Source: Macrocystis pyrifera (taxonomy: Eukaryota > Sar > Phaeophyceae > Laminariales > Laminariaceae). From it: a DNA stretch of 64,000 bases. Below the pieces are notes generated by a model. That model was not told the DNA's origin, searched no databases, and saw only the letters and a list, made by a program, of their open reading frames with translations. The DNA is taken from the NCBI GenBank assembly GCA_031763025.1, contig JASSKH010000031.1:1860001-1924000 (forward strand), given 5' to 3'. Every line of letters starts with the position of its first letter. The first letter of the stretch is position 1. Shown here piece by piece: positions 1 through 64,000 of the stretch. A program made the position numbers and the translations under genes.

Positions 1-1503
1 TGGGCCTCATACTCAATCGGGTCCCAATACCAAGGTGCCCTGTCCTCGCCTGTTCTACTGTAAAAAAAAACTCTGTGAACGCAGTCTGCTGCACCTCCTT
101 CCATGGACGCTAATTTATCAACCGTAGTCAGTACCCAGTCGTTTATTGGCCTCCGTTGGGCTTGGACCTACTGTAAGTCGATCTGAGTGCTTTCCTCGCG
201 ACATTGACCCGACGCCTCCCGCAATCCTCACCCATTGCGCGTTACATCGGATAAAACCAGCCGACGCGAGGACATGTTCCCTCGCCGCTGGAGTACAAGG
301 GCATGAGTCACCGGAGCGAACACCTGAGAATGCTGTTCGCGTTTTACCCTTTCATTTCTTGGCCGAAACACGCAGCCGCCAACGCAGGCATTACACGTTC
401 AACCCATGGACGTAGAAACTCCCAAGTTTTTATTCACAACTAACCCCACAGCCAAGGGTTTAGAACAGAGCAGGATACCTAGCATCAACTGTTTGTGGGA
501 GGTATCCTTTCGAACTGATACATTGAACCAACGGTTTCATGACAACTATGTTCCTCCGGTTCCCTGCAGTCGCTACCTATGGCTTTTCGTGGACAAGGGG
601 GTGTTATTTTGGGCGAAGCGCAATCCATGAGTGACAGCGTGGGATCAGCGCATTTGGGCTTCATGGGTCAAGTTCGGGACGAGATGAGGGTACGATATCA
701 GGGCGAGGTTAGCACTAGCCCCTGAACGTACGAGCCGTGCTTCGGTATGGGTTGCATTAGTGAACCCAAAGATGTATGACTGGCGGGGCTTCTCGACTGG
801 AGAGCTCCCCGGAATTCCTTTGAACCCGATGTAGAGTGGTTGACCGTATCATTATTTTGTTCTTGGAAGGCGGGGTTGTGTATTAGGCTTTGCTTGCGTT
901 TGTTATCAAGTCGGTTTGTTGGGCGAGCTGCATGAAGCTCCTCAACCGAGGAATCCCCCACAATGAAGGTGCTACAGGTGCCATGGCACGCGTCGTGTAA
1001 CGCGCGCTTGCTTGCCGCTGACGTGTAAACATGTATGAACAGGTCGTCAAGCACTCGGCTCGGTGTGCACACTATTGGCACAACAGCGTCTTCGTCGGCA
1101 ACCCGTGTGCCGTGTGTTCTTAGGGAAACGGTTGAAAATGAAAACAGTGTTGTTCCAAGGAACATCCAATGGTAACCAACACTACCACACGGATCGACCG
1201 AAATGAGAAACACTACCCACGTTACGCGCGTATGTGGAAGTATTGTGGTAGGCCTTCATACCTTACTCTTCATTTATATCCATCAACAGCTTGTTGTCGC
1301 GGTTTGTGCAAAGATACCATAACGAGAAATATTCTGGCCACCTGAAGCGGATGCCGCTGACGTCGCGCTTCTAGCGCCAGATGCGATAATTTTATCGGCC
1401 TCTGCCAGACGCGCCTCCGAAGTTTGAAGGTATCTTAAATATCCCAATGCATGTGTTTCTGCTGTGGTGATTCGACTCTCCTGCTTTTCGTTTTGCGTAA
1501 AAG
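1..1503. other. Region without a resolved gene, upstream of the KAP NTPase exons
   Basis: Only short open frames occur on both strands here and none shows a recognisable motif. The KAP NTPase gene that begins at 1504 must have further 5' exons, because its first visible exon opens in phase 0 after an AG at 1502-1503 and the Walker A loop is not in the visible exons. I searched by eye for a glycine-rich GxxGxGKS loop in this stretch and did not find one. The missing exons are small and hidden here, or lie before the window. Confidence 0.4.
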
Positions 1504-4500
1504 GTGCTACTTGACATGATCAAGGCCAAATGTACAGACCGCGAAAAGTTTGTCCTCGTGGTGAGCATCGATAATCTGGACCGGTGTCCGCACCGCCAGA
1601 TCGTCAAGGTTTTAGAGGCAGCCCACCTTCTGCTCGAGCAGCATGAGGTCAGAAAAATTAATAGGGAACGGGATAAGTTGTGTTTGTGCCAAACCGTTCT
1701 ACGAATATGTGATCCGGGAATGGAAGTCGAGGAAATACGCGGCATGCACTGTGAAACGTAGAATAGGGCGAGCCACTAGGACGGCGAATTCTCAATTCAC
1801 AATTGTGTTGTACTTTAGACTTTGCCGGAGTGTCGAACCGATCAAAGAGTGAATGAAAGCAAAAAAGACGTCGATGTAATTGTCCTACGTTGATCAATAT
1901 TACTGGCTCATATGTCTGATACACAGCAACCCACATTGGACATTCTCGCCGGTTCGACCAGTTTACACGGGGTGTATGGTGGCCGTGATGCACCAGTGTT
2001 TGGTCATTCTCCTTTGCCGAACTGAAACAAATGCGAAACATCTTCCGATCCCAAAACCAATCGTTAAAATAGCCGTGCGTTCTACCCAAGATCCGCGAAA
2101 CACTTTGTCGCCACCGCATGGTCGTTTTCTAAGCAAAACAATCCACAAGAAAGAACTGAAAATACGGTTCCACGGTTTGCGTACGACCATGTTCCGCCCA
2201 GGCCAACGTTATTCTTCTTCTGGCGTTGGATCCACGAATTGTGATAGCAGCGATTGAGGCCGACATGGACGAGGCTATGCGTCAAGAGGTACGACAAAAG
2301 TCTGGATCTTGCTTGGTCTGATCCATCACGTGCTTTCTGAGTTCAATACATCGTAGACGTTAGGTGCAAATTAATTCACCCCGAACGACTTGTTCCTCGT
2401 GTTGGAACAGCTGTCCTACAACACAAGGCACCCGGACAGAAACAGGAAATCTGGTCCAGCTTGATTTTCTTATCTCAGAATGGGTGCCCTCCTACACTAC
2501 AGCGACTTCAGCAGAAACACGCTCGAATGTGAAGTAATTGTTCCTGTAACCCTCAACTTGGCTTTTTGCGCTCGTTTTTGACATATAAAGAGCAGTCTTG
2601 CGCTGTATGGGCGGAATAGATATGGAGTTCTTGTGTCACACAACGGTTGCTCGGTGCGCTCCGTGGCGCGTTCCAGATTGAGAGCGGTGATCAACAAGCA
2701 AAAGCATGATATACAGTGCTGTGAGTTGGCTGACTATAAGTCGCCGACTAGACATTGCCACCTGGAAGTTGGCTTATTGTTAAATACAGTCGGTTGCGTG
2801 CTGAACATTCTGGAGTTCTGCTTCTTGGTATCTGACTGGTGCGTTTTAGCTTAGTGTGCGTTGTTCATTTGTACAGGAAGGCGTCAGTTAGCAGGATTTT
2901 TGCTTGGCTACCCAAATCATTACTGCTGGTACCCGTGAGGTGTAGCTAACTCACAGCTCTGAGGCTATGGCGTCCTCTGCCTGAGATCCATTGGTCACTG
3001 TCGTTTCGACTCCGTGCGAAGGTGTCTGGCTCAGAATACCTGGACAAGATTATCCACTTGCCCTTCTGTATCCCGGTCGCCACGAACAAGGACCGTCTTC
3101 GTCTGGTCAACAGATGGCTGAATAACGCCGACGACAGAACTCGAGACGGCAACGGTAGGGAACGCAAAGGGCTAAGCTACTACAGAGCCGTAGAGGGGTA
3201 CGTTTGATGCCGAAATATTGGCTGGTAGGCCTCTTCTCCAACGAAGAAAGCAACCGAATGCTAAATAAAGATCTTGTTTATGCTGTACATATGTATTCAA
3301 ACCTGATTCCTGCTATAGCCTAGCCGCTGTGATAATTCGTCGGGTTTTGCGTCGAACAAAAGGTCAAACGTCAGAGTCTACATGTGTTAGGACTCTCAGG
3401 GAATAGTGAGGTATGACTCCAAATCAACTGTGACACGTTTGAGTGAGTAAAAAGCCTGTAATTCAGTTGAACGTTAGGTAATAGGCCGAAGGTCCCCGTG
3501 CTGTTCGCCATTTGTTTTATTTGCACCGGGCTTCCGTGGTGTCTTGCGTTTCGTTCAAGGGCCTTCCCTCGAGCGCCTCACTTTCCTCTGCACTGAAAGT
3601 ATGTTCTTACTCGTGCTCCTCTGTTCTGGTCTAAACAAACATGCTGTTCTTGTTTTTACGATCACCGCTGAATGCTTCAAAACACACGTGGACCACCGAT
3701 CAGCTCCTTCTGTTTCCGGGGGCCGTGACGGAGGCGATACAAGAGACGACCCCAAATTGGCCGGTGCCGATGACGCTTTGAGCACGGTGTCAGACCAGGA
3801 CTCCGGCGGGGCACTCTTGCCACATCTGCAACCCCAGACAGCAACGGCCACGAAGTCGCCCCCAGCACACCATAGTCAGGATGAAGAACGCGGCACCGGA
3901 GAGACCTACGAGGCCGACGATGTTTCCGAACACGACGATTTTGACCGTGGCCACGCCAGCGACCATGTCGGGGAAGGAACAGAGACGGACCATTGGACCG
4001 TGCCATCAGACCCGCTCGCAGCGCGCATCCCGAGCACCGGGCAGGGTGAAGAGAAATCGTTTTTGCTACCACAGGTGCGGGAAGCAACGAGAACCATTCC
4101 GCCTCATGCAGGCGGTTGGAAGAATGCGTGGAAGGAGGTACGAGACCAGGGATCTACGAGCACTGAGTCAGGCGACGTTAGGGGGGCTACGTTTGGGTCC
4201 AAACGGTTCTGACTGACGAGGCTCCTAAACTGAAGAACTACTACAGTAGTGGTCAAACCCTTGGCGGTCTCAGTTGTGTTTCACAACTGGACATGCGTTC
4301 TATCGACAGCCCATGGGATTTTTCGTCGGGTTTCGCGTGTCGCTGTATTCAAAAGGTGGCTATGGGACGAGGTGCACCGTAGAGCTCCTTATTTCTGCAA
4401 CCTGAGAATCAACAGGTGTAACAGGGTGTTCGTTGGATCTACCAGCAATGACGAGATATACAAATGTGCGGTGTTCACTCATTATTTGGAGGCGTTATGG

Positions 4501-7377
4501 AGTATATATAAGTAACAGAGATCGGTTGGCCGATCACAACGGTAACTCTTACTGTACGTTATATCGTGATTATATAGCTCTCTACAGTGGCATGACTGTT
4601 TACTGACAGCGCCTGCTTTGCGCGATGGACAGGACTCGGCGACTGACACGGGGGAGAGAAGCGATGTTGAGAGCGTCGTCAGTGTTCACGGCGCTGGCGA
4701 TTGTTTAGTGCTCCCCAAGAGACACGACAGCCTTGGACTGACGAGGGCGGTTTCAACGTCGACTCACACAAAATTGGAGATGGACGAACTCAACGCCTTC
4801 ATGTCAATGGTTGGGACAACTCCCCGCAAGGCAAAGCGGGTCTTCAACATGTGAGTTGCAGCCAAACGTTATGCATACGAGTTTTCACAGGCCATATCGT
4901 GCAACTTTGATGCTATTTCTCACTCTCAACCCGTCGCCGGTGCGAGTGATCAATTTCGTGATCCTCGATGCTGACCCACCACTTATTTATATCGGCACGT
5001 AGGCTCTTAACCGTTCTTGCCAGGGTGCGCGTTACAGGGTCGTGATACCAGGATTACTGAATCGGGGCTCAATTCTGGGCGTTTACTTGAAAAAGGAGCG
5101 CAGCGGTGTCGTTGAGATGAGGCTATTTGTGACACCTTGCTCCCCCAAAAATGTCCGCTGGACCTCCTGGCTGCAGATACAGCATTCAACGTTCATTGGC
5201 GAGACACAGAATGATGGGCAGCTTCACCCAAGACGATGCGAGGAAAATTCTTCGATGGACTATTCTCTCAGAATTCTGGTGAGAAACGCCAGCACCAGTC
5301 TATCACATGCTCGTAGGGTATACCTGGTATGCGTTGGCACCCATAGACCAATGCATTAAAAGTGAATGTGTACACCGTAAGTTACGTTTCGTTGCGATGG
5401 CACGTGATCGTGATATACATACTTGTATTTCGTGTATAAGTGAGTACTAAAATCTTATGTATTTGCAGGAAACAGTTCATTTTGGGTGCGTCAAGGTCAA
5501 GGTCTCTCTCGGCGTTGCTAGTGACCGGGTGTAGTAGTAAGAACGTATCATATAACCCCACGGCACCATATGACAGTAAACCGGATAGTCTACCAGGTAT
5601 ATGTCAGTAAGCCTACTGTAAATCTAAAGGTGTACTTGAGGTTGGTGATGGAAATCTGCTACACCACGCAATTGTGGTACTTTGAGTTCCATTTATATCG
5701 TCGTCACGAAAGGCCGCTTATCATTTTATTATGATATAGCTAGGCTATTGAGCGTTTTTTTAAGGAATTTACCAATGATTCAGTGCGGAATAGCACACCA
5801 CGTGTGCGAGAGATGTAGAGCACTGCCAGCAACAGGATTTACGGCTATGCTTATCTGTGTCGCCGTCCACTACGATTGCTTTAGCAACGCGTGGTTTGGG
5901 AACTGTTCGGTCTCTGATTGAATAGCCATACATCTTCCAAGTGGGGGTATTTTCGAGCTTCGTATCCCGCGCTTGTCCTGTCAGTAGTGGGAGAACGATT
6001 CACTCCTAAATATGTTTCTAACGTCGGCCATTTTCCATTGAAGGGTGCTTTCCACCAATCCTTGTGTTCTACTACCTCTTCGTTGCAATTGAATTCATGC
6101 TGGAGGAAATAACAGGGTCTGTTTTAATACAGCATCAACTACGTCAAGACCGGGTTAATCTATGCTTGCAATTCATCCGTCCTGACCACTACGGTAGAAA
6201 CCCCGGCTTGGAAGGCAATTGGTCCGGGTCTAAAGTGTCTCTTTTTACCAGGATTATATTTATCCCGACAAAAGAGATGTCCTTCTCTACTACTGTAGCT
6301 CATTACTCTTAGGACTGAGAATTATGTTCATCTCATGTGACACACAACGTCCACCACGCCTACCTGCCCTGCCCGGGCAGTTGTGATATGAGATGCGCCC
6401 GAAGTTTTAGTGGAAATGTACGTATGTACCACACCTTAATACCTACTGTGTCATGGGCGATGTGCTGATGATACATTGCAGTATGTGCTTAGGCCCCGCA
6501 ACATATATTCGTTCTCTATTATCTCAACGCAACACGAGACTTTCTCTCTGACCCCTTAGGGCTGATAATTATGTCGATTCAATCTGACCAACACGCCATG
6601 CGCCCCGAATTTCAATGGAAAGGTATGTACGACACACGCCTAGTATTGCTATTCATGTGATATCGCATTCTATGCGTAGGTCCCACGACAGGTACCTGGT
6701 GTCATCGGTTAAGTGCTACCGCCCTGCTGTACTGCCGGACGTGATCATACATTTCTGATCTCGTTCGGACGAATGCAAAAATCACAATTTCGGCCGGTCC
6801 GCCATTCGGGTGGAGAGGCCTTCCTAATGTCTAGATACTTCTACTCGTAACAAGGAAACGCGTGCATTCTCTCACAAACCAACATGGGCCGGACCCTCAC
6901 AAACGTGGCTGACTCTTTCCCTCGCTTACACACCACAGGCCGTTCCGGTCAGCATGCATTATCGGGTGTGTTGCCTGGGAAACCAACGAAAAGTCCGAGA
7001 CCAGGAAAAACGCCACGACCATCTCCGTCTACGATCTGTACAGATCACGCACAGAAAAGGATATCATACCGCGGATGATTGGGCAGCCACGCGCCCACGC
7101 GCCCACCGTTGGTAACGAGGATAGCGAACGCGTTCCGCACGATTGGGTGCATGAGCGCACCAGCTACGAAATGCCTGCGGCCCGGAGGCTGCTGGGTATG
7201 GACGAGTCCGACGATACCATCCTGCGAATTTTGAAATCTGCCCCTCCCCTTCTTCTTGAAGATTTCGACGAGGACAAGCTGGGGTTAGTGGGGCTGTCGT
7301 TCAACCTTAACCCAGCCTTGGTTGCAAAAATTTCCTTATGGACCCGGTCGTGCTGGGACATGAATGCCTGTGTGTAG
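1504..7377 (+). CDS. KAP family P-loop NTPase (5'-incomplete, seven visible exons)
   Basis: KAP NTPases are STAND-class P-loop ATPases, often membrane-associated; the client of this one is unknown. Proposed exons are 1504-1647, 2202-2288, 3022-3154, 3704-4137, 4633-4850, 5177-5278 and 6939-7377. All introns are GT-AG and the phases (0,0,1,0,2,2) agree, giving 1557 nt, or 518 residues plus a stop. Exon 1 carries the Walker B and KAP signature SIDNLDRCPHRQIVKVLEA. Exon 2 has the following strand, ALDPRIVIAAIEAD. Exon 3 has EYLDKIIHLPFCIP. Exon 5 ends with TPRKAKRVFN and joins NIYS in exon 6, which also has RKILRWTILSEF. Exon 7 opens WPFR and ends with FNLNPAL, as in KAP C-termini. Exon 4 (about 145 residues, rich in D, E, G, S and T) looks like a disordered insert. 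The Walker A exon is not seen. Whether the gene is expressed cannot be judged. Motif identification is strong; exact exon edges are less certain. Confidence 0.75.
5279..6938 (+). other. Long last intron of the KAP NTPase gene
   Basis: This 1.66-kb stretch separates the exon ending in the donor at 5279 (gtgaga) from the acceptor at 6937-6938. It holds only short frames. It contains two loosely similar segments, around 6310-6440 and 6540-6680, that share a run of matching words (for example GACTGAGAATTATGT against GGCTGATAATTATGT). They may be an old local duplication. Nothing coding is recognised. Confidence 0.4.
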
Positions 7378-8430
7378 CAATTGTTACACACCGCCCGCCG
7401 GAAAACAGCGGAAGATCGAAGTCACGGCAGGTACCACCTCCGGGCATAACGGTTTGGGATGAAGTGAGAGTACAACCCGGAGTGTTGTTGAACACGATAA
7501 CTCCGATGCTTCTACGTAGTGATACAGTATAGCGGCGCGTGGACGCTGAAAAATCGAGGGGGTGGTGTCAAGCAAGGTGTGATGGTGGCAAGTGTTTCCC
7601 AAACGGTTGTTGTTCTGAACTGGTCACTATTAGCATGGTATGGGAGAGAACCCAAACCGTTCCAACCCTGTGGGCTCCTCAACGATAAGCTTAACAATAT
7701 ACTTGGGGTCTAATAAGCATTTGAATGTTTCTCTATACTTGTGACATACCTAGGCCCTGAGATTGTGCATTGGGCTGGGGGTACTATAGAAAGATTTATA
7801 TCTGGGGTGTTGAACAATTCGATGTTTTGGGCGGGGTAGCGTTGCGAGGGTCTATGGCCATACGATTACGGCCATGCATAATGTCCAGTACAACCCCTAC
7901 GGTATCATGGCCTCTCTGACACACCCAGGGCAGGTGCCAGGGCGAGTGCTGACGAGGGTGCTGGTCACTATGAAGCGCAGGGGTGCCTCGTTTACCGGTA
8001 GATTGATCCGGAAGCAAGTTGGAATTCCCGTTGTCCCCATCCATGCAAAAACCAGGGAGTAAAGCTTCACGTCTGTTCGTGTCCTGGGAAATGTAGCTAA
8101 GGCGACCGGCGCCCGCGGTGGTCTAGTTGTTTAACCTCGCAGTTATTAACGCCGATATAGCAAGTGCGGCACCCACCGATTCGACGTTTTTTCTTGCGCA
8201 TAACTGGGCTAGCAAAAAACACCTAGCGTATGTACGCACAATCCGACGTGCGTCAAGGAGGGAAGAAAATAGTGGACTCCTCTCGCGATAAACGTGAAGG
8301 CACGTATTGTAGCTGGGGCGCAGGGGGGGGGGGGGTGCCCGCTATGCGACCCCGGATCTGGGTTCCGATCGGGAAGCAACTGTAGATATAGGGCAAAATT
8401 GATGGGAAGGAGAATAAAAGGCATTATATA
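7378..8430. other. Intergenic stretch after the KAP gene
   Basis: There is no convincing coding sequence. A short remnant of the LINE 3' end lies at about 7844-7900 and is listed separately. A G-run occurs near 8324-8336. The rest is unremarkable. Confidence 0.35.
7844..7900 (+). repeat. Remnant of the LINE 3' tail
   Basis: The words GCGAGGGTCTATGGCCATAC, GATTACGGCCATGCATAATG and a C-rich end match, with a few changes, the last part of the LINE 3' region seen at 63356-63410 and 52908-52975. The copy is short, strongly 5'-truncated and degenerate, and it lacks a long C-tail. It is probably much older than the copies after 39 kb. Confidence 0.6.
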
Positions 8431-8622
8431 GCACAGGTGGCCGGCATCGTCATTTTGTACAACGTGGGTGAAAAATCCTCTGCGGGGGAACACTGAACAG
8501 TGTAGCGCCCAAAACGGCGTACCGAATTGGGAGGTTGTCGACACCTTGTGGAGTTTGCTGATGTCCTCACAAGGATTTTTTATGCCCCTATGATGCAAGG
8601 GAGGAGTCCCGGCCACCTGTGC
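8431..8622 (+). mobile_element. MITE, family B copy 1 (192 bp)
   Basis: The 14-bp ends GCACAGGTGGCCGG and CCGGCCACCTGTGC are perfect inverted repeats, flanked on both sides by ATA as a possible 3-bp target duplication. There is no coding capacity. A second copy lies at 10500-10712, with its core in the opposite orientation: the reverse complement of 8518-8560 matches 10575-10616 (both start CAGCAAAC, contain CCACAAG and end CAATTCGGT). This is a non-autonomous terminal-inverted-repeat DNA transposon; the superfamily is not assigned. Confidence 0.7.
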
Positions 8623-10499
8623 ATAAAAAGACAATAACAGTACACGATCGCGCAGCCCTTTTTTTTTTTAACGACGACTGCAGTCGCACTGCAGCAGCAG
8701 TACGTCAAGACCCGGCTGGGTCGACTGGGTTCTGTCGTGTTCGTTCGTGGCCACAGCTGGTCTCCATCCTGCGTCACTCACGTACAGGCTCCGGTGCGTT
8801 CGGCAGCAGCTACTTCTGCTGTGGCATGTTCTTAGAGATCATCAGGGTATCCACACAAGGTTATACGTCGATGATTTGTTTGTTCCTGGTTGATGAGAGA
8901 GGCATCGGGCCTCTTGCGTGAGTGGCTTGACTCGGTTAGGAAAATAGGCGTGCCCCCCCTACCGCAGTCGAGGTGTGGTCGATCCCGCTGCACTGTTGCA
9001 CCATTTCCGTCGATGCAGACGCACAACGATAGACTAGCTAGTAGTACCAGTCGCACCTGTTACGCTTCACCTGGAGTACTTCCGGTCGGTTGCCAAGTAA
9101 TGAACAGTGTGACAAGCACAAACCAAGCCCCTCAAGTCGTCACACCATAGGGTCCGATCCCGCAAGACCCACACAACCGTTTCGGGTGGTTCGAATGCTT
9201 AATGGCAGCCTATGCTTGTTTTCTGCCCCTTGCACCAGACCCCATATCCGCGACACTGTCAAACCACTTCTGGCTGATGAAAATGGTGCGCACTTCACTG
9301 GGTTCATTGACCCGTCGCATTGTCCGTCGTTGCACTTCCGAGCCGCACTACGGTAGGGATTGCACTTTTGAGCTAAACAAAATTGCTACTCACAGGGCTC
9401 CTCAAGAAAGGAGCTACCAAATGTCTTTGCATTCGATCGAGCAGCTGCTTCGTTTCGACTATCTAGCTAATGATACTGTAAATCGGGCTTAGCTCACGTT
9501 TTTTTTCTGATCAAGTCGGTAGTCGGGTGAGGTATGGAGTTCCACAAGTGAGTAGCCTACATCTAAATTTAGGGATGTCACGACTGTACTGCTGTACCGT
9601 AGGAACCGTCTCCCGAGCCGTGAAGACGGTTCACAACGACCAAACCACTAGTTAAGATGCGCAACCTGCTGCAGCAAATAATTTAACGCTTGCAATCAAC
9701 ACAGTTTCACAATGAGCCATACATGGCTGCCATTGACTGTTCCGATCCCGAAACGCCCGCATATTTTATACAAGGTATCGGATTTGAGCATAAATGCTTA
9801 ACCCACTTTAATATAGTGCGAAGGGATGCCGAACGATAACTTCTGGAATACCATTTTCTTAATTTTCAGAGGAGTGCAATTTTAGGTCTTTTTTCTTGAC
9901 AGGTTGTGAAGTCACACCGCTTACCGTACGGCATCCATCCATGATGAAAAAAAGGCTAAAATGTAAATTGAACGATAAGCTTGAGGACTGAAGCCGTTCA
10001 AGCTTTACATGCTGCCCGCTTACAACTACGCCACTGACGTAGCACTGCCGCTGTACACGTGTTCTGCTGTAGCCGAAACAACCGTTCAAGCCATGTACCT
10101 ATACTATCTATGCACATTAGGGGTACGTTTCTCCCCCCTGCTGCCGACTGCGGGTACTCCTCTTTCGACTAAACCTCCCAACCGGCTGTTCTGCGTGCCT
10201 CCCTGACTGCGCCCTCCGTCTTCTCTTTCTAGCAAAACACATGCACTCACCAGCGGAGGATTTAAGCTTCGCGTGTTGTAGTCCTGTCGACGATGCACAC
10301 GATAGGCGTGTACATTTGTAATCTACTCCTGGCTCTTGCAAGTGATCCAATCACGCAAGCACCCCAGCCTCACTACCGTGCTACCCATAGGCTTCGGTGG
10401 CAATGACAAGCGAAACTTTTTCAAATGAACCGCACTGATAGGGTGGCCCTTTCGAAGTGACACTGACGAATCCCGACATCAGATTTCAACTCGACGAGT
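8623..10499. other. Gene-poor stretch between the two family B MITEs
   Basis: Only short frames are seen on both strands, with no motif. A few words are shared with later repeats: TAGGGATTGCACTTT at 9354 recurs in the array near 16200. No RNA gene is recognised. Confidence 0.35.
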
Positions 10500-10712
10500 C
10501 ACAGGTCACCGGGACCCCCCCTCTTGCACAGTAGTGCGGGCGTAGGCAAATCTCTGTGGAGACATTTCACAGTGCAGCAAACCCCACAAGCTGTTGACGA
10601 CCTATCAATTCGGTGTGCTTATTGGTGTTCTATGATACGCACGTTGTTCAAGGTCTCCACAGGGGCTTATTTGTGCCCACATTATGCAGGGGAGGGGGTC
10701 CCGGCCACCTGA
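10500..10712 (-). mobile_element. MITE, family B copy 2 (about 213 bp)
   Basis: The left end ACAGGTCACCGGGACCCCC and the right end GGGGGTCCCGGCCACCTGA are inverted repeats of about 19 bp with a few mismatches. Relative to copy 1 the internal part is inverted, while the CCGGCCACCTG end sits on the same side, as expected for a symmetric element inserted the other way round. I see no clear target duplication. No coding capacity. Confidence 0.65.
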
Positions 10713-11645
10713 GTTACAGTCAGGCTCCTTAAAGCGTCGTCGGATAGGCCCATTGCCGCGGACCCACACCAACGAAGATCGTCCATCACGACTCAGTGCA
10801 GGTCATGGCATTGCCGCTGTCCGCTGCTGCACCGTAGGCACGAAAAAAAAACTCTGAATGGGGTTGCAACATGGTACTTTGTACTTGGAGAAGGGAACTT
10901 TGTGAGACGGAAGGGTTGTTTCGTTTGGTGCATATAGTATTTCGAGGATTCAAGTGTTTGACTAAAAAAACAAAGGTCAGGTGAGAGGTCGATTTCGGAA
11001 AGGAAGCGGCTACGTTGGGTGCCTGATGTGTCCTTGGAAGCTGTTTGGGCAATTTCTTGTTTTTATGATCCGCAGTGTATTCTTACAGATTCGTAGCGGC
11101 CGACGCCCTTGCACTTTCCGATTCCAAATTCATATTCTCCTCGAAATTTAGGAAAAAGATAACGAACCGAACGTATCCGCTTGTTTTTAGAGGTGGCGTT
11201 GAACAATACCGGACAACGGATCAACAATATCGGCCCAGGGGAAGCTTTTACCCAGCCTCAAGCAAACGGTTATCACCAAGCTAGTGAGATAGCCGATGGT
11301 GTTAGAGACGAAGCTTGACGCGTCCACCAGATACACTTCACGTGGTAAGCAGGATTATTCCGCAGCTTTACTGTACTCGTTAGACGTCTACAACTACTGT
11401 ATCCACGTTCCGATGCTTCTTGCTGTACTAGTGGTATTCGTATGAAATTCTGTTTATAAATCCTCGTACGATTCTGATGGGTTCCGCTGGACTGCCCGTC
11501 TCCTGGCTTCTTATCTTTAGTATTGCGGGTCCCTCGGGAGCCGTCGCAAATGTGTACCCTGTTCTCCCATCGTCAAGGCAGCTCCTGCCTTGGCGTGTGA
11601 CCATCCTTTGGGCGTAGTTGACAGGAGTACTTTCACTGTGATGGG

Positions 11646-12101
11646 TTGGCTTGCCGGCGTCCTGCCATCATGGACACCACCGCCCCGTTCGAGTGCTATA
11701 ATTGCGAACGCTCAGCTGTCTTTGACCTGTCGGGTCACGTTGAGACAGAGTTCTGCTTCTTCGAATATTGCTTCTATGAGCAGAGGGCGGACGTCGTCCG
11801 CTTCGCTGTTCTGTTCTTACGACAGAACAGATCGCGCGTGCACCCGTCATTCACTTATCGGAGCGCAGGTGCTAACGCTGGTTCGCTAAACATGGCATAC
11901 AGCACGGTAGGGTCTCCCGCTAACGCAAACGTGGGTTCGCCAAACAGCGCAAACAGCACGGTGGGGTTGCTCGCAAGCGCAGGTCCATCTGCGAGAGCGG
12001 TTTCGGCCGCAAGTGCGGTTCCGGCCTCAGGCGTGATTTTGGTTTCGGTCGCGAGCGCGAAGATGACGACTTCGCCGGCAGGCGCGAAAGACGGTGGTTA
12101 A
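11646..12101 (+). CDS. Unrecognised Ala/Ser/Val-rich open frame, possible exon
   Basis: This 151-codon frame is one of the longer ones in the gene-poor region. Its second half is low complexity, with a repeated motif (roughly STVGSPANANVGSPNSANST) made by an approximate 51-bp tandem repeat at 11875-11985. No family is recognised. The opposite strand is also open over parts, as is common in GC-rich repeats, so this may not be a gene. Confidence 0.2.
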   Translation: MACRRPAIMDTTAPFECYNCERSAVFDLSGHVETEFCFFEYCFYEQRADVVRFAVLFLRQNRSRVHPSFTYRSAGANAGSLNMAYSTVGSPANANVGSPNSANSTVGLLASAGPSARAVSAASAVPASGVILVSVASAKMTTSPAGAKDGG

Positions 12102-15100
12102 ATCCAGGGCGCAGGGTCTCCCGTGAACGCGGCTGCAACCCCGACCGCTAGGGACCCTTGTGTCCGGGGGGGGCAAGGGAAACCGGCCCCGAGTAGTGTA
12201 GATGCAGCGTGTTTCTAATCGAATTCGTTTTGCCCAATCTGCCTCTCTGCATCGGCTTTGGGTTTGGTGTAGGAAACGTGTCACAGCATCTTTGGTTGGG
12301 TTGCGTTGCGTTAGGGACCGTCGTGCCAGGGGGGTTAGAGTAAACGGCCCCACGTAGATTATATACAGTGCCTTTCTACGCCTGTGACGGTGTTATGCGC
12401 TTTGACTCTTCCTATACCGTGCTACAGTACCTTTCGATCGGCTCGTGATGTTTCTTTCCCGGTGTTAGGCTGCAGCATTTAATATGTTTCGAGTATTTAT
12501 ACAGAAGAAGTGGCGACCGCCGTGTCCTTGTTCGACGACTCTACTCTCCGCACTGCTGTATCATGTAGGTTAAATCAATACAACAACACCAAGCTACAGA
12601 AATATTACCAGGCTGCAGGTAGGTGGTAACACCTAGGGAACAGCAGGGCAACGATTGGCCTTGTCTACAATTTACTATGGTCCCCCGTAAATACTTTACA
12701 GTGAAATTATCCTACTGAACCGTTGTGGCTCACCTAAAGAGCTCAACCGGGCAGAAACTACTGAGCCAAAAAGCGCAGTTCCTACCGTCGGGTGAGCCCG
12801 AAGGCAAGAGATTTGTTTCCAACAGCCTGGGTGCAATTACAGAAGGGGTTAACCTCCCGCGAGGAACCCGAAGAACGTAACAGCCACTATACGCAAGCGC
12901 AATTTTTCGTATACCAGCGTTCGGAGTGGTAGGCACGATGGGCAACTTATTATTCGTATCTAGGAAGGAATCTGGGGGTAGGCCAGGACGGAAAGAGGGC
13001 CTATACTTGCTGTAGTACCAGCCTGGTGGCTTTCGATCAGAAAGTGGAGCATTACATCTGAAATAGCGCGGTCCAAAACGCGCAAAACACACCACCCACC
13101 CAAAGTCCGATTGAGTAGATACCTATCGTCAATACACCAGAATAATATGTATTCTGCTGTATGAGATTGTCACTGTACCTACACCTACTTAGTCCTATGC
13201 CAGCATCTCGTAGGTTTCGAAGTTCGTTCGGACGCACTGCTAAATACAGACTATGGACGATCCACCATTGGGGCGGAGAGGCCCATTCTAATTCCTAGTT
13301 CTACAAGTAATGCAATACTGAGGGGAAAAGCACGTGTGAACCTGGTAAGATATTGCACGTACGCACTTACTTGCTGAGTCGTCGGTTTCAAAGCACCTCG
13401 AAAAAAATCCTACCCCGCAACCCCGGGAGCCGCCTTTACCCCGGGCGCCTCGCGCAGGGAAAAAAATGCCTTTCAATTCTTGGGACTCCCAGAAAAAAGA
13501 AAAAACGACCATGCCCGACACACCACATCGATCAGCAAGAAAAACAACGAAGGCAAACAAACGCGGCAGTCTTCCGTGCGGCGCTGCATGGGGCTTGGCC
13601 CTATACAAAACAAGAAGAGAGGAACCACGAAGGAGGTGAGAGGTCAGAGAGGCCCGACGCGAGCTCAGGGCACCCACGTTTGTGGTCCGGCGGCGAATCA
13701 GCAGCATCATACGCATCCACGGCATCCAAAAAAAAACACTCTTTTTGCTTTGTACTGCACTGACTGACTGCATCTAGAAACAGCTCAATCAAGCTATTAA
13801 TACCACAAAATAACAACAGCAGCAAGCGGTGGTCACGAGGCACGACGTGAAACGGTCCTCTCTTTCCTGCTCTAACCACAGGGGGGGTGCTCTTGCTCAG
13901 CGTGCATCGCTTCACGCGCAGGAGAATAACCCAACATCAGTGCACTGCCAATGTTGTAAGCGGCGAGCACTACTACGAGCGAACGAACCTGCCAGATATC
14001 ATCTACTTGCGGTCAGGAAGCATCGTTCGTGCCAAACTTACTGCAGGTTCTCATTCCAAAAATAGATCGTTTGTTGCCAGAGATGGTACCGAGTGCTTCG
14101 AGTGAGTGCTGCTTGCTATACAACTCTGGGGAGTCGCGCAGCTGCAAACATCTAACATACTCCCTCCGAGACCAACAGGCGGGGGAAGACGCTATGCGAT
14201 GGGAGGATCGAATGTGCCTTGCGCTCGTCGGGCTCTTACTCTCTGTGTGTGCCCTGTTCTTGGCTTCGCTGTCCCACCACTATCCGCAAATCCGAAAAAA
14301 ACAAGATCCGCAGCCGACATCGGCGCGCACGTTTGTTTTTCGCCAAATTTTTGGGCCCCCATTTTTCGAGGCAACCCCCCGGATGGGGTAGGTGGTTTAT
14401 ATCCCGCTCTACGTACAATCACAATGTGAAGAAATCTCGCTGCGCGCGTACCTCGTACTCTGTGGTAATAGCGCTGCTGTTAAACTTCTGCAAGACCCGA
14501 GCCGGACACAACAAAAGGACTGGTCACATTGGGATGCCCCTGATGTAGCGTTTGTTGCCGATGATGTTGCGCTACAGCCCGCATGAGCTGAAGCTTGACT
14601 GATAGACCGGTCGTCTCTTGAAGCATTTTTTCTTTGAACAGCAAGACTTAGAGCGTAAGGTAGACCGCGCGCGTTGGCCTATACCAGGTACACAGGTGTG
14701 GTACAGCAGTAGGACGAAAAGATAGCACACGCCGACGGACGAATTTGCAAGCTAGTTTTCTCGACCGTAAGGAAAATGCAAACGCCGAGGGGTGGTTCCT
14801 ATGGAACGATCTTGACGAGACCTTTCCAAAGCCACCCTGTTCGTTGTGTGTGGCCCCCCCCGTTTTGGAGAAAATCGGCTCGGAAACGCAGCCCAGGGGG
14901 TGTCTTAGGTGTGTTCTCTTGCGTCTTGTTCGTATATTACAAGTTGCGTGAAGACAGAAACACCACATGAGTGCCGCATGAATAAGCGCCAATACAGTAG
15001 ATACCGCTGCTGTACAGCAGCTTACGTAATGCAAGTAAAGCCTTTCGCGCAGCTCTACGTTGTCGTACTCTAAACTGCCAGCACAACCCTGCCCTTGATG

Positions 15101-15936
15101 GTAACTCGTGCAGGATAACGCGTGTTGGGTTGAAGGCCGTTGCGGAAAGGATCGGGCCGGTCAGCTCGCCCGAAGCTGGCGCAGGAGACGGCGTTGGTAC
15201 TGTGCTTCAGCAGCACCAGAACCAGCACCAGCAGCTACAGATGCTACTGGTGCGACACGACGAGGCTGACCATCAGGTGCGAGACGTTTGTATGCCAGGT
15301 ATAAAAGGTACAAAGCAGCAGCCAATATACTCATGCATCGGGTATAACTTACCAGGTATACGGATACGAGGTACTAGGTACTGCTGCTGTAAGTGGACAG
15401 CAGTATGTATTACATGGCCAAGAAAGACGTAGGCGAAGCCGTTTCTTTGATCTCTGAAGCTGCTGACTCATTTTTTACAATAGTACAAGCGAGTGCGAAC
15501 TTTCTACGCAGTTTACTGTAGTTTTTCAAGGCGCCAAGGAAATAGGGACTCCTCCCTGTTTCGAGATGGCTGAAGCCGAGCAAGTGAATCTACGTACGAC
15601 CGTCGACCTGTAGAGCATAACGACTCTGGACGAAAATATAGTAAACTTTTGAGATATCGATGTGAAGATCAAATGTTCCTTATAACTGCGTCCAGAGTCT
15701 CCGAGAGCCAACCAGCGCACACATGGTGACGACGGTTAGAAATGCGTGCGAATTCCTCGCGACAGCTATGCTATACTAATCTGGATGGAAATATAAAGAC
15801 CGTTTATTATTAATATTGATGTCTAAGCGTTCCGTATATTCGTAACGAGGGGAGTACTGCATTTCATAGCTGGTAGCTACGCTATATGCGCTGTCGCACC
15901 ACTGACCATGGTTAGTAATCACGTTCGATGAATCAG

Positions 15937-15977
15937 CCCCCCCCCCCCCCCCCCCCCCAGCCCCCCCCGCCCCCCCC
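15937..15977. repeat. Poly-C tract
   Basis: A run of 22 C is followed, after AG and again after G, by further C runs. The flanks show no LINE 3' sequence, unlike the poly-C tails at 52.97 and 63.41 kb, so this may be an independent mononucleotide repeat. Confidence 0.8.
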
Positions 15978-16153
15978 TTCGTGCATACCTCTTGTTTTAG
16001 AAGGAGTTTCCATTGCCTTTTTGTATGTTGCTCACTCGGGTGAGGGTGGATGAAAAGGCGAATTATTGTGTCGTAATCCCAGGTCACCGCTCCTTGCTTA
16101 CGCCTGCTTCGTACATACGCCGCCCCCTCAAAAGGAAGCGACGGTGTGATACG

Positions 16154-16221
16154 GAAGGGATTGCAATTAGGGATTGCAATTCGATAATGCAATTTGGGAT
16201 TGCAAGTAGGGATTGCACTTT
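16154..16221 (+). repeat. Short tandem repeat of GGGATTGCAA type
   Basis: The word GGGATTGCAA (or a close variant, such as GATAATGCAA or GGGATTGCAC) occurs five times in about 65 bp with a spacing of 13-15 bp. It could be a small minisatellite or a cluster of binding sites; nothing here distinguishes the two. Confidence 0.6.
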
Positions 16222-16937
16222 ATTTCCAGTCTAAATAGCGCTTCTAACGGACGGAGGGAGGGTCCTCAACCACGGCATCAACCATTGCAACGGAGGAGGT
16301 GCACATATATGTACCCAATATCGTTGGATCTCATGTACTCGTACGCCTGGTCGATGTATTTTGCAGTATTTGTTGTTGCTGTATACCAGAAACACATGGG
16401 ATTGCGTACCGGGGGGTGTAGCTTATATCATTCCGGGACGTTTGGAAAATAAAAATCGGGTGCTTGATAGAGCTCGTTAAGTCCGAGAGAAGCCTCAAAA
16501 ACTTTGGGCGCGAGAAGCCTCAGAAACGTTTTTCGTCATTTTTTTAATATTCGAATGGTCTCTCTATTTGGGTACAGAGTAATATATTATATTACTTTAT
16601 ACCAAATGGCCGTCTTTTCCGGAATAGTTCACTTTCCTCGTTTGGCCGCGGGTCTTTTCTCGTGCTTCCTGCTGCAGGGCCCGCAGGGGCGCGGCGTGGA
16701 CAGTACGGTGCAAGCGTTGGCTCCGGCCGGGCTCCGTGGCACATGCTCTAGGTGGTCAAAGTCACGTGACACAGTAAGCAACTCAGGGGATGGGGTCCCA
16801 CTTCCGAAAAGCCATCTAGGAAAAAACCCACCCGGATCTTCGTATTTTTAGCTGCAAAGATTTTGTTCTTCTCGCTTCTTGCTGCAACTGCAACAGCACG
16901 CGGCAGTGCTGCTCGAGCTCGTGCTGCTCGAGCTGCA

Positions 16938-17259
16938 GCAGTGAAACAACAGCAAAAGCAGGTGTACGAGTGCTGCTGGAGTCGAGTGTTGCTCGAGTGT
17001 CGCTGGGTGCTGCTGTTCTGCTGCTGAGTGCTCGTGTGCCCGTGGCTGCTTGGCCACGTCGTGCTCGTGTTCGTCTCGTGCTCGTTGCGCTTGAGCATTC
17101 GAGTGATCGTGGTCCCGTGTCTTTTTTTTGCGGTGCAATATAGGCTTGGAAACCTACTCATCATGCTCGTGCGCTCGAGTGCTGCTCCAGCAGTACGGAG
17201 CAGTACAAGAACAGCAACAACAGGCGTATGAGTCCTGCTCGAATCGAGTGTTACTCGAG

Positions 17260-17324
<65 letters not shown>

Positions 17325-17365
17325 ATGCTGAGTGCTCGTGTGCTCGTGACTGCTTGGCCACAAGA
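16938..17365 (+). repeat. Tandem duplication, second copy expanded by CTG repeats
   Basis: The block 16938-17062 recurs at 17207-17365. Both contain, in order, an AACA/GCA-rich start, CAGGYGTAYGAGT, TCGAGTGTTNCTCGAGTG, a CTG-rich middle, GAGTGCTCGTGTGC and CTGCTTGGCCAC. In copy 1 the middle is short and interrupted; in copy 2 it is a long pure triplet run. The duplicated region is also rich in CTCGAG words. Confidence 0.7.
17263..17324 (+). repeat. CTG/CAG microsatellite, about 20 units
   Basis: A nearly pure triplet run (TGC phase) of about 62 bp lies inside the second copy of the tandem duplication. Long open frames on both strands here encode runs of Ala, Cys, Gln or Ser and are by-products of the repeat. 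Confidence 0.9.
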
Positions 17366-17564
17366 CGTGAGAAAAGGCTGAACCACCACGCACGCACGTA
17401 CATACCTGGTGGCATTTTTTTACTATCTCGGTGCTATTCATCATTTATCGGATCTTTGCACCACGTATTGCGTTTGCGTATAGTAGCCGAGTGTTCACTG
17501 CCCTTTGTACAATGTGCCCGTGCCCCACGGTTTGCTTATTGTTCTGCTACTACTTTAACTCCTG

Positions 17565-17955
17565 TTGTTGCTGCCGCTACTGCTACACACAATCATCACG
17601 ATATAGCTGCTACTGTTGCTGGGAGAGGTTGCTTTTCTTGCTGCTACCCTTATTTTATTTTTACCCGTGCCACGCGGTTGCTATCTTTCTGCTCCTGTTG
17701 TTGATGCCGCTGCTGCTGCACACTTCTGCGCACAATCACGGTATAGCTGCTACTACTATTACTACTACTATTGAGGCTGGCGCCTTTTCTTGCTGCTACC
17801 CAAAGTATATTTTTGCCCGTGTCACACGGTGGCTTATCTTGGTGCTCGTGCTGATGACGCTGCTGCTGCACACTGTCACGGTATAGCTACTACTGTCGTT
17901 GCTGGCGCAGGTTGATTTCCTTGCTGTTACTCTTATTTTTTTGTGTCTGTGCGAC
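17565..17955 (+). repeat. Approximate 135-bp tandem repeat, three copies
   Basis: Units start near 17565, 17699 and 17850. Each has a GCTGCTGCACAC-like start, TCACGGTATAGCTGCTACT, a variable part, TTGCTGCTACCC, TATTTTT.CCCGTGYCACRCGGT and a short linker. Copies differ by substitutions and small indels. Open frames across it are probably accidental. Confidence 0.65.
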
Positions 17956-18094
17956 TGATGTTTTTATCACACCGTGGCTAATTCGTGTACCGGTATATTT
18001 TGTCCCGGGTGTTGCGCGTGTATAGGGTTGTCCATCAACCCATTTTCGAGCTTGGTTGTCTTGATTGATTCTTCGATCTTCCCGACGAAACATG

Positions 18095-19583
18095 TGCAGT
18101 TCATGCAGATCATGCAGATCCCACCCGATGAAGATGTACAGATCACACGGACCAAGATCCCACTCAGGTACACACCTGCCAAATATTACAGATCCTGCAG
18201 ATCATACAGATCCTGCAGGTCATGCAAACCCACCGATAAATATGTCAAATCATGCAGATCGCACAGACCCCATCCCGATCATGAACATATCATAGAGACC
18301 ACATATATTCCACTCAGGTAGATCATACGGATCCTTCAGATCACACATATGTACAGATCACACAGATCAAGTTCCCACTCATGTACACACGTGTGAATGT
18401 CTACAGCAGTACCTCATTCGGACCCCATCCCGGCTAAACATGATGTAAACAACTATGAAGTATCCAGATTTACACATCCTGCCAGATGGTACAGAAACCT
18501 GCAAGTTCCCACTCAGGTACACATGTGTGAAATATCTACCTCATCACACAGATACCACCTGGTAAATATGTACAGATCACACACATCGACATCCCCCTCA
18601 GGTACTCACACCTGCCAAATATTACAGATCCTGCAGATCATACAATTCCTGCAGGTCATGCAAACCCACCGATAAACATGTGCAGATCATGCAGATCATA
18701 CAGACAGACCCCATCCCGGTCAAGATGAACAGATCAAACAGATCAAACAGATTCCACTCAGTAGATCATGGAGATCCTGCAGATCACACATGTGTACAGA
18801 TCATACAGATCCTGCAGATTACACATAGGTACAGACCACACATATCAAATTCCCACTCAGGTACAAACGTGTGAAATACCTACCTCGTACAGACTCCATC
18901 TCGGCTACACATGATGTAAACAAGTGTGAAGTATTGAGATTTTACAGATCCTGCAGATCACTCAGGTACACACGTGTGAAATATCTACCTCATACAGACC
19001 CCATCCCGGCTGAACATGCTGAAAGCAAGTGTGCAGTATCCAGATTTTACAGATCCTCCAGATCATACAGATCCTGCAAATGGTACAGACTGCATCCCGG
19101 TTAAGATGTACAGATCACACAGGTTCCACTCAGGTAGATCATACAGATCCTGCAGATCATGCAGATTCTGCAGATCATACAGATCCCACCGGGTAAAGAT
19201 GCACAGATCACACAGATCCCATTCAGGTGCACACCTGTGAAATATCTACCTCATACAGACCCCATCCCGGCTAAACATGCTGTAAACAAGTGTGAAGTAT
19301 CCAAAAATTACAGATCATACAGAAATGCCGCAGATCATACAGATCATACAGATCGTACATACCCTATCCCGGTGTACAGATCATAGAGATCACACAGATT
19401 CCACTCAAGTAGATCATACGGATCCCGCAGATTATACACATCCTGCACATCAATGACACCCACAGATAAACATGTAAAGATCATGCAGATCGTACAGACC
19501 CTATCTCGCTCAAGATGTACAGATCAGGCAGATCGGACAGATCCCATCCCGATCGATATGTATTGATTGTACAGATCACACAG
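18095..19583 (+). repeat. CAGATC minisatellite array (left part)
   Basis: The array is built of 9-10-bp words such as CAGATCATA and CAGATCCTG, interrupted by a larger recurring module containing CCATCCCGGCTAAACATG, GTGTGAAGTATCCAGA, CCACTCAGGTACACA and GTGTGAAATATCTACCTC. The larger module recurs several times (for example near 18427, 18898, 19003 and 19262), so the array has a higher-order structure. The Copia element interrupts it at 19584 and it resumes at 25436. Short frames within it (peptides rich in RSCRSYRS) are repeat artefacts. Confidence 0.85.
19579..19583. repeat. Target-site duplication, left copy (CACAG)
   Basis: CACAG lies directly before the 5' LTR at 19584 and recurs at 25436-25440 directly after the 3' LTR. 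A 5-bp duplication is usual for Ty1/Copia integration. Confidence 0.9.
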
Positions 19584-20044
19584 TGTTATGGAAATGTTAG
19601 CACATGGCCATGTATGAGTCAATGTTCAAGTAGCACCGCTCTTGTGTCGTAGATCATAGTCCATGTACCGTTTCGGCTTGTAACGTATATTATGCGGAGG
19701 AATAGCAGCCGTATCGTCCCTGCTCGTAGGACTGAGTATCGCAGCCGTATCGTCTCTGCTCGTCACTCTCTGGTGTGACCTCTACCCGGATCGTGATGGT
19801 ATCCTAGCTGCCTATCCATCTCTGGAAGCTGCCGTCATCTGGACTCCTGCATTCTCTGTGGAGTACATCTGTGTGTGTTGGCCATCTAAGCGCCAGTGTT
19901 TACGTGTTATCACGTCTTCTTCTCTCTACAGCACGGGAGTATCTTACTCCCCGGGCCATCGCTAGCCCGGTGTCATATCTCGGGTAACACCGAGGACACA
20001 GCCTCTGTCTACATTGCCAGGGTACAACGCAATAATCCATAATA
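19584..20044 (+). repeat. 5' LTR of the Copia element
   Basis: 461 bp, beginning TGTTATGGAAATG and ending CCATAATA, identical to the 3' LTR except for four transitions. The sequence directly after it (GGTTAATGAGCC at 20045) is the place for a tRNA primer-binding site; it loosely resembles initiator-Met sites of other Copia elements, but the tRNA cannot be assigned. Confidence 0.93.
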
Positions 20045-23000
20045 GGTTAATGAGCCTCGCGTTGTGTGTGTAGTGAACACACACCTCTTCTCTGCGGAGG
20101 TTTCTTCTGCTGGAGGGAGCTTTCTGCTGGAGGTCTACATTGAGTCAACCCGTCTGCTGTTGGATCCGGACTGATCACCTGGATTCTCGGCTGCACATTC
20201 GGTACGCTACTGCTGTGTGTAAAGCATTCGGGGGTACAACTTCTAGGCGTCGATTCAGGTCGGCGAATAGAGTTGTGCAGGGTTGTTGGTTCGCATGTGC
20301 AGAGTACCGTTCAGGTATTCTGGGTCTGTGTAATTGACTTCTCGAAATCACCTGCGCGTGTCGTATCGCGAGGTGTAGTCTGTCCAAGATACCTTCTAGC
20401 TGCTGGGTGCCGACTCAGTAGCGTGTGTTAGGGTGAGAATCTGGCTTGGCTGGGTGCATCCGTTGTGGCAGCCTCATCAAATAAATATAACGTGCTCCAC
20501 GTTTCCTGCGCGTGCGTCGTCACGCGAGGTAGGGTTTGCATCCAAAACTACCTTCTCGTACCGGTTTTTGGTGCGTGCGTAAGGTTGCGGATTCGACCTG
20601 TCTGAGCAGTGCATCTGACCCGTGCGACTGCAGGACGTGGCCGGAGTTGACACCTCCGACGCCATACACCGCAGCCTAGTCATCTGTGGTAGGTTATTCC
20701 TGTGTCTCCCGGAGCATAGGAGTCCGGGCGGATACTGGTGAGTGTCCGGCGGACAAGGGTTGTGAGCTCCAGGGCTGCAATCCTGAAAAGCCTACATCCG
20801 TGTAGCAACAAGATCTTGCACCGTCCCTTGCGCGTCGAGATACCCAGGTACTCGGGGCGTTACGCGTGTGAGGAAAGCCTACGCGCCTTGAGCGTAGCCC
20901 CGTTCCCTGGAAAAGGATCGGGAGGCGATGACAGAATCGCCTTACACTGCGTTGAAAAAGACGCTCGAAATCGTTGGTCAATGCAAAGATCAACGGAACT
21001 ACCGCGAATGGGCGGAAAAGTTTCGAATGGCGGTGGGTCTTCATTCGCAGGACCTGCTGAAGATTCTTGACGGAGAATCGTGCCCCAGTGGCACTGGGAT
21101 GGACGCTGCTACAGCAGCTTCAAACTGGAAAAGTCGGAACAACCAGTTGTTCTCCCTCATTTACTTCTCCACAGTTGAATCCGCTAACATTACCACGAAG
21201 CCTTTTCAAGGGAAGACTGGGGGTGAAATGGGAAACGGAGCTGCGGCTTGGGACGCTTCGCCGGAAACACAAAAGAATCCCGGCGAGCCCTCAGGGAGCA
21301 ACTCCACTCTGCCAAGCTCCGACACGGTCAGAACGTCATCGACTTCCTGGCAACCATGGACGACTTAAAACTTCGCCTTGAAGATATGGGTGAGACCACG
21401 CCGGAGGAGACGTTCGAGGACTTAGTGTTAAATGCTCTCGTTCACTCGTCGGACTACAGCTTCATGCGGGACATGCATACCGGCAACCGTTTCAAAATGT
21501 CAAGGAAATAAAGCGAACCGCTGTGAATTACTTTATCGACGCACAATCGAGGAAGTCGTCGGGGCCCGCAGTCTCCGGCCGTGGTGCGGCAATGGCCGCG
21601 ACCAGCAAAGACCGGTGCCACAACTGCAACGAGTACGGACACTTCCAGCGAGATTGCCCTAAGCCAGCCAAGAAAAGCCGGTCGAAGTCGGGAAAGTCGC
21701 GGCGGAAGGACAAGGGCAAGAAGGCCGGTGACCCCTCTCCAAAGTGGTGCAGCTATCACAAGACTACCAGCCACAGCGACAACGAGTGCAAGGCTCAGCG
21801 AGAGATCCAGTCGCTGACTGCACGCCTGGCGATGCTGCAGTCTCCGGGGCAAGGCAGTTTCGCTCATGTCGGGAGCGCACATCCGGCCGCTTTTCCACCA
21901 CAACCGTCGGGTGCCGCTGGTTTCGCTCATGTCGGGAGCGCTCACCCCGCCGCTCTTCCTCAACCACAGTCGGGGGCTGTTGGTTTCGCTCATGTCGGGA
22001 GCGCACCCGTGGCTCCGCCTCCTCCGCAGACACAAAACGGTTTTGGCTACTCGTTCACCGCGATGGGAGTGCCCCTGCCAGCGGCGGCCACGCTTTCTCA
22101 TGGGGCTCCCACCGCGGAATCCGGGGCTGAATCGGGGGAACTTGCGTCTGCTCAGGCGGCATCACAACCGACCTACCGTCTACCCGATGGGGTTTTTCGA
22201 GCGCTCATGGCGAGCACTCCTGACCTGTCAGGTGAAGGTGGGCTTCGTACCGACGGCACCTACATTGAGCTATTGGTGGACAGCGGGGCATCATTCAACT
22301 TCGTCGATCCGGAGCTGACCCCGGGACTGCTAGCCTCAATGCGGGACTATGAACCTCTTCAGGTTCCCCACCAGATCGTCGCAGCTGGAAAGCACATCCT
22401 GTACGGGGTAGCTGCAGGCACCGTCAACGGCACCATTACCGATGATGGTGGGAACAACCAGGATTTCTCCTTTCGTGCAATCATCGTCCCTGGGCTGGGA
22501 ACGAACCTGTTTTCCGTCTCTATGGCCAAGTTCACGTACGACGAAAGTGACGACTTGGTAAGGGATGTGCGTGAATACACGTCTAATCAAGATATCGGTT
22601 CGCCTTCTCCTAACCTGGACGCTGCAGAGCCGTTAGTGACCGACTTTTTGGAACAAATCCGTGATGTCACCGATCGCGATATTGGCGTTAGCCCTGTTGC
22701 TCCTACCCCGCCTGTTTCGCCTGGGGGAGTGAGCCCTTCCGCTTCGCCATCGGGATCTACGCCGTCTGGTGCTAGGCCTGGTGGTTCTGCGCGTGGAGGT
22801 TCTTCGCGTGGTGGTTCTTCGCGTGGTGGTTCTTCACGTGGTGGTTCTGCGTCGCGCGGAGGTCGCGCCATTACACCGGCCGTGACCAGATCTGCCTCAA
22901 GCCAACCTAACGCCAGAACACTTAGCGAACTGAGACGGCTCGGCTTTGCGTACATCACGAAGGGGGAGTGCCAGGACGTAGCTCACAAGAACGGCATGTC

Positions 23001-24974
23001 TAGATTCGTGGAGTACGCGTATGCTGTACAGACCATGCAGCCGGGAGTCCCCAAGTCATATGCTGAAGCCATGAAGCTTCCAGACGCTAAGATTTGGGGA
23101 ACTGCCGCGGACAAAGAAATGGCCAGTCTGAACGAACTAGGATTGTACAAGCTGGTACCGCGATCATCTGTTCCTCCGGGACAGAAAGTCATCAACTCCA
23201 GGTGGGTTCTGAAGCGTAAAGCTGATAACTCATACAAAGCGCGGGTTGTGGCTCAAGGCTGGAACCAGGTTCCGGGCCTGGACTGCGGCAGTAAGTTTGC
23301 TCCGGTTTGCCGTCTGCAAAGCATCCGAATGGTGCTAGCAATTGCAGCGGAGCTGGATCTGGAGGTATTTCAGCTGGACGTGAAAACTGCTTTTCTGTAT
23401 GCCGACATTCAAGAGGAAGTATTTGTAGCTCAGCCACCTGGCTACCAGACCAAGGACAAGGATGGAGGCCTTCTGGTCATGAGGCTGGAGAAAAGCCTCT
23501 ATGGGCTAGCTCAGAGCCCCGGGAACTGGTTCCATACCATTGATCCCGTCCTCAAGGTCATCGGTTTCATCCCGCTGAAGTCCGACACTTGTGTCTACAT
23601 ATACCAGCATGGGGGTGTCACCGTCATCCTCACCTTGTACGTGGACGATCTACTCGTGATTGGTGGCAACATCGAAGTAATCGAGAAGATCAAGGCGCAG
23701 CTCATGGACAGGTTCAAGATGACTGACATGAGAGATGTGTCGCGTGTACTTGGGCTGCAGGTCACCCGCAACCGTGCCGAAAGGACGCTTACAATCGACC
23801 AGGAGGACTACACCAAGTCCGCGCTGGAGCGATTCGGTTTCGCCCAACTGCAAGCCAACACTGACTCCCAGATACGGACCTGAACTCTCCACAAAGCAGC
23901 CGGAGGAGACCCTACTGAACGCCGACGAGAAGCAGAGGTACCAAGCGATCGCAGGCACGGTCATGTACCTGGCTTCTGTACTCAGGTATGACAAATGTAC
24001 AGCTCGGGTCAGATTTCTCGTGCTATGTCAAATCCGTCGGACACATGGTGGCGGCCAAGCACATTTTGCGGTACCTGGCAGGGTCCACCAACTTCAAAAT
24101 TGTGTACAAGAAGGGAGGCTTTAAGCTCACGGCCTTCTCGGACTCAAACTGGGCTAATAACCCGGACAACGGCAAGTCGACGTCGTGTTACATCATGATG
24201 TTGGCCAGGGCTCCAATCAGTTTCAAATCTGGTCTTCAAAGCCTTACAGCCATGTCCACAATGGAAGCTGAGCTGGTTGCATCGGCACTCGCGATGAAGG
24301 AAGCCGTGTTCTGCATGAACATGCTGACGGAGCTAGGGTTTGGGGAGCAGTTCGTTCAAGTGCCGCTTCACTGCGACAACACTGCAACTCTGCATGCGCT
24401 TGGAAACCGTTCATATAGTTCTCGAACCAAGCACATTGCACTCCGTTACTTCTACATTCGCGAGCTGGTATCCGAGGGGAAGATTTCGACTCACTACATC
24501 TCCACAAAGGACAACCCCGCCGATATCGGGACCAAGCATTTTGCTAAACCGCGTTTCCAACAGCTACTGGACATCATCAGCAGCTTCTGACGTCAGTATC
24601 GTCGTCAACATCTTATGTTATTTGTTTGTGTCATCAACACTGTGTTTGTGTTTGTGTGTTTGTTTTGTGAACCTGTTATTTGTGGAAATCAGCTTGCTAT
24701 TTCAATGGTCAACATTCGTCTCGAACCATTACTGGTTGAACGAGACATGTAGGATTGAAGGTTATGGTAAATTTGGTTTGTGCAGGAACGACAGCAGTAC
24801 TTTTGCAAGCACATAAATGTATGCACGTAAGGCACAAAGCATTGTTAAAATTGTACTAGTAAACGCATCGAACTACTATATTGCAGGAAATGGTTTCTTG
24901 ACTGTTTTCTATTTTATCACTGACTGAAATTGTTTTTTTTTGGTTTTATCATCGAATTTCACATTGAGGGGGAG

Positions 24975-25435
24975 TGTTATGGAAATGTTAGCACATGGCC
25001 ATGTATGAGTCAATGTTCAAGTAGCACCGCTCTTGTGTCGTAGATCATAGTCTATGTACCGTTTCGGCTTGTAACGTATATTATGCGGAGGAATAGCAGC
25101 CGTATCGTCCCTGCTCGTAGGACTGAGTATCGCAGCCGTATCGTCTCTGCTCGTCACTCTCTGATGTGACCTCTACCCGGATCGTGATGGTGTCCTAGCT
25201 GCCTATCCATCTCTGGAAGCTGCCGTCATCTGGACTCCTGCATTCTCTGTGGAGTACATCTGTGTGTGTTGGCCATCTAAGTGCCAGTGTTTACGTGTTA
25301 TCACGTCTTCTTCTCTCTACAGCACGGGAGTATCTTACTCCCCGGGCCATCGCTAGCCCGGTGTCATATCTCGGGTAACACCGAGGACACAGCCTCTGTC
25401 TACATTGCCAGGGTACAACGCAATAATCCATAATA
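24975..25435 (+). repeat. 3' LTR of the Copia element
   Basis: 461 bp, beginning TGTTATGGAAATG straight after a purine-rich tract and ending CCATAATA, followed by the right copy of the CACAG target duplication (25436-25440). Confidence 0.93.
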
Positions 25436-25890
25436 CACAGGTTCTACTCAGGTACACATCTATGAAAATTGTAACCACACAGATCCCCTTCAGGCCAAAC
25501 ATTTGCATGTCATTGAGATCAACCAGATCCCACCTGGCACACTAGTTGGAGTGTGTAAACAAATGATCCTTCAGATCATGCAGATAGATCCTCCACATCA
25601 TGCACACATGGTATTCAGATCATCCCACTCGGCACGCAAGTGCAATCATAAAGACCAAGCAGATATCACCGCCAAAAAAAAGGGTGATACATCTACATTA
25701 CACAAATCCTGCAGATCGTACAGATCCTTCAGATCATGCAGACCCACCCACGCAAAGTTATTCATCCGTTTATCACGGTACATGTATGCTCGATTAATAT
25801 GTGTAGTTCGTGCAGATCGTGTAGACTCCACCCGGTATAGGGGTGTTCAGATCATCAAGGATCACACATATATATATCGATGATACAGAC
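25436..25890 (+). repeat. CAGATC minisatellite array (right part)
   Basis: This continues the array interrupted at 19584: words such as CAGATCATG, CAGATCCTT and CAGACCCCACC recur. It is more degenerate and has more unique spacers than the left part, and it fades near 25890. Confidence 0.75.
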
Positions 25891-26357
25891 CCCACCCAGG
25901 CCATAAATACCAGGATGATACAAATCTCGTCAATTTCTTTCTATCCTTCGAGCAATACAGTAGTCCATGCCTCCTACGCCAAGACATGCGAGAGCATCGA
26001 AGACTAGGCTACTACTCTTCGTTTTTTAGCAACACAGTAGCCCATAACTCATTTTACTCCGAGATCAGTTTTACATCAAAAAGAGGTGCAAGGGTTTTGC
26101 CTGCGTCTCCCTTTTCAACTTGCGACATCCCCCGGATTTCATGCCACCCGCATCCCGAAGGGGAGCCTTGTATACCATGCTAATACTATATACCCATGGG
26201 CTTCAGGCGCCACCACTCTCTTCATAAACATACGGACCGATTTTATTTACTATTAATATGCAAATGGTCGAATTATTTGGGTACAGTGTGGTATATACTA
26301 CTTCGTTCACCAGTACTATACTTTATATAATATACCATTGTTATGCTATATATACTA
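25891..26357. other. AT-rich spacer after the minisatellite
   Basis: Nothing coding is recognised. The last 150 bp are rich in TATA/ATAT words and lead into the MITE at 26358. Confidence 0.4.
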
Positions 26358-26462
26358 TTACGGGGGTCCATAGTTAACGGGACCAAATTTTGTTAGTAAA
26401 AATAGGCAAATATATAGGTCTTTATGTACACCATAGGTCCTGTTAACTATGAACCCCCGTAA
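26358..26462 (+). mobile_element. MITE, family A copy 1 (105 bp)
   Basis: The inverted ends TTACGGGGGTCCATAGTTAA and TTAACTATGAACCCCCGTAA are about 27 bp long and frame an AT-rich core. TA flanks both sides, fitting the TA target duplication of Tc1/mariner-like elements. Further copies lie at 43619 (inverted) and 52094. Confidence 0.85.
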
Positions 26463-26527
26463 TATTAATATCTATACTATACCAGCACTATACCATACAC
26501 CCCTACCGCAGCACGGGTGAAGCGCCT

Positions 26528-26899
26528 ATGCCAGCCCATGTCAAGGCTATGAATTGGGTGTGTTGTAGTTCGTCCTCCTTGATGCTGTCGTGTGTCGTGG
26601 CGTTGGGTTGCCTCCATGCTGACGTGCCGCCATACGTACGTAGCAGTCATGGTTATCACCTTGCCATGCTTGCGGTGCTGCTGACATGCCCCGAATATCC
26701 GTCATCGTCGAATGGATGCTGCCGCCCGTTACCGACGCATAGCAACAGCAAGGATGAGGCCGACGGGACGTATTCCGTCATGTTTTGCCATGCTCTCATT
26801 CATGGTATTGTCATAGCTGTTATCCCTTCGTCGGTCGCCCGCTCAATCGCTCGCTCGGTCGCTGGCGCGCGCGGCCGCTCTTGTACGTATCGTAATTAA
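26528..26899 (+). CDS. Unrecognised 123-codon open frame
   Basis: The frame is open from an ATG and contains a hydrophobic stretch near its start (LMLSCVVALGCLHA) that could be a signal sequence, and a second one near the end (GIVIAVIPSS). No family is recognised and no supporting splice pattern is seen. It may be chance. Confidence 0.2.
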   Translation: MPAHVKAMNWVCCSSSSLMLSCVVALGCLHADVPPYVRSSHGYHLAMLAVLLTCPEYPSSSNGCCRPLPTHSNSKDEADGTYSVMFCHALIHGIVIAVIPSSVARSIARSVAGARGRSCTYRN

Positions 26900-28550
26900 C
26901 ACATATTTCTGCGTACCTTGTGCCACCCTTCGGGACTGCTCCCTAGAGACTGCGATGCAGACTGAAGCTGAATACAGTACCCCGAGAGCATTGCATGGGA
27001 AGGGCTTTTACTTGCCCTAATGTCCTTGCTGCTGATGATGACTGCTGTATGACCGATATTGGCACAAACGACGTGGCACCAAACCACTATAAATATTAAA
27101 TAGACTACAGAGTAGTATTAATAGTAGTGGACTCAACCGATGGAGGTGCAAGCACTATTTGTAGAGATGAGAGAGCGATGCGGTAACCACAGTCGGGAAA
27201 AGGGGTCGTATGGTGTAATGACTCCCTGTAGGGGGCCGAGCGCATTGAGACGAACCGAGGGCACCGTGGAATCAGATAGATAGGCAACGCGGACGTTTGC
27301 ACTAGTTGTCATGAAACTCTGTTGGGAGTTATACTGTATTATATCATTGCCCCTACGTACGTACACATGATGGCAAGACCTACTGGCAGTCTTCGTTTGA
27401 TCAATCCACATGTCGTCTATCCACCGACGCCAGTGTTTGACGCCCTCTGCTGTTGCCCCCCTGCCTTCGCGACCATGCACCGCCGACCGTACCTCACTAC
27501 AAAGGGCCTACAGTACGCCAGGAAACTGCATGCTCCCACGGCGCTGCATGAAGGTGTGATACTCTTGAAGAGAAAGGCGATCTTCTTATTATATTGACTC
27601 GCGAGAGACAAAAGTAGAGGCCCCGATCAAACGTTGCACATATCAGCATATACTTGACTCAGACATGTCTTATACCTAGTATACGTTATGCTTCATAATT
27701 TACGGTATATGTGCCGTCAGATGTTGGGTGCTTTCTGTTCGTTCTTGCTCCACTCCCCTAGGCACTTCTTGGAGGGGAAACTTGACCTTGTAAATCGTAT
27801 ATTTCCAGTTGATCAACACCAATACGCTTGGTACTCCATCTCGAAGAGACGCTTTTTTCCGAACAGAGCCAAACACGCACTTGAGCGGGCACGACAAGTT
27901 GTCCAGCGAAAGTGCCCCTGGTTCTCAATGTTATGGATGGTTTAACATAACAAACCGGTTAAACCGGTGTTCGGTTATCCGGATAAAATCGGCCAGAACA
28001 ATACGGTTATTTATATTCGTAGCGTTTTTCGTTTTTGATAAGAAAGCTTCCTATCCGGGTTTCGTTATTTCGAATATGCCCCCCGGCGCCCGTCTCTAAT
28101 ACATACCCAGATATATCATGCCATAGCTCTACGCCTGACGATAAATAAATACCTACTTTTGTAATAGCATGCTTTATAATATCATGTATCCGTACCAGGT
28201 AACGTTTTTCGCAGAGAGCACTCTCGTTTTATCTTATTACGGTAGCGCTGCAGTCGCCTAATATAACAGTGTAGTTACGTATATCTGCCCCGTCAAGGCA
28301 GGAGTAGTAGAAGCACCAGCAGCGGTATTATTGAATGTAGTAGTATTAAGAGTAGTTTTAGCTGGAGCATTCATCGTTAGTGGTAGTAGTAGTAGAGCGA
28401 TACACGCAGCAGTATGCAGGACGCGGGACGAGCGAAATCGGAAATCGAGAGAACAAAAATATAATGACCGTAAATACACCATCACACCATTATCACTTAA
28501 CGCCTCCACAAGGTGTATAAGATCTTCTGTCTACACGCATTTTTCCCCAG
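26900..28550. other. Spacer with no recognised gene
   Basis: Frames at 27322-27597 (+) and 27133-27480 (-) overlap each other without motifs. Short inverted words (AACCGGTTAAACCGGTGTTCGG) occur near 27951-27975. GTA-type triplets occur at 28330-28400, upstream of the membrane-protein exon. Confidence 0.35.
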
Positions 28551-29709
28551 GGAATGCCAAGACCCGAGACGCTCGGCGGGGGAAACTTCGGTGGGTGCTG
28601 CTTCCAATTGTGTTTGTGGCACAGCTGATCGGCGTTGTCGGTGGGCAGCAAGTTGATTCCGCCAGTGGCCTCAGCGGCAACGGCGCACGGCCTGTGAAAA
28701 AATCAGATTTTCGCAGAGATGACCTCGACGAGCTTATTCGTGGGCTGCAGAACTCTATTTCCAGCGTACACGAGCTCGTGCGGAAGGACCGCGAACTCGC
28801 TTTAGTGCAGAAGGAGGAAGCCCGCCGCGACGCGGAAGCGGTGAGCAACGAGGAATGAAGGCGAACGTTTTGCCCTCTGAAGATATTTTCTTTGTGCATA
28901 ATGGTACTCAGTCGTACTGTTTGTTATCTGGTGCCTGGTACACACCTACCAAGCAAAAGCGTATCTTGTGTGATGAGGCCTGTTGGTTTCGTGTCATCAT
29001 CGCATTCCGTTTCGAGCTTAACTCGTGTTTTCCCTTACACAGCGACATTTCTGGGCAAGCCGTGACCACATATAGTACCTACCAGCATGTGGGTGCTTTG
29101 TCATCTCTCTCTCCCCCCCCTGCACTTGCCTTCATTTTTATCGTACGTATTGTATGATACATCCAATAGGGTTCAACAGCTTTTCCCCAGTCACTGCTCG
29201 CCGATTTTCACGGAATTTTGTTACGCTTCAGGATACTTAGCCTTCGGTGGTTTTTACGGGTGTCATAGACCCGACCGTTTAGTAGTCTCGAGATTGGGCA
29301 CATTGGGATACCTTTACTACTGCCTGTACAGCACCTGCAAACCTACTATTATAATGCGTAACTAATTCAATGGGCAATATCATGCTATTGGCAACCTTAT
29401 ATACCTACTGTATATTTCCTTAAAAGTTGGGCAACGATACACACACCATAAAAATGCGGTGGACTGATTCGCGTTGAACCGCCGCCGACTGATGATCGAA
29501 CAATCCAGGTTGATGAGCTTCGTAAGGCATGGGCTGGCGACATGGCAGGGCCGCCACAGTCGGCGGAAAGCTGGGCGTCGATCGCGTTTTCGATTATTGG
29601 TGTTGCTGTGGCTCTGTTAGTGTTGGCAACGCAACGGAACAAGTACTGGCGCGACGGAGCTCATTCGAATAGTGAGAACACTGTCGGAATACAGGAAGCC
29701 AAGCAATGA
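28551..29709 (+). CDS. Small predicted membrane protein, two visible exons (5' end unresolved)
   Basis: I propose exon 28551-28840 (acceptor TTTTTCCCCAG, donor GTGAGC) and last exon 29509-29709 (acceptor CAATCCAG, stop TGA), joined in phase 0. The first exon encodes a hydrophobic segment after basic residues (RWVLLPIVFVAQLIGVVGG), which could be a signal peptide or anchor, then a charged helix (DDLDELIRGLQNSISSVHEL and on). The last exon encodes a transmembrane segment (SIAFSIIGVAVALLVLA) followed by a short polar tail ending EAKQ. The product would be a small single- or double-pass membrane protein with a luminal coiled region. The family is not recognised. A frame with an ATG at 28331 runs into the first exon, so the start may be there, or in an earlier exon joined in phase 1. 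Intervening exons cannot be excluded. Confidence 0.5.
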
Positions 29710-30719
29710 GAGAACCCAAGACAGTCAAGACCAGACAGCATAGAAAGAGGGCGGAAGAGACTCGTGCGAGATTTCGTCCACACTGAGCGCGCTAGAGCGC
29801 TAGACATGACATCGTTATGATCTCACATCCCCTGCGGGGGGGGCGCGACAGTTTGTTGCTTCTATTTTCCTTTTTTCTTTTCTCTTTCGTTTTGTCATCT
29901 TTGTTTTTTGTTTTTTCTTTGTATTTTTTCGTTTCTGAGTTTATAGAATGTGTATCTCGTGCCTGTCGTATCTACCAGGATGGCATGGCATTGCATTGTC
30001 CACTGTGCTTACTGCATATGTGGCAACGATGTATCAATGTCGCGTAGTTTTGTGGCCACAGAACTTGTATCTCTCTAGGATTGAAGAATCAGCACGGGAT
30101 CTGGTAGTGCTGGATGTCGACCGGTAGAAAGAACGGTTTAAAGTGACGAACACACACATGCAATGTAGCGTGGGAGAGGGCGGAATGCAAACTGTCGCCA
30201 AAGAACGCAATATATCACATCGGCCTGCTTGGGGATATTAACAACGCGGAGGGGAAACGCATGAACGGCAAATGTGGTCAGACCTGAACCTAGGGCAACC
30301 TGCAAGATGCGTATAAAGGCTCACGAACACGGCCTCGGAAAAAAACCAGAGAACCGCCAAGAGATTCAAGAAAAACAACAACAAAAAACTGGTACGACTG
30401 GTTACGTTGGTCCTGAAGAGTCGAAATAGCTCGCTAGAAGGAATCACAAAGCGAACGAACGTTTCCGCCGCTCTCGAAAACGATGCCAAAAAGAGTCGTA
30501 GATACTGAACACAAGAGACGCATAACCGATTGGCAAGGAGGCAGAAGCCTTTCCAACCGTAAGCCCAATCGGCGCAAGAACTCAGCAGGAGAATTCATGG
30601 AAAGTCAAACAAACGGTACACCTACAGCACCACGAAACAGCTGAACCATACAAATAGCAACACGACACCAACCCCAGCCCCGGCGACTACAGAAGACACA
30701 TGCGAAAAACCAAAATCGA
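29710..30719. other. Spacer, T-rich then A-rich
   Basis: 29850-29945 is very T-rich on this strand, and its open frame (a Phe/Leu/Ser run) is compositional. 30240-30720 is purine-rich with many AAAC/GAAA words. No LTR matching the Gypsy fossil that begins at about 30.72 kb could be recognised here. Confidence 0.4.
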
Positions 30720-33700
30720 CTACGGGGACGTGTTCAAGTCGACAGAGCCAGCTAATTCAGCTCCGGGAATCGTCGACGTTGCGCGCAATACCGCGCATGA
30801 GGGAGCTTCCTTGGTAGACCTGTAGACACCACGAGCCGCGAACGGCTCTAAGAGCCGTAGTGCCCCGAGCTGAAGATGGCGCAAGCTTGACCGGTACGGG
30901 GTCGTCCAAGACGCGAACCTCGTACTGTCCAGGAGTTGAAGTGTGCGCGCAAATTTTCCCGAGCCACCAAAGATGATCCAGACCCTTGTACCAAAAGTGA
31001 GCGCCGATAAACAGGGTGGTGCCGCTGAACCGGCGAGTCCACGTTTGCTGGTCGACGTAGCAGTATCCAGGAGGCAGAAAACGGGAGGCCTTGTCGCAGG
31101 CAAGCTCGCGTTGAGTGGTACCCACACGCATACGGTGGCACGCCCTGTTCGCCTGTCGAAGTTGGAGAGGCACGTCGGCCCAGTAGTTGAGGATGTGTTG
31201 ACGAGAGTGAAGGAGGTCCGGTTCACAATCCCAAGACGGCCGGAGGAGGCCTTTCCAGCGTGTATAGTATAGAACGGTGATGACTCCGCCCTGGCTACGT
31301 ACTGACCGGTGGATGGATATCTTGTCGACCTCCAAAAGCTCAACGTGCACGGAAACGTCGTCGGCGGTGACGTGGAAGGGGGTGGATTTGGTGCTATGGG
31401 TGTTGAGGACGTAATGCGTTAGGCCCGCGGAGAGTTATCGGGGGAGATCAGTTGTGTCATGTGGATTTGGTGCAAGATTTGCAGCGGGCTACCGGCACGC
31501 GACAGTGGGCGTCAGCGCCCAGCATATCGTTAGGAAGGTCCAAGTATAACAATTTGCCGGCCAAAGGGTGGTCGTCCGGCGTCGAGTTGGAGGGCGCGGG
31601 GCCGACAGCTAATGTCTTGAAAGCACCCGTCCAATTGAGCGATAGCTTCGCCTTGAGAACCTTGGCGTCTGTGCCAGATTTCGCACCCTGGCAAATGGTG
31701 GCAGCGGTGCTAGAGATCCATACCCAGTCACCGATGGTGTAGGTAGGGCGTTGCTTGAATGCGTCTGAGAGCGCTGCCCCACGCGAGAGGCCGTGATAGC
31801 GTGTTGTTCACGAACCAGCTCATACGCACGTCGTAGGCGGTCCGTGGCGAGGTCGCAGTATTGCAGTTGGTTGCGGGCGAGGCTTTAGTGGCCTCGGGTG
31901 TGTTGTTCAAAAACGATGAGGGGAAGGCGAGAGAGATGGTTCATGTGCACCTCGTTGGGGGCCAACCCGGTGGCGGCGCTGACGAAATTGTTGTAAGCAA
32001 ATTCCACGTGCGGAACAATGGATGTCCCAGTCGCCCTGTCGCTCGGTACAAACCATCGCTAGTATCTGAGCCATGGTGTGGTTAACGCGCTCAACGCCGC
32101 CGCTGCCGTTGGGATGATAAGCACTTGTGGCGAATTTTCGCATTCTCAGAATTTTTTACACGGCATGTGACAGCTTGGAGCAGAAGTGTAGTCCATTGTC
32201 GGAGAGGAAGCTGACCTGACACCCCCAGAGACGTATGTACTTATTCACTAAGATGTCGGCGGTGCCTTCAGCCGTGCATTCTGCAGTCGACACGGCGTAC
32301 CATGTCTGCGCGCCGGCTGAAGCTATCCCTGAAGAGAAGACTGTAGCAGTTGCCCCGAGGCGTGACGGGAACGGGGACGAAATAGTCGACGCTCACGGCG
32401 ACACCAGGGCCGGACGGCAAGGGGGGAGAGAATGAGCCAACGTACAGTCTGTCTGGAAGACGTTCGCGCCTGGCATTGGAGACAACGACGAAGCCATCAG
32501 CAGGCACAGATGCTCATGCCGATCCACCAAAAAGGAGTTCGAACATCCAGAGCGTTCGAGCGACACCGAAATGGTAGGAGGCGTTAGCATGGCAGGCTTG
32601 CATAATCCGCGGGCGCGTATGCAGCGGGACGTAGATTCGCGTAGGTTCGTGGTCCAAGAGGCGGGCGGCACGTCCGCCAGGCTTGTCGGAACACGCCAGA
32701 GCGGGAGGCGTTAACGTCCACAAGGGCAGGAGGATGCCGTCGTCGTCAGTGTATAGACGTCCTATGCCGGTTAAAAAGCGCACTTCGGACAACGGGGGGC
32801 GTTTGTGAGGCGCCAGGTGGAGGAGGAAGTAGTTGGGAAGGACCGAGGGACTGCCAAGAAGAGGATACCGAATGGCGACGTCGCATACCGGTTCAGCGCG
32901 CCGTTCACTCACCCAATCGGAACGCGTGTATCGCTCGACAGGTTCGATGAACTCGATCTCTACCGGTGACGGTATCTCGGCGAGAGTGGCTGGAGTGCTG
33001 GCACGCCGAAGAGCCTCCGGAAGGATGGTACCAAGCAAGGGCGGGGCAGGTGTGACCGCATCGTTTTTGGGGCGAATCGGCACAGTCGGAACAGGGTCGA
33101 TAGAGGGCCGGGGAGAAACCTCTGAAGGGGAGATGGTCCGAGGTAGGCGCGGCGTGCGCGCCGTGGGTTCTGGTCGTGAGACGGTGGGTGGAGTAGGATG
33201 CGAACGAGCGAAGCCATAGTCCACGGCGTCTGTAGGCTTGCCAGCGGCGGTAGCTTGGCGACGGCGAGTCCGAGACGAAATTAGCCCCGACGGAGGAACA
33301 GGGACGACAGAGCCGTCTGTGAAGACGAAGGCAGCAGAGGCGGAGCCGCGGGCACAACCGGGACTTGACTCGGTTGAGTCGTGGTGTACAGGCAGAGCAG
33401 GAGGGAGGGTTTCCGACGCTGCTTTGTCGAGGGCGACCGTGGATAAGACGGGGACCGCTCTTCCGAGCTAAATTGCGGTGCGTCGCCGTTGGTGGGTGAT
33501 GGGGAAGGCTCGGAGGAAGTGGCGCGTCGGCCGAGGTCCGTGCCTTCGGTTGAAGCTGGCGAAGGTGCAACGGGGACTTCGAACACGGAAGCGGCGAGAT
33601 AGTTGCTGACACATGCGTCGGCAGGAAGGGCCCAGTTGGGACCTCGCGAAGTGACGTACGGGGGAGCACGGGCAGTAAATTCTCCAGATGGAGCATCGAA

Positions 33701-36650
33701 GTTGTCAACCTTCATTCGGGGCCCGTGTTGTCGAAAATCGCGGAAATCGTGTGGGGAGAGCGTGAGCCCACCCAAGTCTGAGCTTGGGTCAGAAGGCGCC
33801 AGCCCACTCAAACCGACACGTACGGCGGAGGGTACACCCAGGAATAGGCCGTGAGAGCGGATGAGAAAGACGCGTTCTTCGTCGGACGGAGTGAGACTGC
33901 TGGGACCGTCGCGGTCGCGCTCCGTCGCGGGCAAGGCGAGGCAGGACAGCAATTCGGCGTTCCTGTTGGCACTGCCTTTGCGATATCCAAGAGTGTAGTT
34001 GTACACAGTGAGGAATTCCAGCCATCGCTGTACCCGCGGGTTGTGTTATCCGATCTTCTCGAGGCTTTCGAGTGTCTTGTGATCCGAAAGCAATCGGAAT
34101 TTGGTACCCCAACGGTAGCCGTGAAGGCGCTTGATGCTCCAGACGATGCTGCCCGCTTCCAGGTCGAGCGGAGTCCAGTGACGTTCAAACTCGATGGTAG
34201 CGCGGCTGATGAACACGATGGGACGGACGGTGTGGTCGCTCTGTTCTTGCTCGAAGGTTACACCGAACCCGTGCACACTGGCATCGCAGTAGAGGAGTGA
34301 AGGGTGGGGGTTATCAGTGACGGCGTCCCCGTTGGGGTAAAAGAGGACCGGGAGCGTGGTCAAGTCGCCCAGGAGCTTCCGCAAGATGGCTTCAATTTCT
34401 GGATTAATCACAAACTTGACGCCTTGTTTCAGAAGGGAAGTGATGGGCCGTATGTGCTTTGCCATATCGCGCAGGAATTCCCTGTAGCAGGACAGCGCGC
34501 CCGAAAGGGAGCGTAGCTGTTTCAGGTATCTGGGCATGGGCGTTTTCGTTAGTGCTTCCACTTTCTGCGCGTTCGGCATGACGCCGACCGGAAAGATGGT
34601 GAGACCAAGGAAATACGCATCCGTGGTCCCGATGGTAGCCTTTGACGGGGACAACTCGAGATTGTGCTTTCGCAATCGCAATCCTTCGTATACGCGACGT
34701 GAAGGGAGGGATCGGCGTCGAAGACGATGACGTCGTCGAGGTAGGTGGCGACGCGGTCCAGGCTCGTGATGACCACGTTGATTACTCTGACGAACCACCC
34801 TGGAGCAGCGCAGCTTCATTGAGGCATAACCAGCCACTCGAAAAGGCGCGTGGGTGTACATATAGTAGTGAGACGGAACGTGTCCTAGTGCACTGTTTTC
34901 TGGTGGAAAGAAGAGACGAGGTCGAAGAGTGAAGACATTCGACCGATGCCAAGCTTGTCGAGAATCTCATCGGCACGAGGGATTGGGAGCTGGCGAAGGA
35001 TGCTGAGCTTCTTCAGCTTCTCGTAATTCATCGTCATGCGGATGCCACCGGATTTCTTCTAGGGTGACAACCACTGGGCTCGCCCAGGGAAATGTGGAGG
35101 GTTGGACGAGGCCGGCGGGAAGGAATTTTGTCCACAACCGCGGTCACTTGCTTTGCGGTCGGGGCATTGATGCGGTAGGGCCGATACGTGACAGGAGAGC
35201 TGCTCGGGGGAACAGTTATCTTGGAGGGGAGCAGAGCGCAGAAGTCAAACTCGGTTGGAGACTTCGAGAACACGTCGGAGAACTCAACGAGGACATCGCC
35301 CAATTGGGTGATGACGGTTGGAGTCCAACCGAGACCGCGCGAGTCAAATGCGATTTCGCGCACGTTTGACGGGAAACGGCACTTGTAAAAGCTCGTGCGT
35401 TGGTCTGTGCTCAATCGTTCGAGTAGAGCAGGTGAAGGGGAGCGGTCGACAGGCGGAGCCGAAGAGGCCGCGAATTCTTCACGTGTCGGGGCTGTCTCGT
35501 CGAGTAGATGGTACACGAAGGGATCCAGGCACTGTGGTGGTGGGGGCTGGTCCGCCCCTATGAAATGAGTGGAAATCGGACCTGGGACTGAAAAGTCAAA
35601 GTCGTGGAGAAGTAAAGAAGAAGCCGGAGCGTCGGAGAGGACAGCTTCCCGGAGTACGCGTAGCAACGGGCTGGAGGAGGTGCCAAGCAAAACACCTGGG
35701 TCTAGATCCGCGGTGCCGGCTAATGGGATGAGCTGGCGGCCATTTTCCACAATTCGTTTATCCGCAGAAAAAGTTGTGGCCGCGCAACATGCTGATCAGG
35801 TAGCAACCGGCGAGGGCACGGGTACATCACTGCTGACCAAATCAACGTCGACAAGTCGCTGGTCACGGGACAAAGGGATGCCGGTATCACCTGCATACAG
35901 TAGGTGGAAACGTTCAGGGTGAGTCGAAGAGTCGAGTACAAGCGCCCAGTAGTCCTGGGAGTGACAGCGTGAGCTCGCCGAGAACCCGATTGGTCATTGA
36001 GCAGGGAGCCAATGTACGGTAGGAGCGGTCCTGGAACCGCATCCAGCTGTCGCGTCCGAGTAGCACGTCGTGTTGCATAGCTTCATATGGGACGACGTAT
36101 GCCCATACGGCGGGCGATGCAGTTGGTTTATCGCCGTGGAAGAGCTGTATGCTTAAGCGTACTGTAACGGAGGTCTCAAGAACAAGTGACTTACCGCAGC
36201 CACCCCACGACCTGGGAGGGGTATGTCGTTCGCAAGTGGCAGAGGCAGCACCCACGCGTTTCATGCTGTCGAACGCTCGGGTGTTAATGAAGGTCTGTGG
36301 CGAGCCCGTATCCAAGAGGGCGACACATCCAAGCTTCATAGCAGCTAGGCCACTGTGGATCTTGATTTTGGTGGTGAAGGAAGAATTGTCCATGGTTACT
36401 AGACTAGCAACAAGACAAGGCCCTTGCTCGGCGAGCAAGGGGGGGTGCTGACCGGAGCGGGCAGCGGACATTACTGCGAGAACATCGGCGCCGTGGTCTG
36501 ATGGCACGTTCGTAGGAGAGTCGGGATTTATTCTGACAGGGAGGCGTTTGCTGATGTGTCACTTGGGCACAGTCGCGTCGAAGGGTCAATTTCAACCACG
36601 CGATATCTACTAAAGGGCGAGGTGCCCTGAGAAGACCGTGATTGGGGGCG
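30720..36650 (-). mobile_element. Ty3/Gypsy chromovirus-type fossil, old
   Basis: On the minus strand the parts run, from high to low coordinate: aspartic protease (LLDTGSPQTFIN, near 36.33 kb), reverse transcriptase (YLDDVIVF, near 34.74 kb), RNase H (near 34.0-34.3 kb), a Pro/Ser/Thr-rich linker, a zinc-binding pre-integrase segment (near 32.6 kb), integrase (SGGVERVNHTMAQIL, near 32.1 kb) and a chromodomain (YYTRWKGLLRPSWDCEP, near 31.25 kb). Order and chromodomain place it in the chromovirus branch of Ty3/Gypsy. It is badly broken, with more than ten breaks. I could not recognise paired LTRs by eye, so the ends are approximate and the age is old but unmeasured. A NADAR-like domain lies on the same strand just upstream of the protease. 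Confidence 0.85.
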
Positions 36651-37165
36651 CGTCGGTGGCGGCGCGCGGTCGCGGAAGAGACGTCGCACGTTTTTCAGAG
36701 CCTTGCCCAGTAAATTTAAGCCGCGCCACAGGGGCGGCTGGCGCGCGGGAATAGCGTCTGCCCTGTATCCGATGCCCCATATGAGGTCGTAAGGGCTAGC
36801 TTCCGCGAGGGGTTAGTCACCTGTGTCCAAGAGGTGGGTTCGCATGGCCGGGTTTAGGACGAACTTGGCTTAAGAGCCGACAAGCACGATATTTCTTTGC
36901 TCACGTTCCCACACGGCGAGATCGAAGTTCCGAATATCTCGTCCATGTTGCTGGTGCAGGCGGGGGTCAAACACGTGCATGATGTGTTGTAGGGTCTGAT
37001 GGTCTCTGAAGAGGCGGCTATTTTCCACAGTGAAGAACTGTTCGCTGCATAAGAGATGCCTTCAACCGTAAAACGGGAAGGCGTCCATTGCGAAACGCAA
37101 CAGGGGGGCTGCCAGAAGAATACGATGTCGCCCGTGCAGTCCTTTTGGGTAGTGGAGGAAAACAT
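36651..37165 (-). pseudogene. NADAR-like (YbiA/DUF1768) domain remnant beside or within the Gypsy fossil
   Basis: The minus strand from 37165 opens with an ATG and soon shows VFFW and SQWTPSRFTVEGISYA, the N-terminal pattern of NADAR domains. Later readings include HGRDIRNFDLAVWER, SPYDLIWGIGYRADA and WRGLNLLGKALKNVR, the C-terminal hallmarks. NADAR enzymes act on ADP-ribose-linked substrates, including ADP-ribosylated guanine. Here the domain is broken, with a few breaks. It lies head-on to the protease region of the Gypsy element, on the same strand and without an obvious boundary, where gag would be expected. It may be a captured domain of that element or a separate decayed host gene next to it. 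I treat it as part of the fossil. Confidence 0.65.
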
Positions 37166-37323
37166 TTTTTTTCCCCTTGATAAAATATTTCATGAACCAT
37201 CAGTCTTTGTCCTAATTACAGTAGTTTTCGTAAAACACGTTTTACTTGATTTCGACCGGCTTCTGCAATGTGTTTTGTATTATGGGTGACAACCACAAGC
37301 TCATGTATGATTGGTAGAGGAAG

Positions 37324-37326
<3 letters not shown>

Positions 37327-37354
<28 letters not shown>
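37327..37354. repeat. AT dinucleotide microsatellite
   Basis: About 14 AT units in a pure run, in an AT-rich context. Confidence 0.9.
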
Positions 37355-38839
37355 TTCGGCAGGGTATTCGATTCCCTGAACCCTGGCGATCACGACTGAG
37401 CCAGGTCACCATATTTTTCAAGCTATCGTATTGATATTTCTTGTTGCAAAATTATCACGGGCGTAGCCGAAAATAAATGCGAATATTGTACTGCACGGAC
37501 TATACCATGCTACTCGTATAGACAGCAGACAAAAGGTAAGCAAAATTATCATAAACTAAAGTTAACTACAGCAAGTAGTACCTGGCGAGTCGCGGCACAC
37601 ATATCATACACACAAAATACATAATACGTCCACACACGCCGGTCATATCGGAAGATCGCGTACAAACACCATTCCCTTATGTGTCGTGTATCACAACACC
37701 CGTCGACACAGAGAAAGGATAAACGTTACATGCCTGGAATAGCACAACAAACGTCACCTAAAAAAAGCAAGACACGGACCGGGTACCGAATAAGTCCTGC
37801 TTATCGTATATGTCGGAAACCCACGCCACAGCAACAAGCAGCATGAGCTTAAACGGGATAAAAACGTCACTGCCGATGAAGAGAAGTTAAAGTCCGCAAA
37901 AGGCAAAACACGCGACCACATCCCAATAGTATCAGCCAACCACAAGCGGTTGCCTTGCTCTCCCCCCCCCCCCCCCTACCCCCCCCCACACCCTCTCTAT
38001 TGCCTCCGTTCCTCAATGGTGATTGTAGTTTACACTTCGTTGCAAGGTGCGCACAAAAGAACGGGCCCTGTTATGTCGGGTCGTGTTATATCGAAAAAAG
38101 CACTGTTCTTCCTGTCAACACATCGGGGAAACAAAAATACCCTGCGACACAGTGCTAAACAAGGCTTTTTACAGATCACATCATTCCTTTCGCCATCGCA
38201 TATCAATACCATCATGACTATCATCGGACGTCGACATCACCACGATTATCACCACTAACAACGTCATCATCGTGACGGCCATCGCCATCAACATCCTCAT
38301 GACGACTATCGCTATCGTCATCAGGATCGAGTGTCGTCGCTAGCACTACCAATCGTGATCACCACCACCACCGCGCTTGAGTGCCACGGCCACCCACCAC
38401 AGGCCCAACATTCCACCAGAGTGGCCGGCCTCTGCGAAAGCTACTGCGGTCTATTCCAAAACAACAGCAGCAGCAGTCGCAACGAACGGTGTTGGTGGTG
38501 AGCGCACCGACTCTTAGGGCACGCAAACAGTGATGCGCCTGACGCCAAAAGCAACAAGGAACGCCGACCATGACCCTCGTTGCCATTATCATCGTGGTCT
38601 CGGCATACACAGCAAATCACCCCCCCAATGACACGAACGTAGCTAAACATGCCAATACATCGATCTATCCATCTACTCCTCCTTCCCTCCCTCCCTCCCT
38701 CCCTCCCCTCTCTCTCTTTTCAATGCACACTTTCTCTCGCTTTCTCCCAGCTTTATTTCTATCGTAGACTATGTAGTGTCATCTGGATCGTCATCTGGCA
38801 AAACGACGCGAGAAACAAAAGGGTCAACGAGCGGATTAA
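37355..38839. other. Spacer with ATC-rich low complexity
   Basis: No gene is recognised. C-runs occur at 37964-37987. From 38200 to 38375 the sequence is rich in CATCA/TCATC/CACCAC words, resembling the ATC-rich intron segments at 52320-52430 and 57190-57340; it may be a distant relative or independent simple sequence. A CCCT repeat lies at 38680-38710. Confidence 0.4.
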
Positions 38840-39040
38840 AGTCTTTGGGTATCGAATCGAAACATCATCAGATGTAGGCACCGGGGGGCGGGAGGGGGTC
38901 GAATCGAAACACAGTTAGACATGGGTAGGGGGAGTATCGAATAGAACAAAAAAAGTAGGATAAGGGGTGAATCGATTCGGAAGCATCGCCACAGGTGGGT
39001 ATCGGCTCGAAAACAAACCAGCGATAGGCAAGAAGGGCGA
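38840..39040. repeat. Degenerate repeat of ATCGAATCGAAAC type
   Basis: The words ATCGAATCGAAACATCATC, GTCGAATCGAAACACAG, ATCGAATAGAAC, GAATCGATTCGGAAGCATC and ATCGGCTCGAAAAC recur at roughly 30-60-bp intervals with G-rich spacers between. It is a degenerate minisatellite directly beside the LINE tail fragment. Confidence 0.5.
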
Positions 39041-39765
39041 GGGGGGGGGGGTGTGCTCATTATCATGCATGGCCGTAGTCGTATGACCATAGACCGAGCA
39101 TCCCTACAATGCCGGGACGGAGCGCGTCGGGTTTTCACCAACGAGACAGACATTGCTTGCACCAAGCGCGAAGCGCCGTGAGGTGTTGGGCGAGTCGCAT
39201 GAAGGGTGAGCTGGATCCTACTATGAACCGCTTTAGAGGCGGATTTTCTTGCGTATGGATGACAGCATCAATGAATTGATTTAATTTCGGGCGTGGCCAC
39301 TTCCAGAGACAGCAATGTGTTCACTATGTAGCTGCCTCGTGGGCGCCTCACCATATACACACTACGTGATACGATCATCCCCCTTGTGCGGAGTATAGGT
39401 TCTCCCCGCACAAAAATGCTCTAACTTGACCGCCAGCCGTAGTAGCCGCCAAAACAAAAAAACGGTATCCTGGTTTTCTAGCTCACGCAGTGAGAGGCGT
39501 GTTTTACAGCGTCGTCGCCAACCGACACCAACCCAACCTATATACTCCAGGTACATAATATAGGGGGGGGGGGCGTACTCATTTGTTGCTTTCCTTAGTC
39601 ATTTGACCATTGACCACGCATCCCTTTCGAGACGGAGCCCCGTTCCTACTCCTAATAGAGACACCTCCAACAATTGGGCGCTCATTATGTTGTTTCCATA
39701 TATTACATAGGAATTTTTTCTAATCTTATCCCCTTCCTGCCTGACCGCCGGTGGCCACCATCTAT
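39041..39765 (-). mobile_element. LINE 3'-end fragment, minus strand
   Basis: On the minus strand this is the C-terminal coding end and 3' region of the LINE found whole at 59.6-63.4 kb. It includes the GGCCACTTCCAGAGACAGC, TTGTGCGGAG and GGTTTTCACC segments and ends in an 11-base poly-C (G on this strand, 39041-39051). It is strongly 5'-truncated and diverged from its relatives by substitutions. I see no target duplication. Confidence 0.8.
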
Positions 39766-41841
39766 CTTATATGGGGGCGGCGGTAGGAGTTCGGCATTGA
39801 GTTTAGGGGACACACTTGAAGACAAACGTTCAAAGCAATGCACCCACCTTTAGCGATAGACCACTTAGAAATAGAGTGGAAGTGTCTATGATATGATGAG
39901 CAGTAATAGGGGCTAACGTCGCCAAGCCAGAGCACGCATTTCCTCCTCGCAAGCCGTCAGCTGCGCAAAAACACGTATGTCTGTCACATGATCTCGTGAT
40001 AGAGGCTACCAGGTATATGGAAACATCACGCACGCCCCCCATCCAAGTTTGCTGGTACTTTGTACCTTCAAACACAGAAACGTATGAGCTCATTTCCCGA
40101 GTCGTGGCACGCATGATTCAAATCCAACAATAATACTGCGGTATTATTTCACGCTGCCAGCGATCATTGAATGTAAGTGTTGGTTGGACTGGATGAGGCC
40201 CAAGTAAGGTATACACAAGAGGGAGTTAGACTTCGTGCGAAGGCTTCTTTTGTTTCGTTCATGTTGGTTTTCTTCTGCTTTCGGGAAAGCTTGTGGGTTA
40301 TCGACGGTAGAGCTCATTCTGCGTGCAACGTAGTCGGAGGGCCAATGCAGTACAAATAACGAAAGCGAATAATAATGTCAGTGATAGTAATAATGACACC
40401 ATTAACACACAAAACATAGATGTACCCTGACATTCAATACCAGCGAAACATAACACGACAGAGTAGAACAACATTGGATGGGTGAATGGAGTACCATCAC
40501 AACCACTGCTGCCTTGAAGGAGACCTCTAGAGCCTGTGGGCCCAAACATGCTGCATCGACCGTGCTTCTGCCCTCTGCCCACTATGCGGTGGGCCCTCAA
40601 CGACTGGTCAACGTGCCCAACTGGGCTAAATTGACACACGACACGAAATTGGGAACGTGGAAGTGTGGTGAGCTTAAGCTTTATTTTTACCAATCCGTCG
40701 GAGGATAAAAAAAAAAAAAAAAAAAAAATCAAGCATCGTTGACACATACATCCAATCCCAAAATTCGTTGTTCCGATTCGTTTCGTCGAAAATAATCGGC
40801 GTCGGAGGGACGGCAACACCATACCTGGTGTGACAAATCCGACACAATAAGACACAAAACAAGTACCAGGTACGTAAAAAAATGAAACAAAACTAAGATG
40901 TGGGCATCGTTTGACAACTTTGGATGACAGGAGCACATTTACGTTTTTCCGTCAACGTGGCGTGTATCTACTGCAGTTGCAGTCTGCTATAACGGATAGA
41001 CCGTCACCCCGCTGGCAGTTGTGCTGAATTTCGAAAATGGGCTGGCGCTCTTTATTCACAAGGCAGTTGCAGTAGCAGCCATAGCAGCAAAGGCAATCAA
41101 CAACAAAAGGAGCAGGAGCAGCAACAGCAAAAACACCCGCCACCACCAACACCAACACCAACAGCAAAACGCAGCAGCAGAAACCCCAAACCGTAACCTT
41201 CAAGTCTAACCCCGACCGCCTCCTGGGAAAGTTAAACGTCTAGGGAAAAAGCTGTAATGAGGAGTTTGTATGCGCACTATCAACCAACTAGTCCAAGCTG
41301 GGTCAAGTCGAACGCAGTACACTACTGCTGCTTGGCGGCACGCATGCCAGAGCAAAACAGTATGCCGAAAAAAAACAAATAAAACGTCATGGTCGGTCGC
41401 TCTATTTTTTCCTCTCGGCGACGCCGCGTTCGGAAACTTCCCGGAAAAAAAATAGGAAAAATCGTATTGCCCAGGAAAATTACTCTAGTTATATACCAGG
41501 AAGTTTTTGCCTCTGCAAACCAAAACTCAGTCGTAGCAATTGTCAGGAAAGTCGCAGGATACCCTTGATAGCTCTGCGATACAGCGCTCGACAGAGGGAC
41601 CCCTGACTTTGGTCGTGCGTCGGATTTCTAACCAGTGTTCGCTAACGCAATGGGTGAGAAGTCAATAGGGAAGTAAACATTATACCTCGCGAGAAGAAGT
41701 GCGGCCGATGCTCAACGTACTCACCGACGCGAACGCTTCCCGCGCTTTTTCTTCGCTTTGATCCTTCCATTCCCCTGGCCGTTCACTACCGACCCACGGT
41801 TGGCCATGCCACCCTGCGCCCGCCCCTGCCACCACATCAGT
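39766..41841. other. Spacer downstream of the unknown seven-exon gene
   Basis: No convincing gene. It holds a 22-base A-run (40707-40728), listed separately, and CAG/CAA-rich sequence at 41080-41190. The long minus-strand frame across 40298-40936 is produced partly by the A-run and is not trusted. Confidence 0.35.
40478..40728 (+). other. Short open frame ending in a poly-A run, possible retrocopy
   Basis: A 76-codon frame (40478-40708) stops immediately before a run of 22 A. This layout would fit the 3' end of a reverse-transcribed RNA, but no target duplication or parent gene is seen and the protein is not recognised. A chance A-run is equally possible. Confidence 0.3.
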
Positions 41842-44805
41842 TCACGCCGGCGGGCAAGCAAGCACGGGCGAGCTGAGGCTCAGGCTGGCGAGTGGGGGGG
41901 GCGAAGACAAGACCGGTGGTGTATATGGTGAAATATGAGCAGCGCTGCACTGCTGGTCGTACAAAGGCTGGCTTCAATCGCCCCATGTTTTGCCGGGTTG
42001 AGCGTTCGAGGTTTTCGATTGCGAAACGCGGCCTTGAGAAGATTCTCCTCACCTGAGCACGCCCAACGAAAGCCATACGGGGTTTGAGAAAAGCAAAGCT
42101 GCGGTTGTCCTTTGGCGCAAGAGCGAACACATTGCAAAAGAAATGACCGCGCGCCTGTGATGGTTCCCGGTTCCAAAACATGGACCTTGACCCAATGAAA
42201 TGCTGAGAAGCAGCGTAGTCGCTGTTTTGGTTTCTTCTTTATACAATGTGCTGAGGTCACACGGCATCAAGCTCTCACCGCCCCACCAGCATTCGTTTGG
42301 AAGACGTTTTTGCTAAATGCACAATTTCATGTGGGGCACAAGCGGTTCCCTGTCTTACCTGCGTCACTTCCCCTTGGGCTTCCGCGTCTTCTAATGCGGC
42401 AACGAATTCGGCGAGTTGTTCCGGTGTCATCTCCACTTGAGACTCAGCTTGCAGGCGGAGGATTTCCGCTGCTTCCTTGTCGTCCCCGGCGAGGTTTTCG
42501 GGTGTGGGGATCTCGAACGCTGCTACGAGAGCTTCGACCAACGGTAGCCCCGCCGCTCGTGTGACGAAGACGTCGAAGTGAGGAATGGAGGTCTTCAATA
42601 CCGCCAGCCCATTCACAGTCAGCTCGGGATCAGCGTTGACGACGGTCTCGAAAAACGCGATGTAGTCCTGCGCACAAACCGCCCCGAGGGCAAGCAGCAG
42701 GAACAAGCAGAGAGCGCGATGCTCGAGACATTGAATGATATGCGCAAGAGAGAGGGCGGGGATTTTAAGCGTTACTAGCAATGGATACTGACTCCCTCAT
42801 TCTACGTACGTACAAAGCCGGCGGTTGTTCCTGCCGCCAGAGTGGCCTTCCGTACTGCTTTCACTATTTGTACCAATAACACAAAACGAGATTTACAGGC
42901 CAAAAGTGTGGATCCGAAACGGCGAGTGCTCACTTCGGAGTTCCGTCCTTGTCGGTAGGCTTCTGCATAGGTGTCGACAACCAAACTTGCTAGAAGCCCC
43001 ACGCTCCCTGCAGGCCGCAGGGTGTCGCTTGAGGTCAATGCAGCCGTCTCCAAGTCGAGCTCCACGCTCTCGCAGAGCGAACACAGCTTCCCCTGTGATG
43101 AAACCGTTGGACGGGGCAGAGGGCGTGAAAAGTCTCTATGCGGCACGCGTGAGCAGAAGAAGAGTTCTTAGTGAAAGGCACTATCGCAGTGTCCGTCAAT
43201 CTACCGTAGCACAAATCCGTTACACTGGGTCAGCGAACAGCAACAAATCTTCTCGCTCTTCAGCCAGCCGTGCCGCCCCATGCCGCCCCTCGACGACGGC
43301 AGCCGACCGTGTCGCTCAAAATACACCAACTGGCCGGCCACAGCCTGCTTGCAAGCTTTCTGTCAATCCGCCGCCCCCTTACATATATGAAACCTTAAAA
43401 ATTGATGGTGAAAAAGCCGACCGGCCCCGTACCTCGCGTCCTTCTACCAGGCATCCGGGTACTGTAAAAACCTTACTCGAGTATACGAAATACTAAACGT
43501 AGATGCGGTTGGCGTCGCGTTCGAAGTAGTTTTGACTCCACAATTACATCCCGTCCGCTCTTCCCTGTGTGGACGAACGATGCCACCAAGAGCGAATTCT
43601 CCGTTCCCTTTACTGATATTACGGGGATCCGTAGTTAATAGGACCCATGGTATACATAAAAACCTATATATTTACACATTTTTACTAACAAAATTTGGTC
43701 CTATTAACTATGGACCCGTAAATAGTAACATTGCGCTCTCGGGGCAATATCGCCACCGTCGTCTCCTCACCATATCCCCACCATAGCCGTTGGCGCTTGC
43801 AGAACAAGCGTCTAACGCACGCGCCGCGATGGCGATGCCCCACTTGAGCTTCAACCACTCGGGTTCTCCGTCGGGAGTTTCCCGCTGTGCAACGTTCGGG
43901 CGGTCCCCCCCGCGGAGTGTCTGTACCACCTCTACCGCAAGGGATGCGCCGAACTCCGTGCCCTCGTCGCTGTCGTGAGCGCTCCACCTGTCGCGCTTCT
44001 CCTCGATGTAGCCTATCAAGAAGTTGACGAGGTCCTGCCGAAGCGACGCAATCGATCGGTATCCCCGGTAAATAGAAGTGGCATCAGTCGGGTGTGCTGT
44101 CTGCGGCAGCAAGTACCATGATGATACCTGGCATATTCCGCTCGCATGTTGCTTGCGGCGCCCCCTAGTTTGCTTCGCACACCACCATCGCCACAAGATA
44201 CCCGGCAGGGAGGGGTGCAACGAGCAAGAGGCCAACGAGCAAGAGACGGGGCCTGTGACGGTCGGCTGCGTTTTTGTACCCCGTAGGAGACAAAAGATAG
44301 AACCTGTGTGTGCCGCCTCACCTTGGGCTTTCCGTCGAGTCCACCGAAGGCCCCGCCGCGGCATCGTGCCGCCTCCAGCTTCTCGATGAGATTTCCCAGG
44401 CGATTACGGCTTTGCACGGCCCACATCAGGACCATAATCATCCAAGATGTCCCGAAACAATTGCCATCGGCGTCGACGGTTAGGGCATACCCCGAAAACC
44501 ACCTCTTGACCTCTCCAATCGCCGGATTCTTACTCCGGTAGAGATCATCGAAATTGGACAAAGGCTGCCCGAGTGTTGGGAAACGCGGTAACAGCGGTCG
44601 GCGGCGCAGTGGATTTGACGTTTGAGGGCCGAATAAAAACTGGGCACCCGGAAGCGTGCGGCATAGGGTATCGCATGCACTAAATATTCAAACCGGTCAT
44701 ATATTGGTGCACAACCCAAACCTCGCCGTCGTACAAATCGGGTGGTGTGTCAACATCGCGAGGATGAGAAGATGGCAACGTTGGGGGCGTCGCCGTCGAC
44801 TGCAT
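41842..44805 (-). CDS. Seven-exon gene of unknown function (450 residues)
   Basis: Reading the minus strand, exons are 44805-44722, 44564-44322, 44100-43771, 43092-42934, 42667-42359, 42154-42053 and 41967-41842. Every intron has GT and AG ends and every junction falls in phase 0; the exons sum to 1353 nt, with ATG at 44805 and TGA at 41842. The start was chosen because it is in frame with exon 2 through a phase-0 donor after DLYDGE. The protein has an acidic N-terminus, ALTVDADGNCFGTSW near residue 60 (the DGNC resembles the cysteine motif of OTU proteases, but the rest of that family is not evident), a middle part with LRQDLVNFLIGYIEEKRD, then a helical acidic part (MTPEQLAEFVAALEDAEAQG) and a Pro/Ser-rich tail. 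There is no signal peptide: the hydrophobic stretch read through before exon 5 is the intron's pyrimidine tract. A family A MITE sits in intron 3. Function unknown. Confidence 0.68.
43619..43721 (-). mobile_element. MITE, family A copy 2 (103 bp), in an intron
   Basis: Same terminal words as copies 1 and 3 (TTACGGGG and CCCGTAA), but the core is inverted: the TATACATAAAAACC side comes first. It lies in intron 3 (43093-43770) of the unknown gene, about 50 bp from the exon 3 donor. The right end is slightly eroded. Confidence 0.85.
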
Positions 44806-45058
44806 CAATCACCTCTCCGGCCGTTTCAGCCAAGGAGGATTTACAAATGCATTCAATATTTCCCTACAAAAAGACCGGTACATTTTATCGTTTCATTGTA
44901 CAGTCTCTCGCGTTTTCAGAACATAAGCTGCATTTGAACTTTCCGAAAGATACGAGCCGGAAGGAGGAAGTTGGCTTAAATTTATGACGCAATTTAATAC
45001 CAGCAGGCTTGGCAATGTATTCATATCGTAGACAGGGGACGGGAAAACAAAAGTCGGG
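44806..45058. other. Upstream region of the unknown seven-exon gene
   Basis: This contains the presumed promoter of the minus-strand gene starting at 44805. No TATA box or other element can be named. Confidence 0.3.
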
Positions 45059-45457
45059 GTGTTGACAGGGGATGACCTGGTTTTATCCCCGGCTTTCCGC
45101 TCAGACGGCTTTCCTGTATACCTGGCGCATGTTCGCGCTGCTGTAACTTCGCGCACACCACTCTCAAAGATGATGCACGAAACTGGGCGCCGGCGGCATC
45201 GTTTGCACCATAAACAGATGACCCTGCTATATACGATGGTCGGTGATGGTATGATCGAAGGAAGAATGGTGGAGACAGACTTCGCGGACGGCGGGCGCGT
45301 CATTGTGTATGGTGCGACAGAACCCACTGCTGTATCAAGTAGCGTGTGCTCGCAGCATGCGCAGTATTGTCTATTGTGCGACCAACACCTTATAGCTAGC
45401 CGTCTTTCAAAACGTGAGCGGCATTTATCAGCTCTGGGTAGTGCGCTCGCCCTCTAA
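45059..45457 (+). CDS. Unrecognised 132-codon open frame, possible exon
   Basis: The frame has a balanced composition, with GDGMIEGRMVETDFADGGRV near its middle, which loosely recalls the C-terminal strands of some secreted glycoside hydrolases; this is too weak for a call. The opposite strand is also open (44893-45327). No splice partners were found. Confidence 0.25.
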   Translation: MLTGDDLVLSPAFRSDGFPVYLAHVRAAVTSRTPLSKMMHETGRRRHRLHHKQMTLLYTMVGDGMIEGRMVETDFADGGRVIVYGATEPTAVSSSVCSQHAQYCLLCDQHLIASRLSKRERHLSALGSALAL

Positions 45458-45604
45458 AACCTGCGGGTGCTGCTTATCTGCTAGTTCCTTATTGCGACAT
45501 AGCCGCAGTCAGTGCGGTTACCGTGCCGGGTAGCGACGTGGGTCGGAGCAGCGCTCTTTCTGCCCGTGTAAGTAGAACGAAGGGGGTGTTCAGTAGGGAC
45601 TATA

Positions 45605-45790
45605 TACTCTGGGGTACTCGGGGACCAAACCTACTGCAGTTGGTTTGGTCATACTCGGGTACCAAACCTATTGTGATTGTTTAGTTAAATACTCGGGTAC
45701 CAAACCTGGTTGTTTTGGTCGTACTCGGGTATGTACCCGGGTATCACACTCGGGTACGTACCCGGGTACATCCAGGGTGTATACCCCACT
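45605..45790 (+). repeat. ACTCGGGTACC repeat array with palindromic units
   Basis: ACTCGGG(G/T)ACCAAACCT occurs three times at about 50-bp spacing (45617, 45652, 45690), followed by TACTCGGGTATGTACCCGGG and ACTCGGGTACGTACCCGGGT, which are near-perfect palindromes. The array could form hairpins or be a cluster of protein-binding sites. Confidence 0.65.
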
Positions 45791-47119
45791 GCTGTAGTAT
45801 TATACACACCCGTGCAATACTGGTACATGAATAGAGCGCCATTAGGGGGAAAACTACTCAACCCGGACTACTTGGCGAATGGCTCGAAGGTGCGGCAGCA
45901 ATTAAAAATATGATACTATCATACGGCAATAGTTGACCCTGCTGGTGGGACCAAGACATGACACCCTTGCACTTGGATTCGCCCGGAATCAGACCCACCC
46001 GTCGGGACCCATAAGGATCGTAAGCGTACCGCAGAGAGTGCACTATCCTCGGCTGTACCCCATGGATATAGTCAACGAAACACACACCTTGCCAGGAGGC
46101 GTAGGAGCCACGGCGCCCGAGCCAGTGTATGACGGTGGTGGAGGTGTGCCACCCCCGCTTGCTGCTGGCCGCGATGCCCGCTCCTGCAACATTTGGACCC
46201 ACGGTGGCCACGCCGCATGCACGCGTGCACGAGCAGGTATGGAAGAGAATCCGTGAGAAATCAGTAGTTCCGAGGCCGCAGCATGATGATAGCGCACAGG
46301 CGCAACAGACCGAAGAATACACAATAGCACTAGGAGTTAGTCAATAAACGGTATACCGGTGGTGTTCGTCGCCATGTGCCGGCAGAGGTGTTACTCGTCA
46401 CGAGAAACACCTTGCTCTACATCGGCAGCGCTCATTGGCCAAAGCACGCCGGTGCCGGGATACTACCATAAATGCCAGGAGAGACGTCATCACAAATGCC
46501 AGGGGACACCGGCTTATACTCACTCTCTCGAGTTGGTGTTCACCGATACCATTCTGTCCCTGAATGTAATGACCTTTTTTACTTAATGTTAGTAATTAAA
46601 CTGTCCTCATATTTCGAGACAGAGTGGTGTATCATATGGTGCGGAGTTCGCCGGTTAATGGCGTGCACAACCACACGGATCGACACGGTCATCAGCGTCA
46701 ACTCCGCCAGCTTTGGCAATAAACAAGACAACACCACACGTCCTACGGGACAGCAACATGCAACCAACAGAATGTCGGGGGTTAGTCGCGCTCGCGGATT
46801 TCTGGCTATCATACGGCAGAAGAAACAGAAAACAAAAAGCCATCTGCAAAAAAGTACATCAGCCGAGACTCAAACCTCAGCGAAACCGTGAGCAGGGTGG
46901 CAGTCTACTTCTAGCTAGACCACAGAGTCACCCTACTAAAGCAACCTTCAACCTGGTGACACCTATCCACGAGCCGATGTGAGATAAACGATACCTGGTA
47001 TATATAAGGTGCTCTACTGTAAAAACAACAGAACCAGATACCTCGTATTCATATTAATATCAATATTAATAGTGATAGTTGGTTTACTCTCAATGTGTGC
47101 TTGGAGGGGTATTCGTGCG
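45791..47119. other. Spacer upstream of the tyrosine-recombinase fossil
   Basis: Short frames only on both strands. AAATGCCAGG and ACAAATGCCAGGG form a small direct repeat at 46470 and 46491. No gene is recognised. Confidence 0.35.
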
Positions 47120-47911
47120 CTTGACGGTACGCGGCCGAGTCTATTTGAAAAAGGTTTTGTCTCTAAGCTGAGAAGGTGGACGAAAGAAAACGGGACGGGA
47201 GAAGAATGGGATCCCGTCCGCCGGGTAGGCAATCCTTGCTCGAATCCGGTACATTCGTACCTTACCTTCGTATCTGAGGAACAGAAGCAGGTTGGGGTTC
47301 AGGTCAATCGGGCCGCGCCGATGTTGAACCACACACTCATAGATCTGCTGAGCGACGTGCGGTCGCACGCACAGGTGGTCGGCTCTCTGGATGAGCGTAT
47401 TTCTCTGACGCTATGTATAGCCTTGTATTTTTTTACTTTCTATTCGAGGCGTAGGGGTTACCATCTTTCGATAACAATGGGGTTGCACATCCTAAAGCTC
47501 CCAGCGTCTGAGGATTTGGTATTCGACCCTCAGTTGGGTAAGACGCTTCGGGCCTCTATAGCGAGGCAGTGGTAGTGTTAGCAGACCGGGACTGCCTGGC
47601 GATTTGCGCTTTTCGGTCGGTTATGGCGTGCATCTTTGCCGCACAACGGATTGGGGGAGACTTAATCGCCGGGTGCCTCTTCCCCGTTGCCACGGCAGAA
47701 GGGGGCCGGGGCCGTCTCTCCCTCTCCGCAGCCCGTATGACAGCGAACCCACAAAGCGATCTGCGGATGGCAGAGCCGCCGAACCACTTCACGATGTGAG
47801 CCTTTCGAGTGGGAGGACGGACGCTAGCGAGCTACCACTGTCTCCAGAGTTCGAAAAAAAGTTGAGGTGTGTGCAGGAAAGGACTGAGTCAATGTTAAAG
47901 AAGTTTGGGTG
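47120..47911 (+). pseudogene. Tyrosine-recombinase fossil (Crypton- or DIRS/Ngaro-like)
   Basis: The plus strand here keeps words I associate with tyrosine recombinases of eukaryotic mobile elements: DLLSDVRSHAQVVGSLDERI, an RRGYHLSITMGLHILKLP-like helix, and a FRVGG element near 47803, where an HSFRVGG active-site motif is usual. The reading is spread over more than one frame, so it is a broken copy with several breaks. Which class it belonged to, Crypton (DNA) or DIRS/Ngaro (retroelement), cannot be decided without flanking parts; no reverse transcriptase or end repeats were seen nearby. Confidence 0.5.
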
Positions 47912-47990
47912 AGATAACTCTGCCCCTGACCAGTGGTCAACTACAAATACAATCTAAAAGAGGCGCAACGAAGTATGGGCGGGACCACAG

Positions 47991-48258
47991 GCCGGCGCAG
48001 GAGGCCTCATCCAATCCAATACTTACATCAAACGATCCACGGTAGAGAGACAGAATACAACAGTATTATTATGCTTTTATACCTAGATCATTTACAGGTA
48101 CTAACCCCGGGAGAGTACGTGATACGCTAGTCTACTCGGCGCGGGGGGAAATACCAGACGAGACCTCCTGCCCGGCGCAGGTGGGCTATTCGAATCCAAT
48201 ACTTCCATTAAATGATCCACGGTAGAGAGACAAAACACAACAGCAGTATAAATGTTTC
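47991..48258 (+). repeat. Direct repeat, two units 180 bp apart
   Basis: CCGGCGCAGG..GG followed by TCCAATACTTNCAT, AAAYGATCCACGGTAGAGA and GACARAAYACAACAG occurs at 47992-48065 and again at 48172-48245 with a few substitutions. This is an old tandem duplication of unknown origin. Confidence 0.7.
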
Positions 48259-48486
48259 CTGGTACGTACCAGCATCGTATCTATAGACAGGCTGTACATA
48301 TGTTTTGGTATCGAGTGGTCCGGATAATATTTTTGCCTTTTACTTGCCCAGAGGTCAGTTCCTTTTCCTTTTAGATTCTAATTTTGTTAACTTTGCCGCT
48401 CTCAAAGCTTTCCCGCTTTTCTTCTCTTTGTGGTGCATCGTTTTGGTACTCGACAGCACGGTTGATACAGGGATACCGAGCACAAG

Positions 48487-48530
<44 letters not shown>
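48487..48530 (+). repeat. Poly-C tract, 44 bp
   Basis: An uninterrupted run of 44 C is followed by a CCG/CCA/GCT-rich triplet stretch to about 48600. It is the longest mononucleotide run in the window. Long Pro or Gly frames across it are artefacts. A G-quadruplex on the opposite strand is likely from composition. Confidence 0.9.
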
Positions 48531-48531
<1 letters not shown>

Positions 48532-49826
48532 CGCGCCGCACCGCCGCTGTCCCGCCGCTGCCGCTGCCACCGCCACCACCGCTGCTGCTGCTGCTGCCGC
48601 CCCTGTAACAACGTTGCTTAGCTGCTGTGACGATGTGATTCTGCCGTGTTGCCACCGTCAAGGGCACATTTGACTCGCGCCTGAGGCCCTGCTTCAAGTG
48701 TATTTGTTAGTACTCCAGTTTTACTCGTGATGGGATGCAATCGCTCGGCGTGCGGCCACCCCGGTGTCTGGCTGGCACGTCGGGTACCAGCTTTCTTTTA
48801 TGGGTTCGAGGGCTTTTCTCTTCACGTTAAAATCGTGTTTTCCGGCGTATCTCCAGCGATTGTTACGTAAAAATCGAGTAAGAAATAAAAATATATCAGT
48901 ATATTAAATAGAAATGTACTTGTTCAATTGGGAGTGCCTGTCGAAGTTCAGTATCAAACAATTCGTCGCCTGCAGCGAGAAATGATAGGTGACGGGGCAT
49001 GCTTCTGTGGACCATGTGGATGCTCTGCTGCTGCCGAGGTAACCCGTATTGCTTGCTTCACCTTCACTGTGGCCACTCCGAAGGAAAGCTTGTACAACGC
49101 TGATCGCTTTACGTGGTATACTCCTGTCTTTGAAAAAAAAAACAGATTTTCGGGGTAGTTACGGCTGCGATACTATTTTTGGTACACATATCATAATGAC
49201 AATTTATGGCACCCTGCCAAAAACACCATTACTTCAGCACTGACCCTCGGAATAGCTCGCTAAATATACTTTTGTATGCGGGAGATGATCTCTTCCACGA
49301 ACGAATCATCACTAAAAACACCCCATAGTCAGGAGACCATATACTTGAGTTTTCCTATCTCTGAGGCTTTTTTGCTAAAATAGTTGAGTGCGTGAGACCG
49401 ATTTTGCGCCTAAGAAAAAAATACAGAGTATCATGTAGGCCGTTACAGCGCATTGATAACCCTACCCCCCCCCTACCCCCCCCCCCTGCCCGCCCGCCCG
49501 CCCCAACACAAAGGTAGTGATACAATAGGCCACCATTGTAGGCTAGACTCGACCTGGTACACTTTGCTACATAAATTTGGGGTTTGTTGGTAAAAAAAAT
49601 AGCATGTTTGCATGTACCAAAAAGCGCGAACGCAACCCCTGGTAAGCAGTGCTTTCAGAAGTCAATCATCGTGTACCAAGTGCGAGAGCACATCGGAGCG
49701 GGGATACCGGCGATCATCCCTCTACTGTAAGGAAATAAACAACAAAAGCTCACCAATAGGTACACGGACCACATACAATCAACACCCCCGGAAAAAAAAC
49801 CGAGACCTGCACTTTTCGCTTTGAGA
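48531..49826. other. Spacer with no recognised gene
   Basis: Short frames only. A second C-rich patch lies at 49463-49503. Confidence 0.35.
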
Positions 49827-49886
49827 ATCCGATGACCCAAGCCGTCGGATTTTGGGTCAAAATCCGACGACTTGAGTCATCAGATT
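49827..49886. repeat. Inverted repeat (hairpin) at the edge of the 126-bp duplication
   Basis: CCGATGACCCAAGCCGTCGG and CCGACGACTTGAGTCATCAG are near-perfect inverted arms, extended by ATTTTG and CAAAAT, around a short GGGT spacer. The right arm is also part of each 126-bp tandem unit. Confidence 0.7.
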
Positions 49887-50109
49887 TTCAAATCGAAAAA
49901 TGACATGCTCTCTAATTCAAGATGTTATACACGACAGCAAACAGCAGCAGAACGATCGATGAGTTGGATGGTGACACAGCTGTCAAAATCCGACGACTTG
50001 GGTCATCAGATTTTCAAATCGAAAAATGGCATGCTCTCTAATTCAAGATGTTATACACGACAGCAAACAGCAGAAGAACGATCGATGAGTTGGATGGTGA
50101 CACAGCTGT
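49857..50109 (+). repeat. 126-bp tandem duplication
   Basis: Two adjacent units (49857-49982 and 49983-50108) share TCAAAATCCGACGACTTG through TGGTGACACAGCTGT with only a handful of substitutions. The near-identity indicates a recent duplication. No protein or RNA is recognised in it. Confidence 0.85.
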
Positions 50110-51111
50110 ATAGCGACGTTGCTTCGCGCCCGACGCGCGGTCGGCGGGCGGAGCGTCCCTCCGTGGCAAGACTACAGTCGGTTGGCGCTGGCTCGGGCCT
50201 TAAGACCAAGACAAGCGCACTCGGTGCGCACTCCTCCATGGAAACGTACTCGTAGACTACACTGCTGTACAGCGGCATCAGCAGCAGCAGTCAGACACAT
50301 TTTGAAACACAAAATACCAAGACAGCTTGACTCTAGCGCACGCGCCACGTCTCATCGCCGCTAGACCATAGGCAGTCAGCCTTGGCTCGGACGCTTGGGT
50401 CCGACGCGCAGGGCAGCGCACCCAGCGCGTCTCTTCGCGGCGCCAGATTGCAACAAAAGCAGTTGGTCTTGGCGGTTACTCGAATCTCAGCACGCGTAGT
50501 AAATCTGCTTTTTCCGCACAGGACGACTGTTTCGATTTGCCAAGTTTACATCTAAAAATGCGATCGGGTCAAAATCTGAAGCTCAAAAAATCGAACCGCA
50601 TAGGAAGCGACCTGAAACTAAGTTTTTAAAAAATGCTGTTTTTCTACATTCGTATGGAAACCCCACCTCCCTGTTTTTTTTGTGTACTTTACTTTTGCGC
50701 TGCTGTAAATATCGTGCTCGAATCCCACCTCCCTGGTTTTTGGTTGTATTTGATCGCTCGCTTTTTTAATTCGTGTTTACTGCTGTGTACAGACACCGCA
50801 CCTCTCTGGGTGTGCTTCTCATTCTGGATCGGGGGCGAGTGTGGTGTCACTTTATCGTTTTGTCGTCTATCCATCCCACAACTGCCGAGCGTTTAAAACG
50901 AAAAGTAAAAACTGACATAGTAAGCACAACACGCTGGCTTCTCACTTGGACATCTGAAAAGATAGCCGCCTGCCTTCCAATGGCTGAAGCCTGTGCTTTT
51001 TTATCTGAACTCTCCGCAGTTGCCCCCGCTCCCACCGCTCCCACTGCTCCCACCCCAACATTCGCCTCCCGCCAACCCCCGCCACTGCCACCGCCGCTGC
51101 CACCAAGGTCA
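50110..51111. other. Spacer downstream of the coiled-coil gene
   Basis: Short frames only. The words CACCTCCCTGTTTTT and CACCTCCCTGGTTTTT form a direct repeat at 50665 and 50727. 51020-51190 is CCG/CCA-rich, so it is open as Pro/Ala on one strand and Gly on the other. Confidence 0.35.
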
Positions 51112-54036
51112 CTAGCACCACCGCCGCTGGTACCATCCCCTCCCCACCTCTCGCGTCCACCGCCATCGTGTCGCACCCCCCCCCCGCTCTCCCGAGCCCC
51201 TGCCATTGAATGAGCGTTCGCCAACATCTTGCCCGCTTCGTGGTTTAGCAGTTGCGCCGTGAACCCACTCGACCTGGCGGCCCATGTTCGGCTTGACGCG
51301 CCCCGCGTTCTCGACAGCCTCGCTCTCGCCTGCCTTGTGGTCGAAAGACAGGGAGCCGGTTGACCTCGTGTTCCCGGTCATCAGCCGACGAGTAGCGGCG
51401 AAAGACACCGGGGCCGTCGAAGGCGAAGCCTGAGCAGGGGGACACAGCGAAGCCTGGACGGAACGTGAAACCTGAACAACGCCCGGAGGTGGCTTGTTGG
51501 GTCGCTGTTGCTCCGAACGCTGCTTCTCGGCGAGCTGCTGTTGAGCGCGCGAGAGAGAGAGAGCGGGGGGGTGGGGGGGGAGAGGGGTACAGTAGAGAGA
51601 GAAAGGGAGGGGAGATACGGCGAGAGAGGTATATCGAGAGGAACAGACAGACAGACAGGGAGGGAGACAAACAGACAGACAAGAGTTAACACAAGACAAA
51701 CAAACACTTCAGACAGACAAATAGACAGATCAGTTCAGACAGACAGCTGGTCGAAGCAGCTAGACAGACAGACAGAAAGACAGCTAGTCGGAGCAGCTAG
51801 ACAGGCAAACAGCTAGACAGCTAGACAGACAGGCGACATAGTAAACAGAACACCAACCCCCAAACAATTCCATCTACGGACTGCACAGTACATCAAGTCC
51901 TGATAAGTCGCATCTACTGACTCTACAGTACATCAACCGCCGACCTACCTTCCTGCAGGTGCCATTACGTTTCTAGGCCAAACTACTTGGAATTTGGGCG
52001 GAGGGGGAAAGCAGTCCTAATACAATGAAATCGCGGCACCGCATAACCGCGAAAGCCACAAAAATAAAGAACAAACCTAAAAAAAACAAGCTATTACGGG
52101 GGTTCATAGTTAACGGGACCACATTTTGTTAGTAAAAATAGATAAATATATAGGTTTTTATGTATACCATAGGTCCTATTAACTATGGACCCCCGTAATA
52201 GCTTTCTGCACACAAGCTAGGCGGTCGTTCCGCACGCAGGACATATAGAGAGAATCAGCCAACCACCCCCGCCCCAAAACAGCAAACTGAGAGACCAAAA
52301 ACGCACGACCCACCGCAAGCATCAATGTCGCCACTACCACCCCCACCACAACCATCGCCATCACCAGCATCACTATCACCAACACTACATACCGCAATCA
52401 TCATCGTCGCTATCATCAACATCACCCCCATCGTGGTTATATATATTATTCGTGGGTTGGGTTGGCGTCGGCTGGCAACGACACTGTAAAACATGCCGCT
52501 CACTACGTGAGCTAGACATCCAGGGTAACGTTATTTTTGTTTTTGTTTTTTTGGAGGTCGCCCACAGCTGGTCGTCGAGTTAGATCATTTGTGCGAGGTA
52601 AAGAACCTTTACTCTGCACAAGGGAATTGATCGTATCACGTAGTGTTCAAGGTAAGGCACCCAAGAGGCAGCTACATAGTAAACCCATTGCTGTCTCTGG
52701 AAGTGGCCATACGCCAGATTTGAAATCAATTCATTGATGCTGTCATCCATATGCAAGAAACTCCGCCTCTAAAGCGGTTCTTAGTAGGATGCAGCTCACC
52801 CTTCATGCGACTCGCCGGACACCTCACGGCGCTCCGCGCCTGGTACAAGCAATGTCTGCCTGGTCGGTGAAAACCCGACATGCTCCGTCCCGGCATTGTA
52901 GGGATGCGAGGGTCTATGGTCATACGACTACGGCCATACATGAGATCAAGTACATATCTCCTATCGAGTACACCCCCCCCCCCCCCCCCCCCCCATCGTG
53001 GTCCTCACACTCGTCATCGCTAGTACCATCTAACCATCATCGTTCAAAGTCACGAAAAAACGAACAAAAATGAAGCAAGCCACCTCACAAGCCGACCCTC
53101 CTCCCACTCACCTCCACGTCCTTCTCCTTCTTCTTCTTCAGAAGGGCCACCTCCTGTGTACCCTTCTCCTTCCCGGCCTCCGCCACTCGTAACGCCTCCC
53201 GGAGACTCTCCAACTTCCCCTTCATCTCCTCTTGGGACGCTTTCGCCGCCTTCGCCGCCTGCGATTTCTCCAACCGCGCGTCCTTGATTGCCGAGGAAAG
53301 TTCCGCAAGTTGTTCCTCAGAACGGTCTCGGAGCGTCTGCAGTTCCGCGCGGAGGGAGTTGGCTTCCCGCCCAGCTTCCAGCGCTTCCTCCTGGGCTTCA
53401 GACAGCGCCGCCGCGGTGCGTTCTTGGGCACCGGTGGCGGCTTGAAGGGACTTTGCGTGGTCTCCATGAGCCTGTTTATTGAATGAATGTGTTAGCGGAA
53501 GCGGGGAGGGGGGGGGGGGGGGGGGGGGGGGGGCGGGGGATGACGACAAGTACGTAAGGGGGGTGGGGGGTAAAATACTTTGTTTGACTGTTTGCTTGTT
53601 TGTGTGATTGGTTTATTGTTTCTTTGAGTTTGCTTTGTTGTCTATGCGTTTGGTTGCTGTTTTAGTTTGCCTTTTTGTTGATTCGTTTGTTTGATTTGAT
53701 GTTATTTGATTCCAGTTTTGGCTGCTGCTCGCTCATTAGCATTTCCAATTGTTGGCCTGCCACACAACAAACGAATTTGAAAACAAACAGATATAAGCAG
53801 TACAAACACAAAAACCACACCTTCGAGAGCTTGACCCGCAACTCCTCCAAGGCGGCCTTAGCCTCGGCTTGGCTTGCCGCTTCTCGGCTTGCGGCTTCTT
53901 GGCTTGCCGCCTCGGCTGCCCCTTCCGCCGCCCGGGCTGTCTCGTCGATAGCCTGCCTCGCGGCCTCGAGGTCCGCCAGCACGTCGTCTACCTCCCTTTG
54001 CTTGGTTACAAGAGCATTTTCCGCTTCCGCCAAGCG
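51112..54036 (-). CDS. Coiled-coil protein gene, three visible exons (5'-incomplete)
   Basis: On the minus strand I propose exons 54036-53821 (72 codons), 53471-53112 (120 codons) and 51537-51112 (141 codons plus stop). All have AG before and GT after where needed and all join in phase 0. The first two encode uninterrupted heptad-like helix rich in Ala, Glu, Lys, Arg and Gln (for example LAEAENALVTKQREVDDVL and DARLEKSQAAKAAKASQEEM); the last encodes a Pro/Ser/Gly-rich tail. A long cytoskeletal or scaffolding coiled coil is plausible, but no family is assigned. The intron before the last exon has taken in a LINE tail (52438-52993) and a MITE (52094-52198); the other visible intron holds a 26-base G-run. 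Upstream exons are not found: beyond 54036 lies the large palindrome. Copies of the second exon occur in both palindrome arms, and a related exon at 63463 (+). Confidence 0.6.
51545..51840. repeat. GA-rich then GACA repeat tract
   Basis: 51548-51620 is GA/GGGG-rich and 51640-51835 is dominated by ACAG/CAGA units, with a longer unit (AGACAGCTAGTCGGAGCAGCT and variants) repeated two or three times near 51745-51825. It lies in an intron of the coiled-coil gene, just upstream of the last exon's acceptor. Confidence 0.7.
52094..52198 (+). mobile_element. MITE, family A copy 3 (105 bp), in an intron
   Basis: TTACGGGGGTTCATAGTTAA and TTAACTATGGACCCCCGTAA form its ends; TA flanks both sides within AGCTA...TAGCT. 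It has the same orientation as copy 1 and only a few substitutions from it. It lies in an intron of the coiled-coil gene. Confidence 0.87.
52438..52993 (+). mobile_element. LINE 3'-end insertion with target-site duplication and poly-C tail
   Basis: The segment matches the last about 0.55 kb of the LINE at 59.6-63.4 kb and ends in a poly-C run of about 21 bases. CATCGTGGT at 52429-52437 is repeated at 52994-53002, a 9-bp target duplication. The interrupted sequence is the ATC-rich intron of the coiled-coil gene, whose uninterrupted relatives are seen in both palindrome arms (57290-57350 and 57880-57960). It shows that the C-run is the true 3' end of this LINE. Confidence 0.88.
53508..53533. 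repeat. Poly-G tract, 26 bp, in an intron
   Basis: It lies 35 bp upstream of the acceptor of the 120-codon exon of the minus-strand coiled-coil gene, so in the transcript it is a C-run near the branch region. Confidence 0.9.
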
Positions 54037-54379
54037 CTGAGAAGTTTTGAAGGGAGGTAGTGTTCGAGGGTTAGTGTTCAGAGGTTGCGCCGACAAGTGC
54101 CAAGGGCGGGGAGCCGTGGCGGGGAGCCGTGGCGGGGAGAGGCAGAGATGTGGGGGGGACGGATGATTGAGGGCTGGCGTTTCCCCTACTTGGAGCGATG
54201 ATCAGATATTTTCGGGCGGATACCTTGGTGCGAAGGTGGGGCGGGGGGGCGATGAGGTGGACAATTCTACCAGGCAGAAGCTTTTGCGTAATTATTATAA
54301 TCTTGAAACGACACACGTTGTTCTTCCTCGTTGGAATGCATTGGCGGCAAGCGGGGTGGAGGAGGGGGAAGGGAGGGGA

Positions 54380-55505
54380 CGGGGGGGGGGGGTACTCGAT
54401 ATCATGCATGACCGTCGTCGTATGACCATAGACTCTTGCATCTCTACAATGTCGGGACAGCGCACGTCGGGTTTTCACCGACCAAGCAAACATTTCTTGC
54501 ACCTGGTGCGACGCGCTGTAAGGTGTGCCGTGAGTCGCATGGAAGGGTGAGCTGCATCTTACAAAAAACCGCTTGTGGGGCGGACTTGCATATGGATGAC
54601 AGCTTCAATGAGGTAATTTAATTTCGGGTGTGGCCACTTCCAGATACAGCAATGGGGTTACTATGTAACTTCCTCTTGGGTGCCATAACATAAACAATAC
54701 GTGATGCCATCGTTCCCCTTGTGCGGTGTAAAGGTTCTCCGCCCCGCACAAATTAACTAACCCGATCACCAGCTGTGACCGACAGCCAAACGAAATAAAA
54801 AACGGAACGCTGGAAGTCTAGCTCACGCACTGAGCGGCATGTTCTACAGTGTGTTGCCGACGGACGCCAACCCAACCGACATATAACATATATACCCTGG
54901 TAGAGAGGGCGTGCTTCTTTGTTTCTTGCCTCAGTCGTTTGACCCTTGACCACGCATCCCTTTCGAGACGGAGCACCGCTCCTACTCCTACTAGAGGCAC
55001 CCCCAACAATTGGGCGCTTATTACGTTGTTTCCATACAACACACAGATTGTAAATTTGCTAGTCTCATCCCCTTCCTGTTTCGCCGCCCGTGGCCACCAT
55101 TTCTCTCCTAGGATAGCGACTGTTTTCTCGCTGCTGTCTATAATAGTGTAACAAACTCCTTCATGTTACATTCGTCTGTCTCCCTCATCTCCTCTTCTGA
55201 CACATCTTCTTCCTCCTTGTACCTTTCACATTATCCTACGATGCAAGTTCTACCCTCTATTGCTTTGCCACACGGACACATCTGTGCATCTACTTCCCCC
55301 TCCTCCCGGCTACTGGTGTACTTATTTCTTCTTTCGGGCAGGTCCAGGTCCCCTACACGAAATCGCAGCTTCAGCGTTTTCGCGAAGTTCGTAGGGGCCG
55401 CCCAAATACCTTTTCATTCCTATCCCTTCGCTCAACCTCCCGTACATCTCCCAAGCGTTTTCCCGATTCCACCTGACTTCTTAGCGGTAGCCTGCTACTG
55501 TACTA
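54380..55505 (-). mobile_element. LINE 3'-end fragment, minus strand, in the left palindrome arm
   Basis: It ends in a 13-base C-run (54380-54392, G here) and holds the about 0.55-kb 3' module plus about 0.55 kb of the C-terminal coding end, whose sense strand is minus. The apparent plus-strand frame 55163-55528 is its antisense. The matching fragment in the right arm is at 58868-59490. Confidence 0.82.
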
Positions 55506-55517
55506 ATCTACAATTAA

Positions 55518-56404
55518 GGGGACGCTAGCACGCTCAGGAATGCGTCGTCAAGTATCCGCTCGTAGGTGTTTCGGCAACGAATAAAGACGACTTGGAACTA
55601 GAGCGAGGGATTTGCAACCAAGATCCGTATTTCGTGGTTGTAGAATGGTCGACGCAAATATACGAGAATCCTGAGCTTCGTGGCCCGTTTTTGTGCTTTT
55701 TCGGGCCCAATAAATTACTACCCATCATGGAAACGTAGTTTTGCGCCTAGCAGCATCTTCGACGACTCCCTAAGAGATATAACATCCGCCCTGACGAACA
55801 GCAATCTTATAGTGAAGACCGTTTCTTCATCGATGATGATGTGGCCATTTTGTGCTATGCTCCCTTGCGTGAAAATAAAGACATTTTAGCGTTTTTTTTG
55901 CGAGCTTTTTGTGATACTCGCTCGCAATTTCGAGTACGCGAAAACATCTCGTGAGTCGTTTCTCGCTGCCTACGACGGCCGCTTTGGCACACCCGACTCC
56001 CTCATGGACCTCATCATGGGCACCCCTCAATTTCGCGGGCTGTAGTCTCCTGTGATGAGCTGTAGCTGCCCGCAAGTGAAGCGTGAAACGTTCGGTCGGG
56101 GGTTGTTTTTCTTCTCATCTTGTGCACCCCATATTTCCGCCGGTTTCAAACACTGGAGTACCTTTTAGTCGAGGTTTAGGCCTCTGTTGAGAACCTGCGG
56201 AGGATCAACCTCGAGAGAAATCCAAGCAGCTGTCATGAACCTCTAACAAGTTACCGTCGCTCTCCGGTAAACACCAACCGGCCGAAGTTCTAAACGGAGC
56301 GTGTTAAGATAGCGATTTTTTTTTTTTCTGTTCCGATTTAACATCTAGATATCAGAGTCACCGGAAACCCGGGGACCAGGGGACGTTTGGGTGCCAGCGT
56401 CCCC
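55518..56404. mobile_element. 887-bp DNA-transposon-like insertion with TTAA-type target
   Basis: GGGGACGCTAGCAC at the left and GTGCCAGCGTCCCC at the right are 14-bp inverted repeats with one mismatch. They are flanked by TTAA (55514-55517) and TTGA (56405-56408), while the right palindrome arm shows the unfilled site with a single TTGA (58857-58860). A TTAA-type target recalls piggyBac-like elements, but no transposase is recognised. Inside, the plus strand has coding-like stretches: 55549-55737 with QDPYFVVVEWSTQIYENPEL, 55799-55953 with EDRFFIDDDVAILCY, and 55957-56045 with AAYDGRFGTPDSLMDLIMG. They lie in different frames and look like the remains of one gene of unknown family. Confidence 0.65.
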
Positions 56405-57604
56405 TTGAACTCACACACCAGGTACGAAGTACATACTCTATATAATCCTGAAAACATCTCTGTCTGTCTGTCTGTCGCAATGATGTCGTCGTTCAAAGCT
56501 TTTCAGTCCCGCCTTGCCGCATGGTACTCGGAGAGACTTGGGGACACAACCAGCGGAACACTGGGACTCATGCCGTGCCGAGCGGTGGTCTTCGCGTGTT
56601 GACCATAGCCGATAATCCCGAGGTCATCCCGGGCCATAAAGTTAGCATTGCCGCTACGTTTCTATTTCAAGCTCATACAATACGTAGCCGATTGGCCGAG
56701 TCGACTTCTGCCCATAGTCCAAACCCATGCCAGCGGCCGCGGGCATTGTTCTAATACGTTAGTAGGTTAATAGAATGTAGAGCCAGTTTGCTCTTCTATC
56801 TTCTCCCTGTTGTGTCTGTTTTGTTTTACCCGTTTCCCGTGTCCCTTCTTGATCATCTCTTCTTTATCTCTCCTGTTTCATTTGTATTTTTCCTGTACGC
56901 TTCTGCCAGCGCAAGGGGGGGTGGAGATCGAATCAGCGGCACGACTCGAGGTCCCAAGAGGCTTGCAGGCCGGAAACTTATATCTCCGACTCAACAGCGA
57001 CTTTGCTGACCTCGAGGAGACTACAGCCGAGCAAAGGGGGAATCCCTTGCGGAGGCAAACTCAACGGGGATGATCCGAATTAAGTTAGCACGAAATCGAG
57101 AAAACGAGACGATCACAAAAAACAACCAACAAAGTCAACCGCCGCCGCCCCTCAAACAACAAACTGCAACACCGAAAACGCACGACCCACCGCGCACACC
57201 CTTGTCACCACCACCACCGCCATCAACGTCATCATCACCAGCATCACTAGCATCATCCCTGTAACCGCAACCACCATCGTCGATATCACCAACGTCATCC
57301 CCATCATCACCCGTACAACTCGTCATCGCTAGTATCATCATACAATCCTCATTTCACAGTCACGAAAAAACTAAACAAAAAAGAAGCAAGCCACCCCACA
57401 AGCCGACCATCTTCCCACCCACCTCCGCGTCCTTCTTCGTCTTCTTCTCCGTGCGGGCCATCTCTTGTAGAACCTTCTCCTTCCCAGCCTCCACCACTCG
57501 TGACGCCTCCCGAACACCCTCCAACGTTCCCTTCATCTCCTCTTCCGCCGCTTTCGCCGCCTTCGCCGCCTTCAATCTTTGCAAGCGCGCGTTCTTGACC
57601 GTTC
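56405..57604 (-). repeat. Left inner arm of the palindrome
   Basis: It pairs with 57619-58860 reversed. Shared landmarks include ACTCACACACCAGGTACGAAG (outer edge), CTTTTCAGTCCCGCC, GTCGACTTCTGCC, AAGGGGGAATCCCTTGC, CAAACAACAAACTGCAACACCG and GCCCGCGGC-like words. The arms differ at many positions and by small indels. Confidence 0.85.
57423..57604 (-). pseudogene. Coiled-coil exon copy, left arm
   Basis: On the minus strand this encodes KAAKAAKAAEEEMKGTLEGV and on to KKTKKDAE, followed by a GT donor at 57422. It corresponds to the second half of the 120-codon exon at 53112-53471, but its upstream half is lost at the palindrome centre, so it is probably not a working exon. Confidence 0.6.
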
Positions 57605-57642
57605 AGAGCAAAACCTCAGAACGGTCAAGGACGCGCGCTTGC
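57581..57642. repeat. Hairpin at the palindrome centre
   Basis: GCAAGCGCGCGTTCTTGACC (57581 on) and its near-perfect reverse complement ending at 57642 form 24-bp arms (23 of 24 paired) around a 14-base loop, 57605-57618. The loop falls inside what was one coiled-coil coding exon. Confidence 0.85.
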
Positions 57643-57800
57643 AGAAATCGCAGGCGGCGAAGGTGGCGAAAGCGTCGCAAGAGGAGACGAAGGGGAGGTT
57701 GGAGGGTCTTCGGGAGGCGATACGAGTGGCGGAGGCTGGGAACGAGAAGGCTCTACAGGCGGTGGCCCGTATGAAGGAGAAGACGGAGAAGGACGTGAAG
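57619..57800 (+). pseudogene. Coiled-coil exon copy, right arm
   Basis: On the plus strand it encodes VKDARLQKSQAAKVAKASQE through EKTEKDVK with a GT donor at 57801. It matches the second half of the 120-codon exon more closely than the left-arm copy does. Upstream coding is lost in the hairpin. Confidence 0.6.
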
Positions 57801-58860
57801 GTGGGTGGGAGGAGGGTTCGGCTTGTGAGGTGGCTTGCGTCCCTTTTGTTTATTTTTTAGTGACTGTGAATGATGATGGTTTGATTGGTACTAGCGATGA
57901 CGAGTGTGAGGATGATGACGAGCGTGATGTTGATGATAGCGACGATGGTGATTGCGGTTATAGTGATGATTCTGGTGCTACTGGTGATTGATGATGATGA
58001 TGTTGATGGCGGTGGTGACAAGGGTGCTTGCGGTGGGCCGTACGTTTTCGGTGTTGCAGTTTGTTGTTTGGGGGGCGGTGGCGGTTGGCTGGCTCTCTCT
58101 ATACATCCGCCGTGCGGAATCAATGTCTAGTTCGTGTGCAGAAACGAAGCTTGGTTCTTGAGTTTTGTTAGTTGTTTTTGTGGTTTTCTTGGTTTCGCGA
58201 TTCCGTTGCTATTTAATTTGATCATCCTCGTTACGTCTACCTCAGCAAGGGATTCCCCCTTGCTCGGCTGTAGTCTCCTCGAGGTCACCGAATTCGCTGT
58301 TTAGTCGGAGTGTCATTTTTACTGCCTGTAGACCTCTTGGGGCCTCGAGTCATGCATGCGCTGATTCGATCTTCACCCTCCCTTGCGCTGGCAGGGACGT
58401 CCAGGATAAATGCAAATAAAACTAAAGGGAGAAAGAAGAGAGGATCAAGAAGGGACACGGGTAAGGGGTAAGACAAAACAGACACAACAGGGAGAATAAC
58501 CTCTAACCAACATGTTAAAACAATGCCCGCGGCCTCTGGCATGGATTTGGACTACAGGCAGAAGTCGACTCGGCCAATCCGCTACGTATTGTATGAGTTC
58601 AAATAGAAAATGTAGCGGCAAAGCTAACTTTATGGCTCGGGATGGCCTCGGGATTATCAGCTATGGTCAGCACGTGAACACCACCGCTCGGCACGGCATG
58701 AGGCCCAGTGTTCCGTCGGTTGTGTCCCCAAGTCTATCCGAGTACCCATGCGGCAAGGCGGAACTGAAAAGCTTTAGACGGCGACGTCATTTGCGACAGA
58801 CAGATATATATTTCAGGATTACATACAAATTATTCACTTCGTACCTGGTGTGTGAGTTGA
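57619..58860 (+). repeat. Right inner arm of the palindrome
   Basis: Reverse complement of 56405-57604, with the uninterrupted TTGA site at its outer edge, where the left arm holds the 887-bp insertion. Confidence 0.85.
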
Positions 58861-58867
58861 ACTATAA

Positions 58868-59490
58868 ATCAATACAGAAGCAGGTTAGCGCCAAGAGGTA
58901 AGGTGGAGTCGGAACATACTTACGAGATGTACGGGGGGCTGAGCGAAGGAGTAGGAAAGAAAACACTTTTGCACGGTCCAATGGACTTCGCGAAAACGCT
59001 GAAACTACGAAATTCGTGTAGGGGACCTGGACCTGCCACAAAGAAGAAATATGTATACCAGTATTCGGGAGGAGGAGGAAGTAGATGCACAGATGTGTCC
59101 ATGTGGCAAAGCAATGGAGAGTAGAACTCGCAAAGTAAAAGAGTGTGAATTGTACAATCAGGAACGGGATGTGTCAGAAGAGGAGATTAGGGAAATAGAC
59201 GAATGTAACATGGAGGGGTTTGGCGCACTACTATAGATAGCAGCGAGAAAAAACGATCGCTATCCTACGAGATAGATGGTGGCCACAGGCAGAGAAACAG
59301 GAAGGGGACAAGACTAGCAAACAATGTATATGTATTTTATGGAAACAACGTAATGAGCGCCCAACTGTTGGAGGTGTCTCTAACAGGAGTAGGAACGGTG
59401 CTCCGTCTCGAAAGGGATGCGTGGTTCAATGGTCAAAGGACTTAAAGCAACCAACAAATGAGTACGCCTCTCCCCCCCCCCCCTCCCTCT
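58868..59490 (+). mobile_element. LINE 3'-end fragment, plus strand, in the right palindrome arm
   Basis: It begins at the AGCGCCAAGAGG region matching 62300 and keeps the C-terminal reading MCPCGKAMESRTRKVKECEL, a possible zinc-binding end. It closes with ACAAATGAGTACGCC and a C-rich tail without the about 0.55-kb 3' module of the left arm copy. Confidence 0.8.
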
Positions 59491-59614
59491 CCTCGCCTTC
59501 ACCCCGACCGCCAATGCATCCAACGAAAGGAAACGCGTGCCGTTTCAACATGAGATTATTTACGTATCTGGTACACGCTTTTGCTGGGCGGAAATGTTCG
59601 CCTCATCACGCCCC

Positions 59615-62600
59615 CCCAACATCATAGGAAACATCTGTATGCCCCCAGAGTCAACGAATACGATAAAATATATACAGAGGAAGTTCGGAGAAGTAGCAGT
59701 AGATGTACAAAAGTATAAAAGGAACGGAGAAGTAGTACTAGTGGGAGATTTTAATTCTAGAATTGGGAAGGCAAGCAAACTGAATGAGAACACCGGACAA
59801 TATGGGGAAGTAACAAAGAATAAGAATGGGGAAGAGATGTTGAAGTTCCTCAACCACAACGAGATGAAGACGTTGAACGACAGAGTAAAAAAGGCAGAAC
59901 CAGAACGGACTAGACAGTGCATACAAAAGGGAGAAACCTCTATCCTTGACTTTTTAGTGGTAGAAAATAGACGTGGACTGCATATATGCGCCGCGGACGC
60001 AGGAACTACGGATCACTGTATAATATGGACAGACAGTCAACAGACGAGAGTTATCAAACATAGACGAGGAAGGAAATTACATGGATGGAGAATAGATAAA
60101 CAAGAAGTAAAAGAGAAACGGGAAGAGTTCTAAAAAGAGATGGCCAAAAGTGCAAAGCAATTTTCCAAGCTGTTGGAAAGAATAGGTACAACAAGGAACG
60201 ATATGGAGAGGGATGATGCAGGAGCTAGGAAAATAGAAGGATGCGAGCAGTTGGTCAAGACCACAGCAAGTAAAGTATTAGGGAAGAAGTTGATAGTGTG
60301 CAACAGAGCAGTAAAATAGTGAGATGAAGAAGCGAAAGAGGCTATAAGAGCAAGGAGAAAGTCACACGCAAGGTATACGTCGAGAAAAACTACGCAATGG
60401 TGGGAGGAATACGCTATAGCTAAAAAGAAAGTAAAAGAGATGGTAGAGAAGAAGAAAGGGACATGGAAAGGCGTAGTAAATAAAACGAATAAAGACTTTG
60501 AGGGCGGGATGAAGCAGATGTGGGTAGGGATAAAAGGGATGCTGGGCAAACAAGCAGGAGACACAGACACGGGAATAGCTATTCTAAGAGCACAGAACGG
60601 TAAAATGGATAGTAGTCCAAAGGGGAAAAGGGAAGCACTAGTAGAGCATTGCCGAAAGCTAGGAACACCCACAGCCAACAAAATGTTCGACGCAGAATTC
60701 GAGAAGGAAACCAACGCGTGGGCAGAGGCGAACGTAGATACATCAGAAAGGGAAGACAGTGGTTCGGGAGGGTTACAGAGAGAGTTCACAAGGGAAGAAG
60801 AAAAGAAGTGTGAAGCTAAACTTAAGAATAGAAAGGCAGCACGGGCAGACCAAAATAGTGAAAGAATTTATGAAGTACAGGGGAGAAGGAATGCTTACCA
60901 TAATGGTTATGTTGTATAACTGGATATGGAAAGACGAGTACGAACCTAGGAGATGGAGAGAAGGAGCAGTAGTAAACTTATTCAAGAAAGGATATAAGGC
61001 TGACCCGGGGAACTATAAAGGGATAACGCTACTAAGCACAGTAGGCAAAACATTTTGCAAGATCTTGAGCGATAGAATGGGAACGATAATGGAGAAGGAA
61101 GACAAAATAAGCGAAGGGCAAGCAGGGTTTAGGCCAAACCGTAGCTGCGTAGACCATGTGTACACCTTAGGTAAGATTATTCAAGGTAAGAAAGACGCGG
61201 GACTAACAACGTACTGTTTCTTTCTCGATGTGCAGAAAGCCTCCGACACAGTATGGAGAAACGGATTGAGGAAAAAAAACTGTGGGAAATAGGAATCAGA
61301 GGAAAGATGTAGAGAATGATAAAAAAAATGACGCAATGTTTGAGAAGTGCTGTGATGCTGGACGGGAAATATCGAAGTATGTTGGTATTTTACAAGGAGT
61401 TGCGCAGGGATGTACGTTGTCAACTAACTTATTCAAGATATATATTAACGACCTGATAGTAGCAGTCGAGGCAGCAAGGCAGGGAGTCATGGTAGGGGAA
61501 GATACGGTGTCTGGATTGATGTTTGCGGATGACTTCGTGGGGGTATCAGAAACATCCGAAGGATTGCGGAAACAAATAGAGAAGGAGCTAGAATACACCA
61601 GGAAATGGAGGGTGACGGCGAACGTCAAAAAATGCGCAGTAGTTGTTTGTAACGAAGATAAGGTAAACCAGGTAAATTTCAGTTGGAAGTGGGGAGAAGA
61701 TGAATTGCCGATCGTAGACCAGTATACATACCTTGGCGTAGAGATCTCAAAAGACTGCTCTTGGGATACACATATAGCAAAAGTAGTAGGAAAGGGTCAG
61801 GCACAAGTAGGCAAAATGGATGCGATCCTAACAGACTCGAGAACCTTGACACTAGGATTGAGAGATGTATCCTGATGAATGTGATAGTACCAAAGCTAGA
61901 ATATGCAGGAGAAGTATGGGAAGGGGACGCGAAATTCGTAAAACAGTTGGAAACAGTACAAATGACAGCAGCTAAAAAAACTACAAGATGCTCAACTACG
62001 ACTAGTAATACAGTATTAAGAGAATAACTGGGAATGCACCCACTCAAAACAAATAGAGACATGAGAAAGTCGAACTGGCAATATAAAGTAAGGAACATGC
62101 CAAAAAAGAGATTGCCAGTCATAGTTGACAAAGCAATATGGGAGAAAGTAACAAAAGGGCGAGCTGGAATAAGGTGGGATGGCGTAGTTGAGAAAGTATG
62201 GAAGGATACAGGGGGAAACCAAGAAGAGGTGATGCCCGCCGGGAAGTTTGGGAGGTACAAGCCAGAAGTAGAAGAGAGGATAGAAAGAAGGAAAAGGCTA
62301 GCGCTAAGAAACAAGGTGGAATCGGAAACTTAAAGATGTACGGGGGGTCGAGGGAAGGAATAGGAATGAAAACGTATTTGCACGGCCCAATGGACTTCGC
62401 GAACACGCTGAAACTGCGCTTTCGTGTAGGGGACCTGGACCTGCCAGAAAGAAGAAAGGGGTACATCAGTACCCAGGAGGAGGAGGAAGTAGATGCACAG
62501 ATGTGCGCGCTGTGGCAAAGCAATAGAGCGTAGAACTCACACAGTACGAGAATGTGAAATATACAAGGGGGAACGGGATGTGTAAAAGAGGAGATGAGGG

Positions 62601-63428
62601 AAATAGACGAATGTGACATGGAGGAGTTTGATACAGTGAATAGCAGCGAGAAAACGATCGCTCTCTTAGGAGATACTTGGTGGCCACAGGAGGCCAAACA
62701 GGAACGGGATAAGATTAGCAAAACCTTTCTATGTAATATATGAAAACAACGTAATGAGCGCCCAATTGTTGGAGGTGTCTTTATCAGGAGTAGCAACGGT
62801 GCTCTGTCTCGAAAGGGATGCGTGGTCAATTATCAAATGACTAAGGCAAGCAACAAATGAGTACGCCCCCCCCCATATTATATACCTGGTATATATATAT
62901 ATATAGGTCGGGTTGGCGTCGGTTGGCGACGACGCTGTAAAACATGCCTCTCACTGCGTGAGCTAGACAGCAAGGGCGCCGTTTTTAGTTTTTGTTTTGT
63001 TTTGGCGGTTACCACGGCTGGCGGTCAAGTCGGAACATTTTTGTGCTGGGAGAACCTTCCCTCCGCACAAGGGGAATGATCGTATCACGTAGTGTGTATA
63101 TGGTGAGGTACCCGCGGGGCAGTTACATAGTAAACCCATTGCTGTCTCTGGAAGTGGCCATACGCCAGATTTGAAATCAATTAATTGATGCTGTCATCCA
63201 TATGCAAGAAACTCCGCCTCTAAAGCGGTGCTTAGTAGGATGCAGCTCACCCTTCATGCGACTCGCCCAACACCTCACCGCGCTACGCGCTTGGTGCAAG
63301 CAATGTCTGCCTGGTCGGTGAAAACCCGACATGCTCCGTCTCGGCATTGTGGGGACGCGAGGGTCTATGGTCATACGACTACGGCCATGCATGATAATGA
63401 CTACACCCCCCCCCCCCCCCCCCCCCCC
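59615..63428 (+). mobile_element. LINE (non-LTR retrotransposon), 5'-truncated, decayed
   Basis: The plus strand encodes the second half of an AP-type endonuclease (VLVGDFNSRIG near 59750 and TTDHCIIW near 60010), then reverse transcriptase: NYKGITLLSTVGKTFCKIL (61010), EGQAGFRPNRSC (61118), motif A FFLDVQKASDTVW (61220), motif B GVAQGCTLSTNLF (61400), motif C GLMFADDFVGV (61510) and YTYLGVEI (61722). It continues through KVRNMPKKRLPVI (62090) and a C-terminal part that ends with a TGA near 62857. The reading uses three frames and crosses several stops (for example TAA/TAG at 60131, 60318 and 62026), so it is inactive. The endonuclease N-terminus is absent, which is typical 5' truncation. The 3' region ends in a 23-base C-run. 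Clade not assigned. Confidence 0.9.
62860..63428 (+). other. 3' region of the LINE ending in poly-C
   Basis: It starts after GAGTACGCC and a first C-run (62866-62874), then a TATA-rich patch, then about 0.5 kb of conserved non-coding sequence (GGTTGGCGACGACGCTGTAA, GCACAAGGGGAATGATCGTA, GGTGAAAACCCGACATGCTC, TATGGTCATACGACTACGGC) and the terminal C-run. The same module ends the copies at 39.04, 52.44 and 54.38 kb, but is missing from the copy at 58.87 kb, which stops at the first C-run. Confidence 0.8.
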
Positions 63429-63462
63429 AACCCTTACCCTTACCCCCCGCCGCCGTCTACAG

Positions 63463-64000
63463 CGCATTGAGGAGCTGGAGCGAAAGCTGGACATAGCGAC
63501 GGGAGCTCTGGAGGTGGCGGAGGAGAGGGAAGAAGAAATGCACCAATCAGCAGCGGAACAGGCGGCGAACCAATCAGCGGCGGCAGTGGCGGCAGCAGTG
63601 GCGAAAGCAGACGCCGCGGCGGCCGCTACTCGAGAAGAGGCCGAGGAAGCCGCTTCGACAGAGCGTGCGGGGCTTACTGCGGCCCTGGAGGCCATGCACG
63701 TGGAATGCCGGGATCTGAAGGAGAGGCGGGACGCGGATGCGGAAGCGGCCGAGTTTTCCCTCGCGGAGATTGAGCGGATCGCTGCCGAACAGCGCGCGAG
63801 GATGGTGTCGCATGTCGAAGATCTCGAGCGCCAAGCGGGGGAAAGTCGTGTCGCGCTTCAAGCTCAAACCGCAGGAGCTGAGATGGCATGGAGCCAGTCG
63901 AAGAAGCCACGGGCATCTCTGGATGACGCGGAGCGGAAGGGAGCGGCCGGAGAGGTCGCGGCGGCGAGGGTGCGGAAGGAGGCGGTGGAGCTGCGGTGCC
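63463..64000 (+). CDS. Coiled-coil protein gene, exon running off the window
   Basis: After the acceptor CCGTCTACAG (AG at 63461-63462) the plus strand is open to the last base, 179 codons, starting RIEELERKLDIATGALEVAE. It is a continuous helix-forming sequence rich in Ala, Glu, Arg and Gln, without prolines for long stretches (ERIAAEQRARMVSHVEDLER). It resembles the 72-codon exon of the minus-strand coiled-coil gene in composition and in its phase-0 RxxE start, and is probably a paralogue on the other side of the palindrome. The exon has no Met start; earlier exons would lie upstream of the LINE. Confidence 0.6.

Follow-up and report, generated by a model that had tools for sequence, protein, structure and literature searches.

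A 5.4-kb palindrome in Macrocystis pyrifera best explained as an old fold-back inverted duplication around a coiled-coil exon

A palindrome of 5.4 kb lies in the 64,000-nucleotide stretch of Macrocystis pyrifera DNA analysed here (the window). We believe that it is best explained as a fold-back inverted duplication of half a coiled-coil exon, an intron, a segment Z, a LINE tail and its flank, which now persists as a decayed relic (probability about 0.78). The points that we treat as established are the common start base of the two arms, the trace of the exon continuation kept at the centre, the common LINE truncation point with its flank, and the strong divergence of the arms. Positions in the window are as follows.

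54243-57608, minus strand: left arm, read outward as E, X, Z, 891-bp insertion, T, Y and F (from alignments)
57615-59617, plus strand: right arm, read outward as E', X', Z', T and F' (from alignments)
57581-57642, no strand: central hairpin, with stem 57581-57604 / 57619-57642, loop 57605-57618 and, within the loop, an inner 3-bp stem leaving a 6-base loop (57609-57614)
57599-57624, no strand: 26-base centre, between the points where the arms cease to match the paralogous exon
57406-57598, minus strand: E, left copy of half of the coiled-coil exon
57625-57817, plus strand: E', right copy of the exon half
57133-57305, minus strand: X, intron sequence, left copy
57924-58144, plus strand: X', intron sequence, right copy
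56405-57133, minus strand: Z, segment of unassigned origin, left copy
58164-58861, plus strand: Z', right copy of segment Z
55516-56406, no strand: 891-bp insertion, left arm only, with inverted ends AAGGGGACGCTRGCAC identical at 15 of 16 positions
54903-55510, minus strand: T, 5'-truncated LINE tail, left copy
58865-59472, plus strand: T, 5'-truncated LINE tail, right copy, followed by a C-run
54392-54897, minus strand: Y, block after T in the left arm (the right arm lacks Y)
54243-54391, minus strand: F, common outer flank, left copy with its C-run
59473-59617, plus strand: F', common outer flank, right copy with its C-run
53088-53474, minus strand: paralogous exon, uninterrupted, used as reference; the arms match it only from 53287 downward
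52205-52434, minus strand: third copy of intron X, parted from its exon by a later insertion of Y, with CATCGTGG on both sides
59621-63428, plus strand: later 5'-truncated LINE (endonuclease and reverse transcriptase pieces) with Y, at the right edge, with CCCCCCCAAC on both sides

Opposite-strand self-alignment of the window gave a palindrome span of about 54243-59617. The initial annotation had described a five-kilobase palindrome with modules in mirror order at 54262-59612; the structure is real and its limits move slightly outward. The anti-diagonal was seen at 57133-58090 against itself (964 columns, 83.6%), at 56405-57133 against 58164-58861 (81.7%) and at 54903-55510 against 58865-59472 (81.9%). 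From the centre outward, both arms carry the exon half E, intron X, segment Z, the LINE 3' tail T and the flank F, and both LINE tails are directed outward, as first described. The arms are mirror copies of one segment joined at one point, which is expected of a fold-back. The flank beyond the LINE tails, put earlier at about 110 bp, is indeed shared, and 54397 down to 54243 aligns with 59460-59617 over 167 columns (82% of ungapped columns) when the C-run and short element ends are taken in. The left arm is longer, mainly from the 891-bp element between Z and T and block Y between T and F. These two extras, and a third exon-intron copy at 52.2-53.3 kb, had been missed in the initial annotation.

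When the later LINE was excluded, the best blastn match continuing the palindrome past its edges was only 25 bases long (E 0.005). With masking off, tblastx gave numerous short matches past the edges in mixed orientations, with E down to 6e-9; in our judgement these reflect coiled-coil and poly-C composition and no homology. Outward of each arm, a coiled-coil exon with a phase-0 start was recognised by eye, at 54.04 kb on the left and 63.46 kb on the right. No DNA similarity between these two exons was found by blastn, and their proteins are only about 31% alike over 85 residues with composition correction off; therefore the palindrome stops before them.

Long-read libraries are known to yield palindromes as artefacts, and an unsplit hairpin read or a chimeric clone could produce one in an assembly. 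The arms of such artefacts would be expected to be near-identical or to differ mainly by indels. Here, over 1,758 aligned bases from E through T, a comparison that leaves out the 891-bp element, there are 256 substitutions (164 transitions, 92 transversions) against 31 gap events, of which 21 involve a single base; identity is 85.4% and the K2P distance 0.164. The 891-bp inverted-end element is also present in one arm alone. Because the arms diverge mainly by substitutions and each carries its own later insertion or deletion, an assembly or library artefact is extremely unlikely.

The same data bear on age. The arms are about 15% diverged and contain later insertions and a deletion, so the palindrome is old and decayed, not young and unstable; the initial emphasis on instability is not supported, since these features describe a long-lived structure. 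As an illustration only, a rate of 4.07e-10 per site per generation, given for Ectocarpus in the available part of PMC10254074, would turn the K2P distance into about 2e8 generations, and this rate may not be that of the host. Identity along the arms ranged from 79 to 91% in 17 blocks of 100 and was not significantly uneven (p = 0.18), and on these values we rejected gene conversion, whether close to the centre or within Z. In intron X, the arms are 85.5% identical to each other and 79.7 and 80.1% identical to the third copy. Two other modules count against grouping the arms together: the right arm's E shows 88.4% identity with the 53-kb exon but 85.1% with the left arm, and the LINE tails are 84.0% identical between arms and 85.1 and 85.4% identical to the neighbouring LINE. 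We infer that these distances would be reconciled if the duplication came soon after the LINE insertion and rates were unequal.

At the centre, the 24-bp stem with a 14-base loop was confirmed, with 23 Watson-Crick pairs and one G.T pair. When the whole window was scanned for 20-bp stems (up to one mismatch, loop of 3-20 bases), this hairpin was the only one detected, in four registers. Folded as DNA, 57406-57817 reached -194 kcal/mol, whereas shuffled sequences averaged -75 (z -27) and none of 100 did as well; the RNA fold of the centre reached -55 kcal/mol (0 of 200 shuffles as good).

The paralogous exon made it possible to read the junction. The blastn matches of both arms to this exon (287 and 281 columns) begin at base 53287 and go no further, and the exon itself extends to 53474, 187 bases past the point where the arms stop. 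The sequence beyond the fold point, 53288-53474, is lost from the copies, as a fold-back predicts. Its best match in the whole palindrome is the stretch 53315-53327, identical over 13 bases to 57614-57626 at the centre (E 0.033); all 13 other matches have E 1.4 or more, the centre match being the only one with E below 1. A fold-back also predicts a short centre spacer derived from sequence beside the pairing site, and this was found, on short sequence. The centre shares 11 bases with the upstream exon, and a match of this length, on either strand, was reached by 21 of 20,000 shuffled centres. When the centre is aligned with the 40-base exon continuation, the scores for the two strands are 24 and 26. 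A score of 24 was reached by 10 of 5,000 shuffled centres with the continuation, and by 24 of 12,770 overlapping 40-base segments of the window with the centre. The predicted place is present on both strands among the first 15 of these 24 segments, together with unrelated places.

The basis of this centre test is 26 bases and one paralogue, and some observations count against a fold-back. The centre shows a match to the exon continuation on either strand, as palindromes tend to do, and parts of the window that have nothing to do with the locus align with it equally well. Gapped local alignments traverse the centre to about 53341, and the exact stop depends on the aligner. From sequence, we read the 26-base centre as the probable shortened remnant of a fold-back loop.

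Two inverted copies could also arise with no fold-back, if the segment were duplicated in tandem and one copy then inverted. Duplications did happen here, and the further exon-intron copy lies about 4.3 kb off in direct orientation to the left arm. This route leaves unexplained why both arms start at the same exon base, 26 bases apart, and why these 26 bases look like the 40 that come next in the exon. We therefore consider it unlikely. A fold-back accounts for the same start base in both arms and the 26 bases between them because one folded strand end yields both.

In the fold-back that we favour, the source segment would have comprised the coiled-coil exon half, the intron, Z, a 5'-truncated LINE insertion and the flank, and would have been mirror-copied once. 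A single strand ending inside the exon would fold back about 40 bases from its end and pair over a few bases. The candidate pairing is CGGTC (53323-53327) with GATTG (53286-53290), which holds only via two G.T pairs and would imply a spacer of about 32 bases. In a post hoc test, such 5-base pairing at that offset, with G.T allowed, was found at 490 of 63,940 window positions. From this pairing, synthesis would run back for about 2 kb, across the exon, intron, Z, LINE tail and flank. The mirror copy would be joined to other sequence, presumably by a second joining, and replicated, and the first loop would have shrunk. The trigger may have been a double-strand break or fork template switching, either strand may have folded, and either arm may be the original. 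The initial annotation had suggested fold-back replication or repair of a hairpin-capped break. Inverted duplication by fold-back agrees with the same exon start base and with a centre that keeps adjoining sequence, and hairpin-capped repair is inseparable here from fork template switching.

The LINE tails help to order the events. LINE homology sets in beside Z in both arms, at the corresponding positions 55493 and 58882, and the flank that comes after it is shared; therefore the LINE tail was inserted before the duplication. In three places (39 kb, the left arm and 62 kb), T is followed by block Y and the junctions are similar; in the right arm, T runs directly into the C-run and flank. The simplest account is that Y was lost between two C-runs in the right arm. 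As read from the sequence, later events would include the 891-bp insertion in the left arm, the insertion of Y between exon and intron X in the third copy, and the arrival of about 3.8 kb of LINE and Y at the right edge. The LINE pieces at this edge match Exo_endo_phos_2 (2.4e-6) and RVT_1 (8.2e-9 and 3e-10). T/Y sequences with similar 3' ends are located at 39035-39767, 52435-52994, 54371-55510, 58865-59480 and 62295-63428. GAGTAC precedes the C-run in three of four T copies and two of four Y copies, and the rest differ by one or two bases. Y looks as if it were a dependent element sharing the reverse transcriptase of T. In the available part of PMC12477816, Ectocarpus is described as having abundant RTE-X LINEs and a 600-bp dependent element resembling their 3' end, to which the likeness of T and Y is similar.

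A foldback-type or long-TIR transposable element that had taken up a gene fragment and inserted as a palindrome would also present long inverted arms with a captured gene half, and the surroundings are rich in repeats. A direct repeat was absent outside the outer ends when AAGGTGGGGC was compared by eye with AACCCTTACC (later LINE excluded) or AACATCATAG (later LINE included), the ends being C-runs and not sharp. An ordinary LINE insertion lies inside the arms, and self-alignment found the whole palindrome only once in the window. Such an element is quite unlikely, and we keep the fold-back duplication as the preferred explanation. Three ORFs of Z had no Pfam match up to E 0.1 that would make Z a known element. 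In viral contigs, a pattern of the LINE reverse transcriptase piece gave 30 matches, none of which was confirmed, and the 26-base centre pattern was absent; a 22-base LINE-tail pattern was absent from the genome contigs and viral contigs searched.

Other repeats are present in the window, whose Copia-, Gypsy- and LINE-like pieces, together with apparent spliced exons, are of a eukaryotic kind. An inverted-end element of about 115 bp occurs in three copies 87-93% alike (26355-26464, 43616-43727 and 52088-52204), and one copy breaks into the third exon-intron copy. A Copia-like element at 19582-25435 carries RVT_2 and zinc-knuckle matches and has end repeats of 463 bp (19582-20044 and 24973-25435); the end repeats are 99.1% identical, so the element is probably recent. 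Gypsy-like pieces lie on the minus strand at 30720-36558, with RNase H-like matches at 34049-34966, and raised G+C and strand skew were observed around them from 31 kb on. At 49856-50109, a unit of about 126 bases occurs twice in tandem, the copies being 98% alike, and this pair overlaps a 93-base imperfect inverted repeat at 49810-49902. A TGC repeat of about 23 units (17263-17330) can be read as poly-Ser or, on the opposite strand, as poly-Ala. Rfam (at the gathering threshold) and tRNA scans of the window found nothing.

The central sequence had been called a former exon, and this fits. Both central exon copies are open over 60 codons, and identity of the exon half with the paralogous 53-kb exon is 82-88%. 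Between E and E', dN is 0.188 and dS 0.103 (4 synonymous and 23 non-synonymous changes), small numbers that indicate no protein constraint. Against the 53-kb exon, the left copy has dN 0.195 and dS 0.231 and the right copy dN 0.133 and dS 0.105, again from small numbers; the 53-kb exon may likewise be without strong constraint. A hairpin RNA could form from the centre, as far as its modelled structure goes. That the palindrome is transcribed as a long hairpin, yields small RNAs acting on the coiled-coil gene family and has been kept as a small-RNA locus seems very unlikely. The best reading is a relic without evident function.

This kind of rearrangement is already known. The following comparisons draw on the available parts of the cited articles. 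Yeast fold-back inversions at double-strand breaks resemble the present case in their small central spacer, in that one side is mirror-copied and the sequence across the break is lost and, if the candidate pairing holds, in their short inverted pairing (PMC10622511, PMC7467729). Of three wild-type fold-back events in yeast, two had a 35-bp spacer and relied on a 5-bp inverted repeat, and mismatches of the paired repeats were corrected in sae2 mutants (PMC10622511). The yeast cases are newly arisen laboratory clones, with duplications that mostly stop at repeated elements (PMC10622511, PMC7467729), whereas the palindrome here has arms of about 2 kb and is internal and old. In human fold-back inverted duplications with a disomic spacer, 13 of 21 sequenced junctions had inverted microhomology of 2-8 bp (PMC3907307). 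Like the present palindrome, they hold an unduplicated spacer between mirror copies; it measures 766-70,466 bp in humans (PMC3907307), whereas here it was at most about 40 bases and is now 26. ODIRA, a fork template switching process, also forms mirror junctions, there at short inverted repeats, and interstitial copies are possible (PMC10766183). It is described as giving inverted triplications (PMC10766183), whereas two arms and a partial third exon-intron copy are found here.

Literature on Ectocarpus, palindromes and inverted repeats contained no title on such a locus among the matches listed, and we do not claim absence. As far as we found in the parts of these articles available, the fold-back duplications described are new events in yeast and patients. 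The present palindrome is an old example in which the start base and a loop remnant are kept and a paralogous exon serves as reference, so that the junction is readable after long decay. It also indicates that divergence of the arms can allow a nearly spacerless palindrome to persist.
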